Source: Paracoccaceae bacterium (GTDB taxonomy: Bacteria > Pseudomonadota > Alphaproteobacteria > Rhodobacterales > Rhodobacteraceae). From it: a stretch of 43,550 nucleotides of DNA. The stretch is from NCBI GenBank assembly GCA_013214575.1, contig JABSSD010000153.1:1-43550 (forward strand), written 5' to 3'. The notes beneath the pieces are model-generated. The model ran no database searches. It was not told the DNA's origin and saw only the letters and a program-made list of their open reading frames with translations. Position 1 is the stretch's first letter; each line of letters starts with the position of its first letter. This document shows positions 1 to 43,550 of this stretch, one piece after another. The position numbers and the translations under genes were made by a program.

Positions 1-1
1 G

Positions 2-88
2 GATGCGCTGCAATCGGCGGGCAAGGATGTCACTCATATCGATATGCCACTGAGCCCGGGTCGGGTTTGGGCGGCGATGAATGGCTGA
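2..88 (+). CDS. coxL: C-terminal end of aerobic CO dehydrogenase large subunit (partial)
   Basis: Only the last 28 codons are in the window; the gene starts upstream. The ending, DMPLSPGRVWAAMNG, is the usual C-terminus of molybdopterin-binding large subunits of the xanthine dehydrogenase/CO dehydrogenase family (typically DMPxTPxRVWxA). The FAD-binding subunit gene follows about 100 bases later. Large subunit followed by medium subunit fits the S-L-M order of form II (putative) CO dehydrogenases, so true CO oxidation is not assured. The form cannot be confirmed because the active-site loop lies outside the window. Confidence 0.7.
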   Translation, partial: DALQSAGKDVTHIDMPLSPGRVWAAMNG

Positions 89-96
89 TCTGGAGA

Positions 97-149
97 GCGC
101 CGGGGGGCCAGCCCCCCGGCGCGCTGCGGGATATTTTTAGCCAGATGAA
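97..149 (+). repeat. REP-like repeat, copy 1: GC hairpin plus conserved tail
   Basis: A perfect 12-bp inverted repeat (97-108 and 111-122, loop CA) is followed by a tail at 128-149 that begins GGGATATTTTTAGCCAGATG. The same hairpin core and the same 22-base tail recur at 4088-4133. The element lies between coxL and coxM. Such elements are common between genes in Roseobacter genomes; the function is unknown, possibly mRNA stabilisation or partial termination. Confidence 0.65.
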
Positions 150-190
150 CAGGGGAGTTGCCCCTTTGATCTTTGGGAAGGAAGGACGAA

Positions 191-976
191 ATGAATAATT
201 TCGAGTATGAGGCGCCTTCGACCGTTGCTGACGCCGTAGCGGCATTGGCGGCGGCGGACGCGCAGGCATTGGCGGGCGGACAGACGCTGATCCCAACAAT
301 GAAACTGCGGTTGGCGATGCCATCCAGATTGGTCAGCCTTGGCGGTATTGCCGAGATACAGGGTGTTAAGGTGGTGGATGGGGCAGTGTCGGTTGGGGCG
401 GCAACGACACATGCCACAGTTGCTGCAGAGGCCGGGGCCTATCCGGCGCTGGCAGAGCTTGCCAGTCATATTGGTGATCCGGCGGTGCGCAACCGCGGCA
501 CCATTGGTGGGTCTCTGGCCAATAATGACCCTTCTGCGGATTACCCGGCGGCGGCCCTGGCCTCGGCTGCGGTGATTACCACCAATGCGCGTGAGATTGC
601 TGCGGATGATTTCTTTCAGGGTCTGTTTGAGACCGCCCTGGACGAGGGCGAGATCATCACCGGTGTGAGGTTTCTGATTCCCGAAGTGGCGCAGTATCAA
701 AAGTTCGTGCAGCCCGCCTCGCGGTTTGCGCTGGTGGGGGTCTTTGTGGCCAAATACGCCGATGGGGTGCGGGTGGCGGTGACAGGCGCCTCTGAGTCGG
801 GGGTGTTCCGCTGGGGGGCGGCTGAGGCGGCGTTGAACGCTTCGTTCAGTGCAGATGCCCTGGCTGGCTTGACGGTTGATCCGGTAAACATGATCGCAGA
901 TCTGCATGGGAGCAAGGAGTACCGGGCCCATCTGGTTGCTGTGATGACCAAACGGGCGGTGGCGGCGGCAGCCTGA
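191..976 (+). CDS. coxM: CO dehydrogenase medium (FAD-binding) subunit
   Basis: This 261-residue protein matches the FAD-binding subunit of the molybdenum hydroxylase CO dehydrogenase family. In the complex it passes electrons from the Fe-S small subunit to FAD and on to the acceptor in the cytoplasm. The two FAD motifs are visible: AGGQTLIP near residue 34 and TIGGSLANNDPSADYP near residue 105. I chose ATG 191 over the in-frame ATG at 173 because a purine-rich ribosome site (GGAAGGAAGGACG) precedes 191 and the family begins at MxxFxYxxP. It follows coxL and is probably the last gene of the operon, since a hairpin with a T run follows. Confidence 0.88.
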   Translation: MNNFEYEAPSTVADAVAALAAADAQALAGGQTLIPTMKLRLAMPSRLVSLGGIAEIQGVKVVDGAVSVGAATTHATVAAEAGAYPALAELASHIGDPAVRNRGTIGGSLANNDPSADYPAAALASAAVITTNAREIAADDFFQGLFETALDEGEIITGVRFLIPEVAQYQKFVQPASRFALVGVFVAKYADGVRVAVTGASESGVFRWGAAEAALNASFSADALAGLTVDPVNMIADLHGSKEYRAHLVAVMTKRAVAAAA

Positions 977-999
977 ACCCTGAGCAATGACATCCTGAG

Positions 1000-1028
1000 G
1001 CTTCGCCAGGCTGGCGGGGCCTTTTTTG
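1000..1028 (+). terminator. Probable terminator after coxM
   Basis: A short stem CGCCA-GGC-TGGCG is followed by GGGGCC and six T residues, 24 bases after the coxM stop. It is positioned to end the cox transcript. Confidence 0.5.
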
Positions 1029-1111
1029 ACTTACGGACCTGATGGACGGAAGTTGCCATCTTTGGATCTGGCATAGCGGATCGGGGCCGTAAGGGCAGAG
1101 GCCTGAAACGC

Positions 1112-1145
1112 AAAAGGAGCGGCACCGGGCCGCTCCTTTTTATTT
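1112..1145. terminator. Bidirectional terminator between coxM and infC
   Basis: A perfect 8-bp stem (GGAGCGGC, loop ACCGG, GCCGCTCC) is flanked by AAAA on the left and a T-rich run on the right. It lies between two convergent genes and can terminate transcription from both sides. Confidence 0.8.
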
Positions 1146-1184
1146 ATTTGCCTGAAGCGGCTGGAGCAGATCTCCAGCGGCTGC

Positions 1185-1730
1185 TTATCTGGGCAGAGGG
1201 CCGATCAGCATAATCATCTGGCGGCCTTCCATCTTGGGCATGTTTTCGACTTTGCCGTGTTCTTTGATGTCTGCGGCAACCCGTTCCAGCAACTCACGGC
1301 CCAGGTTCTGGTGAGCCATTTCGCGGCCACGGAACCGCAGGGTCACTTTGACCTTGTCGCCGTTTTCGAGGAATTTGTACACGTTGCGCATTTTAACGCT
1401 GTAATCATGGACATCAGTGTTGGGCCGGAATTTGACCTCTTTGATCTCGATGATCTTTTGCTTTTTACGCGCTTCGCTTTCCCGCTTTTGCTGTTCATAT
1501 TTGAACTTGCCAAAATCCATGATCTTACACACGGGCGGTTTGGCATTCGGCGAAATTTCAACCAGATCCAATCCGGCCTCTTGCGCCATAAGCATGGCTT
1601 TGGCCGGGTGAACCACACCAGCGTTCTCGCCATCGGCGCCAATCAGGCGGATTTCGGAGTCACGGATTTTTTCGTTGACGCGCGGGCCGGTGTCACGTTG
1701 CGGCGGCGCATTATGGGGTCTGCGGGCTAT
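1185..1730 (-). CDS. infC: Translation initiation factor IF-3, ATA start codon
   Basis: IF-3 binds the 30S subunit, prevents premature 50S joining and checks start-codon pairing. The 181-residue product has the family landmarks: [15 protein letters not shown] at the N-terminus, [21 protein letters not shown] in the middle and the RFRGREM segment of the C-domain. No ATG/GTG/TTG sits at the conserved N-terminus. ATA at 1730-1728 does, with AAGGA eight bases upstream, and the next residues [16 protein letters not shown] match Roseobacter IF-3. An in-frame ATG at 1805 would add 25 unrelated residues. Rare start codons in infC are known elsewhere to give autoregulation, because IF-3 discriminates against them. 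Confidence 0.93.
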
Positions 1731-1903
1731 CGGTTCAGTCCTTGCGTAATTACTAGAATTTGAGGCTGCAACGTAGACCCGACCCGCGTGTGTTTCAAGG
1801 CGCAAATGCGATCTTGCAAGGAAATCCTTGAATGGCGTGTCTTGCGTGAACGGACCGTTAAATAAGCCGCCGGTAAAGGCGATTTATGTTGCAGGATGAT
1901 GCC

Positions 1904-1942
1904 GTCGCTGGGCCGGGATTCAAAGGCGCTCGGCCCAGCGAC
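1904..1942. terminator. 12-bp perfect inverted repeat after fpr
   Basis: GTCGCTGGGCCG at 1904-1915 is exactly complementary to CGGCCCAGCGAC at 1931-1942, with a 15-base loop. It begins 9 bases after the fpr stop (leftward gene) and has no T run, so it may stabilise the mRNA 3' end or act as a weak terminator. infC follows about 170 bases further on. Confidence 0.5.
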
Positions 1943-1950
1943 AGGGGCGT

Positions 1951-2835
1951 TTAGTCGAGGAATGCTTTTTCCACAACGTATTGAGCCGGCTTGGAATTTG
2001 CGCCTTCTTTCAGGCCGTAACCTTCGAGCAAATCCTTGATTTCGAGATTGAAGGCCAGATTGCCGCAGACCATGGCGCGGTCACTGTCGGGGTTGATCGG
2101 CTCGACTCCAAGATCGCTGAATACTTCGCCCGAGCGCATCAGATCGGTGATGCGGCCCATCTTGGGGCTCTCTTCACGGGTGGTGGTGGGGTAGTAGCGG
2201 ATCTTGTTGAGATTCTCTTGCCCCAGCAGCTCGATCATCATCTCATCTTTTTTGAGGTTCGCAATCAGCTCGGCGCCATAGGTCAGCTCACCGGCGGTGC
2301 GGCAGGTATGGGTGATGATGATCTCGTCGTAGTCCTCATAGGTTTGCGGGTCGCGCAGCAGCGAGGCAAAGGGGGCAAAGCCGGTGCCGGTGGCAAAGAA
2401 CCAGATGCGCTTGCCGGGGATCAGCGCGTCATGCACCAGGGTGCCGACCGGTTTGGGGCGCAGGATGATTTCGTCGCCGACCTGGATGTGCTGCAGGCGC
2501 GAGGTCAGTGGGCCGTCCTGCACCTTGATCGAATAGAACTCCAGCTCGTCATCCCAGCTGGGAGAGGCGATGGAATAGGCGCGCAGCAGCGGTTTTTGCT
2601 TGCCGGTCTTGGGGTTCACCTCGCCCATCAGGCCGATCATCACAAATTCACCCGAGCGGAACCGCATCGTCGAGGGGCGGCTGACGCGGAAGGAAAACAG
2701 CTTGTCTGTCCAGTGCTTGACCGCGGTGACGGTCTGGGCATCGGGAAGGGTGGGAACGGCCTTTACTGGCTCGGCATTGGTGGTGGCATCGGTCACTTTG
2801 AGAATCTCGTTCATCGGTTGCACTGCCGACACCAT
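1951..2835 (-). CDS. fpr: Ferredoxin--NADP reductase
   Basis: This FAD-dependent enzyme transfers electrons between NADPH and ferredoxin/flavodoxin in the cytoplasm. The FAD site RAYSIAS lies near residue 85 and the NADP-binding GTGFAPFASLLRD near residue 150. The protein ends in VVEKAFLD, as bacterial FPR does. I place the start at ATG 2835 because AGAGG lies eight bases upstream; a GTG at 2844 and an ATG at 2814 (MNEILKV) are alternatives. It lies close to the sulfite reductase operon, which needs low-potential electrons, so it may feed CysI; that link is inference. Confidence 0.92.
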   Translation of the reverse strand: MVSAVQPMNEILKVTDATTNAEPVKAVPTLPDAQTVTAVKHWTDKLFSFRVSRPSTMRFRSGEFVMIGLMGEVNPKTGKQKPLLRAYSIASPSWDDELEFYSIKVQDGPLTSRLQHIQVGDEIILRPKPVGTLVHDALIPGKRIWFFATGTGFAPFASLLRDPQTYEDYDEIIITHTCRTAGELTYGAELIANLKKDEMMIELLGQENLNKIRYYPTTTREESPKMGRITDLMRSGEVFSDLGVEPINPDSDRAMVCGNLAFNLEIKDLLEGYGLKEGANSKPAQYVVEKAFLD

Positions 2836-2953
2836 GGCCGACACCTCTGATTAGTCGTTGATATGGGTCAGGGAAAGGATTTGTTTTGCATGTTTCCAAC
2901 ACGCGCAGGGTGTGATGTGCCAAGAACACAATTGTTAGTATGCAAATGAAAAC

Positions 2954-3361
2954 TCAGGCGGATGCGGGGGCGGCGCCGCGCATCCGGGCCTGATAGTCAT
3001 GTTGCTGCCAGTTGGCGCGGGCCAGCCATTGCTCTTCGGGCTGACGCGCCGCCAGTTGGTCGCTGATTTCAACGTCGTCAAAGCCGGCCCGGCGGGCCAT
3101 GGCATATTGGTCGGCGATCACATGGCCACCGGCCCGGATATGACCTTTGTAACCAGACAGCCGCAACTGGCGGGCAATGGTGAAGCCGCGGCCATCCGCA
3201 AAGCTGGGAAAATCGATGCGGATCATCTGCACCTGGGCGGCCAGCCGATCGACCAGCAACACGGGGTCGGTATCCGAGGTCAGGTCGAGTGCGGTATCAT
3301 CCTGGTAGCCGGCGGTCCAGGTGTCGGGGCCAAAGCCCGTATCGGTCACGATCACAGTCAT
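2954..3361 (-). CDS. DUF934 protein of the sulfite-reduction operon
   Basis: This 135-residue cytoplasmic protein matches DUF934, a family almost always found beside assimilatory sulfite reductase and CysH in proteobacteria; its biochemical role is not established. The core RIDFPSFADGRGFTIARQLR (residues about 52-71) is typical, as is the C-terminal segment rich in W and Q. The start is ATG 3361, which overlaps the cysH stop as ATGA, so the two are translationally coupled. It is the last gene of the cysG-to-DUF934 operon. Confidence 0.85.
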   Translation of the reverse strand: MTVIVTDTGFGPDTWTAGYQDDTALDLTSDTDPVLLVDRLAAQVQMIRIDFPSFADGRGFTIARQLRLSGYKGHIRAGGHVIADQYAMARRAGFDDVEISDQLAARQPEEQWLARANWQQHDYQARMRGAAPASA

Positions 3362-4137
3362 GTATTTGCTCCTGTGCGAATAAATTGCCCATCCACCACG
3401 TGGATGCCGCATTCTTCCTTGGTTTGGTCACGCCAGCGTCCGGCGCGGGGATCTTCGCCTTCTTTCACCGGCGAGGTGCAGGGGGCACAGCCGATCGAAG
3501 GGTAGCCTTTGGCCACCAGCGGATGGCGTGGTAAGCGGTTTTCGTCCATGTAGGTGCGCACATCGTCTGGCGCCCAATGGGCCAGCGGATTGATCTTGAT
3601 GCGACCCGTGGCGCCGTCGGCGGTTTCTTCGATTTCAAAGAAGTCCATCGCCGCGCGGCTGCCCGCCTGGAACCGTTTGCGACCGGTGATCCAGCCATCG
3701 TAGCCGCTGAGCGCTTTTTGCAGCGGCGCGGTTTTGCGCAGCGCGCAGCAGGCGTCGGTGCTGTTGAAGCGCAGGGCGCCGTGGGGGTCTTTCTCGGCGA
3801 TGTCATCGGCGCGGATGATGTGGAGATTGCGCAGGCCCAGCCGCTCAGACACCTCGGTCTGGTAGACCAGGGTTTCGGTGAACAACAATTGGGTGTCGAC
3901 GAAGATAACCGGGGTCATCGGGTCGATCACCGCAGCCATATGCAGCAGCACCACGGATTCGGCGCCAAAGCTGGAGACCAGGGCGATATGGCCCGCCTCC
4001 TGCAGCGCGCCCTGCATCACTGCAGTCGCCGAATGGTGGCGGTAGCGGGCATTCAGCGCCGTGACCTTTTCGGCCAGTTCCTGGTCGCCGGGGGCCAGCC
4101 CCCGGACCCCCGGGATATTTTTAGCCAGATGAAGCAT
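3358..4137 (-). CDS. cysH: Assimilatory adenylylsulfate (APS) reductase, Fe-S type CysH
   Basis: The enzyme reduces activated sulfate to sulfite with thioredoxin. The nucleotide-binding SSFGAES lies at residues 55-61 and the catalytic cysteine is C243 in ECGIH. Two extra pairs, C130-C131 (ACCALRK) and C217/C220 (CAPC), are the [4Fe-4S] ligands that mark APS-using enzymes rather than PAPS-using ones. It sits between cysI (four bases upstream) and DUF934 (4-base overlap). The start is unusual: the first 20 or so residues (MLHLAKNIPGVRGLAPGD) are encoded by a REP-like repeat, and no strong ribosome site is seen. A non-ATG start closer to LAEKVTALNARYRHH (residue 21 on) is possible. Confidence 0.9.
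   Translation of the reverse strand: MLHLAKNIPGVRGLAPGDQELAEKVTALNARYRHHSATAVMQGALQEAGHIALVSSFGAESVVLLHMAAVIDPMTPVIFVDTQLLFTETLVYQTEVSERLGLRNLHIIRADDIAEKDPHGALRFNSTDACCALRKTAPLQKALSGYDGWITGRKRFQAGSRAAMDFFEIEETADGATGRIKINPLAHWAPDDVRTYMDENRLPRHPLVAKGYPSIGCAPCTSPVKEGEDPRAGRWRDQTKEECGIHVVDGQFIRTGANT
4088..4133 (+). repeat. REP-like repeat, copy 2, covering the cysH start
   Basis: The hairpin CCGGGGGC-CA-GCCCCCGG (4088-4105) is followed at 4112-4133 by the same 22-base tail as at 128-149. Here it overlaps the first codons of the leftward cysH gene, so the repeat is either translated as the CysH N-terminus or lies in its leader. Confidence 0.65.
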
Positions 4138-4141
4138 GGGA

Positions 4142-5809
4142 TCAGGCGACCTTTTTGACGGCTTCGGGGTAAAGCGCGGCCTTGAAAGGGGCCATGCCAA
4201 CCCGGCGGAAGGTTTCCAGGAAGGTTTCCTCGGCATCGGTGCGCAGATCGAGGTAGGCCGTCACGATACGCTCAACGGCAGGCACGATCTCGTCATAGGC
4301 AAAGCCGGGGCCGGCCCGTTCGCCAATGTTGGCGGTCCAGGTGGCATCGCCGCCAAGGGTGATCTGGTAGTTTTCCACCCCGGCGCGATCCAGTCCCAGG
4401 ATGCCGATATGGGCAACGTGGTGGTGGCCGCAGGCATTGATGCAGCCCGAGATCTTGATCTGCAAATGGCCGATGTCATGTTCCAGCTTCAACGCGTCAA
4501 AGCGGGTGGCGATCTGCTGGGCAACCGGAATGGCGCGGGCGGTGGCCAGGGCGCAGTAATCCATGCCTGGGCAGGCGATGATATCCGAGATCAGGCCGAT
4601 GTTGGCGGTCGCCAGATCATGTTGCTTAAGCCTAGCATGGAGCGCGGGCAGGTCTGATTTATGGACATGCGGCAGGATCACGTTCTGCTGGTGGCTGATG
4701 CGCAGCTCATCATAGCCATATTTGGCGGCCAGCTCGGCCATGGCGCGCATTTGATCCGCACTGGCATCGCCCGGGGTGGCGCCGTGTTTCTTGATCGAGA
4801 TGGTGACAATGGCGTGGGTCTCGTTGCGGTGCTCGGCCAGGTTGGTGTCGGCCCAGGCACGGAACACCGGATCGGCCTTATAGGCGGCACCGTAGGTCTC
4901 GGTGCTGCCAGAGCGGAAGTTCGGGGCGGCGAAATGGGTTTTTATCTCGGACAGCAGTTCTTGGTCGGCACCGGTAAAGCTGGGGCGGATCAGCGCAAAG
5001 CGGGCCGCAACGCGGGCGCGGATATCGTCGATGCCGTGCTCGTGCACGGTGATCTTGATGCGGGCCTTATACTTGTTGTCGCGGCGGCCAATCTGGTTCC
5101 AGACCGAGACCACGGATTCGATATAGGGCAGCAGGTCGGCGCGGGGCAGGAAATCGTTGATCACCTGGCCGATCATCGGAGTGCGGCCTAAGCCGCCGCC
5201 GACCAGGATCTGATAGCCGGTCTCGCCTGTGGCGTTCTGGACGATACGCACCGCCAGATCATGGGCTTTCAGCACCGCGCGATCCTCGGCGGCGGCGCCA
5301 ACGGCGATTTTGAACTTGCGGCCCATGAATTGGAATTCAGGGTGATCGGTGGACCATTGGCGGATCAGTTCGGCCACTGGACGTGGGTCTTCGATCTCAT
5401 CCGCGGCGGCGCCGGCGAAATGATCCGAGGTCACGTTTCGGATGGTGTTGCCCGAGGTCTGGATCGCATGCATGCCGACCTCGGCCAGCGCGTCCAGCAT
5501 ATCCGGCACGTCGCTGAGTTTGGGCCAGTTGAACTGGATGTTCTGGCGGGTGGTGAAATGGCCGTAGCCCTTGTCCCACTTTTCGGCCAGCAGCGCCAAT
5601 TGGGTCATCTGGGCAGAGTTCAGCGAGCCGTAAGGCACCGCAACCCGCAGCATGTAGGCGTGCAGTTGCAGGTACAACCCGTTCATCAGGCGCAGCGGCT
5701 TGAACTCGTCCTCGGTGAGCGAGCCGTCGATGCGGCGCGCGACCTGGGCACGGAACTGGGCGTTGCGCTCAGTCACAAAGGCGGTGTCAAAGTCGTTGTA
5801 CTTATACAT
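4142..5809 (-). CDS. cysI: Assimilatory sulfite reductase hemoprotein (nitrite/sulfite reductase family)
   Basis: This 555-residue siroheme/[4Fe-4S] enzyme reduces sulfite to sulfide by six electrons. Both cluster/siroheme cysteine motifs are present: C413-x5-C419 (CPGMDYC) and C456-x3-C460 (SGCINACGHH). The N-terminal half has the repeated ferredoxin-like module (FTTRQNIQFNWPK at about 85-97). No flavin domain is present and no cysJ is nearby, so electrons probably come from ferredoxin or a separate reductase. ATG 5809 overlaps the end of the DUF2849 gene by 8 bases; upstream in-frame ATGs lie inside that gene and are rejected. Confidence 0.95.
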   Translation of the reverse strand: MYKYNDFDTAFVTERNAQFRAQVARRIDGSLTEDEFKPLRLMNGLYLQLHAYMLRVAVPYGSLNSAQMTQLALLAEKWDKGYGHFTTRQNIQFNWPKLSDVPDMLDALAEVGMHAIQTSGNTIRNVTSDHFAGAAADEIEDPRPVAELIRQWSTDHPEFQFMGRKFKIAVGAAAEDRAVLKAHDLAVRIVQNATGETGYQILVGGGLGRTPMIGQVINDFLPRADLLPYIESVVSVWNQIGRRDNKYKARIKITVHEHGIDDIRARVAARFALIRPSFTGADQELLSEIKTHFAAPNFRSGSTETYGAAYKADPVFRAWADTNLAEHRNETHAIVTISIKKHGATPGDASADQMRAMAELAAKYGYDELRISHQQNVILPHVHKSDLPALHARLKQHDLATANIGLISDIIACPGMDYCALATARAIPVAQQIATRFDALKLEHDIGHLQIKISGCINACGHHHVAHIGILGLDRAGVENYQITLGGDATWTANIGERAGPGFAYDEIVPAVERIVTAYLDLRTDAEETFLETFRRVGMAPFKAALYPEAVKKVA

Positions 5810-6110
5810 TGGCCTCAGCCTCCTGTTTGCCGTGGGCATAGTTTGAGGGGCCGGTGCGCCGGAAGTCCTCGCGGAAATGGGTGGGTTCGGGGCCGTTGTC
5901 GCCCGGTTTGACGTCAGCCAGATATGCGCCAACAATGGTTGCGACCTGGGATTGCGCTTTGAGCAGGCGCAGCTGCGCGTGGGCCTCGTCGGTGATCAGT
6001 TCGGCCTGGGCCAGATCGCGGCTCCAGTGGTCATCGGCGGTCAGGTAGATCACGTCGCCCTCAATCAGGGCGTTGGCGGTGACCACTTTGGGGGTAAAGA
6101 TACGGGCCAT
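5802..6110 (-). CDS. DUF2849 protein of the sulfite-reduction operon
   Basis: This 102-residue protein starts MARIFTPKVVTANALIEGDVIYL, the typical DUF2849 opening, and this family regularly sits between cysG and cysI in alphaproteobacteria. The function is unknown; a role in siroheme enzyme assembly is only a guess from context. It overlaps cysG by one base and cysI by eight, so the cluster is tightly coupled. Confidence 0.85.
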   Translation of the reverse strand: MARIFTPKVVTANALIEGDVIYLTADDHWSRDLAQAELITDEAHAQLRLLKAQSQVATIVGAYLADVKPGDNGPEPTHFREDFRRTGPSNYAHGKQEAEANV

Positions 6111-6958
6111 TATGCGAGCTCCATTTTCAGGTCTGTTAGCGCCGGCAGATCGGGCAGATCGGGCAAGGCGGGCAGGGCGGTGAGGCTGGCGCGTGGGGCC
6201 AGTCCCAGGAAGGTCAGGGCCGGGCCGTCAAAGCGGGCCTCGGCCAAATCGGCGGGCAATTGGCCCAGAGTGGTTTCCAGAACACGTTGGTTGGCACGGG
6301 AGGCGTTCTCGACCACGGTGACGGCGGTTGCGGGGTTGGCACCGTGCATCAGCAGCCGCCCCTGCACATAGCGTGCGGATTTCTTGCCCATGTAAATGGC
6401 GGCGACCTCGCCGGGGCGGGCCAGCGTCTGCCAGTCGTGGTCGGCAAAACCCTGGGTGTCATGGCCGGTCAGATAGCGAACCGAAGAATTGCGGCCGCGC
6501 TGGGTCAGGCTCTGACCGATGCCGGCCACCGCTGCCGAGGCGGCGGTGATGCCGGGGACAATTTGGTAGCCGACGCCCGCGGCATCACAGGCCGAAAGCT
6601 CTTCGTCGAGGCGGCCAAACAGGGTGGCATCACCGGATTTCAGGCGCAGCACCCGTTTGCCCGCCTGAGCTTGCGCAGTCAGCTGGTTGCAGATGTGCTG
6701 CTGGCTGACCTGAGGGCCAAAGCCTTCTTTGCCGACATTCTCCAGAATGGCCTGCGGGCCGGCCAGCTCCAGGATCTCGGGGCTGACCAGACGATCGAAC
6801 AGAATAACCTCTGCCTGCTGCAGGGCTGCCAGGGCTTTCAGGGTGAGCAGATCGGGGTCGCCGGGGCCTGATCCGGCAAAGACCACCTGACCGGGCAGCA
6901 TGCACATCCGTGCAGCGAGGCTCGGCGCGGCGGTGGGCTGGGGCATCTGGTGGCGCAT
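6110..6958 (-). CDS. cysG: Uroporphyrinogen-III C-methyltransferase (siroheme synthesis)
   Basis: The 282-residue protein is the SUMT domain only. It would methylate uroporphyrinogen III to precorrin-2, supplying siroheme for CysI. Landmarks are VFAGSGPGDPDLLTLKA near the N-terminus, LRLKSGDATLFGR in the middle, and VPGITAASA. The NAD/ferrochelatase domain of full-length CysG is absent, so that step must be encoded elsewhere, and cobA would be an equally valid name. The C-terminus is odd: a run of L-P-x-L-P-D-L repeats. I use ATG 6958 (MRHQMPQ); the longer reading frame upstream is antisense to the divergent regulator. It is the first gene of the operon. Confidence 0.9.
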   Translation of the reverse strand: MRHQMPQPTAAPSLAARMCMLPGQVVFAGSGPGDPDLLTLKALAALQQAEVILFDRLVSPEILELAGPQAILENVGKEGFGPQVSQQHICNQLTAQAQAGKRVLRLKSGDATLFGRLDEELSACDAAGVGYQIVPGITAASAAVAGIGQSLTQRGRNSSVRYLTGHDTQGFADHDWQTLARPGEVAAIYMGKKSARYVQGRLLMHGANPATAVTVVENASRANQRVLETTLGQLPADLAEARFDGPALTFLGLAPRASLTALPALPDLPDLPALTDLKMELA

Positions 6959-7005
6959 GGCGGCCTCGCTTTGTTGCGTTTGACTTGATGTTAGATATAG
7001 GAAAT

Positions 7006-7038
7006 ATTCCCGTATCATTGCTATATGTCGGCGGGAAT
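7006..7038. promoter_or_regulatory. Candidate operator between cysG and the Lrp-type regulator
   Basis: ATTCCCG at 7006-7012 and its exact complement CGGGAAT at 7032-7038 form an inverted repeat with a 19-base spacer in the 146-base divergent region. The spacing suits a dimer of dimers of the adjacent Lrp/AsnC protein. Related GGGAAT words follow at 7073-7078. Confidence 0.4.
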
Positions 7039-7104
7039 AAGGATCTTTGTTCCGATATTGGCGGTCAATTGAGGGAATGGTTCTGTTGCATGGAGAATTC
7101 GAGA

Positions 7105-7572
7105 ATGACGATACGGATCGACGCGACTGATCGGAAAATTCTGGCGGAGCTGCAGCGCGATGCCAGTCAATCACTGGATGAAATTGCCCGAAATGTGGGC
7201 AGTTCCAAGACGCCGGTGTGGAATCGTATCCGCAAATTGCGCGAATCCGGGGTGATTGGTCAGCAGACCGTGGTGCTGGACGCCGAGGCGCTGGGGTTTG
7301 AGGCTTGTTTCTTTGTCTTGATCCGCACCTCGGAGCATGAGGCGGACTGGCAGGCAAGGTTCTTGCAGGCGCTGCGAGACCGCCCCGAAGTGCAGGAGGC
7401 GCATCGTTTGGCGGGGGATATCGACTATATCCTGAAGGTGCGGGTTAAAAACGCGCGGGCCTATGACACGTTTTATCAGGCGCTGATTTCCGAGGTGCGG
7501 GTGCATAACGTGACGGCGCTGCTGTCGATGGAGGAGATCAAATCGACGACGATGTTGCCATTGGATGAGTGA
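7105..7572 (+). CDS. Lrp/AsnC-family transcriptional regulator
   Basis: This 155-residue protein has the N-terminal Lrp helix-turn-helix (DATDRKILAELQRDASQSLDEIARNVGSS onwards, residues about 5-60) and a C-terminal RAM ligand/oligomerisation domain. ATG 7105 is preceded by GGAGA; ATG 7090 is an alternative adding five residues. It is divergent from the siroheme/sulfite operon, so it probably controls that operon, perhaps in response to a sulfur amino acid. The target and effector are inferred from position only. Confidence 0.88.
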   Translation: MTIRIDATDRKILAELQRDASQSLDEIARNVGSSKTPVWNRIRKLRESGVIGQQTVVLDAEALGFEACFFVLIRTSEHEADWQARFLQALRDRPEVQEAHRLAGDIDYILKVRVKNARAYDTFYQALISEVRVHNVTALLSMEEIKSTTMLPLDE

Positions 7573-7844
7573 CCGAGCTGCGCGGGTGACCCATAAGGAG
7601 CGCTTCCGCGCGCTCTTATTCAGCAGGTGGGGAGGTGACGTTTTTGTCTTGGGGGTATTGCTGTGCTGAAAGCTGGGTGGATTTGCTGAGACGCGCATTC
7701 AGGGGCAGGTTTGCCCTGAATGCGCCTGTGTTAAGTCTGCTGTGTCTTGCCCGCGTAAAGGAGCTGCGCCCGCGCCCAGACACAGTGGTCTCGCGGTGGC
7801 CTGCGGCCATCCTTGACCCAGGCAAGACATAGGTTAGGCAGGAA
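7573..7844. other. Structured intergenic region between convergent genes
   Basis: The 272 bases hold several inverted repeats: GAGCGC/GCGCTC followed by TTATT (about 7598-7620), a probable terminator for the regulator; a stem of about 14 bp with one bulge at 7693-7725; TGTGTCT (7741-7747) with AGACACA (7778-7784); and TGTCTTGCC (7743-7751) with GGCAAGACA (7821-7829). The last two compete for the same left arm. No convincing gene is seen. Confidence 0.5.
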
Positions 7845-9026
7845 TTAGGTGGTGACCATCAGGCGGGTCAGCCCGTGGAAATGGTAGCTGTTGCTGTAGT
7901 CCGGATCCGCCGCCAGTTTCAGGTTGGGGCAACGATCAAACAGGATTGGCAGGGCGATCTTCATTTCCAGTCGGGCCAGCGGTGCGCCAACGCAAAAATG
8001 CAGACCGCCGCCAAAGGCGGTGTTGGTTTTGATCTCGCGGGTTGGGTCGAACCGGTCCGGATCGGCAAAGGCCTCGGGGTCGCGGTTGGCCGCACCCAGC
8101 AGCAGCGCCACCTGGTCACCGCGTTGGAAGGTGTGACCGAACAGCTCGACCGTTTCATAGGCATAGCGGGTAAACATATGCAGCGGCGGGTCATAGCGCA
8201 GCATCTCTTCGACCAAACGGTCGATGCCGTCGGCCTCCAGCCAGCTGGCATCCCAGCCCTGTTGCAGCATTGTTTTCAGCCCATTTCCCAGACTGTGCAC
8301 GGTGGCCTCGTGACCGGCATTGAGCAGCAGGATGCAGGTGCCGATCAGCTCGTCGGTGCTGAGGCTCTCGCCGTCCTCTTCGGCGGTGATCAGGCGGGTG
8401 ATCAGGTCATCGCGCGGCTCCGAGCGGCGCTGATCAATATAGCTGCGCAGAAAGCTGGTGAACTCGGCTGCAGCGGCGGCGGCGCGGTGTTCGGTGTCGG
8501 TTGTGCGGCTGGCTTGATACATCGCAACAATGTCATGCGACCAGCGCAACAGCTTGGGGGCCATGTCGACGGGGACCCCCAGAAGGCGGCAGATGGTGAT
8601 CAGCGGTACCTGGGTGCAATAGGCGTCTAGCAGGTCAAACGGCGCGTCGGGAAAATCGTCGATAAGCTGGTGACACAGTGTTTCCATGTCGTCGCTGAGC
8701 GCGTTTATCGCCCGGGATGTAAAGGCCCGCAGAATCAGTTTGCGCAACCGGGTGTGGCGCGGCGGTTCGGCGTCGAGCAGCGAATGTGCCTCGGTCAGCA
8801 GGAACGGCGCCAGATGGGCCGGGCCTGGACTGGCCAGTTCCGCCGGGATCTCGCGGCCAAAGCGGCGATCACGCAGCAGGGCCGAAACTGCGGCATGGCT
8901 AAAGGCGGCGGGCATGTTGTAATCGCTCCAGACCTGCAGCGGGGCCTTGGCGCGGTTTTCTGCGTAAAACGGATAGGGGTTTTGCACAAAACTCGGGTCG
9001 GTGGGGGATTGGATAATTGGTATCAT
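7845..9026 (-). CDS. Cytochrome P450 monooxygenase
   Basis: This 393-residue soluble bacterial class I P450 inserts one oxygen atom into an unknown substrate. The I-helix motif LNAGHEAT, the K-helix ExxR in EEMLRYDPP, and the heme loop FGGGLHFCVG with the thiolate C345 are all present. Length is normal for bacterial P450s. The start ATG 9026 (MIPIIQSP) is chosen over 9056, whose extra residues are unlike the family. It stands alone with no ferredoxin gene beside it, so redox partners must come from elsewhere. It is divergent from dctB, with a gap of only 59 bases. Confidence 0.93.
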   Translation of the reverse strand: MIPIIQSPTDPSFVQNPYPFYAENRAKAPLQVWSDYNMPAAFSHAAVSALLRDRRFGREIPAELASPGPAHLAPFLLTEAHSLLDAEPPRHTRLRKLILRAFTSRAINALSDDMETLCHQLIDDFPDAPFDLLDAYCTQVPLITICRLLGVPVDMAPKLLRWSHDIVAMYQASRTTDTEHRAAAAAAEFTSFLRSYIDQRRSEPRDDLITRLITAEEDGESLSTDELIGTCILLLNAGHEATVHSLGNGLKTMLQQGWDASWLEADGIDRLVEEMLRYDPPLHMFTRYAYETVELFGHTFQRGDQVALLLGAANRDPEAFADPDRFDPTREIKTNTAFGGGLHFCVGAPLARLEMKIALPILFDRCPNLKLAADPDYSNSYHFHGLTRLMVTT

Positions 9027-9085
9027 GGCGGCACAATCGCGAACCCGGCTGGTCAATGCAAGGCCAGCTTTGCTATTGTGTTGGA

Positions 9086-10840
9086 ATGAGAAATCTTGAC
9101 CAACATCGGCGGTGGATCGTGCTGGGCTTTGCTCTGGCGCTGGTGGCAGTGACGGGTGCCGTGTGGTCCTATGGCTATCGTCAGGCGCTGGACGTCCTGG
9201 CGCGGCAGGGCGAGGCGGATCTGGAGCTGGCCTCGGACCGGGTCAGCACTCAGTTGCAGGTCTATCAGGAGCTGGCTGTGCTGATGGCGCGTCATCCCGC
9301 ATTTGAACAGTTGAGTGACGATGAGAATCGCCGCGCCGCTGTCCGGCTATTGCGGGAGGTGGCCGATAGCACCGCGGCGCTGGATGTTTTTTATGCCGAT
9401 GCGTCGGGGCGGGTGCTGGTGGCGGCACAGGGAATTACCGGGCCTGATGTCTCGGGAACCGATTATTTCAGCCGCGCCATGCACGGCGCGCTGGGCACCG
9501 GTCATGGGGTGCTGCAGCCGCTGAACCGCCGGGCATTTTTCTATGCGGCACCGACTTTTGGCGACGATGGCACGGTGCGCGGGGCATTGGTGACGGTTGC
9601 GGATGTGGTGGATGTCGAACAGACATGGCGGGGCTCGCTGCCGGCTGTGTTTTTTACCGACCGCAACGGCGAGGTGTTCATTTCCAACCGATCGGAACTG
9701 TTGCTGTGGCAGCGCCAGCCGGGTGAGGCAGGGTTGCAGCCACAGGATGGGCGGCAGGTTGTCTTTTCCGCGCACTGGGTGAGTGGTCATGAGATCTGGC
9801 AGCTGGGCTGGGGGCCCTATCTGCCGCAGCGGGCCTTGCACCGCGCGGTGGAGCTGCCGGTGATTGGCATGGTTGGGGAAATTCTGCTTGATACCGCTCC
9901 GGCCCGGCGCATTGCCACCCTGCAGGCGGCGGCCCTGGCTGGGATCTGCCTGGCCTTTGGGGCGCTTTTGTTCCTGGCGACCGAGCGGCGACGCACCCTG
10001 GCGCTGGCCAATGTGGTGCTGGAAAGCCGGGTCACCAAGCGCACGCGGGCGCTGTCGGCGTCGAACATGCAATTGCGGCGCGAGGTCAAGGAACGCCAGG
10101 AGGCAGAGGCAGCACTGACACAGGCGCAGCAGGAACTGGTGCAGGCGGGTAAATTGTCGGCGCTGGGGCAGATGTCGGCGGGGATCAGTCATGAGCTGCA
10201 CCAGCCGCTGATGGCGATCCAGCAATATGCGGACAATGGCAGTGCCTTTTTGCAGCAGGGCAAGGCGGACCGGGCCGGAGAAAATCTGGGACGGATTTCC
10301 GATATGGCCACCCGGATGGCCCGGATCATCAAGAACCTGCGCGCCTTTGCCCGCAATGAAAGCGAGCCCGTCAGCCGGGTGGATCTGGTCAAAGTGATCA
10401 CTGCGGCGGTGGAGCTGACCGAGGCCCGGTTGCAGGCGGATCAGGTGAGTGTGGACTGGAACACGGATCAATACGACGCGCCGGTCTATGCTTGGGGCGG
10501 TGAGGTTCGGCTGGCGCAGGTCTTTGTCAATCTGATCAACAACGCAGCGGATGCAATGCTGGATCAAGACGATCGTCAGGTGCATATTGCGATCAACACC
10601 GGCGACCGGCTGGCCGTCACGGTCAGTGATGTGGGACCGGGGATCAAGGAGCCCGAAAAGGTGTTTGAACCGTTTTATTCCACCAAGACGGTTGGCAGCT
10701 CTGACGGTATGGGGCTGGGCCTGTCTATCTCTTATGGATTGGTGCAAAGCTTTGGCGGCAATATTCGTGGTGTCAACGTCGAGCGCGGCGCCATGTTCAC
10801 GGTGGAACTGGACTATTGGACAGAGGAAGAGGCCGTATGA
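9086..10840 (+). CDS. dctB: DctB-like sensor histidine kinase
   Basis: This 584-residue inner-membrane sensor has two transmembrane helices (about 10-30 and 270-292) around a periplasmic ligand domain of the double-PAS type. A short coiled coil, then HisKA with H369 in SHELHQP, then an ATPase domain follow: N box NLINNAADAM, G1 DVGPGI, F box FEPFYSTK and G2 GMGLGLS. This is the DctB architecture for C4-dicarboxylate sensing. Its stop overlaps the start of the response regulator (ATGA), and a TRAP transporter follows, which supports the role. The true ligand of this transporter is not known. Confidence 0.9.
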   Translation: MRNLDQHRRWIVLGFALALVAVTGAVWSYGYRQALDVLARQGEADLELASDRVSTQLQVYQELAVLMARHPAFEQLSDDENRRAAVRLLREVADSTAALDVFYADASGRVLVAAQGITGPDVSGTDYFSRAMHGALGTGHGVLQPLNRRAFFYAAPTFGDDGTVRGALVTVADVVDVEQTWRGSLPAVFFTDRNGEVFISNRSELLLWQRQPGEAGLQPQDGRQVVFSAHWVSGHEIWQLGWGPYLPQRALHRAVELPVIGMVGEILLDTAPARRIATLQAAALAGICLAFGALLFLATERRRTLALANVVLESRVTKRTRALSASNMQLRREVKERQEAEAALTQAQQELVQAGKLSALGQMSAGISHELHQPLMAIQQYADNGSAFLQQGKADRAGENLGRISDMATRMARIIKNLRAFARNESEPVSRVDLVKVITAAVELTEARLQADQVSVDWNTDQYDAPVYAWGGEVRLAQVFVNLINNAADAMLDQDDRQVHIAINTGDRLAVTVSDVGPGIKEPEKVFEPFYSTKTVGSSDGMGLGLSISYGLVQSFGGNIRGVNVERGAMFTVELDYWTEEEAV

Positions 10841-12066
10841 CCCGCAAAGTCCTGCTTGTCGATGATGATGCTGCGGTGCGTGATGCGCTGGCCCAGACGC
10901 TGGAGCTGAATGACCTGGAGGCAGTCACGGCGGCCTCCTTTGTGGTGGCCAAAGACCATATCACCCGGCAGTTCGACGGGGTGATCGTCTCCGACATCCG
11001 GATGCCGGGGCGCGATGGGTTTCACCTGCTCGAATATGCCCATGGGGTGGACGAAGAACTGCCGGTGATCCTGCTGACCGGCGAGGGCGATATCCCGATG
11101 GCGGTGCGGGCGATGGCCTTTGGGGCCTTTGGGTTCCTGGAGAAACCCTGCGCGGCGGCGGATCTGTTGGCGGTGCTGAAACGGGCGATAAAAACCCGGG
11201 CTCTGGTGTTGGAAAACCGGCGCCTGAAAGTGCAGCTGGAAAGCGGTGATCCGGCGGCGCGGATGTTGTTTGGCACCTCGCCGCAATCCGATGACCTGCG
11301 CGCCAAGGTGCGTAGCGTGGCGGCGACCGGTGCCGAGGTGCTGGTGACCGGGGCACCGGGGAGCGGGGTCTCGAAGATTGCAGAGGTGGTGCATCTGATG
11401 TCCCCTCTGGCGCAGGGGCCCTTTGTCAAACGCCCGAGCGCTGGGCTGAGTGCAGAGGGCTTCGATGAGCTATGCAGTGCCGGGGCCGGCGGATCGGTGT
11501 TTATTGACGAAGTCTCGGCCCTGCCGGAAACAACACAATATGCGGTGCTGGACCGGCTGGAACGCGGCGCCGGGACCCGGGTGATTGCGGGCTCAACGGC
11601 CAATCTGGCGGCACTGGTCGAGGCGGGCTCCTTTAACGCGGGGCTGTTTTACCGGCTGGACGTGATGCGGGTGCGAATCCCGTCACTCAGCGAACGGCCC
11701 GAGGATATTCCGGTGCTGTATCGTCACTATGTGGCGCAGGCGGCAGAGCAGGCGGGAATCGCGCCGCCGGACATCAGCCCCGAGCATTTGGCGGCGCTGA
11801 TGGCGCAGGATTGGCCGGGCAATACGCGGTCGCTGATGTCGGCGGCGATGCGGTTTGTTTTAGGAATGCCGGAAGAGACGGCGGAGGCGGCTGAATTGGG
11901 GCTGGCAGAGCAGTTGGCGCAGGTGGAACGCTCGTTACTGATTGCTGCGCTGGGACGGCAGAACGGTCGGGCTGCCGCCGCGGCGCAGGCACTGAAGCTG
12001 CCGCGTAAGACGTTTTACGATAAACTGACACGCTATGGCATCCGGCCCGAGGATTACCGGCGGTAG
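10837..12066 (+). CDS. dctD: DctD-like response regulator lacking sigma54-contact and Walker A residues
   Basis: This 409-residue protein has an NtrC/DctD layout: a receiver domain with acceptor D53 (VSDIRMPG), an AAA+ domain and a C-terminal Fis-type helix-turn-helix (about 383-405). The AAA+ domain is degenerate. Walker A reads GAPGSGVSK (172-180), with V in place of the lysine. The stretch that should hold ELFGHxxGAFTGA is missing, since GPFVKRPSAGLSAEGFDEL (194-212) leads straight to Walker B VFIDEV. Such a protein should not drive sigma54 open-complex formation and probably works as a sigma70 activator or repressor. Rhodobacter NtrC is a known NtrC-family protein that lacks GAFTGA. Confidence 0.88.
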   Translation: MTRKVLLVDDDAAVRDALAQTLELNDLEAVTAASFVVAKDHITRQFDGVIVSDIRMPGRDGFHLLEYAHGVDEELPVILLTGEGDIPMAVRAMAFGAFGFLEKPCAAADLLAVLKRAIKTRALVLENRRLKVQLESGDPAARMLFGTSPQSDDLRAKVRSVAATGAEVLVTGAPGSGVSKIAEVVHLMSPLAQGPFVKRPSAGLSAEGFDELCSAGAGGSVFIDEVSALPETTQYAVLDRLERGAGTRVIAGSTANLAALVEAGSFNAGLFYRLDVMRVRIPSLSERPEDIPVLYRHYVAQAAEQAGIAPPDISPEHLAALMAQDWPGNTRSLMSAAMRFVLGMPEETAEAAELGLAEQLAQVERSLLIAALGRQNGRAAAAAQALKLPRKTFYDKLTRYGIRPEDYRR

Positions 12067-12162
12067 GGCGATCCGGATGTCATGTGATTCCACCCGACAT
12101 GGGAATCGCATTAGAGACTGAAAAACGCTGGTGATTCTCAAATGGGTAGCCGGTATGCAATT

Positions 12163-12180
12163 TGTGCGGATTTTCGCACA
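12163..12180. promoter_or_regulatory. DctD-type operator, distal copy
   Basis: TGTGCGGATTTTCGCACA is an inverted repeat with one mismatch. It matches the proximal site at 12196-12213 in 15 of 18 positions. The centres are 33 bp apart, about three helical turns. TGTGCG-N6-CGCACA resembles the known DctD upstream activator sites of rhizobia. Confidence 0.7.
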
Positions 12181-12195
12181 ATTGCCTCCTTTGGC

Positions 12196-12213
12196 TGTGC
12201 GGAAATCCGCACA
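12196..12213. promoter_or_regulatory. DctD-type operator, proximal copy
   Basis: TGTGCGGAAATCCGCACA is an 8-bp perfect inverted repeat with a 2-base centre, 183 bases before the dctP start. The 330-base region 12067-12396 holds this pair and the dctP ribosome site. I could not find a sigma54 -24/-12 element downstream of the sites. Confidence 0.75.
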
Positions 12214-12396
12214 TAGGCGCCTGAGCTTTGAAGCAGCCCGGGGGGGGAGCAGGTTTAACTGCATGACAAACATGTAAATTATTTATTTGTCCCGGGGTCT
12301 TGAAACACTTCTTGAGCGTTTGCCAGCGAACCGTGATGCTCATGCTCGGAGCTCTCTGTTGGAGAGAGCCGGAGATGGAAATCCCGGGAGGATACT

Positions 12397-13401
12397 ATGA
12401 AGATTTTGATGACTGCCGCAGCGACGGCAATGGCCCTGACCGCAACCGCTGGCGTTGCAAGTGCGGCCTGTGACGCCGGTGAGATCGTGGTGAAATTTGC
12501 CCATGTGACAAACACCGACAAACACCCCAAGGGTATCGCGGCCTCGCTGCTGGAGCAGCGTATCAACGATGAGATGAACGGCACCATGTGCCTGGAAGTC
12601 TATCCAAACTCGACCCTGTACAACGACAATAAAGTGCTGGAGGCGATGCTGCAGGGCGACGTGCAGCTGGCGGCCCCTTCGCTGTCGAAGTTTGAAAAGT
12701 TCACCAAACAGTTCCGCCTGTTTGATCTGCCATTCATGTTCAAGAGCATCGCCGCCGTGGATGCGTTCCAGGCCTCGGATGATGGTCAGGCGATGCTGGA
12801 CAGCATGCAGCGCCGTGGCCTGCAGGGGTTGGCGTTCTGGCACAATGGCATGAAGCAGATGTCGGCCAATAAGCCACTGCTCTCGCCCTCGGATGCCAAT
12901 GGCCTGAAATTCCGCGTTCAGTCGTCGGATGTTCTGGTTGCGCAGATGGAAGCCATCGGTGGCTCGCCACAGAAAATGGCGTTCTCGGAAGTATACGGCG
13001 CGCTGCAGCAGGGTGTTGTCGACGGTCAGGAAAACACCTGGTCCAACATCTATGGCAAGAAGTTCTTTGAGGTTCAGGACGGCGTCACCGAGACCAACCA
13101 CGGTATCATCGATTATCTGGTGGTGACCAATGTGGACTGGCTGGAAAGCCTGGATGCGCCGGTGCGTGAGCAGTTCCTGACCATCCTGGGCGAGGTCACC
13201 GAGGCACGTAACAAAGAAGCCTTTGCAGTCAACGAAGCGGCCAAAGAGTCAATCATTGCGGCAGGCGGCACCATTCGTCAGCTGGACGCAACCCAGCGCC
13301 AGCAGTGGGTCGAGACCATGATGCCGGTTTGGGACATGTTCTCGGGTGATGTGGGTCAAGACAAGATTGACGCCGCTCAGGCCATCAACGCAGGCCTGTA
13401 A
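12397..13401 (+). CDS. dctP: TRAP transporter periplasmic solute-binding protein
   Basis: This 334-residue DctP-family protein captures a carboxylate in the periplasm and delivers it to the DctQM membrane complex. A signal peptide is clear (MKILMTAAATAM, cleavage near ASA-AC, residues 21-25). The family segments VKFAHVTN, LFDLPFMF, LKFRVQSSDV and GVVDGQENTWSNI are present, including the conserved arginine that binds the substrate carboxylate. GGGAGG sits eight bases before ATG. It lies directly downstream of dctBD and the operators, so it is probably induced by that pair. C4-dicarboxylates are the likely substrates. Confidence 0.94.
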   Translation: MKILMTAAATAMALTATAGVASAACDAGEIVVKFAHVTNTDKHPKGIAASLLEQRINDEMNGTMCLEVYPNSTLYNDNKVLEAMLQGDVQLAAPSLSKFEKFTKQFRLFDLPFMFKSIAAVDAFQASDDGQAMLDSMQRRGLQGLAFWHNGMKQMSANKPLLSPSDANGLKFRVQSSDVLVAQMEAIGGSPQKMAFSEVYGALQQGVVDGQENTWSNIYGKKFFEVQDGVTETNHGIIDYLVVTNVDWLESLDAPVREQFLTILGEVTEARNKEAFAVNEAAKESIIAAGGTIRQLDATQRQQWVETMMPVWDMFSGDVGQDKIDAAQAINAGL

Positions 13402-13412
13402 CTCAGGTCATC

Positions 13413-13440
13413 GTAGGGTGCGTGCTAGCACGCACCTTAC
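13413..13440. repeat. Intergenic palindrome between dctP and dctQ
   Basis: GGTGCGTGCTAGCACGCACC (13417-13436) is a perfect 20-base palindrome, extended by GTA/TAC and one G-T pair to a 14-bp hairpin. It lies just after the dctP stop with no T run. It probably protects the dctP mRNA so the binding protein is made in excess over the membrane subunits. Confidence 0.7.
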
Positions 13441-13501
13441 ACTTACGGCACCCGGATCGCGGTGTCGCAGCGAACGACTTCCAACTGATGGAGACAGCGA
13501 T

Positions 13502-14182
13502 ATGTCGGGGGCAAGGTCCGGTCCGGCCGGAATTATCAATTCAATCGAGGAAAGCGTGATCGCCGGGCTGTTGGGCCTGATGACGCTGATCACATTTGCC
13601 AATGTGATCGCACGCTTTGTCTTTAACTCTAACATTCTGTGGGCGTTGGAACTGACGGTATTCCTGTTTGCCTGGTTGGTGCTGCTGGGGGCGTCTTATG
13701 CGGTGAAAACCCATGCCCACCTGGGAGTGGACGCAATCCTGAATCTGCTGGCGCCGGGCCCGCGCCGCATCATGGCGCTGGTTTCGGTTGGCTGCTGTCT
13801 GGCGTTCTCGCTGTTGCTGCTGAAAGGCACCTATGACTATTGGGCGGTGTTTGCTGACCTGCCGCCGACCTCGGGGCGCTGGTTTCCCACCGGCTTTGAT
13901 CTGACCGCGCGCAGCCAGAGTTTCTATGAGGTGCAGGATGTGCCGATGGTGTCCTGGCTGAGCTGGCTGGAAGGGCTGATCAATGAGGGCGAGACTTATG
14001 AGAAGCTGCCGAAAGTGGTGCCCTATGTGGTGTTGCCAGTGTCGATGCTGCTGCTGTTGTTTCGCTTCGTGCAGACGGCGGTGCAGATTTGGCGCGGCGA
14101 GTTGGACCGGCTGGTGGCCAGTCATGAAGTAGAAGATGAGCTGGAAGCCATGCGCGCTCAGCACGATGAGGAGCGCGACTGA
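13502..14182 (+). CDS. dctQ: TRAP transporter small membrane subunit
   Basis: The 226-residue inner-membrane protein has four predicted helices: VIAGLLGLMTLITFANVIAR, the ELTVFLFAWLVLLGASYAV helix, RRIMALVSVGCCLAFSLLLL, and VVPYVVLPVSMLLLLFRF. The ELTVFLFAW-x-V-L-L-G-A segment is the DctQ signature. An insert of about 60 residues lies between helices 3 and 4. ATG 13502 follows GGAGA; the upstream in-frame ATG at 13346 lies inside dctP. The stop overlaps the dctM start by one base (TGATG), so the two are coupled. Confidence 0.92.
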   Translation: MSGARSGPAGIINSIEESVIAGLLGLMTLITFANVIARFVFNSNILWALELTVFLFAWLVLLGASYAVKTHAHLGVDAILNLLAPGPRRIMALVSVGCCLAFSLLLLKGTYDYWAVFADLPPTSGRWFPTGFDLTARSQSFYEVQDVPMVSWLSWLEGLINEGETYEKLPKVVPYVVLPVSMLLLLFRFVQTAVQIWRGELDRLVASHEVEDELEAMRAQHDEERD

Positions 14183-15558
14183 TGGACGTTGTCCTGTTAT
14201 TTTCCCTGGTGATTGGCATGATGCTGATCGGGGTGCCGATTGCGGTCTCCCTTGGCCTGAGTTCAACCCTGTTCCTGCTGGTTTATTCCGACAGTTCGCT
14301 GGCCTCGGTTGCGGGCACGCTGTTTGAGGCCTTTGAGGGGCATTTCACCCTGCTGGCGATCCCGTTCTTCATTCTGGCCTCGTCGTTTATGACCACAGGC
14401 GGAGTGGCGCGGCGGATCATCCGGTTCTCGATTGCCTGTGTCGGCCACCTGCCGGGCGGTATGGCGATTGCCGGGGTGTTTGCCTGCATGATGTTTGCGG
14501 CGCTGTCTGGTTCGTCGCCTGCGACGGTGGTGGCGATTGGCTCGATTGTTATCGCTGGCATGCGTGAAGTTGGTTATACCAAGGAGTTTGCTGCCGGGGT
14601 TATCTGTAACGCCGGTACGCTGGGTATCCTGATCCCGCCCTCCATCGTGATGGTGGTCTATGCCGCCGCGGTTGAGGTCTCGGTGGGGCGGATGTTCCTG
14701 GCCGGCGTGATCCCGGGATTGCTGGCCGGCACCATGCTGATGATCACCATCTATGTGATGGCCAAGGTCAAGAACCTGCCGCAGGGCGAATGGCAGGGTT
14801 GGGGCGAGATTTTCACCGCAGGCCGCGAGGCTGGCTGGGGATTGTTCCTGATCGTGATCATTCTGGGCGGTATCTATGGCGGTATCTTTACCCCGACCGA
14901 GGCGGCAGCGGTCGCCGCGATCTATTCCTTCCTGATTGCCTGCTTTATCTACAAAGACATGGGGCCGCTGTTTAATGGCGAAGGTCAGGCCAAGACCAGC
15001 TTGCTGAAAAAACCGCAAGCGCTGATCACCGCGTTTTTCCACCGCGACACCCGGCAGACGCTGTTTGACGCGGGCAAGCTGACCGTCACATTGTTGTTTG
15101 TGATTGCCAACGCGTTGATCCTGAAACACGTGCTGACCGATGAGCAGATCCCGCAGAGCATTGCCAATTCGATGCTGGCCTACGGGTTTGGTCCGGTGAT
15201 GTTCCTGGTTATGGTCAACGTGATCCTGCTGATCGGCGGCCAGTTCATGGAGCCATCGGGATTGCTGGTCATCGTGGCACCTTTGGTGTTCCCGATTGCG
15301 ATGGAGCTGGGCATTGATCCGATCCATCTGGGTATCATCATGGTGGTGAACATGGAAATCGGTATGATCACGCCGCCGGTGGGGTTGAACCTGTTTGTCA
15401 CCTCGGGCGTGGCTGGAATGTCGATGATGGCGGTGGTGCGGGCATCCTTGCCGTTCCTGGCGGTGCTGTTCGTGTTCCTGATCATGATCACCTATATTCC
15501 GTGGATATCGACGGTGTTGCCAAACGCGGTGATGGGACCAGAGATTATCACCAAATAG
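14182..15558 (+). CDS. dctM: TRAP transporter large membrane subunit
   Basis: This 458-residue DctM permease, with about 12 helices, carries out sodium-coupled uptake with DctQ. The family segments are clear: FTLLAIPFFILASSFM, FAALSGSSPATVVAIGSI, LGILIPPSIVMVVY, GGIFTPTEAAAVAA, and NMEIGMITPPVGLNLFV near the C-terminus. A hydrophilic loop of about 40 residues around 265-300 is longer than in many relatives. It ends the dctPQM operon at a strong terminator. Confidence 0.94.
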   Translation: MDVVLLFSLVIGMMLIGVPIAVSLGLSSTLFLLVYSDSSLASVAGTLFEAFEGHFTLLAIPFFILASSFMTTGGVARRIIRFSIACVGHLPGGMAIAGVFACMMFAALSGSSPATVVAIGSIVIAGMREVGYTKEFAAGVICNAGTLGILIPPSIVMVVYAAAVEVSVGRMFLAGVIPGLLAGTMLMITIYVMAKVKNLPQGEWQGWGEIFTAGREAGWGLFLIVIILGGIYGGIFTPTEAAAVAAIYSFLIACFIYKDMGPLFNGEGQAKTSLLKKPQALITAFFHRDTRQTLFDAGKLTVTLLFVIANALILKHVLTDEQIPQSIANSMLAYGFGPVMFLVMVNVILLIGGQFMEPSGLLVIVAPLVFPIAMELGIDPIHLGIIMVVNMEIGMITPPVGLNLFVTSGVAGMSMMAVVRASLPFLAVLFVFLIMITYIPWISTVLPNAVMGPEIITK

Positions 15559-15576
15559 CGGATGACGACTGATAAA

Positions 15577-15611
15577 CAAAAAGGGCGCCCCAATCTGCGG
15601 GCGCCCTTTTT
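15577..15611. terminator. Bidirectional terminator between dctM and the outer-membrane gene
   Basis: GGGCGCCC (15583-15590) repeats as its own complement at 15599-15606, with AAAA before and TTTTT after. It lies between convergent genes. Confidence 0.88.
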
Positions 15612-15635
15612 GTATCAGGATCACTGGTTGCGGGG

Positions 15636-16409
15636 TTAGAACCGGAAACCAACACCCGCCAGCAGGCCCTGAGTCACTGTGTCATATTCAAAGAAAGAGG
15701 CGGTGCCGCGGGTGCCTTCTTCGTAGTCCACACCCAAGGCGCGGTACATCATGAACACAGAGGTGTTCTGCCAGCGGTCATAGGCAAAACCGCCCATGGC
15801 GTTCCAGGTGAAATCTGAGCCGCCGCCGCCAACATCACCCTGCATCAGCACGCGCCATTTGGGAGAGAGCCGTCGCTGCCACCGCAACCCGACAATTGGA
15901 TCCGTCCAGCTGGCGCCGCTGTTAATTTGGCCTGTCGCCGGGCCGGTCAGCACATTCACCTGGGTGTCGATATCCCAATATCGCAGACCGGCGTAGAGGT
16001 CGATCTGGTTTTCAGTGCCCTCCATACGATATGTCGCTACGGCCTCTAGCACAGATTGTTCATAGTCGGCCCGGACTTCCCCAATCGGACTGGTTGCGCC
16101 GTTGCCAAGATTCATCACCGAATAATCCAGCGCAAAACCAAACCCTGACTGGTGGCGCCCCTCAAAACGGAGCATTCCGCCGGTCTCAAAATTATCCCAG
16201 ATATCCCCAGGATCGATGGAGATATCGCCGCCAACCCGGCCTATGGCAGTGGTTCCGTCAATGGACGGGGCCAATAGGTAAGGGGTAATGACAAAGGCCC
16301 AATCCTCCTGTGCCACCAGTGACTGGGGATATAACATCCCACAGATGGCCAGAGCCAGAACCGAGCGGGGCGGGGGCTTTGCAGATGTCCGAATGATATC
16401 AACCTCCAT
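15636..16409 (-). CDS. Outer-membrane beta-barrel protein of unknown role
   Basis: This 257-residue protein has an N-terminal signal sequence (hydrophobic SVLALAICGMLYP, cleavage near VAQ-ED at about residue 34). Alternating amphipathic strands follow, and it ends in GVGFRF, the terminal phenylalanine typical of BAM-inserted barrels. WAFVITPYLLAPSIDGTT resembles proteins annotated as outer-membrane or hypothetical in Roseobacters. It stands alone, convergent with dctM. I cannot assign a substrate. Confidence 0.75.
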   Translation of the reverse strand: MEVDIIRTSAKPPPRSVLALAICGMLYPQSLVAQEDWAFVITPYLLAPSIDGTTAIGRVGGDISIDPGDIWDNFETGGMLRFEGRHQSGFGFALDYSVMNLGNGATSPIGEVRADYEQSVLEAVATYRMEGTENQIDLYAGLRYWDIDTQVNVLTGPATGQINSGASWTDPIVGLRWQRRLSPKWRVLMQGDVGGGGSDFTWNAMGGFAYDRWQNTSVFMMYRALGVDYEEGTRGTASFFEYDTVTQGLLAGVGFRF

Positions 16410-16787
16410 ATTAGCACGACGACCATAATGGCCCTGGGGGTAATTATTTTGCAGCTTCAGGTGGCCTCTGAGGCGGCTGGCATGCCTTTGATTTGCTCAA
16501 CTATGACGGCTTTTGCGCTATACTATATGTAGTCGCCATTGAGGGATGGGCCAGAAAACAACAAACTATTTTTGCCAGACTATGGCTGGCGGTGGCCCGA
16601 ACAGCAAAAAAAAAGGGCTGACATGGTGCGCGCTTAGGGCGTTGCATCGCACTCTGTTGGAGGCCCAGTCCGCCGCGGCATTTTCGCCGCATCCAAGCAA
16701 AACCGATCTTTGCTGTCGCCGCCTCTGGACGGCCCATTCCAAAATCCCTATATAATCAGTCAAGTAAACACTTGAGGCCCTGTCCTG
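16410..16787. promoter_or_regulatory. Intergenic region with candidate promoter for the DUF59 gene
   Basis: The 378 bases hold no convincing gene. TATAAT at 16751-16756 lies 31 bases before the DUF59 start, with TGGACG at 16726-16731 as a loose -35 at a long spacing of 19. A TATACT word near 16520 could be a second promoter. The poly-A run near 16606-16614 is notable in this GC-rich context. Confidence 0.35.
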
Positions 16788-17150
16788 ATGACCAATGCGT
16801 CCCAACCCCTTGAAGGTGCACCACTGATTGCACCTTCCACTGTCAGCCATCCCTTGTACGAATCGGTGGTCGAAGCCTGCCGTTCGGTTTATGACCCGGA
16901 AATCCCGGTTGATATTTATGAGCTCGGGCTGATCTACACCATCGATATCAATGACGAGAGCGACATCAAGATCGTCATGACCCTGACCGCTCCGGGCTGT
17001 CCGGTCGCCGGTGAAATGCCGGGCTGGATTGAGGATGCTATCTCGCCAATTGACGGGGTGAAATCCGTTGATATCGAGCTGACATTCGAGCCGCCCTGGG
17101 GCATGGAAATGATGTCGGACGAGGCCCGGCTTGAATTGGGCTTTATGTAA
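16788..17150 (+). CDS. sufT: SUF-type Fe-S assembly protein (DUF59/MIP18 family)
   Basis: This 120-residue protein is a DUF59 domain: DPEIPVDIYELGLIY at about 37-51, then LTAPGCPVAGEMPGWIEDAI with the conserved reactive cysteine. SufT-like proteins help mature Fe-S proteins in the cytoplasm and normally sit in suf operons. Here it stands apart from sufBCDS but is followed by an A-type carrier gene, which supports the assignment. The N-terminal 25 residues are low-complexity and likely disordered. Confidence 0.88.
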   Translation: MTNASQPLEGAPLIAPSTVSHPLYESVVEACRSVYDPEIPVDIYELGLIYTIDINDESDIKIVMTLTAPGCPVAGEMPGWIEDAISPIDGVKSVDIELTFEPPWGMEMMSDEARLELGFM

Positions 17151-17182
17151 CCCTATTGGCCTTTGGCCTGGGGCCACACTGG

Positions 17183-17284
17183 CGGGGTCCTGAGTTCACC
17201 AACGGGGTGCTGGGTTCACTAAAATGTGCATCTTAGATGAGTGTTTTTCCTGCATAATCCTGAACCGGGGTTGAGACACCCCGG
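17183..17284. repeat. Imperfect 20-base tandem repeat and hairpin before the A-type carrier
   Basis: CGGGGTCCTGAGTTCAC (17183) recurs 20 bases later as CGGGGTGCTGGGTTCAC (17203). Further on, CCGGGG-TTGAGACA-CCCCGG (17265-17284) can form a hairpin. Together they fill the 170-base gap. They may be regulatory for the Fe-S gene downstream, or simply a terminator and a duplication. Confidence 0.35.
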
Positions 17285-17320
17285 CCGCACCCTTAGATTA
17301 AGGGCCACAAGGAGACATTG

Positions 17321-17680
17321 ATGTTTGGTATTCCCGGTAAGCAAGCCGTCACAATCACCCCCAAGGCCGCAACTCAGATTTCTAAGTTGATGCTCTCGGC
17401 GGGGCACGCTGGTCTGCGGATCGGTGTCAAAAAAGGCGGCTGTGCGGGCATGGAATACACCATGGAATACGTCCAGCAACCTGACCCCAATGACGAAGTG
17501 GTGGTGCAGGATGGTGCCAAGGTGATGATCGCGCCAATGGCGCAGATGTTCCTGTTTGGCACCGAAATCGACTATGAGGTGTCTTTGCTCGAGGCGGGGT
17601 TCAAGTTTAACAATCCCAATGTCTCGGATGCCTGCGGCTGTGGCGAGTCGATCAGTTTCAAGGATATGCCCCTCGATTGA
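17321..17680 (+). CDS. A-type iron-sulfur cluster carrier
   Basis: This 119-residue IscA/SufA/ErpA-family protein carries nascent Fe-S clusters to client enzymes. All three cluster cysteines are present: one in GGCAGMEY (about residue 44) and two in ACGCGES (about 106 and 108). AAGGAG lies six bases before ATG 17321. It sits downstream of the DUF59 gene but after a hairpin, so it probably has its own promoter. The exact name (sufA, iscA or erpA) cannot be decided from sequence alone. Confidence 0.92.
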   Translation: MFGIPGKQAVTITPKAATQISKLMLSAGHAGLRIGVKKGGCAGMEYTMEYVQQPDPNDEVVVQDGAKVMIAPMAQMFLFGTEIDYEVSLLEAGFKFNNPNVSDACGCGESISFKDMPLD

Positions 17681-17705
17681 GGGCGCAGAAGTTGGCGTGA
17701 GACAT

Positions 17706-17728
17706 GAGGCGGGGTTTCCCGCCTTTTT
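17706..17728 (+). terminator. Terminator after the A-type carrier gene
   Basis: GGCGGG-GTTT-CCCGCC followed by TTTTT, 27 bases after the stop: a standard intrinsic terminator. Confidence 0.82.
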
Positions 17729-17827
17729 GCTGTCTGGCTGCCGGCTCTGCTGATATTGTGTTGACGGTAATTGTTTCGCCGGGCCGACAATGCTACCAAA
17801 TTGCAAAACTATAGCAGGAGGCGGCAG

Positions 17828-18577
17828 ATGCGGCAGAAATTGGCGGCAGGAAACTGGAAGATGAACGGCACCAGCGCGACATTGCTGGAGTTGAAGGCCT
17901 TGGCCGAGGCCTATGGCACTGCGGGTGTTGAGGTGTTGATCTGCCCGCCTGCCACCCTGCTGCACCGTGCTGCTGCGGTTGTCGCTGGCAGCGCGGTCGC
18001 TGTGGGGGGGCAGGATTGCCACGCTGCGGGGTCTGGCGCTCACACCGGTGATACCAGCGCAGAAATGTTAAAGGATGCCGGCGCCAGCTCGGTCATTCTG
18101 GGTCATTCCGAGCGCCGCACAGACCACAGTGAGCGGGACGCGGCGGTGCGTGCCAAGGCGGCGGCTGCGATGGCGGCGGGTCTGACCGCCATTGTCTGTC
18201 TGGGGGAAAGCCTGCAGCAGCGCGAAGCGGGTGAGACATTAAGTGTTATTGGCGCCCAGTTGGAAGCATCAGTGCCGGATGGATCGACCGGAGATCGCCT
18301 GGTTATTGCCTATGAACCGATCTGGGCCATTGGCACCGGCAAGGTGCCGACACTGGCGCAGATTGGCGAAGTGCATGGGTTTTTGCGCGCAGAGCTGGTG
18401 GCTCGGTTTGGCGATGAGATCGGCACTGCGGTGCGGCTGCTTTATGGCGGCTCGGTGAAGCCCGGCAATGCCGCCGAGATTTTTGCTGTGGCGGATGTGG
18501 ACGGCGCCCTGGTTGGCGGCGCCAGCCTGAAGGCTGCCGATTTCGCGCCGATCATTGCCGCGCTGGAGCGCAGCTGA
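17828..18577 (+). CDS. tpiA: Triose-phosphate isomerase
   Basis: This 249-residue enzyme interconverts dihydroxyacetone phosphate and glyceraldehyde 3-phosphate in the cytoplasm. The catalytic residues are visible: K11 in GNWKMNG, H93 in LGHSERR, and E163 in [11 protein letters not shown]. The phosphate-binding YGGSVKP lies near the C-terminus. AGGAGG lies six bases before ATG 17828, which rules out the longer frame from 17771. It is convergent with nfeD. Confidence 0.97.
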
Positions 18578-18583
18578 TCCTGG

Positions 18584-18598
18584 GGGGCGCTGCGCCCC
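18584..18598. terminator. GC hairpin between tpiA and nfeD
   Basis: GGGGCGC-T-GCGCCCC directly after the tpiA stop, with no T run. It is followed by CCTCCGGCGG and related words resembling degraded Roseobacter intergenic repeats. It may serve both convergent genes. Confidence 0.45.
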
Positions 18599-18671
18599 AG
18601 CGGCGCAGGCCTCCGGCGGCAGTCGTTCGGAAAAGATGACGCCGGAGGTTTGCGCGCTGACAGCCAGTCTG

Positions 18672-18950
18672 TCAGTCGTTGATATCGTGGTCGAAGGTTT
18701 TCACCTGGCCCTTTGGGAGGGCAAAGATCCGCCGCAGAATGAGCCAGGCGAGCAGCGACAGGGCGGCAAAGATCAGCAGCAAAATGGGAAGGCCTAAAGA
18801 CAGGCCGGTGTTGAGAAGGATCAGCGACACCGCTGCAGCGCCAATGGCGAAGCCCAGAAAAACAAAGCCAGGTGCCAGCACTTCGACAATGGCCAGCAGC
18901 AATGCTGCTGCTGCCCAAAGCCACCAAATTGACCAAATCGGGTCACTCAT
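18672..18950 (-). CDS. NfeD-like short membrane protein
   Basis: This 92-residue protein has two to three membrane helices (IWWLWAAAALLLAIVEVLAPGF with the NfeD proline-glycine turn, then SLGLPILLLIFAALSLLAWLIL). Short NfeD proteins pair with SPFH proteins and are thought to act with them in membrane organisation. Its start overlaps the stop of the SPFH gene by one base (TAATG). The soluble OB-fold domain of long NfeD proteins is absent. Confidence 0.85.
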   Translation of the reverse strand: MSDPIWSIWWLWAAAALLLAIVEVLAPGFVFLGFAIGAAAVSLILLNTGLSLGLPILLLIFAALSLLAWLILRRIFALPKGQVKTFDHDIND

Positions 18951-19840
18951 TATTTTCCTCCGGTCAGCATCTTGAAGGCGTTGCCAAAAGCACTAATCGC
19001 GTCGGCGGGCAGGAGGATGGTCTGCTTGCCTTCGCCTTTGCCAAGGATTGCCAGCGCCTCGACCTGTTTCAGGGCCACTTGGTACTGCGCTGCCTCAATG
19101 CCGTTTTCCTTGATCGCCTTGGCCACCACTTCGGTGGCATAGGCCTCGGCATCGGCCTGAATGCGACGGGCCTTGGCGGTTTGTTGGGCGGCATAGAGCT
19201 CGGCGTCGGCGGCCAACTCAACCGAGCGGCGGGTGCCTTCGGCCTCGGTCACCTGGGCGCGACGGGCGCGTTCGGCGTTCAGTTGCTGCATCATGGCGTC
19301 GCGGGTGGCCTGATCCAGGTTCACATCGAGGATCTCGGTGCGGGTCACTTCGACGCCCCAGTCGTCAACCGAATCTTCAACCGCCAACTTGATGGTGCCG
19401 ATCAGCTGGTCGCGGTTGGATTGCACCTCGTCCAGATCCATCTTGCCGATTTCGGCGCGCACGATGCCGGCCACGGTGGTGGCGATGGCACCGTCAATGT
19501 CGCGGATACGGTAGACCGTCTTTTCTGGCTCAATAATGCGGTAAAACACCGAGGTCTCCACCTGCACCAGCACGTTGTCCTTGGTGATTGCGTCCTGGTT
19601 GGCCGAGGGCAGCTGCCGCTCAAGGATTGAAATCTTGTGGGCAACCACATCGAGAAAGGGAATGACAAAGTTGATGCCAGGGCCAAGCACCGCGTGCAGC
19701 CGGCCAAAGCGTTCGACAACGAATTTTTCGGACTGTGGTACGATGCGGACACCTTTCAGGATCACAATGATCAGGAAGATCGCCCCCAGCAGGTAAATGA
19801 CGTTTTGGGAAATTAATCCAATAATCTGTTCTTCGTTCAT
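18950..19840 (-). CDS. SPFH/Band 7 (stomatin/QmcA-like) membrane protein
   Basis: This 296-residue protein has one N-terminal helix (NVIYLLGAIFLIIVILKGV). The SPFH domain follows (VPQSEKFVVERFGRL through VEVTRTEILDVNL, about 30-200), then a coiled-coil region rich in A, E and R. Such proteins form large membrane-bound assemblies and are linked to membrane microdomains and FtsH control. ATG 19840 (MNEEQIIG) is the natural start; the longer frame is unlike the family. It is operonic with nfeD and divergent from tgt. Confidence 0.9.
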   Translation of the reverse strand: MNEEQIIGLISQNVIYLLGAIFLIIVILKGVRIVPQSEKFVVERFGRLHAVLGPGINFVIPFLDVVAHKISILERQLPSANQDAITKDNVLVQVETSVFYRIIEPEKTVYRIRDIDGAIATTVAGIVRAEIGKMDLDEVQSNRDQLIGTIKLAVEDSVDDWGVEVTRTEILDVNLDQATRDAMMQQLNAERARRAQVTEAEGTRRSVELAADAELYAAQQTAKARRIQADAEAYATEVVAKAIKENGIEAAQYQVALKQVEALAILGKGEGKQTILLPADAISAFGNAFKMLTGGK

Positions 19841-20019
19841 GCTGTGCCTCAATGTGTGTGTACTATGGTATACATGTGGGGGTGAATCCCCTGATTTCAA
19901 CCTATGTATGGGGCTTGGGGGGCGTTGTGGCAAGCGGCCACAAGGCTTGTCAAATCTATCTGGATAGGGCAAACGCGCCGGGTTGCGCCCGCCCGAGCCG
20001 ATAGGATGAGGATATTCCG

Positions 20020-21150
20020 ATGTCGCCGAAAGTTACATTTGATCTACACGCCATTGATGGCAAAGCCCGTACTGGGGTGATTTCCACACCGCGCGGCGAG
20101 ATCCGCACCCCGGCGTTTATGCCGGTGGGAACCGCGGCAACGGTCAAGGCGATGATGCCCGAAAGTGTGCGCTCGACCGGGGCTGATATTCTGCTGGGCA
20201 ATACCTATCATCTGATGCTGCGCCCGACCGCGGAACGGATCGACCGTCTTGGTGGCTTGCACAAGTTTATGAACTGGGATCGACCTATTCTGACGGATTC
20301 GGGTGGGTTCCAGGTAATGTCGCTGGCCGGTCTGCGCAAACTGACCGAGCAGGGGGTGACCTTCAAAAGCCATGTGGATGGCTCCAAGCACGAGCTGACC
20401 CCGGAGCGGTCGATGGAGATTCAGCGGCTGTTGGGCAGTGATATCGTCATGTGTTTTGACGAATGCCCGGCGCTGCCTGCGACCGATGCCGAAGTGGCCG
20501 AAAGCATGCGGATGTCGATGCGATGGGCGGCGCGGTCGCGGGATGCCTTTGGCGATCGGCCTGGCCACGCGCTGTTTGGCATTCAGCAAGGCGGGGTGAC
20601 GCAAGAGCTGCGGGCTGAGAGTGCCGAGAAACTGCGTGAGATCGAGTTTGACGGCTATGCCCTGGGTGGATTGGCGGTTGGCGAAGGTCAGGAGGCAATG
20701 TTTGGCGTGCTGGACTATGCACCGGACATGCTGCCAAAAGACAAACCGCGATATCTGATGGGGGTTGGCAAGCCTGACGACATTGTCGGGGCGGTGGCGC
20801 GGGGCATTGATATGATGGACTGCGTTTTGCCGTCGCGCTCGGGACGCACCGGTCAGGTCTACACCCGCCACGGCGTGGTCAATATCAAGAATGCACGCCA
20901 CATTGATGACCCGCGCCCGCTGGATGGAAATTGTTCCTGTCCGGCCTGCCGCAACTATTCGCGGGCCTATCTAAGCCATGTGTTCCGCAGCAATGAAATG
21001 ATCAGTGGTATGCTGCTAACCTGGCATAATCTGCAGTATTTTCAGGATATTATGGCCGGAATGCGGGAGGCGATTGCGGCGGGGCAGTTTGCGCAGTGGC
21101 AGAGTGATTTCCATGCCGGCCGGGCGCAGGGCGATATCGAAGTTCTGTGA
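20020..21150 (+). CDS. tgt: Queuine tRNA-ribosyltransferase
   Basis: This 376-residue enzyme exchanges guanine-34 for preQ1 in tRNAs with GUN anticodons. The active-site D93 (LTDSGGFQ) is present, as are the substrate segment GGLAVGE, the nucleophile segment GIDMMDCV (about 262-269), and the zinc ligands C305, C307, C310 and H336. Length matches the bacterial family. It starts about 180 bases from the divergent SPFH gene. Confidence 0.97.
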
Positions 21151-21166
21151 TCCGTTGAGGTCATTG

Positions 21167-21215
21167 CCGGGCGCCGGTCGGGGCGCCTCCGGCGGGAGTA
21201 TTTTACAAAGAAGAA
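21167..21215 (+). repeat. Variant of the REP-like element after tgt
   Basis: GGCGCC-type inverted repeats followed by CGGGAGTATTTTACAAAGAA, which parallels the hairpin plus GGGATATTTTTAGCC tail seen at 97-149 and 4088-4133. It is a diverged member of the same intergenic repeat class. Confidence 0.45.
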
Positions 21216-21339
21216 ATACAGGTCGGTGGCCTTTTGGTCCGGGTTTTGGATTAGGGTTTTGATCACCGTGACTGCATTTGGTGCCTTGTGGTCATGCGCC
21301 GCTGCAGGCAGACTGCGGGGCAACTGGACAGCTGGTGGG

Positions 21340-21367
21340 TTGAAACCCGGTATCGGCTGCCCCAAAT
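21340..21367 (+). promoter_or_regulatory. Candidate heat-shock (RpoH) promoter for lon
   Basis: TTGAAA at 21340-21345, a 14-base spacer, then CCCCAAAT at 21360-21367. This is close to the sigma32 pattern CTTGAAA-N13/14-CCCCATNT. It lies 79 bases before the lon start. The other bases of 21151-21445 show only the repeat element. Confidence 0.5.
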
Positions 21368-21445
21368 TAACAGATCCAACGAGGAGACGAACCAAGGTTG
21401 CCGAATTTAGGGACCGGATCGTCTTGCCAAAAGTAAGGACCGAGT

Positions 21446-23860
21446 ATGCAAGAGCCTCTTAATTCTTCCTATCCTGTATTGCCGTTGCGCGACATTGTGG
21501 TCTTTCCCCATATGATCGTGCCGCTTTTTGTGGGTCGGGAAAAGTCGGTGCGCGCCCTGGAAGAGGTGATGGCCGACGACAAGCAAATCTTGTTGAGCAG
21601 TCAGGTCGACCCGGCTGAGGATGATCCCGAAGCCGATGGTATCTATCCGGTTGGCGTTCTGGCCAATGTATTGCAATTGCTGAAGCTGCCGGATGGCACC
21701 GTCAAAGTGCTGGTCGAAGGCCACGCCCGTGTCCGCATCACCGAGTATCTGGAAAACGACAATTTCTTTGAGGCGCGGGCGGAATATCTGACTGAAATTC
21801 CGGGCGATGTGACCACCACGGCGGCGCTGTTGCGCACCGTTGGCGATGAATTCGAGCGCTATGCAAAAGTGCGCAAGAACATCCCCGAAGAAGCGCTGTC
21901 GGCGGTGGGTGACTCGGCTGAGCCAGCCAAACTGGCCGATCTGGTTGCCGGTCATCTGGGCATTGAGGTCGAGCAAAAGCAGGATCTGCTGGAAACCCTG
22001 TCGGTCTCTGAACGTCTGGAGAAGGTCTATGGCCTGATGCAGGGCGAAATGTCGGTGCTGCAGGTCGAGAAAAAGATCAAGACGCGGGTCAAGACCCAGA
22101 TGGAGAAGACCCAGCGCGAATATTACCTGAATGAGCAGATGAAGGCCATTCAGAAGGAACTGGGCGATGGCGAAGAAGGCGAGGGCGAACTGGCCGAGCT
22201 GGAAGCCAAGATCGCCGCGACCAAGCTGAGCAAAGAGGCCCTTGAAAAGGTCGAAGGCGAGCTGAAGAAGCTGAAGAACATGTCACCGATGTCGGCCGAG
22301 GCGACCGTTGTGCGCAATTATCTTGACTGGATGCTGTCCATTCCCTGGGGCACCAAGTCCCGGGTGAAGAAGGATCTGGCCAAGGCGCAGGAAATTCTTG
22401 ATGATGATCACTTTGGTCTGGTGAAGGTCAAAGAACGCATCATCGAATACCTTGCGGTGCAACAGCGCTCGACCAAGATGAAGGGGCCAATCCTGTGTCT
22501 TGTTGGTCCTCCCGGGGTTGGTAAGACCAGCCTGGGCAAATCGGTGGCGCGGGCAACCGGGCGTGAGTTCATCCGTATTTCGCTGGGCGGCGTGCGGGAC
22601 GAGAGTGAGATTCGCGGTCACCGCCGGACCTATATCGGCTCCATGCCGGGCAAGATCATTCAGGCGCTGAAAAAGGCCAAGACCACCAATCCGCTGATCC
22701 TGCTGGATGAGATTGACAAGATGGGCCAGGATTTCCGCGGCGATCCCGCCAGCGCGATGCTGGAGGTGTTGGATCCGGAGCAGAACTCGAGTTTTGTTGA
22801 TCACTATATGGAGGTCGAATACGACCTGTCGAACGTGATGTTCCTGACCACCGCGAACACCTACAACATGCCGGGTCCGCTGTTGGACCGGATGGAGATC
22901 ATTCCGCTGTCCGGCTACACCGAGGACGAAAAGCACGAGATCGCCAAGCAGCATCTGGTGTCAAAGCAGGTCAAAAACCACGGTTTGAAAGCCAAGGAGT
23001 TTGAACTGACGGACGATGCGCTGACCAAAATCATCCGCGTCTATACCCGCGAGGCCGGGGTGCGGAACCTGGAGCGTGAGATCGCCAAGGTGGCGCGCAA
23101 ATCTCTGACCAGGATTATCAAGAAAGAGGCTGAAAGCGTCACCGTGACGGCGGATAATCTGAACGATTTCCTTGGTGTGGAAAAATTCAGCTATGGTCTC
23201 GCCGAACAGGAAGACCAGATCGGGGTGGTCACCGGGCTGGCCTATACTTCGGTGGGGGGTGAATTGCTGTCGATCGAGGCGCTGCGCCTGCCGGGCCGGG
23301 GCCGGATGAAGACCACCGGCAAGCTGGGCGACGTGATGAAGGAATCGATCGAGGCGGCGGCGTCTTATGTGCGTTCAATCTCGCCGAAGATTGGCGTCAA
23401 ACCACCGCGATTTGACCGGCTCGACATCCACGTGCACGTGCCTGAAGCGGCCACTCCCAAGGACGGGCCCAGTGCTGGTTTGGCGATGGTCACCTCGATT
23501 GTTTCGGTGCTGACCCAAATTCCGGTGCGCAAGGATATTGCGATGACCGGCGAAGTCACTCTGCGCGGCAACGCGCTGCCCATTGGCGGTCTCAAGGAAA
23601 AGCTTCTGGCGGCACTGCGCGGTGGTATCAAGACGGTGCTGATCCCGAAAGATAACGAAAAAGATCTGCCGGAAATCCCTGACAATGTGAAAGAGGGGCT
23701 GGAAATCATCCCGGTTTCACATGTGTCTGAAGTGCTGAAATATGCTCTGATCAGGGCGCCGGAAGCGATCGAATGGGATGAAGAAGCGGAAGAAGAAGCC
23801 GCTGCGGCCAGGGCGGCGCTGAGACATCCTGATGGTGGGTCAGGGGCGACAGCACACTGA
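21446..23860 (+). CDS. lon: ATP-dependent protease La
   Basis: This 804-residue LonA protease degrades misfolded and regulatory proteins. The N-terminal LAN domain starts at YPVLPLRDIVVFPHM. A coiled coil follows, then the AAA+ domain with Walker A GPPGVGKT (about 354-361) and Walker B LILLDEIDK. The protease domain has the catalytic S676 (PKDGPSAG) and a lysine about 43 residues later (GGLKEKLLAALRGG). AAGGA precedes ATG 21446. Nothing is unusual in length or motifs. Confidence 0.98.
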   Translation: MQEPLNSSYPVLPLRDIVVFPHMIVPLFVGREKSVRALEEVMADDKQILLSSQVDPAEDDPEADGIYPVGVLANVLQLLKLPDGTVKVLVEGHARVRITEYLENDNFFEARAEYLTEIPGDVTTTAALLRTVGDEFERYAKVRKNIPEEALSAVGDSAEPAKLADLVAGHLGIEVEQKQDLLETLSVSERLEKVYGLMQGEMSVLQVEKKIKTRVKTQMEKTQREYYLNEQMKAIQKELGDGEEGEGELAELEAKIAATKLSKEALEKVEGELKKLKNMSPMSAEATVVRNYLDWMLSIPWGTKSRVKKDLAKAQEILDDDHFGLVKVKERIIEYLAVQQRSTKMKGPILCLVGPPGVGKTSLGKSVARATGREFIRISLGGVRDESEIRGHRRTYIGSMPGKIIQALKKAKTTNPLILLDEIDKMGQDFRGDPASAMLEVLDPEQNSSFVDHYMEVEYDLSNVMFLTTANTYNMPGPLLDRMEIIPLSGYTEDEKHEIAKQHLVSKQVKNHGLKAKEFELTDDALTKIIRVYTREAGVRNLEREIAKVARKSLTRIIKKEAESVTVTADNLNDFLGVEKFSYGLAEQEDQIGVVTGLAYTSVGGELLSIEALRLPGRGRMKTTGKLGDVMKESIEAAASYVRSISPKIGVKPPRFDRLDIHVHVPEAATPKDGPSAGLAMVTSIVSVLTQIPVRKDIAMTGEVTLRGNALPIGGLKEKLLAALRGGIKTVLIPKDNEKDLPEIPDNVKEGLEIIPVSHVSEVLKYALIRAPEAIEWDEEAEEEAAAARAALRHPDGGSGATAH

Positions 23861-23883
23861 TCCTGACTTTGCGATGAGAGACC

Positions 23884-23914
23884 AAATAGGCGGCCCAATT
23901 GGACCGCCTATTTT
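23884..23914. terminator. Bidirectional terminator between lon and the dehydrogenase
   Basis: AAATAGGCGG (23884-23893) pairs with CCGCCTATTT (23904-23913), with an inner CC-AATT-GG; A and T runs on the two sides allow use by both convergent genes. Confidence 0.85.
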
Positions 23915-23923
23915 GATTATAGT

Positions 23924-24973
23924 CTATGCGATGCCGCGCGCCATTTTGGCCTTCACGGTGGCCACCGCCACCGCGTCGGGGCAGGTGTTTTCAGCCTGGG
24001 CCTGGGTCAGGATCGCCTGCATGGTCAGATCCAGAGCCATCAATTTTTCGGCGACAAATTCCGCCCGGTTTGAAATTTTCAGAATTTCAGTGGCGACATT
24101 GATGATGCCACCGCCATTGGCGACAAAATCGGGTGCATAAAGAATGCCGCGGGCGTGCAGCGCGCGGCCATCTTGAGCAGAGGCCAGCTGATTGTTGGCC
24201 CCGCCGGCCACAATCGAGACTTTGAGCTGTGGTATCGTGTCGGCGTTCAGAATGCCGCCAATGGCGCAGGGGGCAAAGATATCCGCCCGCACCGAATAGA
24301 TTTGATCCGGTGCAACAGCCGCAGCCCCAAAAACCGTCCTTGCCTTGGATATTCGGCTGTCGTCGGTATCGGCAACCACCAGATTTGCTCCCGCTGCAGA
24401 GAGCCGCTTGCACAGGTGCCAGCCGACGTGGCCCAGGCCCTGAACCGCGACGGTGACGCCGCCCAGATCGGCGCTGCCACAGAGGTGTTTTTGCGCCGTG
24501 CATATGGCATTAAAGATACCGCGTGCGGTGATGGGCGAGGGATCGCCACTGGCAAATTCACCGCTGGATAATCCCGCAACAAAGGGCGTCACCGCTGCCA
24601 GATGGCCCATGTCAGCCGGGGTCATCCCCATGTCCTCGGCGGTGCAATAGCGCCCCTGCAGGGTGTTTATGGCGTGGCCAAAAGCCTGCAGCAGCTCGGG
24701 TGTTTTATCGCGCTCAGGATCGCCAATGATCACCGCCTTGCCACCGCCCAGCGGCAGCCCCGCCGCGGCGTTTTTGTAGGTCATGCCCTGGCTTAGCCGC
24801 TTAACATCGGTCAGCGCCTCTTGTGGGGTCTGATAGGGCCGCATCCGCAGACCGCCGGCCGCCGGGCCAAGCTGGGTGGAGTGCACGGCGATATATCCAA
24901 GCAGACCGGTGGCGGCGTCCTCGACATGGTAAATTTCCTCGTGGCTGCTGGCTGGCAGCGGTGTGATGATCAT
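23924..24973 (-). CDS. Leucine dehydrogenase-like Glu/Leu/Phe/Val dehydrogenase
   Basis: This 349-residue NAD-dependent amino-acid dehydrogenase deaminates branched-chain amino acids to 2-oxo acids. The N-terminal catalytic domain has GPAAGGLRM and the lysines K67 and K79 (YKNAAAGLPLGGGKAV), matching those of LeuDH. The Rossmann domain shows GLGHVGWHL and then VADTD, whose acidic residue favours NAD. ATG 24973 (MIITPLPASS) is the natural start. Upstream, in the opposite direction, lies a broken Lrp-type gene that may once have regulated it. Confidence 0.9.
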   Translation of the reverse strand: MIITPLPASSHEEIYHVEDAATGLLGYIAVHSTQLGPAAGGLRMRPYQTPQEALTDVKRLSQGMTYKNAAAGLPLGGGKAVIIGDPERDKTPELLQAFGHAINTLQGRYCTAEDMGMTPADMGHLAAVTPFVAGLSSGEFASGDPSPITARGIFNAICTAQKHLCGSADLGGVTVAVQGLGHVGWHLCKRLSAAGANLVVADTDDSRISKARTVFGAAAVAPDQIYSVRADIFAPCAIGGILNADTIPQLKVSIVAGGANNQLASAQDGRALHARGILYAPDFVANGGGIINVATEILKISNRAEFVAEKLMALDLTMQAILTQAQAENTCPDAVAVATVKAKMARGIA

Positions 24974-25099
24974 TCTATCTGCTCCTGCATGGCCACTTGA
25001 TAAACTAGGCTGCCCGCGGGATTTCGCCAAATTCAGCTGAAGATTTTGTCAATTTTGGAGGTTTTTGCCAAATTTTGACCGTCAACTCGGGAATTTCTA

Positions 25100-25240
25100 T
25101 TGAATCCCATCGACAAAAAGATCGTCACCGAACTGCAGTTTAATGCCGGGCAATAAATTGCAGACCTGTCGGAACGGGTCGGGCTGTCGCCAACACCCTG
25201 CGCACAATGATCCGGCGTAACAGGTTGCCTTTAGGGGCGT
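25100..25240 (+). pseudogene. Decayed Lrp/AsnC-type regulator remnant
   Basis: From TTG 25100 the reading NPIDKKIVTELQFNAGQ-stop-IADLSERVGLSPTPC is a clear Lrp N-terminal helix-turn-helix with a TAA inside it. A frame change follows, after which MIRRNRL continues the recognition-helix region. The rest of the gene (RAM domain) is missing. It is divergent from the leucine dehydrogenase gene, the usual place for its Lrp-type regulator. The remaining bases to 25444 hold nothing I recognise. Confidence 0.75.
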
Positions 25241-25444
25241 CGGAAGCCAACGCTGGCGATGTTTTGGGGGGGCGGCGGATCAACTGCAATCGCCGGTGGG
25301 CGCCGCGGATGTACGTATTTTGGCAACAATGCCGCGTTAATAAGTCCTCCCAGGGTCGATTATGGTCTGATATAGGCGCGGAACTGGAAACCGGGTGCCA
25401 TCCGGCGTAGGTTTAGAAAAGACACGCAAACCACGGGGTAAACC

Positions 25445-25993
25445 ATGGCAACGAGCACCACAAAACCCAGCAGTACAGGCAAAACCGCTGCTTCCAGAAC
25501 CGCCACTTCCAGAGCCGCCACGTCAAGAACCAGCACTGCCAAGGCAGCATCCCCGGCCAAACCCAAGGCGGGCCTCAATACGGGCCTCAATACGGTGACC
25601 AAGACGGTGACCAAAGCGGTCCCGGCTGCCATGGTTGAGCCCATCAAAGCCGTTGAGACACCGGACCCGGTTTTTGTTGAGGCAGATGCGGATGGGGCTG
25701 GTTTGCCGATGCGAAAGAAAGAGCTTATTGACCTGGTTGTTGAACGCTCCGGCATCAAGAAAAAAGACGCCAAGCCCGTCGTTGAAGCGATGCTCGCAGT
25801 GCTGGGTGAAGCGATCGGAAGCGGGCGCGAATTGAACCTGCAACCCTTGGGGAAACTGCGCATCAACCGGAGCGTGGAACGGAGCAACGGCCGGATTATT
25901 GTGTGCAAGCTGCGGCAGAGCACAGCCATGGGTGAAAATTCGTCCGAAGAGGATAATACTGGCACAGAGCCCCTTGCAGCGGACGAAGGCTGA
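25445..25993 (+). CDS. HU-like DNA-binding protein with long basic N-terminal tail
   Basis: This 182-residue protein has two parts. Residues 1 to about 85 are low-complexity and rich in T, S, A, K and P, with short repeats such as TSRTATSRAATSRTS and GLNTGLNTVTKTVTK. Residues about 88-160 are an HU/IHF domain (MRKKELIDLVVERSGIKKKDAKPVVEAMLAVL, then LNLQPLGKLRINRS). An acidic tail ends it. The basic tail recalls histone H1-like extensions of some bacterial HU proteins, which compact DNA. It lies just before tRNA-Val, on the chromosome side of the prophage. Confidence 0.88.
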   Translation: MATSTTKPSSTGKTAASRTATSRAATSRTSTAKAASPAKPKAGLNTGLNTVTKTVTKAVPAAMVEPIKAVETPDPVFVEADADGAGLPMRKKELIDLVVERSGIKKKDAKPVVEAMLAVLGEAIGSGRELNLQPLGKLRINRSVERSNGRIIVCKLRQSTAMGENSSEEDNTGTEPLAADEG

Positions 25994-26012
25994 CGGTAAG
26001 ACCCGGCCTTAC

Positions 26013-26087
26013 GGGTGATTAGCTCAGTGGTAGAGCGCTTCGTTCACATCGAAGATGTCAGGGGTTCAAATCCCTTATCACCCACCA
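26013..26087 (+). tRNA. tRNA-Val (CAC), prophage integration site
   Basis: A full cloverleaf is visible: the acceptor stem GGGTGAT/ATCACCC, the D arm with AGCTCAGTGGTAGAGC, the anticodon stem CTTCG/CGAAG with loop TTCACAT (anticodon CAC), the T arm GGGGTTCAAATCCC, and an encoded CCA. The integrase gene begins 64 bases downstream and points toward it, so the 3' end of this tRNA is the probable attachment site. I found no second copy of the 3' end in the window. Confidence 0.97.
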
Positions 26088-26150
26088 TCTATTCAATGAC
26101 TTAGCTGGTAATTACAAAGTGTTCCTCGGTTCATTGAACCTAAGCGCACT

Positions 26151-27158
26151 TTAGCGGGCATTCCTGATCTGGACGAAGTCCAAGATTTCGGCGGCATCTT
26201 TCAGGTGCTCGGGGGCGAACCTGGCATAGGTTTGGTAGGTGATCGCGACGTTTGAGTGGCCCAGGTACTGTGCCACCTTTTCCAGCGGGACGCCGTTGGA
26301 TACCATGGCGACTGCGCTGGAGTGGCGGATTGTGTGCAAGGTGACATTATCCAGCTCTGCTCGGCGGCATGCTGCCACAAACCCTTTGCGGATGTTTTTC
26401 ACCGGACCGCCTGCATACTCGACCACATAGTCGGTTAGGGCTGCGTCGTGGGCGGTTTGCAGAGCGGCGCGGACCCCCGAGTTCATCGGCACTATGGCGC
26501 GACCCTTGCGGGTTTTGGCATCGTCCAGGCGTAGGTTGATTACGCCGCGCTGAAAGTCCACCCGATCCCATGTTAGATCAAGAATGGCGCCAACGCGGCC
26601 TGCGGTGGCGAACAGTAGGTGGATGGCCAGCGCTATGTGTGGTGCCAAGGCGGCATCGATAAGCGCGGCAACGTCTTCTTTTTCCAGATATCGCTCTTTC
26701 GGCGTTGGTTTGGCCGGCCGTTCAATCTCGGGCGCGCGATCGATGATTCTTTCTTTGACTGCGAATGTCATGGTGCTGCGCAGGTGACCCAATTCCGTAT
26801 GAACAGTGCCCTGCGATTTATCTTGGGACATGCGTTTCTCAGCATAGCGGTGGCAAAGCGCGGTTGTGATCTGATCGGGGCGATATTTTCCGAAGTGGGC
26901 CAGCACAGCCTTGCCGGTGTATCTCATGGTTTTGGCCGTGGGCTTGTCGCCGAGATCTAGCCGGTAAGCTTCCCAAATGTCAGCAACCGTTGATTTTTCA
27001 CGGCGCTGGTTGAGGGTCTTGCTTCGGTAGACGTCTATTGCCTCTGGCTCGGCTTCCGCTCGGGAACGTGCCTTAAGCTGATGACGTCTTCGCGTCCCGC
27101 CTTCCCGCCAGAAAACGCAGTATCCGCCTCTAAAACGTCCGATGCTGATGTCTGGCAT
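26151..27158 (-). CDS. int: Phage integrase (tyrosine recombinase)
   Basis: This 335-residue site-specific recombinase has a SAM-like core-binding domain (about 55-145) and a catalytic domain. The active-site residues can be read: R188 (TAGRVGAI), H275 and R278 (HTIRHSSA), H301 (LGHSN) and nucleophile Y311 (YQTYAR). It points at the tRNA-Val 3' end, as expected. The coding start at 27158 overlaps the upstream excisionase-like gene by about 124 bases, so a later start is possible, but MPDISIGRFRGGYCVFWREG looks like a proper N-terminus. Confidence 0.94.
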   Translation of the reverse strand: MPDISIGRFRGGYCVFWREGGTRRRHQLKARSRAEAEPEAIDVYRSKTLNQRREKSTVADIWEAYRLDLGDKPTAKTMRYTGKAVLAHFGKYRPDQITTALCHRYAEKRMSQDKSQGTVHTELGHLRSTMTFAVKERIIDRAPEIERPAKPTPKERYLEKEDVAALIDAALAPHIALAIHLLFATAGRVGAILDLTWDRVDFQRGVINLRLDDAKTRKGRAIVPMNSGVRAALQTAHDAALTDYVVEYAGGPVKNIRKGFVAACRRAELDNVTLHTIRHSSAVAMVSNGVPLEKVAQYLGHSNVAITYQTYARFAPEHLKDAAEILDFVQIRNAR

Positions 27159-27316
27159 TGTTCAACTTCCTCAACGATTGCAGCTGGAATTCGGTATAGG
27201 CGGCCAAGGCGGAAGTGCTGCAGCTTCCCCTCATTGCACTGTGTGCGGATAGTGGTAGCACTGACACCCCACCGGTGGGCAAGGGTTTCAGCTGTGAAGG
27301 GCCGGAGCATTACCAT
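27035..27316 (-). CDS. Excisionase-like helix-turn-helix protein
   Basis: This 93-residue protein has an N-terminal winged helix of the excisionase/MerR-like type (FTAETLAHRWGVSATTIRTQCNEGKLQHFRLGRLYRIP, about 7-45), followed by a polar tail. Such proteins bind att-site DNA to direct excision or act as small regulators. ATG 27316 directly follows the methyltransferase stop, with GAGG just upstream, so the two are probably one leftward transcript running into int. Confidence 0.82.
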   Translation of the reverse strand: MVMLRPFTAETLAHRWGVSATTIRTQCNEGKLQHFRLGRLYRIPAAIVEEVEQCQTSASDVLEADTAFSGGKAGREDVISLRHVPERKPSQRQ

Positions 27317-29299
27317 CTATGCCTCTTTCTGTTCGGGGTGGGTGTCGGCGACCAGGTGGGCGCAGTTGGCGGCGGCCAGCGCGCGGGCGAGGCCCGGGCA
27401 GACGCTGTTGCCGCAGCAGCTGACCTGCTGGTGCTTGGTGAAGGGTTTGAAGGTCCAGTCTTCGCCGTCCTGGTGCCAGACACCTTCGATCACGTAATCG
27501 CGCGGGAAGCCCTGGGCGTTGAACAATTCGCGCGGGGTCAGCATCCGCATACCGATATCGACCACCACGTATTCGGTGCCCTTGATGGTGACGGTGACAA
27601 ATTCGCCGCCGTCCCAAACGCCTTGACTGCGCAGAAACTCGGCTACCTCGCGGGCCCGCTGATGGTGCTCGGTCGAGAACTCGGGCGCGGCCAGCTCGGC
27701 CTGCATGTGACCCATGCGATCCTTGACGGTGATTGTGTGCAGTGGTCCGTCGCTGCGGGCCCCATCACCGGTGCCGTAGTATTTGGCAAACCATGGGGCG
27801 ATCAGCCCGGACTTGCCGCCACCACCCGCTGTCACTGTGCCAAGGGGTTCCTCGACGGGGTGGCCGGTGCTCTGGCCAAAGTGGCGAACGATCGATGGCA
27901 TTATCACGCCTTGCTGCGATCCGGTGGCGGTGAGGGTGGAGATTGGCGCGTTGACAGCGCGGCCCGGATTGTGACCGGCGCGGGCTTTGTTGTGCTGTGC
28001 AAGAAACGGCGTCACAGCGGCGTGTTTGACGCCACCTGCAACCACTGTGCCCAATGGGGCATGGAGGTCCAAGGCGCGTGGCGCCTGACCTGGACGTTCG
28101 CCATAGCCGGTTTGCACCAGCAGAGGCGCGATAACCGCATTCTGGTCCTTCCTGCTGGCGGTGATCGTGTGGTGGGGCCCTGTAATGTCGCGCGACCGGC
28201 CGCCCTGCTGGGCATAGGTCAGAACCGGGGCGATCAGGGCATGGCGGTTCTCTACTGTGACCGTCCGCAATGGGGTTTGAAGGTCCGCAGCGCGTTTCCC
28301 TCGATTCCCGCCGTGGCCATAGAAGGTTGCAAGGCAAGGACTGATGATTCCTAGCGGTGCGGCGCCGCCCGGCTTCTTGATCCAGCTGTTTGCGGTGATC
28401 GTCGCCAGCGGGTCGCGTAGATCCTGACCGGTGGCACCGGTATTGAACCGCTGGACTGAGGGCGCGGTGGTCTGACCGCCCGGCAGCTCGACCACATAGG
28501 GGTTGTCAGCCTCCAGCACATAACGCTGCATACCGCGCGCCACACGGGCCATGGTGTTGACGGCCAGCGGGCGCTTGGCGCGCAACCCATGCTTTGCCTT
28601 GATCTGCTTTGCGGTATCGAAGATTGAGGGGCAGGGCAGCGACCAGTCAATGCATTCCGCCGCGCTGCGCCAGGGCAGCAGCTTGCCCTTTTTGACGGCT
28701 GCGCTTTTGGGGTCGCCGTGGCTCGGCTTGGGCCAAGTAATTGGCCGGCCGTCGCGACGCGCCACCATGAAGAACCGTTTGCGGATGGTCGGGTCGCCAA
28801 AATCGCAGGCGCGCAACTCGCCCCATTTCAATTTGTACCCAGCTTTTTTCAGGCGTTTCATCCATAGCTCAAAGGTGATGCCTGCGAATTCCTTGATCGG
28901 CTGGCCGTCATTGTCCACCGGGCCCCATGTTTTGAACTCTTCGACGTTCTCCATCAGGATCACATCGGGCTTCACCTTCTCAGCCCAGTCGACAATGACC
29001 CAGGCCAGATCACGGATATTGCGATCGCGCGGTGCGCCGCCCTTGGCCTTGCTGAAATGCTTGCAATCCGGGCTGGCCCACAACAGGCCGACAGGGCGGC
29101 CCTGCACCAGCTCGGTCGGTTCCACCTCCCAGATATTGCTATCCAGATGGATGGTGTCCGGGTGGTTGGCCTGGTGCAGCGCCAGGGCTGCGGCGCTGTG
29201 GTTGATGGCGTAGTCAGGGCTGCGGCCCAGAGCCATTTCAATCCCAGTGCTGGCGCCACCGCCTCCGGCAAAGCTGTCGATGATCAGTGGTGCGGTCAT
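27317..29299 (-). CDS. DNA cytosine-5 methyltransferase with seven-fold internal repeat
   Basis: This 660-residue enzyme methylates cytosine-C5 in DNA. The motifs are in order: I FAGGGGAS (10-17), IV ASPDCKHFS with catalytic C79, VI ENVEEF (117-122), VIII GDPTIRKRFFMVA (168-180), IX LTPRELFNAQGFPRDY (587-602), and X GNSVCPGLARAL (630-641). Between VIII and IX, at about 297-530, lie seven copies of a unit beginning P-[LIH]-x-T-[ILV]-T/V, often followed by an LIAPxL-like segment. Known C5 methyltransferases have their target-recognition region here. It probably protects phage DNA from host restriction. GGAGG precedes the ATG. Confidence 0.92.
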   Translation of the reverse strand: MTAPLIIDSFAGGGGASTGIEMALGRSPDYAINHSAAALALHQANHPDTIHLDSNIWEVEPTELVQGRPVGLLWASPDCKHFSKAKGGAPRDRNIRDLAWVIVDWAEKVKPDVILMENVEEFKTWGPVDNDGQPIKEFAGITFELWMKRLKKAGYKLKWGELRACDFGDPTIRKRFFMVARRDGRPITWPKPSHGDPKSAAVKKGKLLPWRSAAECIDWSLPCPSIFDTAKQIKAKHGLRAKRPLAVNTMARVARGMQRYVLEADNPYVVELPGGQTTAPSVQRFNTGATGQDLRDPLATITANSWIKKPGGAAPLGIISPCLATFYGHGGNRGKRAADLQTPLRTVTVENRHALIAPVLTYAQQGGRSRDITGPHHTITASRKDQNAVIAPLLVQTGYGERPGQAPRALDLHAPLGTVVAGGVKHAAVTPFLAQHNKARAGHNPGRAVNAPISTLTATGSQQGVIMPSIVRHFGQSTGHPVEEPLGTVTAGGGGKSGLIAPWFAKYYGTGDGARSDGPLHTITVKDRMGHMQAELAAPEFSTEHHQRAREVAEFLRSQGVWDGGEFVTVTIKGTEYVVVDIGMRMLTPRELFNAQGFPRDYVIEGVWHQDGEDWTFKPFTKHQQVSCCGNSVCPGLARALAAANCAHLVADTHPEQKEA

Positions 29300-29352
29300 T
29301 GCGTCCTCCTGGTTTCCGTCGCTGGCCCCATGTGGTGGGCCAAGGAGAGAGA

Positions 29353-29625
29353 TCAGTTCCTTCCACCAGCCCTGCGCATCCGTTTGATGCAGCGGTTCAT
29401 GATGGTCTGGCGCTGTCCGATAAGTTCGGACAAAGCCGCTTTTTTCCGTTTAATCCGCATATGAAGTTTTGCCAGACGCCGGATTTCCATTTTGTTTACG
29501 AAGTGAAGCCATGGCGCGTGTAGGCCAAATGGCTCTTCCTTGGGTGTGCTGGCTTCGCCCACTTCGCGGCGCAGCTGTACACCGGCAGCAGGTGTACAGC
29601 TGACGCCCTCACTTTGGCTGAGCAT
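29353..29625 (-). CDS. Small phage protein of unknown function
   Basis: This 90-residue protein has a basic helical C-terminal half (KMEIRRLAKLHMRIKRKKAALSELIGQRQTIMNRCIKRMRR), suggesting nucleic-acid contact or a coiled coil. No family is recognised. AGGA lies eight bases before the ATG, and the start overlaps the upstream gene by 17 bases, so it looks like a real member of the leftward early operon. A 12-bp perfect inverted repeat lies inside its N-terminal coding part. Confidence 0.6.
   Translation of the reverse strand: MLSQSEGVSCTPAAGVQLRREVGEASTPKEEPFGLHAPWLHFVNKMEIRRLAKLHMRIKRKKAALSELIGQRQTIMNRCIKRMRRAGGRN
29572..29602. repeat. 12-bp perfect inverted repeat within a coding region
   Basis: CAGCTGTACACC (29572-29583), spacer GGCAGCA, GGTGTACAGCTG (29591-29602). 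Because of its symmetry both strands read SCTPAAGVQL in one frame. It may be a protein-binding site or a recent small insertion. Confidence 0.65.
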
Positions 29626-29839
29626 CGTCCATTTCCTGCTTTTTGACCTTTGGTGGCCAGACGGTCACCGTCATGCCGCGCTGGGTTTCTTCGCGGATGT
29701 AGCTGGTAAGCTCGGCGTCGTTTTCAAACGATGCGTGTTGGGTAACAAGGTGGTGATCGGCATCGCGGCTTTCTGCTGCCCATCCAAGTGACCGACTTTC
29801 TGCCGGTGTCATCAGGTTTACTGGAAAGGGATTCTGCAT
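29609..29839 (-). CDS. Small phage protein of unknown function
   Basis: A 76-residue acidic-to-neutral protein with a central HASFENDAELTSYIREETQRGMTVTVWPP segment. No family is recognised. AGAGGA lies four bases before ATG 29839 and the end overlaps the next leftward gene, so it is likely to be translated as part of that operon. Confidence 0.6.
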   Translation of the reverse strand: MQNPFPVNLMTPAESRSLGWAAESRDADHHLVTQHASFENDAELTSYIREETQRGMTVTVWPPKVKKQEMDDAQPK

Positions 29840-29951
29840 GGCGTCCTCTTAGGTTCCTTTGTTGGATGAATTGGCGGGGGCGCGGTTTGCAAAGTCCGTG
29901 AGTGGCTTTCGCGCCCCCTGTGCGGCGCTCGCGCCGCTGGTGTGGGAAAAG

Positions 29952-29977
29952 GGCCGGGGGTAAAGTGCCCCCCGGCC
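29952..29977 (-). terminator. Leftward hairpin terminator
   Basis: GGCCGGGGG at 29952-29960 pairs with the CCCCCCGGCC at 29968-29977. On the minus strand it is followed by CCC and TTTT. It lies 10 bases past the stop of the 29987 gene, so it may limit read-through into the downstream leftward genes. Confidence 0.5.
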
Positions 29978-29986
29978 AAGTGGGGC

Positions 29987-30271
29987 CTAGCCTTTGGCTG
30001 AGGCCCGCAGGGAATGCTCGGGGCGCAGCGCGTAACCCTTGCTGTGGGCGTAGCTGCGTATTCTGGAAATGATGCCGCTGGCTGGCACTGACTGGTGTGC
30101 GGGGGGGCAGATGCGGTCGAGGTCAACCGTCTGGCCGCGCTCTGCCTTTAGGATCTCCCAAGATGTCTGATACAGCGACGGGATGTCGCAGAACTGATCT
30201 GGGTTGGTCAGGATCTCACGCGCAGAGGCGATCTGGAGCGGTGTAGGTTGGGCGGTTTGATCGGCTATCAT
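29987..30271 (-). CDS. Small phage early protein of unknown function
   Basis: A 94-residue protein beginning MIADQTAQPTPLQIASAREILTNPDQF. No known domain is visible. GGGAG lies eight bases before ATG 30271, which makes it the best start. It is the first leftward gene after the operator pair at 30307-30351, the position of a repressor-controlled early gene. Confidence 0.65.
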   Translation of the reverse strand: MIADQTAQPTPLQIASAREILTNPDQFCDIPSLYQTSWEILKAERGQTVDLDRICPPAHQSVPASGIISRIRSYAHSKGYALRPEHSLRASAKG

Positions 30272-30306
30272 GTCTACTTCTCCCGTTTTCTTGGGATGAA
30301 GATGTA

Positions 30307-30321
30307 TACTCAAATTGAGTA
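30307..30321. promoter_or_regulatory. Phage operator O1
   Basis: TACTCAAATTGAGTA, a perfect 7-bp inverted repeat around one A. It is almost identical to the operator between repressor and Cro-like gene at 31309-31323 (14 of 15 positions), so the same repressor probably controls the leftward early promoter here. Confidence 0.75.
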
Positions 30322-30336
30322 GGTCAATCCAGATAA

Positions 30337-30351
30337 TACGCAAAACGAGTA
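30337..30351. promoter_or_regulatory. Phage operator O2 (weaker)
   Basis: TACGCAAAACGAGTA matches O1 in 12 of 15 positions; its centre lies 30 bp from that of O1. Confidence 0.6.
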
Positions 30352-30857
30352 TTTCTTTCTGGAGCGCGGTTTTGGTATGGGCGGGTGGTGTGGTGAAATT
30401 TCAAATCACAAACCGCCGGAACCAATCACCCAAAAAGGCGCTGCCAGCCATTCTGGCTAACGCGGCAGGGCAGGGTGCAGGCGTAAAAAAACCCCGCCGA
30501 AGCGGGGTGCAAGTCGCCGTTTTGATAGCGAGGGGAAAGGGGAGCCGATCCCCTCTTCCGGCACGCCTCTAAAATGAGGTCGCCTCAGTATACCACAGAG
30601 GCGGCGGAATTGCACGTGGGTGGCGTGGAACGGTTGTACGTGTATTTCTTAAATCAACATCTAGGATGTGCGTTTGGAAATCACATGGAATCACCATATC
30701 TTGTGCCGTGGCGCTCAACCTACATGACCCCAAATCGCGACCCACAACATCTTGCGGGTAGCTTTTCGGATGAGCGTTCTCTATTTGTTCTCGTGATAAG
30801 TGCGATGAGTCTCAACATGAGACTGTAAATGGGTAACAATCATTTGGGTGGGTAGCG
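30352..30857. other. Stretch without a convincing gene
   Basis: Several short open frames exist here (for example 30574-30828), but none has a recognisable domain or a good ribosome site. The only clear element is the leftward terminator at 30485-30508. The region beyond it may be decayed phage sequence. Confidence 0.4.
30485..30508 (-). terminator. Leftward terminator downstream of the repressor
   Basis: CCCCGC-CGAA-GCGGGG with an A run on the left, which is a U run in the leftward transcript. It separates the repressor transcript from the leftward early operon. Confidence 0.75.
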
Positions 30858-31064
30858 TTGATTATTCAAGGCGATGAAAAGACAACCGAGGATGCCGCGC
30901 AGTTGAAAGCTCTTGCGCTCTTGAAGGAAGCAAGAAGGAAGTCCGGGATGAGTATGGATTTTTGGGCTGACCTTACTGAAGGTCTAGATCAGAGTTCCTT
31001 GGAGATCCTGGTAGGGAGATCATCGATCTTCCCAAAGTACAGAAACTCAAGTGACAAGCTGTAG
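30858..31064 (+). CDS. Possible small gene converging on the repressor
   Basis: A 68-codon frame from TTG 30858 (MIIQGDEKTTEDAAQLKALALLKEARRKSGMSMDFW). The first 45 residues look like a normal helical protein. The 3' part overlaps the end of the repressor gene by 76 bases on the other strand. It may be a truncated small regulator or not a gene; no family is recognised. Confidence 0.3.
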   Translation: MIIQGDEKTTEDAAQLKALALLKEARRKSGMSMDFWADLTEGLDQSSLEILVGRSSIFPKYRNSSDKL

Positions 31065-31264
31065 GTCTTCCGCAGCTTCTTGGCGGCAATAAGGGATAGC
31101 TCGCGTCTAGCGTTTTCAAATGCCCCATAGGCTTGCTCAGACATATCAGCACGCTCAGCAAATTCCTTTTTGCTGAGGTGTAGTACTTCACGCACCCTAA
31201 GCAGTCGTTTTGCGACGGCATCAATATTGTCTTCTTGGTCCTGCAACATAAGACAATAGTACAT
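30989..31264 (-). CDS. XRE-family phage repressor (CI-like, short)
   Basis: This 91-residue protein is essentially one helix-turn-helix domain: AVAKRLLRVREVLHLSKKEFAERADMSEQAYGAFENARRELS (about 16-57). There is no C-terminal LexA-like peptidase domain, so it is probably not inactivated by RecA-driven self-cleavage. ATG 31264 has GAGGAG ten bases upstream. It is divergent from a Cro-like gene over a 52-base gap holding two matching operators, so it very likely maintains lysogeny. Confidence 0.82.
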   Translation of the reverse strand: MYYCLMLQDQEDNIDAVAKRLLRVREVLHLSKKEFAERADMSEQAYGAFENARRELSLIAAKKLRKTYSLSLEFLYFGKIDDLPTRISKEL

Positions 31265-31284
31265 TAACTGATTACTCCTCACAC

Positions 31285-31299
31285 TGAACAAAATGCGTA
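31285..31299. promoter_or_regulatory. Phage operator O4 (weak)
   Basis: TGAACAAAATGCGTA agrees with O3 in 11 of 15 positions; its centre lies 24 bp from that of O3. It lies next to the repressor ribosome site. Confidence 0.45.
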
Positions 31300-31308
31300 C
31301 TTACATCA

Positions 31309-31323
31309 TACTCAAAATGAGTA
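31309..31323. promoter_or_regulatory. Phage operator O3, overlapping the Cro-like start
   Basis: TACTCAAAATGAGTA; with one more base on each side it is ATACTCA-AAA-TGAGTAT. It covers the candidate ATG of the Cro-like gene, so bound repressor would block that gene directly. Confidence 0.75.
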
Positions 31324-31574
31324 TTATCGCTTTCATGGAACACATTGAAAAACCACTTACAGTCGGCAAATTTCTGGACCTTGTAGGCAGGAAAACCTTT
31401 CAGGATTGTACGGGCTACAGCGTTCAACTGGTGACGCGGGCGAAGGGGGACGGCGTATTCCCGACGCAGTGGCTTTGGAAGGTTCGGGATTTTTGCAAAA
31501 GCAAAGGGATCGAAACGCCTGAGTATCTTTTCCGAGGGCATCCTAGTGCGCCCCAGCCAAGCAGCTCTGCCTGA
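31317..31574 (+). CDS. Cro-like regulator
   Basis: An 85-residue protein with a helix-turn-helix-like core (KPLTVGKFLDLVGRKTFQDCTGYSVQLVTRAKGDGVFP), ending in a low-complexity SAPQPSSSA tail. It is divergent from the XRE repressor, the classic place of a Cro protein. The start is uncertain: ATG 31317 lies inside operator O3 and has no ribosome site, so the mRNA may be leaderless, or ATG 31335 may be used. Confidence 0.65.
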   Translation: MSIIAFMEHIEKPLTVGKFLDLVGRKTFQDCTGYSVQLVTRAKGDGVFPTQWLWKVRDFCKSKGIETPEYLFRGHPSAPQPSSSA

Positions 31575-31707
31575 TGCGCGCTGATCAATCATATCCGGTT
31601 TTGATCTCATGCCCTTCACCTAGGGCGGATGTCGCCCGTTCCTATCTGCAATCAAAGTTAGCCGAGGCGATCATGATTGCACGGAAAAACAATCGGAGAA
31701 TATTACC

Positions 31708-32190
31708 ATGAGAAACGTAAAGCCGGGTTCGATACAGGCTGCGGTCCAATCGTCCATCAAGGCTGCTGGCGGCCTTGAATCTGCGGGCAATGATCTTGGG
31801 ATGTCCACAGCCAACCTCTCCCGTGCATCTTCCAATGATGAAGACAGGCCGGGCGGGTTGGGGGTGAACCATCTGCACCGGCTGGGGCGCATTCTGCCTG
31901 CATCGGCCGAACCTATAGCAGTCCACTTTGCAGGATTGGCAGGCGGGGTGTTTCAACCTGTCCCAGCCAGCGGCTCTTTGACGTCTGATCTCAGCGCCTT
32001 GATGAAGGATTTCGCCGACGTGGTGGCGCTTCATGCAAACGCTCACTCGGATGCTTCGGACAACCCAAGTGATTTCACCCCAGCCGAGGCTGTGGCCTCA
32101 GCCATAGAAGTCGAAAAACTTGTCCGGGCCGCTCTGGTTTACAAGGCGGCTCTAGAGGTCAAGGCCAAGGGGATGGTGGTCGTGCAATGA
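31708..32190 (+). CDS. Phage regulatory protein, CII/CP76-like (tentative)
   Basis: A 160-residue protein whose N-terminal part (AAVQSSIKAAGGLESAGNDLGMSTANLSRASS) reads like a helix-turn-helix with a following HLHRLGRILP helix. The layout recalls CII-type phage regulators. The C-terminal half is helical. GGAG precedes the ATG. It is the second rightward early gene after the Cro-like gene. The family assignment is a judgement from pattern only. Confidence 0.55.
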   Translation: MRNVKPGSIQAAVQSSIKAAGGLESAGNDLGMSTANLSRASSNDEDRPGGLGVNHLHRLGRILPASAEPIAVHFAGLAGGVFQPVPASGSLTSDLSALMKDFADVVALHANAHSDASDNPSDFTPAEAVASAIEVEKLVRAALVYKAALEVKAKGMVVVQ

Positions 32191-32295
32191 CCGGGCCCTG
32201 TCCAGATAACAGCTCTTTGCCGGATACGATCTATGGCCGGTTTTTCAGTGTGCGCGGGACGGCAGCCCCAGATTCAATCAACAGGAGCGCAGCGA

Positions 32296-32766
32296 ATGCC
32301 TGACGTAATTGAGAAATGTGGCGGGGCGGCACCGGACGTCTGGCCACTGCGGCGAGGCGAAACCCTGTCCTCGCATGATTGGTTCCCCTTCTATGGGCAC
32401 CGGTTCTTGCATTCCCGGTTCCTGCGAAAGGCGGTCATGACAAACGTGAGGGCCGACATTGGTACTGCGTTAATCCTGTGGGCCGGGTCGATGAACGAAG
32501 ACCCGGCGGGCACCTTGCCGCAGGACGATATCGAGCTGGCAGATATATGTCGGGCATCAACCTGCAGGCGCTGGCCGAAGTGGTGGCCGCCAATCCCGGC
32601 GGCAAGGGTGCTGACCGGTTCCCGATTGCCAACAAGATCCTTGAGTGGGCCCGCCAGATCCAAACGCCCGAGGAAGATGCCTCGCCGTTGCAGCGGGCGG
32701 TTTTTGCGGCGCCGGTTGGGCGTGCAGCGCTGGAAGGGCTGTGGGCGCCTGAGTTGCTGGCACTGA
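32296..32766 (+). pseudogene. Truncated DUF1376-like phage replication-region protein
   Basis: From ATG 32296 (preceded by AGGAG), residues 1 to about 85 read as a normal protein: DVWPLRRGETLSSHDWFPFYGHRF, then TALILWAGSMNEDPAGTLPQDDIELADICR. This recalls the conserved start of DUF1376-type phage proteins. After that the frame turns into an arginine/proline-rich translation that is the shadow of the next gene's frame. The likely cause is a deletion or frameshift joining two genes. A shortened protein could still be made. Confidence 0.5.
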
Positions 32767-32981
32767 TAAAGGCGGAACGAAAATGGCCGGGTCGGTGGTC
32801 GGTTTCGCAGATTAAGGCACAAGCCGATGATGCGGTACGGCGGTTGCGGGATGTTGAAATGCGTTTGTCGCGCGGTGATCAGCTGAACCAGGAGGATCTG
32901 CAATGGCGTGACCGCCGACGCGCCGCAATCCAGCACTGCCAGGATATTGCCGTCATGGCTCAGAGTGGGGTGCAGGTATGA
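32547..32981 (+). CDS. Phage early protein of unknown function
   Basis: A 144-residue, mainly helical protein starting MSGINLQALAEVVAANPGGKGADRF. The C-terminal part (WSVSQIKAQADDAVRRLRDVEMRLSRGDQLNQEDLQWRDRRRAAIQHC) is charged and helical. No family is recognised. It overlaps the out-of-frame tail of the previous gene. Its stop overlaps the next start (ATGA), so it is translated with the next gene. Confidence 0.6.
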   Translation: MSGINLQALAEVVAANPGGKGADRFPIANKILEWARQIQTPEEDASPLQRAVFAAPVGRAALEGLWAPELLALIKAERKWPGRWSVSQIKAQADDAVRRLRDVEMRLSRGDQLNQEDLQWRDRRRAAIQHCQDIAVMAQSGVQV

Positions 32982-33688
32982 ATGCAGTGGTTGTGATCGT
33001 CTCGCCCGACGGTTCGGCGCGGTTGGAGGCTGAGCGCGTCAGAATTGATGCGGTCAAAGCTGCGGGACATGTGCCGCCCGAATGTGGTTCCGAGATCCCC
33101 GAGGCCCCGGCGCGCGGTGCGTTCCGTGTGTTTCAGCCGCACCAACTGTATCCAGAGGGCGCCGAGGGCTATTCCAGCAAACCGGCGGGCTATCGTGGCT
33201 GGTCTGCGATTCAGCGCGCCGATGCCTTTGACGTAATGGCAGCCAAGGCCGCGCGGCACCGCAAGCCGTCTCCGTTCTCACCTGGGCAAGTGCAGATGGG
33301 GCGGCATTATCGCGATTTGATAGAGCGCTATGAAAGCGTCGGCATCAAGTGTTCCTCGCTCGAAAGTCTGGGATCGGGTGGAGGTCAGGGCGGCGGGTTC
33401 ATCGACGCTGTACTGCGGGATCGGGAAGAGATTGACCGGTTGCGCCGCCGCATCGGAACGGGTTCCGCTATGGTGGTGCGCCGCATCCGCCCGTCAAGGC
33501 GTGGTTCCCGTGTTTCGATCACGGATCGACGGTTGGTTGATATGGTTTGTCTAGAAGGCAAAACTTTGAGCGACGTGTTGCGGTCGCATGGGTGGTCAAT
33601 CAAAGGTGATTTGGTAAAAGCGCTGAGTATTGCTTTAGGCGAAGCACTTTGTCGTATGGGTGAAAGCTCTCGAAGTTCAATCAGATGA
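32978..33688 (+). CDS. Phage protein with C-terminal helix-turn-helix-like region
   Basis: A 236-residue protein. The N-terminal part is variable and proline-rich. From about residue 105 (QMGRHYRDLIERYESVG) it is basic and helical, ending in ITDRRLVDMVCLEGKTLSDVLRSHGW, which resembles a DNA-binding helix-turn-helix. The position just before HNH nuclease and terminase suggests a late-gene activator or antiterminator. That is inference; I do not recognise the family. Its 3' end overlaps the convergent gene by 12 bases. Confidence 0.6.
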   Translation: MNAVVVIVSPDGSARLEAERVRIDAVKAAGHVPPECGSEIPEAPARGAFRVFQPHQLYPEGAEGYSSKPAGYRGWSAIQRADAFDVMAAKAARHRKPSPFSPGQVQMGRHYRDLIERYESVGIKCSSLESLGSGGGQGGGFIDAVLRDREEIDRLRRRIGTGSAMVVRRIRPSRRGSRVSITDRRLVDMVCLEGKTLSDVLRSHGWSIKGDLVKALSIALGEALCRMGESSRSSIR

Positions 33689-34519
33689 GCGGGTTTTTAT
33701 TGACTCGAAAGTGATTTGAAAACTCTGAAATTTCTCATGATTTTTAAAAAGAGGAATAAATTCCTCGACTGAGCCGGAGTGCTCCAATTCTGACTGAAGG
33801 GTTGCTATCATATAAACAAGGAGGTGGTTGTCAGGAATTGCTTTTTGCAAAAGAGGTAAAAAATCGTTCGCCAGTTCGGCCCGGTTCATCGCTTTGAGAG
33901 CTGCATGCGATTCTTCGAAGGAGGTTCGTCTTTTGAGAGCTAAATAATTCGGATCTGGAAAGCAGTATTTCTGCAATAGCTCAATATCTCCTTCTAGAGT
34001 GCTATCATCATCCCAGCTGTCTAAATGAGTTCTAAGTAATTCTGCAACATTTAAACTATCAGAATAGTGTATATCACCTCCCGTTAAGCCATTAGTTCTT
34101 ACGATTTCAATGAGGCGGAGAGCTCGCTCTTCGAGGGTGCGATTTAATAGTTCCCTTTCGACGAGTTTTGACTGTTCCAGTTGATGATCAAAAGTCTTTT
34201 GGGCCAATTGTCGCTCTTGTCTAATCTCATTTAGTTCAATGCGTTGCAATCGCATGGTGACCATCAGCCCAAGAAAAGCCGCCCCTGTAAATATGGAGGT
34301 CGTAAAACCGAAAGCATCGCCAAAAACACCGCTACCGAATCCAGCGTCAGAGTTAGCGATTGAGCGATACCATATGTGAGTGAAGTCTGCAGCGTACAAT
34401 GTGGCAATCATTACGGAGATACCTAGAAGGCCAGCCGCCCTAAAAAAGACTGTCATTCCGTCCGCAAGCCGGTCGCCTGTGCCTTTAGTGCCGGTGTTTT
34501 TTTTCGTGTTATCTATCAT
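33677..34519 (-). CDS. Putative phage abortive-infection (AbiC-like) membrane protein
   Basis: A 280-residue protein with two N-terminal helices (RAAGLLGISVMIATLYAADF and SIFTGAAFLGLMVTM). A coiled coil (RLQRIELNEIRQERQLAQKTFDHQLEQSK) and a cytoplasmic helical domain follow. The segment GSGVFGDAFGFTTSIFTGAAFLGLMVTMRLQ-x-x-EL is the characteristic stretch of the putative phage abortive infection (putAbiC) family. It faces against its neighbours, is AT-richer, and looks like a lysogen-expressed moron that could exclude other phages. The activity is inferred from family resemblance only. Confidence 0.65.
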   Translation of the reverse strand: MIDNTKKNTGTKGTGDRLADGMTVFFRAAGLLGISVMIATLYAADFTHIWYRSIANSDAGFGSGVFGDAFGFTTSIFTGAAFLGLMVTMRLQRIELNEIRQERQLAQKTFDHQLEQSKLVERELLNRTLEERALRLIEIVRTNGLTGGDIHYSDSLNVAELLRTHLDSWDDDSTLEGDIELLQKYCFPDPNYLALKRRTSFEESHAALKAMNRAELANDFLPLLQKAIPDNHLLVYMIATLQSELEHSGSVEEFIPLFKNHEKFQSFQITFESIKTRSSD

Positions 34520-34680
34520 TGGGTTGCCTGATCATTAACTGCCTTACGGTTGTCTATTTCTTTTTCTGGTTGACTGCTAGTCCATCAGCATGCCAGTAAT
34601 TGCATATCATCACCAAATGCGCCCACGGGAAACCGGCGGGCGTTTTTGCGTTGGGGCTTTCAAAAACTGTTGGTGGGACT

Positions 34681-35082
34681 ATGGCGCAGCTTAAGGTTTG
34701 TGCAGCTGCTGGCTGCGAAGAGATATCGGTGCCTGGTCTGCCTCACTGCGATGAACATGAGCAGCGCCGCAAGGATCGACTGAAACAGCAGCGGGCCAAG
34801 GCGCAGACCTTACCGGCAGCTGTCATGGCCCGGCGTCTCTATGCAGATCCAAAGTGGGTGCGCGCCAGCAAGGCATTCCTGCGGGACAACCCGCTGTGTG
34901 TCGATTGCCTGGAGTTGAACGTGGTTGAGGCGGCAACGGACGTGGACCATATCGAGCCTCACAAGGGCGATCGGAAACGCTTCTGGACCCGAAGCAACTG
35001 GCAGGCGCTCTGCCATCGGTGTCACAGCCGCAAAACAGCCCATGAGGTGTTCCACCGCAAGGGGGGGGGTATCTCAAAATAG
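34681..35082 (+). CDS. HNH endonuclease
   Basis: A 133-residue protein with two cysteine-rich parts: an N-terminal CAAAGCEEISVPGLPHCDEH, perhaps a small zinc site, and a C-terminal HNH nuclease domain (CVDCL, VDHIEPHKGD, NWQALCHRCHSRKT). HNH proteins next to terminase genes assist DNA packaging cleavage in many phages. ATG 34681 is chosen over 34600, which adds residues unlike the family. It is followed by the small terminase gene. Confidence 0.9.
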   Translation: MAQLKVCAAAGCEEISVPGLPHCDEHEQRRKDRLKQQRAKAQTLPAAVMARRLYADPKWVRASKAFLRDNPLCVDCLELNVVEAATDVDHIEPHKGDRKRFWTRSNWQALCHRCHSRKTAHEVFHRKGGGISK

Positions 35083-35171
35083 AGGCTCCAGACAGCAAAC
35101 CGGCTGGATAACCTTTTAAAACGCGAGCGCGTAATTGGGGTAAAAGACCCACTTGGAAAGGAGGGCTTAGG

Positions 35172-35612
35172 ATGAAGGGACGAAAGCCAAACCTCCAGAA
35201 TGTCGTTCCTATGAAGGGGGATATTCAGAAAGAGATTCCAGCAGCGCCGGATTTTCTTTGTGATATTGGTCGGGATGTCTGGGACGAGCTGGCACCTGAG
35301 TTGGCGAAACGGGGCAGGCTTGAATTGCTCTACAAATATCAGTTCGGGTCATACTGCGCCGCAGTTGCAAATTTCATTTCATCGACCGACACGCTGGCGA
35401 TGGAAGGTCTGTTTTATGAGACGGGCAAGGGGCGCAACGGCAATCAGCGGCGCAGGCATCCAGCGCTGACACTGCAAGAAAACTCAACGTCCATCATGCG
35501 CCGAGATTCAGCACTGTTTGGGCTGTCTCCAGTTGATGCCTCTCGGCTTGATACCGGTGTGCAAGGTGACTTTCTCAAAAATGTCTTGGACCAGCTGAAT
35601 GGAACCGATTGA
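35172..35612 (+). CDS. Terminase small subunit, P27 family
   Basis: A 146-residue protein with the P27-type pattern: MKGRKPN at the start, then PAAPDFLCDIGRDVWDELAPEL and LQENSTSIMRRDSALFGLSP near the end. Terminase small subunits bind the phage packaging site. AAGGAGG lies nine bases before ATG. It overlaps the large subunit gene by 14 bases. Confidence 0.85.
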   Translation: MKGRKPNLQNVVPMKGDIQKEIPAAPDFLCDIGRDVWDELAPELAKRGRLELLYKYQFGSYCAAVANFISSTDTLAMEGLFYETGKGRNGNQRRRHPALTLQENSTSIMRRDSALFGLSPVDASRLDTGVQGDFLKNVLDQLNGTD

Positions 35613-36750
35613 CCATCCGGTATCCCGCTATGCGATCGGAGTTGTAGAGGGGGATATCGTTGCCGGTGATCTGGTGCGGATGGCCTGCGAACGCCATTTG
35701 ATGGATCTGGAAACTGGTGCGGATCGCGGATTGTATTTTGATTGCCAAGCCGCCAGCCGGATTATCCGTTGGGCCAGGATGCTGCAGCACACCACCGGGC
35801 CAATGGCAGGTATGCCGCTAAAATTGGAGCCCTGGCAAGAGTTTCGCCATGGGTCTGTGTTTGGTTGGAAGCGATCGGAAACGGGGCTGCGCCGGTTTCA
35901 GTCTACCTATCACCAAGTGGGCAAGAAGAACGGCAAGACCACCGACACGGCAGTGCCAATGCTGTTCACGCAGTTGTTCGACGGCGAGGCCGCGCCGCAG
36001 GGCTATTGTGCAGCGACCACCAAAAATCAGGCCGGGCTGCTGTTCAAAGAAATGAAGCGCATGATCAAGCGGTCGCCGATTTTGAAAGAATTCATGGACG
36101 TTTCGCGAACGTCGATCGAGACGCCTGAATCTGATGGTTTGATCGCTTGCTTGAGCCGCGACGGTGATTCATCGGATGGGATCAACCCGAGCTTTTTGGC
36201 GCGCGACGAAATGCACCGCTGGACGGATCGCGAACTGGCCGACACCATTGTTGAAAGCATGATAGCCCGCGCCCAACCGATTGATTGGGTGATCACCACT
36301 GCCGGGCAGTCGCGTGATTACGTCGGTGCAGGCGCATTGCTGGACCCGGAACCAATCACGTCGCAGCCGGGCCTTGATGTGCGTATTCACCAGCTGAGAT
36401 TGTCGGCGGTTTTGCCCAAGGTCGAAGACCTGGTGAAGGGGTATGACACCCGGTTTGCGCCAGTGGAAATGCACCGGGCGCTGTTCCATCCGCAAACCCG
36501 CCAGTTGGTGGCGGAACCGCACCGTATTTTCAAAGGCATGATTGACCAGATCACATTCCCGCGTGAGGCGCCCGGTGGTTCGCCGGCCTGTGTGATTTCG
36601 GTGGCCTCGGAAACCCGAATTCTGACCCGCTCTCTGGCCAGCAAGAAATCTGACGAAAGCCACAAGGCGCGGGGTGGCGACCGATTTCGCCGCAATGCAG
36701 TCGCGTCTGGAACTGTGCAGGTGTTCTGGGGCGAGAAAAAGCTGGAGTGA
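35599..36750 (+). pseudogene. Chimera: terminase large subunit ATPase half fused to phage tail protein
   Basis: The open frame has 383 codons; large terminases of this type usually have about 550. Residues 1 to about 240 are terminase: EPWQEF, Walker A-like VGKKNGKT (108-115), Walker B LARDEMH (200-206) and the coupling motif TTAGQS (233-238). From about residue 242 (GAGALLDPEPITSQPGLDVRIHQLRLS) to the end (LTRSLASKKSD, ARGGDRFRR, VQVFWGEKK) it reads as the C-terminal half of a tail-tip-region protein that normally precedes the DUF6950 gene. The nuclease domain is gone. An in-frame deletion joining the two is the simplest explanation. Confidence 0.75.
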
Positions 36751-36822
36751 CCCGCAAGCCAACGGTGTTTGCACCATCAGGCGGTCATGTTGAGCCGCGA
36801 ACTGGCGACGATAGGTAAGGTG

Positions 36823-37251
36823 ATGAAACAAGAACTGACAATTACCGCGCGGCTGCCAGACTGGCGACCGCGCCTTTCGGCGTATCTGGCCGAAAACGGA
36901 GCCCGGGCGTTTCGGCCCGGGTTCCATGACTGTGCCTTGTTTGCTGCAGGCGCTGTCGAGGCCATGACAGGTACGGATGCGGCTGCCCAGTGGCGCGGCA
37001 CCTATCGCAGTCTGGAGGATGGCCAGTCGTTGCTGCAGCGGGCGGGTTATAGCGATCATGTGGCGCTGGTGGCGGCGTATTTGTCCGAGGTGCATCCCTC
37101 CCAGGCCGCCGTCGGGGATCTGGCTGCGCTGCCGGGGTCTGATGGCCGCCCAGCCTTGGGCGTTGTTCAAGGGGCATCGGTCTATGTGTTGCAGCCTTCG
37201 GGCATGGCTCTGGTCAATCGCTTGCAGATCGAAAGGGCGTTTCGCGTATGA
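36823..37251 (+). CDS. DUF6950-like phage tail-assembly protein
   Basis: A 142-residue protein with FHDCALFAAGAVEAMTG (about 27-43), resembling the active-site cysteine region of NlpC/P60-like tail proteins, and GDLAALPGSDGRPALGVV. It belongs to the set of genes just before the tail-tip host-specificity protein in Rhodobacteraceae phages. The start ATG 36823 has AAGG close by. It overlaps the next gene by ATGA. It looks intact although its neighbours are truncated. Confidence 0.7.
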   Translation: MKQELTITARLPDWRPRLSAYLAENGARAFRPGFHDCALFAAGAVEAMTGTDAAAQWRGTYRSLEDGQSLLQRAGYSDHVALVAAYLSEVHPSQAAVGDLAALPGSDGRPALGVVQGASVYVLQPSGMALVNRLQIERAFRV

Positions 37252-37607
37252 AAAAGATCGAAATGGCCGGTTGGGCTCTGGTGCTTTTCCTGCTGCCGGA
37301 CGCTGCGCAGGCTGCATTCATTGGCGTGGCAATCAAGGCAGTTGCGCTGTTCGCAGGCACGGGCACGATCGGTGCCTTTGTTGTGCGCATTGGCATATCC
37401 ATGGCGCTATCGGCGCTGGCGGTGGCGCTTAAGGGCAAGCCGAAGGCTAGCGCCGCTACTGGGATCAAAACAGAAACCAGCACCGGGGGCACCAATCCTC
37501 AGTCGTTTATTCTGGGGCGCTATGCCACTGGCGGCAATCTGGTGGCGCCTGGCTGTCGTGCTGATCATCTACGGGATCATTGGCAGGTTGAGAGACCAGG
37601 GCATTGA
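37248..37607 (+). pseudogene. Truncated tail-tip (host specificity) protein
   Basis: The N-terminus has a hydrophobic segment (IEMAGWALVLFLLPDAAQAAFIGVAIKAVALFAGTGTIG), and residues 90-101 (SFILGRYATGGNL) recall the early part of J-like tail-tip proteins. These normally run for about 1000 residues or more. Here the frame leaves the family after LVAP (about residue 103, near base 37550) and ends 16 codons later. The bases after that point belong to a holin-like helix in another frame. A deletion of most of the gene is the likely cause. Confidence 0.65.
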
Positions 37608-38085
37608 TCAAACCAAGCTGCGCAGCTCGGGTGTCGCCGCCTTTCTGGCGGTCGCGCTGCCGTTGATCGGCGCCTGGGAGGGCCAGCGCAACCATGCCTA
37701 TCTCGATATGGTTGGGGTGCCGACGATCTGCTTTGGCCACACCAAGGGCGTCCAGCTTGGCGACTATCTGAGTGATACCCAATGCGCGGATCTGTTGCGC
37801 TCTGAGGTGCTGGAATTTCGCGAGGGGTTGCACGGATATTTCAGCGCCGCCACCAAGTTGCACCGCCTGCCGCCAGAGCGGGATGCCGCCTATGTCAGCC
37901 TCGCCTACAATGTCGGGGTGCGCGGGACAGGGCGCAGCACTGCCACACGCCGCCTGAACGCGGGCGACATCGCTGGTGGCTGTCAGGCGCTGACCTGGTG
38001 GAACAAGGCCGGGGGGCGGGTGGTGCGTGGTCTGGTGCGGCGTCGGTCAGGTGAATACCAGCTTTGCATGATTGGTCTGGGCTAA
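37588..38085 (+). CDS. SAR-type endolysin (GH24 lysozyme)
   Basis: A 165-residue muramidase. The T4-lysozyme catalytic triad has canonical spacing: E31-x8-D40-x5-T46 (WEGQRNHAYLDMVGVPT). The weakly hydrophobic stretch just before it (GVAAFLAVALPLIGAW) fits a signal-arrest-release anchor, which lets the enzyme reach the periplasm without a holin. AYNVGVRG and the C-terminal RR-x-GEYQLC fit the family. The start is uncertain: TTG 37588 is my choice, because the upstream frame (RLAVVLIIYGIIG) looks like a leftover holin helix fused by deletion. Confidence 0.85.
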   Translation: MRDQGIDQTKLRSSGVAAFLAVALPLIGAWEGQRNHAYLDMVGVPTICFGHTKGVQLGDYLSDTQCADLLRSEVLEFREGLHGYFSAATKLHRLPPERDAAYVSLAYNVGVRGTGRSTATRRLNAGDIAGGCQALTWWNKAGGRVVRGLVRRRSGEYQLCMIGLG

Positions 38086-38408
38086 TGCAGGCCCTGGTGC
38101 TGCGCAATCTGCCTGCGCTGGGGCTAGCCCTAGTGCTGTTGGTGGCGGTGGCATGGCTGGTCAACCTGGTGCAGGACCGCACCCAACTGCAGGGCGAGCT
38201 GGCCGCTGTCAAGATCGAGGTGGCCACCGCCCGGGTGGCGCAAGATCAGGCCCTAGAGGCCGCCCGCGTCCACCGCGCCCATCTGGCCCGGGCCGCTGAT
38301 CAGGCCCGCCAGTTCGACATTATCCGCAACGAATTGCAAGAAATGGAGGGCCGCAATGCGCCTTTATCTCCTTTGCTGCGTGCTACTGCTGAGCGCCTGT
38401 GGCCCTGA
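38085..38408 (+). CDS. Rz-like inner-membrane spanin subunit
   Basis: A 107-residue protein with one N-terminal helix (LPALGLALVLLVAVAWLVNLV) and a long periplasmic coiled coil (QGELAAVKIEVATARVAQDQALEAARVHRAHLARAADQARQF). It starts on the last base of the endolysin stop (TAATG). A lipoprotein gene is nested in its 3' end in another frame, the classic Rz/Rz1 arrangement for outer-membrane disruption at lysis. Confidence 0.8.
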   Translation: MQALVLRNLPALGLALVLLVAVAWLVNLVQDRTQLQGELAAVKIEVATARVAQDQALEAARVHRAHLARAADQARQFDIIRNELQEMEGRNAPLSPLLRATAERLWP

Positions 38409-38604
38409 TCCACTTGTTGTCATGGCGCCGCCACTCCAAGTACCGGCAGATCTGTTGCGGGGCTGTGCTGGTTGGACCGGGCCGGTGCCGCGCAATGAAG
38501 GGCAATGGGCTGATGCCGCCTGGGCTGAGATGCGCGGGCGGTACTGCGCCAATGGCCGCATCGAAACCATTGCCGAAATTCTGAACCCGAGCGGGCCGCG
38601 CTGA
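38356..38604 (+). CDS. Rz1-like outer-membrane spanin lipoprotein
   Basis: An 82-residue protein with a lipoprotein signal (MRLYLLCCVLLLSAC, lipid-bearing C15) and a proline-rich start to the mature part. It overlaps the Rz-like gene by 53 bases in a different frame. Together with Rz it would fuse inner and outer membranes after endolysin action. Confidence 0.78.
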   Translation: MRLYLLCCVLLLSACGPDPLVVMAPPLQVPADLLRGCAGWTGPVPRNEGQWADAAWAEMRGRYCANGRIETIAEILNPSGPR

Positions 38605-38650
38605 TCGGCCTGATCGCCCCTTTTCCTACACTTACAACTGGAGCTAACCC

Positions 38651-38719
38651 ATGCCTGCAGTAGATGATTTTGAGGTCTATTCCTCTAGCCTGACCAGTCC
38701 AATAAACGACCCTACCTGA
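38651..38719 (+). pseudogene. 22-codon remnant of a spike-base protein
   Basis: ATG 38651 begins MPAVDDFEVYSSSLTSPI, which is the opening of the spike base protein family known from Roseobacter phages and gene transfer agents (about 100 residues). After SPI the frame gives NDPT and stops. GGAG lies 8 bases before the ATG. The rest of the gene is absent from the bases that follow (38720-38854 hold nothing recognisable). Confidence 0.6.
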
Positions 38720-38854
38720 CGGGCCTTTTCTGGACAATTAAGCCGATTGGGTGTCGGAGCACATACTGTCGGCATGCTACAACAAAACCGATACCGGCCA
38801 CCGGGGGGGCTAGATCGCCCACAGCACGAGCGGTACCAACTGAACCAGCTCGGC

Positions 38855-39334
38855 TTACTTACAAGTAGGGTAGCCCCCCATCTGGATGATCTTGTTACCC
38901 TTAATCCGGTAATAGCCAGTGGTCTTGTACCTGCCTGTCTCCATGAACCAGCGGGCCAGTGGCTCTGGGTAATGACTGGCAATCAGTCGGCTCCAATATT
39001 CAAATCGATCCGGTGACAGCGCCTGCCCATAATAGGTAGGGCCATGAAAGCCAAAAGTGGTGGACGGATTGATGCAGACATCTCCAGCCCCCAGATACAT
39101 GGTGCAGGATGACATGCATCTGCTGAGTCTGATCTCCACATGTTGTCGTGAATTTCGCAGCCAGGCGATTTCGTTGGCGCGGTGGCGCACCAATCCACCT
39201 CGATAATTCGAGACGATGAAAACTTGACCGGATTCTGAGTTACTGTGCGGTACCAGTCCCACCCCAGCAGCCAAGATGACTGCCACGAACAGGACGCGAC
39301 GCACAGACTCGTACGCAACAATAGTGACTTTCAT
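38855..39334 (-). CDS. Periplasmic ClpP-like fold protein (COG3904-like, tentative)
   Basis: A 159-residue protein with a signal sequence (SVRRVLFVAVILAAGVGLVPHS). The core GGLVRHRANEIAWLR, then VEIRLSRCMSSCTMYLGAGDVCINPSTTFGFHGP, resembles exported proteins with a ClpP/crotonase-like fold. The paired cysteines of CMSSC and the FGFHGP loop are typical. Whether it is a protease is unknown. It points against the lysis genes and may be cargo. Confidence 0.6.
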   Translation of the reverse strand: MKVTIVAYESVRRVLFVAVILAAGVGLVPHSNSESGQVFIVSNYRGGLVRHRANEIAWLRNSRQHVEIRLSRCMSSCTMYLGAGDVCINPSTTFGFHGPTYYGQALSPDRFEYWSRLIASHYPEPLARWFMETGRYKTTGYYRIKGNKIIQMGGYPTCK

Positions 39335-39832
39335 TGCTATTTCTCAATGCAATAAAACGACGGACTACCCTCGGACCCTCTTCGGCTCGAAAATCTATGC
39401 CTGCATCCTTAACGTCCCGTTTGGAAACGGGTCGCTCTTTGTGCAAAAAATATGGTTTAATTACATTGATTTAGGGGGAGGGTGCTTCTGGAAGTTTCTG
39501 CGATTTGTAGTCGCCTTTGGAGCGGTCCCAGTACCTAATAATTCCAAAGTAAAGCGCCAGAAGGAAATGTCACGCGTCGGGCGCCATTTTTTTTCAACCT
39601 GAAAAAAATCCATTTGCTAATGGCGGGGCAGTTCAGATCCCTTCGTTTGGCTCCATCATTTCTTTCTCGTGCCCATATCAGGAAGTGAACCAAGTTTTGG
39701 ACAGACAGATCATGGCGCTAACCCATGCATTTTTTGGGGGTTAGTTGGACGTATTTCAAATCGATATAAGTTATATCCTTTGCATAACTTATATAACTTG
39801 TGCAAGTCGTAAAAATCGCGCTATCGGTAGGA
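39335..39832. promoter_or_regulatory. AT-rich gap with paired inverted repeats
   Basis: About 500 bases without a clear gene. CTAACCC (39719-39725) can pair with GGGTTAG downstream (about 39738-39744). ATATAAGTTAT (39764-39774) and its complement ATAACTTATAT (39784-39794), with a 9-base spacer, lie just before the ribbon-helix-helix gene and are its likely operator. Confidence 0.5.
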
Positions 39833-40024
39833 ATGGGGAATCGAAGCTTGTCAGATCACTACATCCGGCTGGGAATGAGCAATGAAATGCGTGCGCGCAT
39901 TGAAGAGTGGCGCATTGCGAACCGTGACCCCGAGACAGGAAAGATGGTTTCCTTCTCAGAAGCGGCACGCCTATTGATTCATGCGGGACTTGCGGGCAAG
40001 ATCCTGACAATCAACCCAAAGTAG
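39833..40024 (+). CDS. Ribbon-helix-helix regulator
   Basis: A 63-residue protein with a short strand (SDHYIRLGM) followed by two helices (NEMRARIEEWRIAN and SFSEAARLLIHAGL), the Arc/CopG pattern. Such proteins bind DNA as dimers through the strand and often repress their own operon. The start is uncertain (ATG 39833 or GTG 39800). A strong inverted repeat lies 39 bases upstream. It is 24 bases before the next gene, so the two likely form an operon; an antitoxin role is possible but unproven. Confidence 0.7.
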   Translation: MGNRSLSDHYIRLGMSNEMRARIEEWRIANRDPETGKMVSFSEAARLLIHAGLAGKILTINPK

Positions 40025-40048
40025 GTGATGTAGTAAAAGGAACTTCCT

Positions 40049-40528
40049 TTGAAACGTGTAGTAAAAGAAGCCGTAGAATCCAGAAAGAGGGCGTCCGTAA
40101 CGGCGCACCGATACCTGCCGTCAAAAGAGGGCCAGGTGGAGGCTGCAAGGGCCTGGGGTGTTCCGGTTGACCGCTTTCCGGGTGTTGGTGATATTTCGCC
40201 ACTTTACGTTGATGATGTTCGAAAGCTGGGCCGCACTACAAATTGGCCGGCGAAACTGCCGATGCGCGCTGTAATGTTTCGGGAACTTGCTCTGGGGCTA
40301 GGGCCGGATGATCAGGTGTTTTTCTATAGCCCGCTATGCGTTGGGTTTTCCGAGAAACATGCGCGGGACGTAATCGAGGCAGTGTGGGACAAGGATCATA
40401 TGATCTATGTTCATACGCTCGAAGCGCTGTATCGCAAGGGCGACGACCTGGCTGGGTTCTTTGACCTGCACGGCAAGGAATTGAAGGCCGCGCAGATGCG
40501 CGACTATCGAAGCAAGAAACCTAAGTAG
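40049..40528 (+). CDS. Unknown protein coupled to the ribbon-helix-helix gene
   Basis: A 159-residue protein with a TTG start and a good ribosome site (AAAGGA six bases before it). The middle (RAVMFRELALGLGPDDQVFFYSPLCVGFSEKHARDVIEAVWDKDHMIYVHT) has the strand-helix rhythm of the serine-resolvase catalytic fold. A catalytic serine motif is not evident, so that resemblance may be only structural or accidental. It ends in a basic RSKKPK tail. I do not recognise the family. Confidence 0.6.
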   Translation: MKRVVKEAVESRKRASVTAHRYLPSKEGQVEAARAWGVPVDRFPGVGDISPLYVDDVRKLGRTTNWPAKLPMRAVMFRELALGLGPDDQVFFYSPLCVGFSEKHARDVIEAVWDKDHMIYVHTLEALYRKGDDLAGFFDLHGKELKAAQMRDYRSKKPK

Positions 40529-40540
40529 GGAGCAGTAGGA

Positions 40541-41350
40541 GTGGGATCGAGTATCGAAACTTCTGATCAGCCTGATGTCTTATGGCACTATACGACATTT
40601 TCAACTTTGAGAAAGATTGTCGAAACCCAGTCTCTCCTTGGGAGGGATTACCGTCTGTTGAACGATAGCACAGAGGTTAAACAAGGGGCAAAATGGATTG
40701 CCGACTGGGTCCGTCACCAGAAGGACTTTGATTATGGGCCTGATGGGGCTGACTATTTCTGTGACCGTCTAGAGGATTTTGAAGAAGAAGCGTGTCCCTT
40801 TGTAATTTCCTTTTCAGCAGCTCGCGATAAGTTATCGATGTGGCGGGGATATGCCGATGCCGTACATGGGAGTGAAGGGGTCGCCATTGGATTCGATCGG
40901 GCTGATCTTAGGGCAATTACCTACGAGTCAAACTTTATAGGACCTACTGCTGTTGCCTATGACCACAATAGTTTTCTGAAGATTGTATCAGTGGTGACAG
41001 ATTTCGATCTCACGCCTTTAAGTGGTTGGGAAGGTTATTTGAATTTGAAAATGGTACCAGCATTGGTGAAGCATGAAGCATTCGTTGAGGAAGCCGAATG
41101 GCGGATCGCAGACCTCTATCCATATAAGAACCTGGGGACGGAATTTGTTGAAGTTGAAGGCGAGCAAAGGCTAAAGCTCAAGCTTACAACGAATAAAGTA
41201 TCACTCAATTACATGTGTGGTATCCGGAAAGTGCTAGTAGGCCCTAAAGGAAATAAGGCCGCCGTTGATAACTTTGTGCGGGTAGCGCTAAGGGGTGAAG
41301 CCGGAACCTCTAATGTCTTGGTGGAAAAATCAGACATTCCGTTCCTTTGA
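40541..41350 (+). CDS. DUF2971-like protein
   Basis: A 269-residue soluble protein with a GTG start. It has the family pattern LWHYTTFSTLRKIVETQSL, then LNDSTEVKQG (about 33-50), then VISFSAARDKLSMWRGYADAVHGSEGVAIGFDR (about 87-119), and VEEAEWRI near residue 184. The family's function is unknown. The opening HYT-x-x-x-L-x-x-I recalls proteins of the ADP-ribosyltransferase fold, which is a guess. It follows the previous gene by 12 bases and is AT-richer than the phage genes. Confidence 0.75.
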   Translation: MGSSIETSDQPDVLWHYTTFSTLRKIVETQSLLGRDYRLLNDSTEVKQGAKWIADWVRHQKDFDYGPDGADYFCDRLEDFEEEACPFVISFSAARDKLSMWRGYADAVHGSEGVAIGFDRADLRAITYESNFIGPTAVAYDHNSFLKIVSVVTDFDLTPLSGWEGYLNLKMVPALVKHEAFVEEAEWRIADLYPYKNLGTEFVEVEGEQRLKLKLTTNKVSLNYMCGIRKVLVGPKGNKAAVDNFVRVALRGEAGTSNVLVEKSDIPFL

Positions 41351-41445
41351 ATGGATGGCACTCTGAATAGAGTAATGCCCTGCCACGCATGGATTGGCGG
41401 GGTTTGTACTGGAGTAGAGCAGTGGTGCAGAACCCTTCCCCCGGC

Positions 41446-41460
41446 AGTCCAACAAAGGAG
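41446..41460 (+). repeat. Boundary motif, copy 1
   Basis: AGTCCAACAAAGGAG. It lies 96 bases after the DUF2971-like stop and 54 bases before the next ATG, so it is not simply that gene's ribosome site. Confidence 0.6.
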
Positions 41461-41514
41461 AGTTTGATTAAACTGCACACGTAGAACATTTACGAAATTT
41501 CATGGATATCAATT

Positions 41515-42018
41515 ATGAATTCTATCGACTTGTACACATTGATTATTGCTGGCGGATCGCTTTGTGTTGCTGCAATCACCTTGATCGCCGCTTTCTTGCA
41601 GACATCAATGACCAACAGATCCTCTAGTGAACTTCAGACACTTATTAGTTTTCGTGAGATGTCTAAGGAATACGATCACACAGTTGGAATGAACATAATT
41701 TCAGGGTTGTCTTGCACAAGCTATGACGATTTTTTGAGTGAGGTACCTAAGGACGACCAAATTGCCGTTCGCAACTGTGTGGAGTTTTTGAATTTTGTTG
41801 CGATTATGACCCGTGCAGGACACATCAGAAAACAGAGTGTTTGGGATGTGTATTTTGTGTCATTCCGAAAGATGGGTGAAAAGTTGTCTCCATGGTGGTT
41901 CGTGGGAGAACGTCTGAATTATCCTCAAAAATTCAAGTCAGCGCAAGCTATGGCTAGTGATGTTTTGAACATTACCGAGGAGGAAATCTCAAATTTTGAT
42001 CGGGCGATCACTGGATAG
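41515..42018 (+). CDS. DUF4760-like membrane protein
   Basis: A 167-residue protein with one N-terminal helix (LYTLIIAGGSLCVAAITLIAAFL). A cytoplasmic helical part follows, with RNCVEFLNFVAIMTRAGHIRKQSVWDVYFVSF, the pattern of DUF4760 proteins. A single-helix anchor plus soluble domain is common among phage-defence effectors, but no activity is known here. It sits in the AT-rich cargo block. Confidence 0.6.
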   Translation: MNSIDLYTLIIAGGSLCVAAITLIAAFLQTSMTNRSSSELQTLISFREMSKEYDHTVGMNIISGLSCTSYDDFLSEVPKDDQIAVRNCVEFLNFVAIMTRAGHIRKQSVWDVYFVSFRKMGEKLSPWWFVGERLNYPQKFKSAQAMASDVLNITEEEISNFDRAITG

Positions 42019-42029
42019 TATATTTTTGA

Positions 42030-42044
42030 AGCCCAACAAAGGAG
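42030..42044 (+). repeat. Boundary motif, copy 2
   Basis: AGCCCAACAAAGGAG, 12 bases before ATG 42057, so its AAGGAG also serves as ribosome site. Confidence 0.6.
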
Positions 42045-42056
42045 GGAAGTCTCAGC

Positions 42057-42338
42057 ATGACTGAAGATAATGGGTTTAGGCTTTATCGTTGGCGAACCGA
42101 TCCGAGCTTAATTGAACAACTGATCGAGCGCCGATTTTCCGCCCCTGAAGATGCAACTGAGGATATCAGTGTTGGCGGCTGGCAATTGGACCCTCATGCC
42201 CACGCCGAAGACATTGAAAACCTAAAGGCGGCAGTTGACGAGGTGGTTAGGGATGCGAAGTGCGCAGAGGATTTGAGCGGTGCACTGATTGAGATCGTTA
42301 GGATGGCACTCGCAGAGGGTGACCGAGAGTCCAACTAA
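42057..42338 (+). CDS. Small acidic protein of unknown function
   Basis: A 93-residue, strongly acidic protein: NGFRLYRWRTDPSLIEQLIERRF, then SVGGWQLDPHAHAEDIENLKAAVDEVVRDAKCAEDL. No family is recognised. It ends in ESN, and the codons for SN plus the stop form part of boundary motif copy 3. Its ribosome site is supplied by copy 2. Confidence 0.6.
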   Translation: MTEDNGFRLYRWRTDPSLIEQLIERRFSAPEDATEDISVGGWQLDPHAHAEDIENLKAAVDEVVRDAKCAEDLSGALIEIVRMALAEGDRESN

Positions 42339-42342
42339 GGAG
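42328..42342 (+). repeat. Boundary motif, copy 3
   Basis: AGTCCAACTAAGGAG, containing the stop codon of the 42057 gene and leading straight into the hairpin at 42342-42382. No start codon with good context follows directly. Confidence 0.6.
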
Positions 42343-42382
42343 CGGCCTGCGGACACTTGATGGGGGTAAGTGCGCAGGCCGC
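42342..42382. other. Strong RNA hairpin of 15 bp with 2-base bulge
   Basis: GCGGCCTGCG (42342-42351), bulge GA, CACTT, loop GATGGGGGT, AAGTG, CGCAGGCCGC (42373-42382). There is no T run after it, so it is not a plain terminator. It could be an attenuator, an mRNA cap or a processed small RNA. Confidence 0.65.
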
Positions 42383-42438
42383 AATTTCCACCTGTTGCTC
42401 TGGTAGATTTTATATAGACTAGTACAATCAGGACATGC

Positions 42439-42451
42439 GTCCAAAAAGGAG
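42439..42451 (+). repeat. Boundary motif, copy 4 (shortened)
   Basis: GTCCAAAAAGGAG, eight bases from its last AAGGAG base-set to ATG 42459; it serves as the ribosome site there. Confidence 0.5.
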
Positions 42452-42458
42452 CAGGGAA

Positions 42459-42692
42459 ATGCTGCATGAGGCGGTGAGCAACGCGCTCACAAACATGAAC
42501 CGAAGAATTTTCCAAGGTGCCGACGTGAACGCAGGTCCCAGTTGGTATGACTACCTTTGGATACCAGCCATGATTGCCTGGGCTTGGCATAAGTATCCTA
42601 ATCCCCTGGGAATGGTAGCGCCGTTGATCCTTGTAGGTGTGTGGATCACGTATTTAGTCATGTGGCATGCGGGCTGGAGAAAGTCCAACTAA
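42459..42692 (+). CDS. Small two-helix membrane protein
   Basis: A 77-residue protein with two predicted helices (DYLWIPAMIAWAWH and LGMVAPLILVGVWITYLVMWHAGW). ATG 42459 follows AAGGAG at good spacing; ATG 42435 would add eight residues. The last residues KSN and the stop fall in boundary motif copy 5, just as the previous small gene ends in ESN within copy 3. No family is recognised. Confidence 0.6.
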   Translation: MLHEAVSNALTNMNRRIFQGADVNAGPSWYDYLWIPAMIAWAWHKYPNPLGMVAPLILVGVWITYLVMWHAGWRKSN

Positions 42693-42696
42693 GGAG
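42682..42696 (+). repeat. Boundary motif, copy 5
   Basis: AGTCCAACTAAGGAG, identical to copy 3 and again containing a TAA stop. It is followed by GGCCG-GGACAA-CGGCC (42696-42711), a short hairpin. Confidence 0.6.
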
Positions 42697-42751
42697 GCCG
42701 GGACAACGGCCGGTCAACTGCTTGATATGAGGGCAAGTGAAGTCTGCGAAG

Positions 42752-43345
42752 TCAGGAGAAGTCCGTGCCGCCGCCGGGATTAATAGCATATGAGAATGTC
42801 ACTTCGTCTCGGTCATCGTCGCGGGAAGCATCCTTTACGTCGTGGATTTGCACACAGGCGAAGTTTCCATGTTGGTTCTCAAGGCAAAAAACCTGACCCT
42901 CTTCCGGAATCACCGATCGATTTGAGTAGTTTAGGGCTGTCACGTCCTTCAATTCGGAAATCTGCCCCGCGCCCTGTGCTATCGCGATTTTCTTAATGTC
43001 CGGTGGGTCTCTGTAAACATGGATACTTCGGTCACTCGCTTTCGAGAATTGTAACGTGAACTCAAGGTCAGCCCGTCCAATCGCGAACTGGTGATTGTTG
43101 CTCATGTAGTCGCAGGTATTTCGACCCTTTATCCGCCTGTTAGCGTATCCAGGTTTCCACGGCCAATATGAGGCAAGTAGCGTTGCAGTACCTCCGAAGA
43201 GGACAGCGATTGGTTCCATTGGAAACCACCACTCAACTATTTCTGCAATGAGCCACACACATGAAAGGATGAGAAACGATATACCTAGCCAGAACAACAG
43301 CCGCTTTTGGCCGCGCTGGAGACGAAAGAGTGTATTGTGAAACAT
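42752..43345 (-). CDS. Two-helix membrane protein with soluble C-terminal domain
   Basis: A 197-residue protein. Two N-terminal helices (LLFWLGISFLILSCVWLIAEIVEWW and IAVLFGGTATLLASYWPW) lead to a cytoplasmic domain of about 125 residues, probably mostly beta (FAIGRADLEFTLQFSKASDRSIHVY, VFCLENQHGNFACVQIHDVKDASRDDDRDEVTFSYAINP). The C-terminal domain looks like a conserved module, but I cannot name it with certainty. It is the only leftward gene in this block. Membrane anchor plus sensor or effector domain fits a defence cargo, by inference. Confidence 0.65.
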   Translation of the reverse strand: MFHNTLFRLQRGQKRLLFWLGISFLILSCVWLIAEIVEWWFPMEPIAVLFGGTATLLASYWPWKPGYANRRIKGRNTCDYMSNNHQFAIGRADLEFTLQFSKASDRSIHVYRDPPDIKKIAIAQGAGQISELKDVTALNYSNRSVIPEEGQVFCLENQHGNFACVQIHDVKDASRDDDRDEVTFSYAINPGGGTDFS

Positions 43346-43410
43346 CCTGCACTTATAAGGGTAGTCAACATCAGTTCAATGTGCTTCTGCACTTGAAGCG
43401 GTTATTGATC

Positions 43411-43425
43411 AGTCCAAAAAAGGAG
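43411..43425 (+). repeat. Boundary motif, copy 6
   Basis: AGTCCAAAAAAGGAG, nine bases before ATG 43435; its AAGGAG is that gene's ribosome site. Confidence 0.55.
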
Positions 43426-43434
43426 ACGGCGACT

Positions 43435-43550
43435 ATGGCCGATGAATGCAACATGTGTGATGTCCTGGCCGCTGCCGATCGCGGCATGGCGGCGTGGGAT
43501 GGTGACCAGTTTACCGAGGCCGATCGAGCTGACTACATCAAAAGCTTGAA
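43435..43550 (+). CDS. Start of an unknown gene (partial, runs off the window)
   Basis: The first 38 codons read MADECNMCDVLAAADRGMAAWDGDQFTEADRADYIKSL. C5 and C8 form a CxxC-like pair. GC content is higher than in the cargo block before it. No family can be named from this fragment, and it may be phage or chromosomal. Confidence 0.6.
   Translation, partial: MADECNMCDVLAAADRGMAAWDGDQFTEADRADYIKSL

Follow-up and report, generated by a model that had tools for sequence, protein, structure and literature searches.

An open terminase–tail reading frame in a prophage integrated in tRNA-Val of a Paracoccaceae bacterium is best read as a deletion scar

The window, which is the whole stretch of 43,550 bp that was analysed, carries an integrated phage element that begins within the gene for tRNA-Val (Table 1). 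A second att repeat was sought within the window and not found there; the copy sits on contig C124, where the 3' end of tRNA-Val occurs a second time without the tRNA. Since the final 92 bases of the window (43459–43550) are exactly equal to the end of contig C124, this contig adjoins that of the window and holds attR. With the attL core included and the attR core left out, the element has a length of 20,554 bp. In G003, a genome of the same genus, both flanks are adjacent and overlap over the tRNA end, which is the unoccupied site, with an additional ~0.17 kb of DNA to the right of it. The element thus exhibits one characteristic of a defective prophage, namely integrated phage DNA with an integrase gene and 47-bp att repeats in tRNA-Val.

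Table 1. Features of the element in the window
Feature	Position	Strand	Basis
tRNA-Val (cac), integration target	26013–26087	+	ARAGORN
attL core, 47 bp	26042–26088	+	identical to attR on contig C124, 66113–66067, minus strand
Tyrosine integrase	26151–27158	-	Pfam Phage_integrase 5e-23; 86% and 85% identical in viral records L150 and L151
Excisionase-like helix-turn-helix protein	27035–27316	-	weak PHROG excisionase matches, best E 3.5e-4
C5-cytosine DNA methyltransferase	27317–29299	-	Pfam and PHROG
CI-type repressor	30989–31291	-	HTH_3; PHROG repressor families; 78% identical to G003 copy 2
CII-like activator	31708–32190	+	PHROG 101, E 1.3e-5
Two genes, 32379–32981 and 32978–33688	32379–33688	+	98% and 88% identical to G003 copy 2 over matched parts; no Pfam/PHROG match
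HNH endonuclease	34600–35082	+	Pfam and PHROG
Terminase small subunit, open frame intact	35172–35612	+	Pfam Terminase_4 7.6e-17
Fusion frame	35599–36750	+	terminase ATPase codons 1–237, then tail-protein C-terminus
Deletion junction 1	36304–36309	+	GGGCAG, last letters common to intact terminase genes
Tail-protein C-terminal remnant (PHROG 2048), without N-terminal part	36310–36750	+	
DUF6950 tail-module gene, start codon uncertain	36769–37251	+	Pfam DUF6950 8.8e-45
J-like tail gene, first ~98 codons	37248–37541	+	PHROG 5616; matches residues 1–97 of the 983-aa L137 J-like protein
Deletion junction 2, about here	37538–37545	+	out of frame for J
Lysozyme gene without original start	37538–38085	+	Phage_lysozyme 5e-34; 93% DNA identity to G003 copy 2
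Rz-type gene	38064–38408	+	no family match; 91% identical to G003 copy 2
Rz-like spanin	38356–38604	+	PHROG 456
Cargo region	38724–43550		DUF2971 (40541–41350), DUF4760-like (41515–42018), others; continues on C124

Between the phage genes, a 280-aa protein with two segments that by eye appear to be membrane-spanning is encoded on the minus strand (33677–34519). It has no match in Pfam, PHROG or PADLOC, and it may be a gene of the moron or abortive-infection type. When eight genes were submitted to PADLOC, two were matched (the methyltransferase by its families and the DUF2971 protein weakly by PDC-S31). Beside attR the cargo comprises a 766-aa FG-GAP repeat protein (L161, 12717–15017). A stretch of 15 bases, AGTCCAACAAAGGAG, is found five times in the cargo region with at most one mismatch (41446, 42030, 42328, 42682 and 43411); its copies end in AAGGAG, which is like a ribosome-binding site, and a similar stretch lies near the start of the remnant on contig C80 described below.

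The frame 35599–36750 had been described as one that starts as a large terminase, turns into a tail protein and nevertheless stays open. All three points are confirmed: translation yields 383 aa, Pfam TerL_ATPase matches residues 78–240 (E 8.3e-68), and PHROG tail family 2048 matches residues 235–381 (profile positions 218–362 of 390; E 1.1e-24). Codons 1–237 are the ATPase half of a phage large terminase. Residues 238–383, for which a terminase C-terminus had been named as the alternative, match tail proteins instead. A 555-aa relative exhibits an additional terminase-family match at residues 249–547, which is the nuclease half. A functional large terminase requires both an ATPase and a nuclease half, and the fusion frame holds only codons 1–237 of it; because the nuclease half is missing, the fusion protein probably has no role in packaging.

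DNA identity to two prophage copies in G003 (85% and 86%) stops exactly at 36309, the final base of codon 237, so the join is at about 36304–36309, where GGGCAG makes up codons 236–237. The preliminary description had put the change at 36313–36340, which is slightly too far to the right; its wider interval of 36280–36370 does include the join. Both G003 copies have terminases of 555 aa, which are 94% identical to residues 1–241 of the window protein.

What the join has removed can be read from IMG/VR record 3300029585_000086 (L085, stretch L137), in which the ATPase part of the terminase is 76% identical to that in the window. Its gene order is HNH, small and large terminase, portal, protease, major head protein, connectors, tape measure, distal tail, PHROG 2048, DUF6950 and J, the proteins between terminase and PHROG 2048 being portal, head maturation protease, major head protein, head-tail adaptor, tail completion/neck protein, tape measure and distal tail protein. 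The window has HNH and the small and large terminase followed by PHROG 2048, DUF6950 and J in this same order, but lacks the 11,069 bp that the viral record retains between the points joined in the window (arithmetic on the alignment ends, with terminase residue 237 at 3247 and the second tail residue at 14320). The claim that everything from the terminase nuclease half through the distal tail genes is missing therefore holds. In G003 copy 1 the family order is likewise portal, protease, capsid, tape measure, distal tail, PHROG 2048 and J. Terminase nuclease half, portal, capsid and tape measure, all present in relatives, were not found in the element, and the loss of these particle-essential genes is a second characteristic of a defective prophage. 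Elsewhere in the same genome the portal of G003 has a relative only as residues 1–210 on contig C169, and the HK97-type capsid (PF05065) is confined to two contigs: C169, which has a C-terminal piece of it, and C34 (L146, G000), where it belongs to a gene transfer agent cluster. This cluster comprises GTA_TIM, hub, NlpC/P60, capsid, portal and terminase.

Among 89 relatives of the terminase in genome and viral contigs, which are not all independent since some are apparently one prophage present in both collections, 79 have their full length, and the other 10 are truncated at an edge of the available DNA or no more than 40 bases from it. None of the 88 that reach the join carries the fusion; the 89th (L076) ends before it. 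A further chimeric gene across the join was found neither in 61 genomes (own genome included) nor in genome contigs or viral contigs, collections that may omit this genome or very near ones, and the exact 36-base junction sequence has no match in viral contigs. In annotated phages 1,736 records match the 383-aa protein and none covers 80% of the query. A full-length homologue in intact phages, which had been named as a finding against the deletion, was thus not encountered in any of these searches.

Two explanations other than deletion of phage DNA followed by decay should be considered here. The first is that two prophage copies were misjoined in the draft assembly, for which it can be said that the draft has 218 contigs and three remnants of one phage family. 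There is, however, no other copy of 36300–37540 in the genome; the only other copy of the terminase N-terminus, that on C80, shows identities of 76% and 84% in its two blocks of the terminase region and is itself broken; and the contig end overlaps C124 exactly, which gives a consistent attL/attR pair. An assembly chimera is judged very unlikely. The second is that a chimeric protein was selected after the deletion, for example as an ATPase decoy directed against other phages. This would be in line with the open frame and with the codons of the terminase part: when compared with eight close relatives, two of them alike, codons 1–237 of the window have 12 private synonymous changes and no private non-synonymous one, and the single non-synonymous change that was counted is in codon 238, beyond the join. 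The eight relatives themselves have 0–12 synonymous and 0–2 non-synonymous private changes. This pattern agrees with a deletion that postdates most of the divergence, and the same lack of decay would also be expected if the terminase part had remained in use. Against a selected protein stand the missing second occurrence in the genomes, genome contigs and viral contigs searched and the fact that comparable deletions preserve the frame about as often as chance would have it (see below). We give this explanation next to no probability.

There is no close DNA relative of the tail segment 36310–37537 among the 61 genomes, so the pre-deletion state is reconstructed from protein relatives, which are 28–58% identical (the nearest, L122, 58%). 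The tail module of G003 was rejected as the direct parent of 36310–37537, there being no DNA match in that segment. At the place where the window has Q-S-R across the join, 4 of 12 tail relatives have Q-x-R (L004, L122, L126 and L137), two have Q-R (L117 and L119), and six have no Q (L003, L123, L124, L125, L127 and L128). GGnCAG, which would match the GGGCAG of the terminase, is present in L004 and L122, and L137 has GGTCAA. With this short repeat in just 2 of the 12, a short-repeat deletion is possible but weakly supported.

A second junction, unmentioned in the preliminary description, joins the start of the J-like tail gene to the lysozyme gene. Similarity to J runs to 37541, and identity on the lysozyme side begins at 37538, the window and G003 both reading TCTGGTGG there; the start of J is followed by unrelated out-of-frame codons up to a stop at 37607. 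From 37538 identity to G003 copy 2 resumes and continues at 93% to 38723, across lysozyme and two Rz-type genes, and the lysozyme frame of G003 copy 2 begins further upstream than that of the window. The two blocks that copy 2 has in common with the window are 15,800 bp apart in copy 2 and 1,228 bp apart in the window. Copy 2 shares with the element lysozyme, Rz-type genes, HNH, small terminase and repressor; the G003 copies differ in that they have kept the full 555-aa terminase and have a tail module of a diverged type. DUF6950, which lies between the two junctions, was found in 14 of 47 records or genomes bearing a terminase relative (for single-contig virus records the figure is 8 of 26), and several of these matches are weak (E 9e-4 to 9e-31). 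The gene remnants broken at the scars 36304–36309 and ~37538–37545 are the third characteristic of a defective prophage.

Remnants of the same phage family elsewhere allow an estimate of what deletions usually do to the frame. Three were compared with G003 copy 1, namely C169 (3 scored deletions), C80 (10) and L014 (1). The remnant on C80 (L023, G000:C80, 142–2983) is from the same genome; roughly ten internal deletions are spread over it between HNH and the lysis region, and its terminase breaks off near codon 231. That on C169 (L145, G000:C169, 9207–13348) is the third in the genome; here the start of HNH is joined to the terminase from about codon 232, and the N-terminal half of the portal is joined to the C-terminus of the capsid, both joins being out of frame. 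In L014 (1256–1757), which is from G003, a piece of the small terminase precedes terminase DNA that reaches to about codon 249. The 14 scored deletions have net losses of 52 to 7,945 bp, and in five of them there are unaligned bases at the join. The frame is kept at 4 of the 14 junctions, which is near the one third expected by chance. Of the two junctions in the window, only the first preserves the frame.

On the coordinates of G003 copy 1 the breaks of the window (13005), C80 (12987) and C169 (12989) all lie in the terminase gene and within 18 bp of one another. In 20,000 simulations with 29 break ends distributed evenly across the region, an equally tight triple came up 279 times; since the simulation was run after the cluster had been seen, it is a hint only that plain random deletion does not readily explain the cluster. 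The segment 36291–36309 of the window and its counterparts on C80 and C169 are possibly a recurrent break site.

It had also been suggested that the element could be a streamlined satellite which obtains capsids from a helper phage. Such a satellite would excise with its own integrase and direct packaging via its small terminase. The element does have open frames for integrase, excisionase-like protein, repressor and small terminase, has both att sites, is 20.6 kb long without capsid genes, and has terminase codons 1–237 without decay. For comparison, satellites are given a size of 7 to 20 kb in PMC13376191. The phage-inducible chromosomal islands described in PMC6092414 resemble the element in having an integrase, att sites, sometimes a small terminase, and no capsid gene. 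The Gram-positive islands are listed there as about 15 kb long, with their own att sites and pri/rep genes, and as being without structural or lytic genes, whereas the element retains lytic genes and structural remnants; its length is 20,554 bp. Lysozyme, spanin-type genes and the remnants of structural genes (DUF6950 and tail pieces) persist, the J and lysozyme genes being cut, and no primase, helicase or initiator match was obtained in the ORFs scanned (none in 25 ORFs, 23 from the window and two from C124, with Pfam and/or PHROGs, several ORFs being matchless and many small ORFs lying outside the scan). The capsid matches of the own genome are those of the gene transfer agent and the broken piece.

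Nor is there an indication of a conserved lineage separate from phages, the fusion being present in none of the 88 informative relatives and the relatives of the integrase including full phages. Among 11 such relatives in viral contigs, PF05065 capsid and PF04860 portal occur together in three, including those with 86% (G108) and 73% (G094) identity, the latter of which carries the same terminase family as the window. The other eight, including the 85% identical G109, have no PF05065/PF04860 match, and these records may be fragments. The proposal of borrowed capsids has thus found no positive support; a satellite is rejected as the main reading and considered very improbable. Somewhat different is the proposal that the element is at an early stage of the change from a prophage to a helper-dependent satellite, in which excision and packaging in trans by a related phage would remain possible. 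The element has retained its integrase, the two att sites, the repressor, the small terminase and the lysis genes, and the capsid and most tail genes are gone; we regard such a change as very improbable.

We consider it very likely that the element is the prophage of a temperate tailed phage in tRNA-Val which has become defective through at least two large internal deletions. The exact break relative to full-length terminases, the collinear viral record, the second deletion and the more strongly deleted sister remnants all speak for a deletion, as was originally proposed, and for a dead prophage, one of the two alternatives first offered. The fusion is most readily understood as the scar of a chance deletion within it. 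One deletion would have taken ~11 kb between the terminase and the tail gene, the frame being kept by chance, and another most of the J-like gene together with the beginning of the lysozyme gene, without keeping the frame of J. Both may have come about by recombination between short chance repeats, the deletion event would be recent, and virions would no longer be produced. In the incomplete prophages of Khan et al. (2020; PMC7744054), the integrase is reported as kept, and genes for packaging and particles, as well as those for release, as lost. The element agrees with these incomplete or cryptic prophages in the retained integrase and the missing packaging and particle genes, and differs from those covered there in that its lysis genes are kept, both att sites are intact and one join is readable to a few bases. 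The retention of lysis genes counts against a defective prophage, since release genes are usually lost in incomplete ones.

The element looks like the ordinary decay of a dormant virus in a marine-type bacterium. It is a clear example of prophage decay, because the break is readable to a few bases, full-length terminases are available from the same genus, and the small sample of deletions in other remnants matches chance framing. It should be kept in mind that an open fusion frame need not mean a functional protein and that an island without capsid genes need not mean a satellite.
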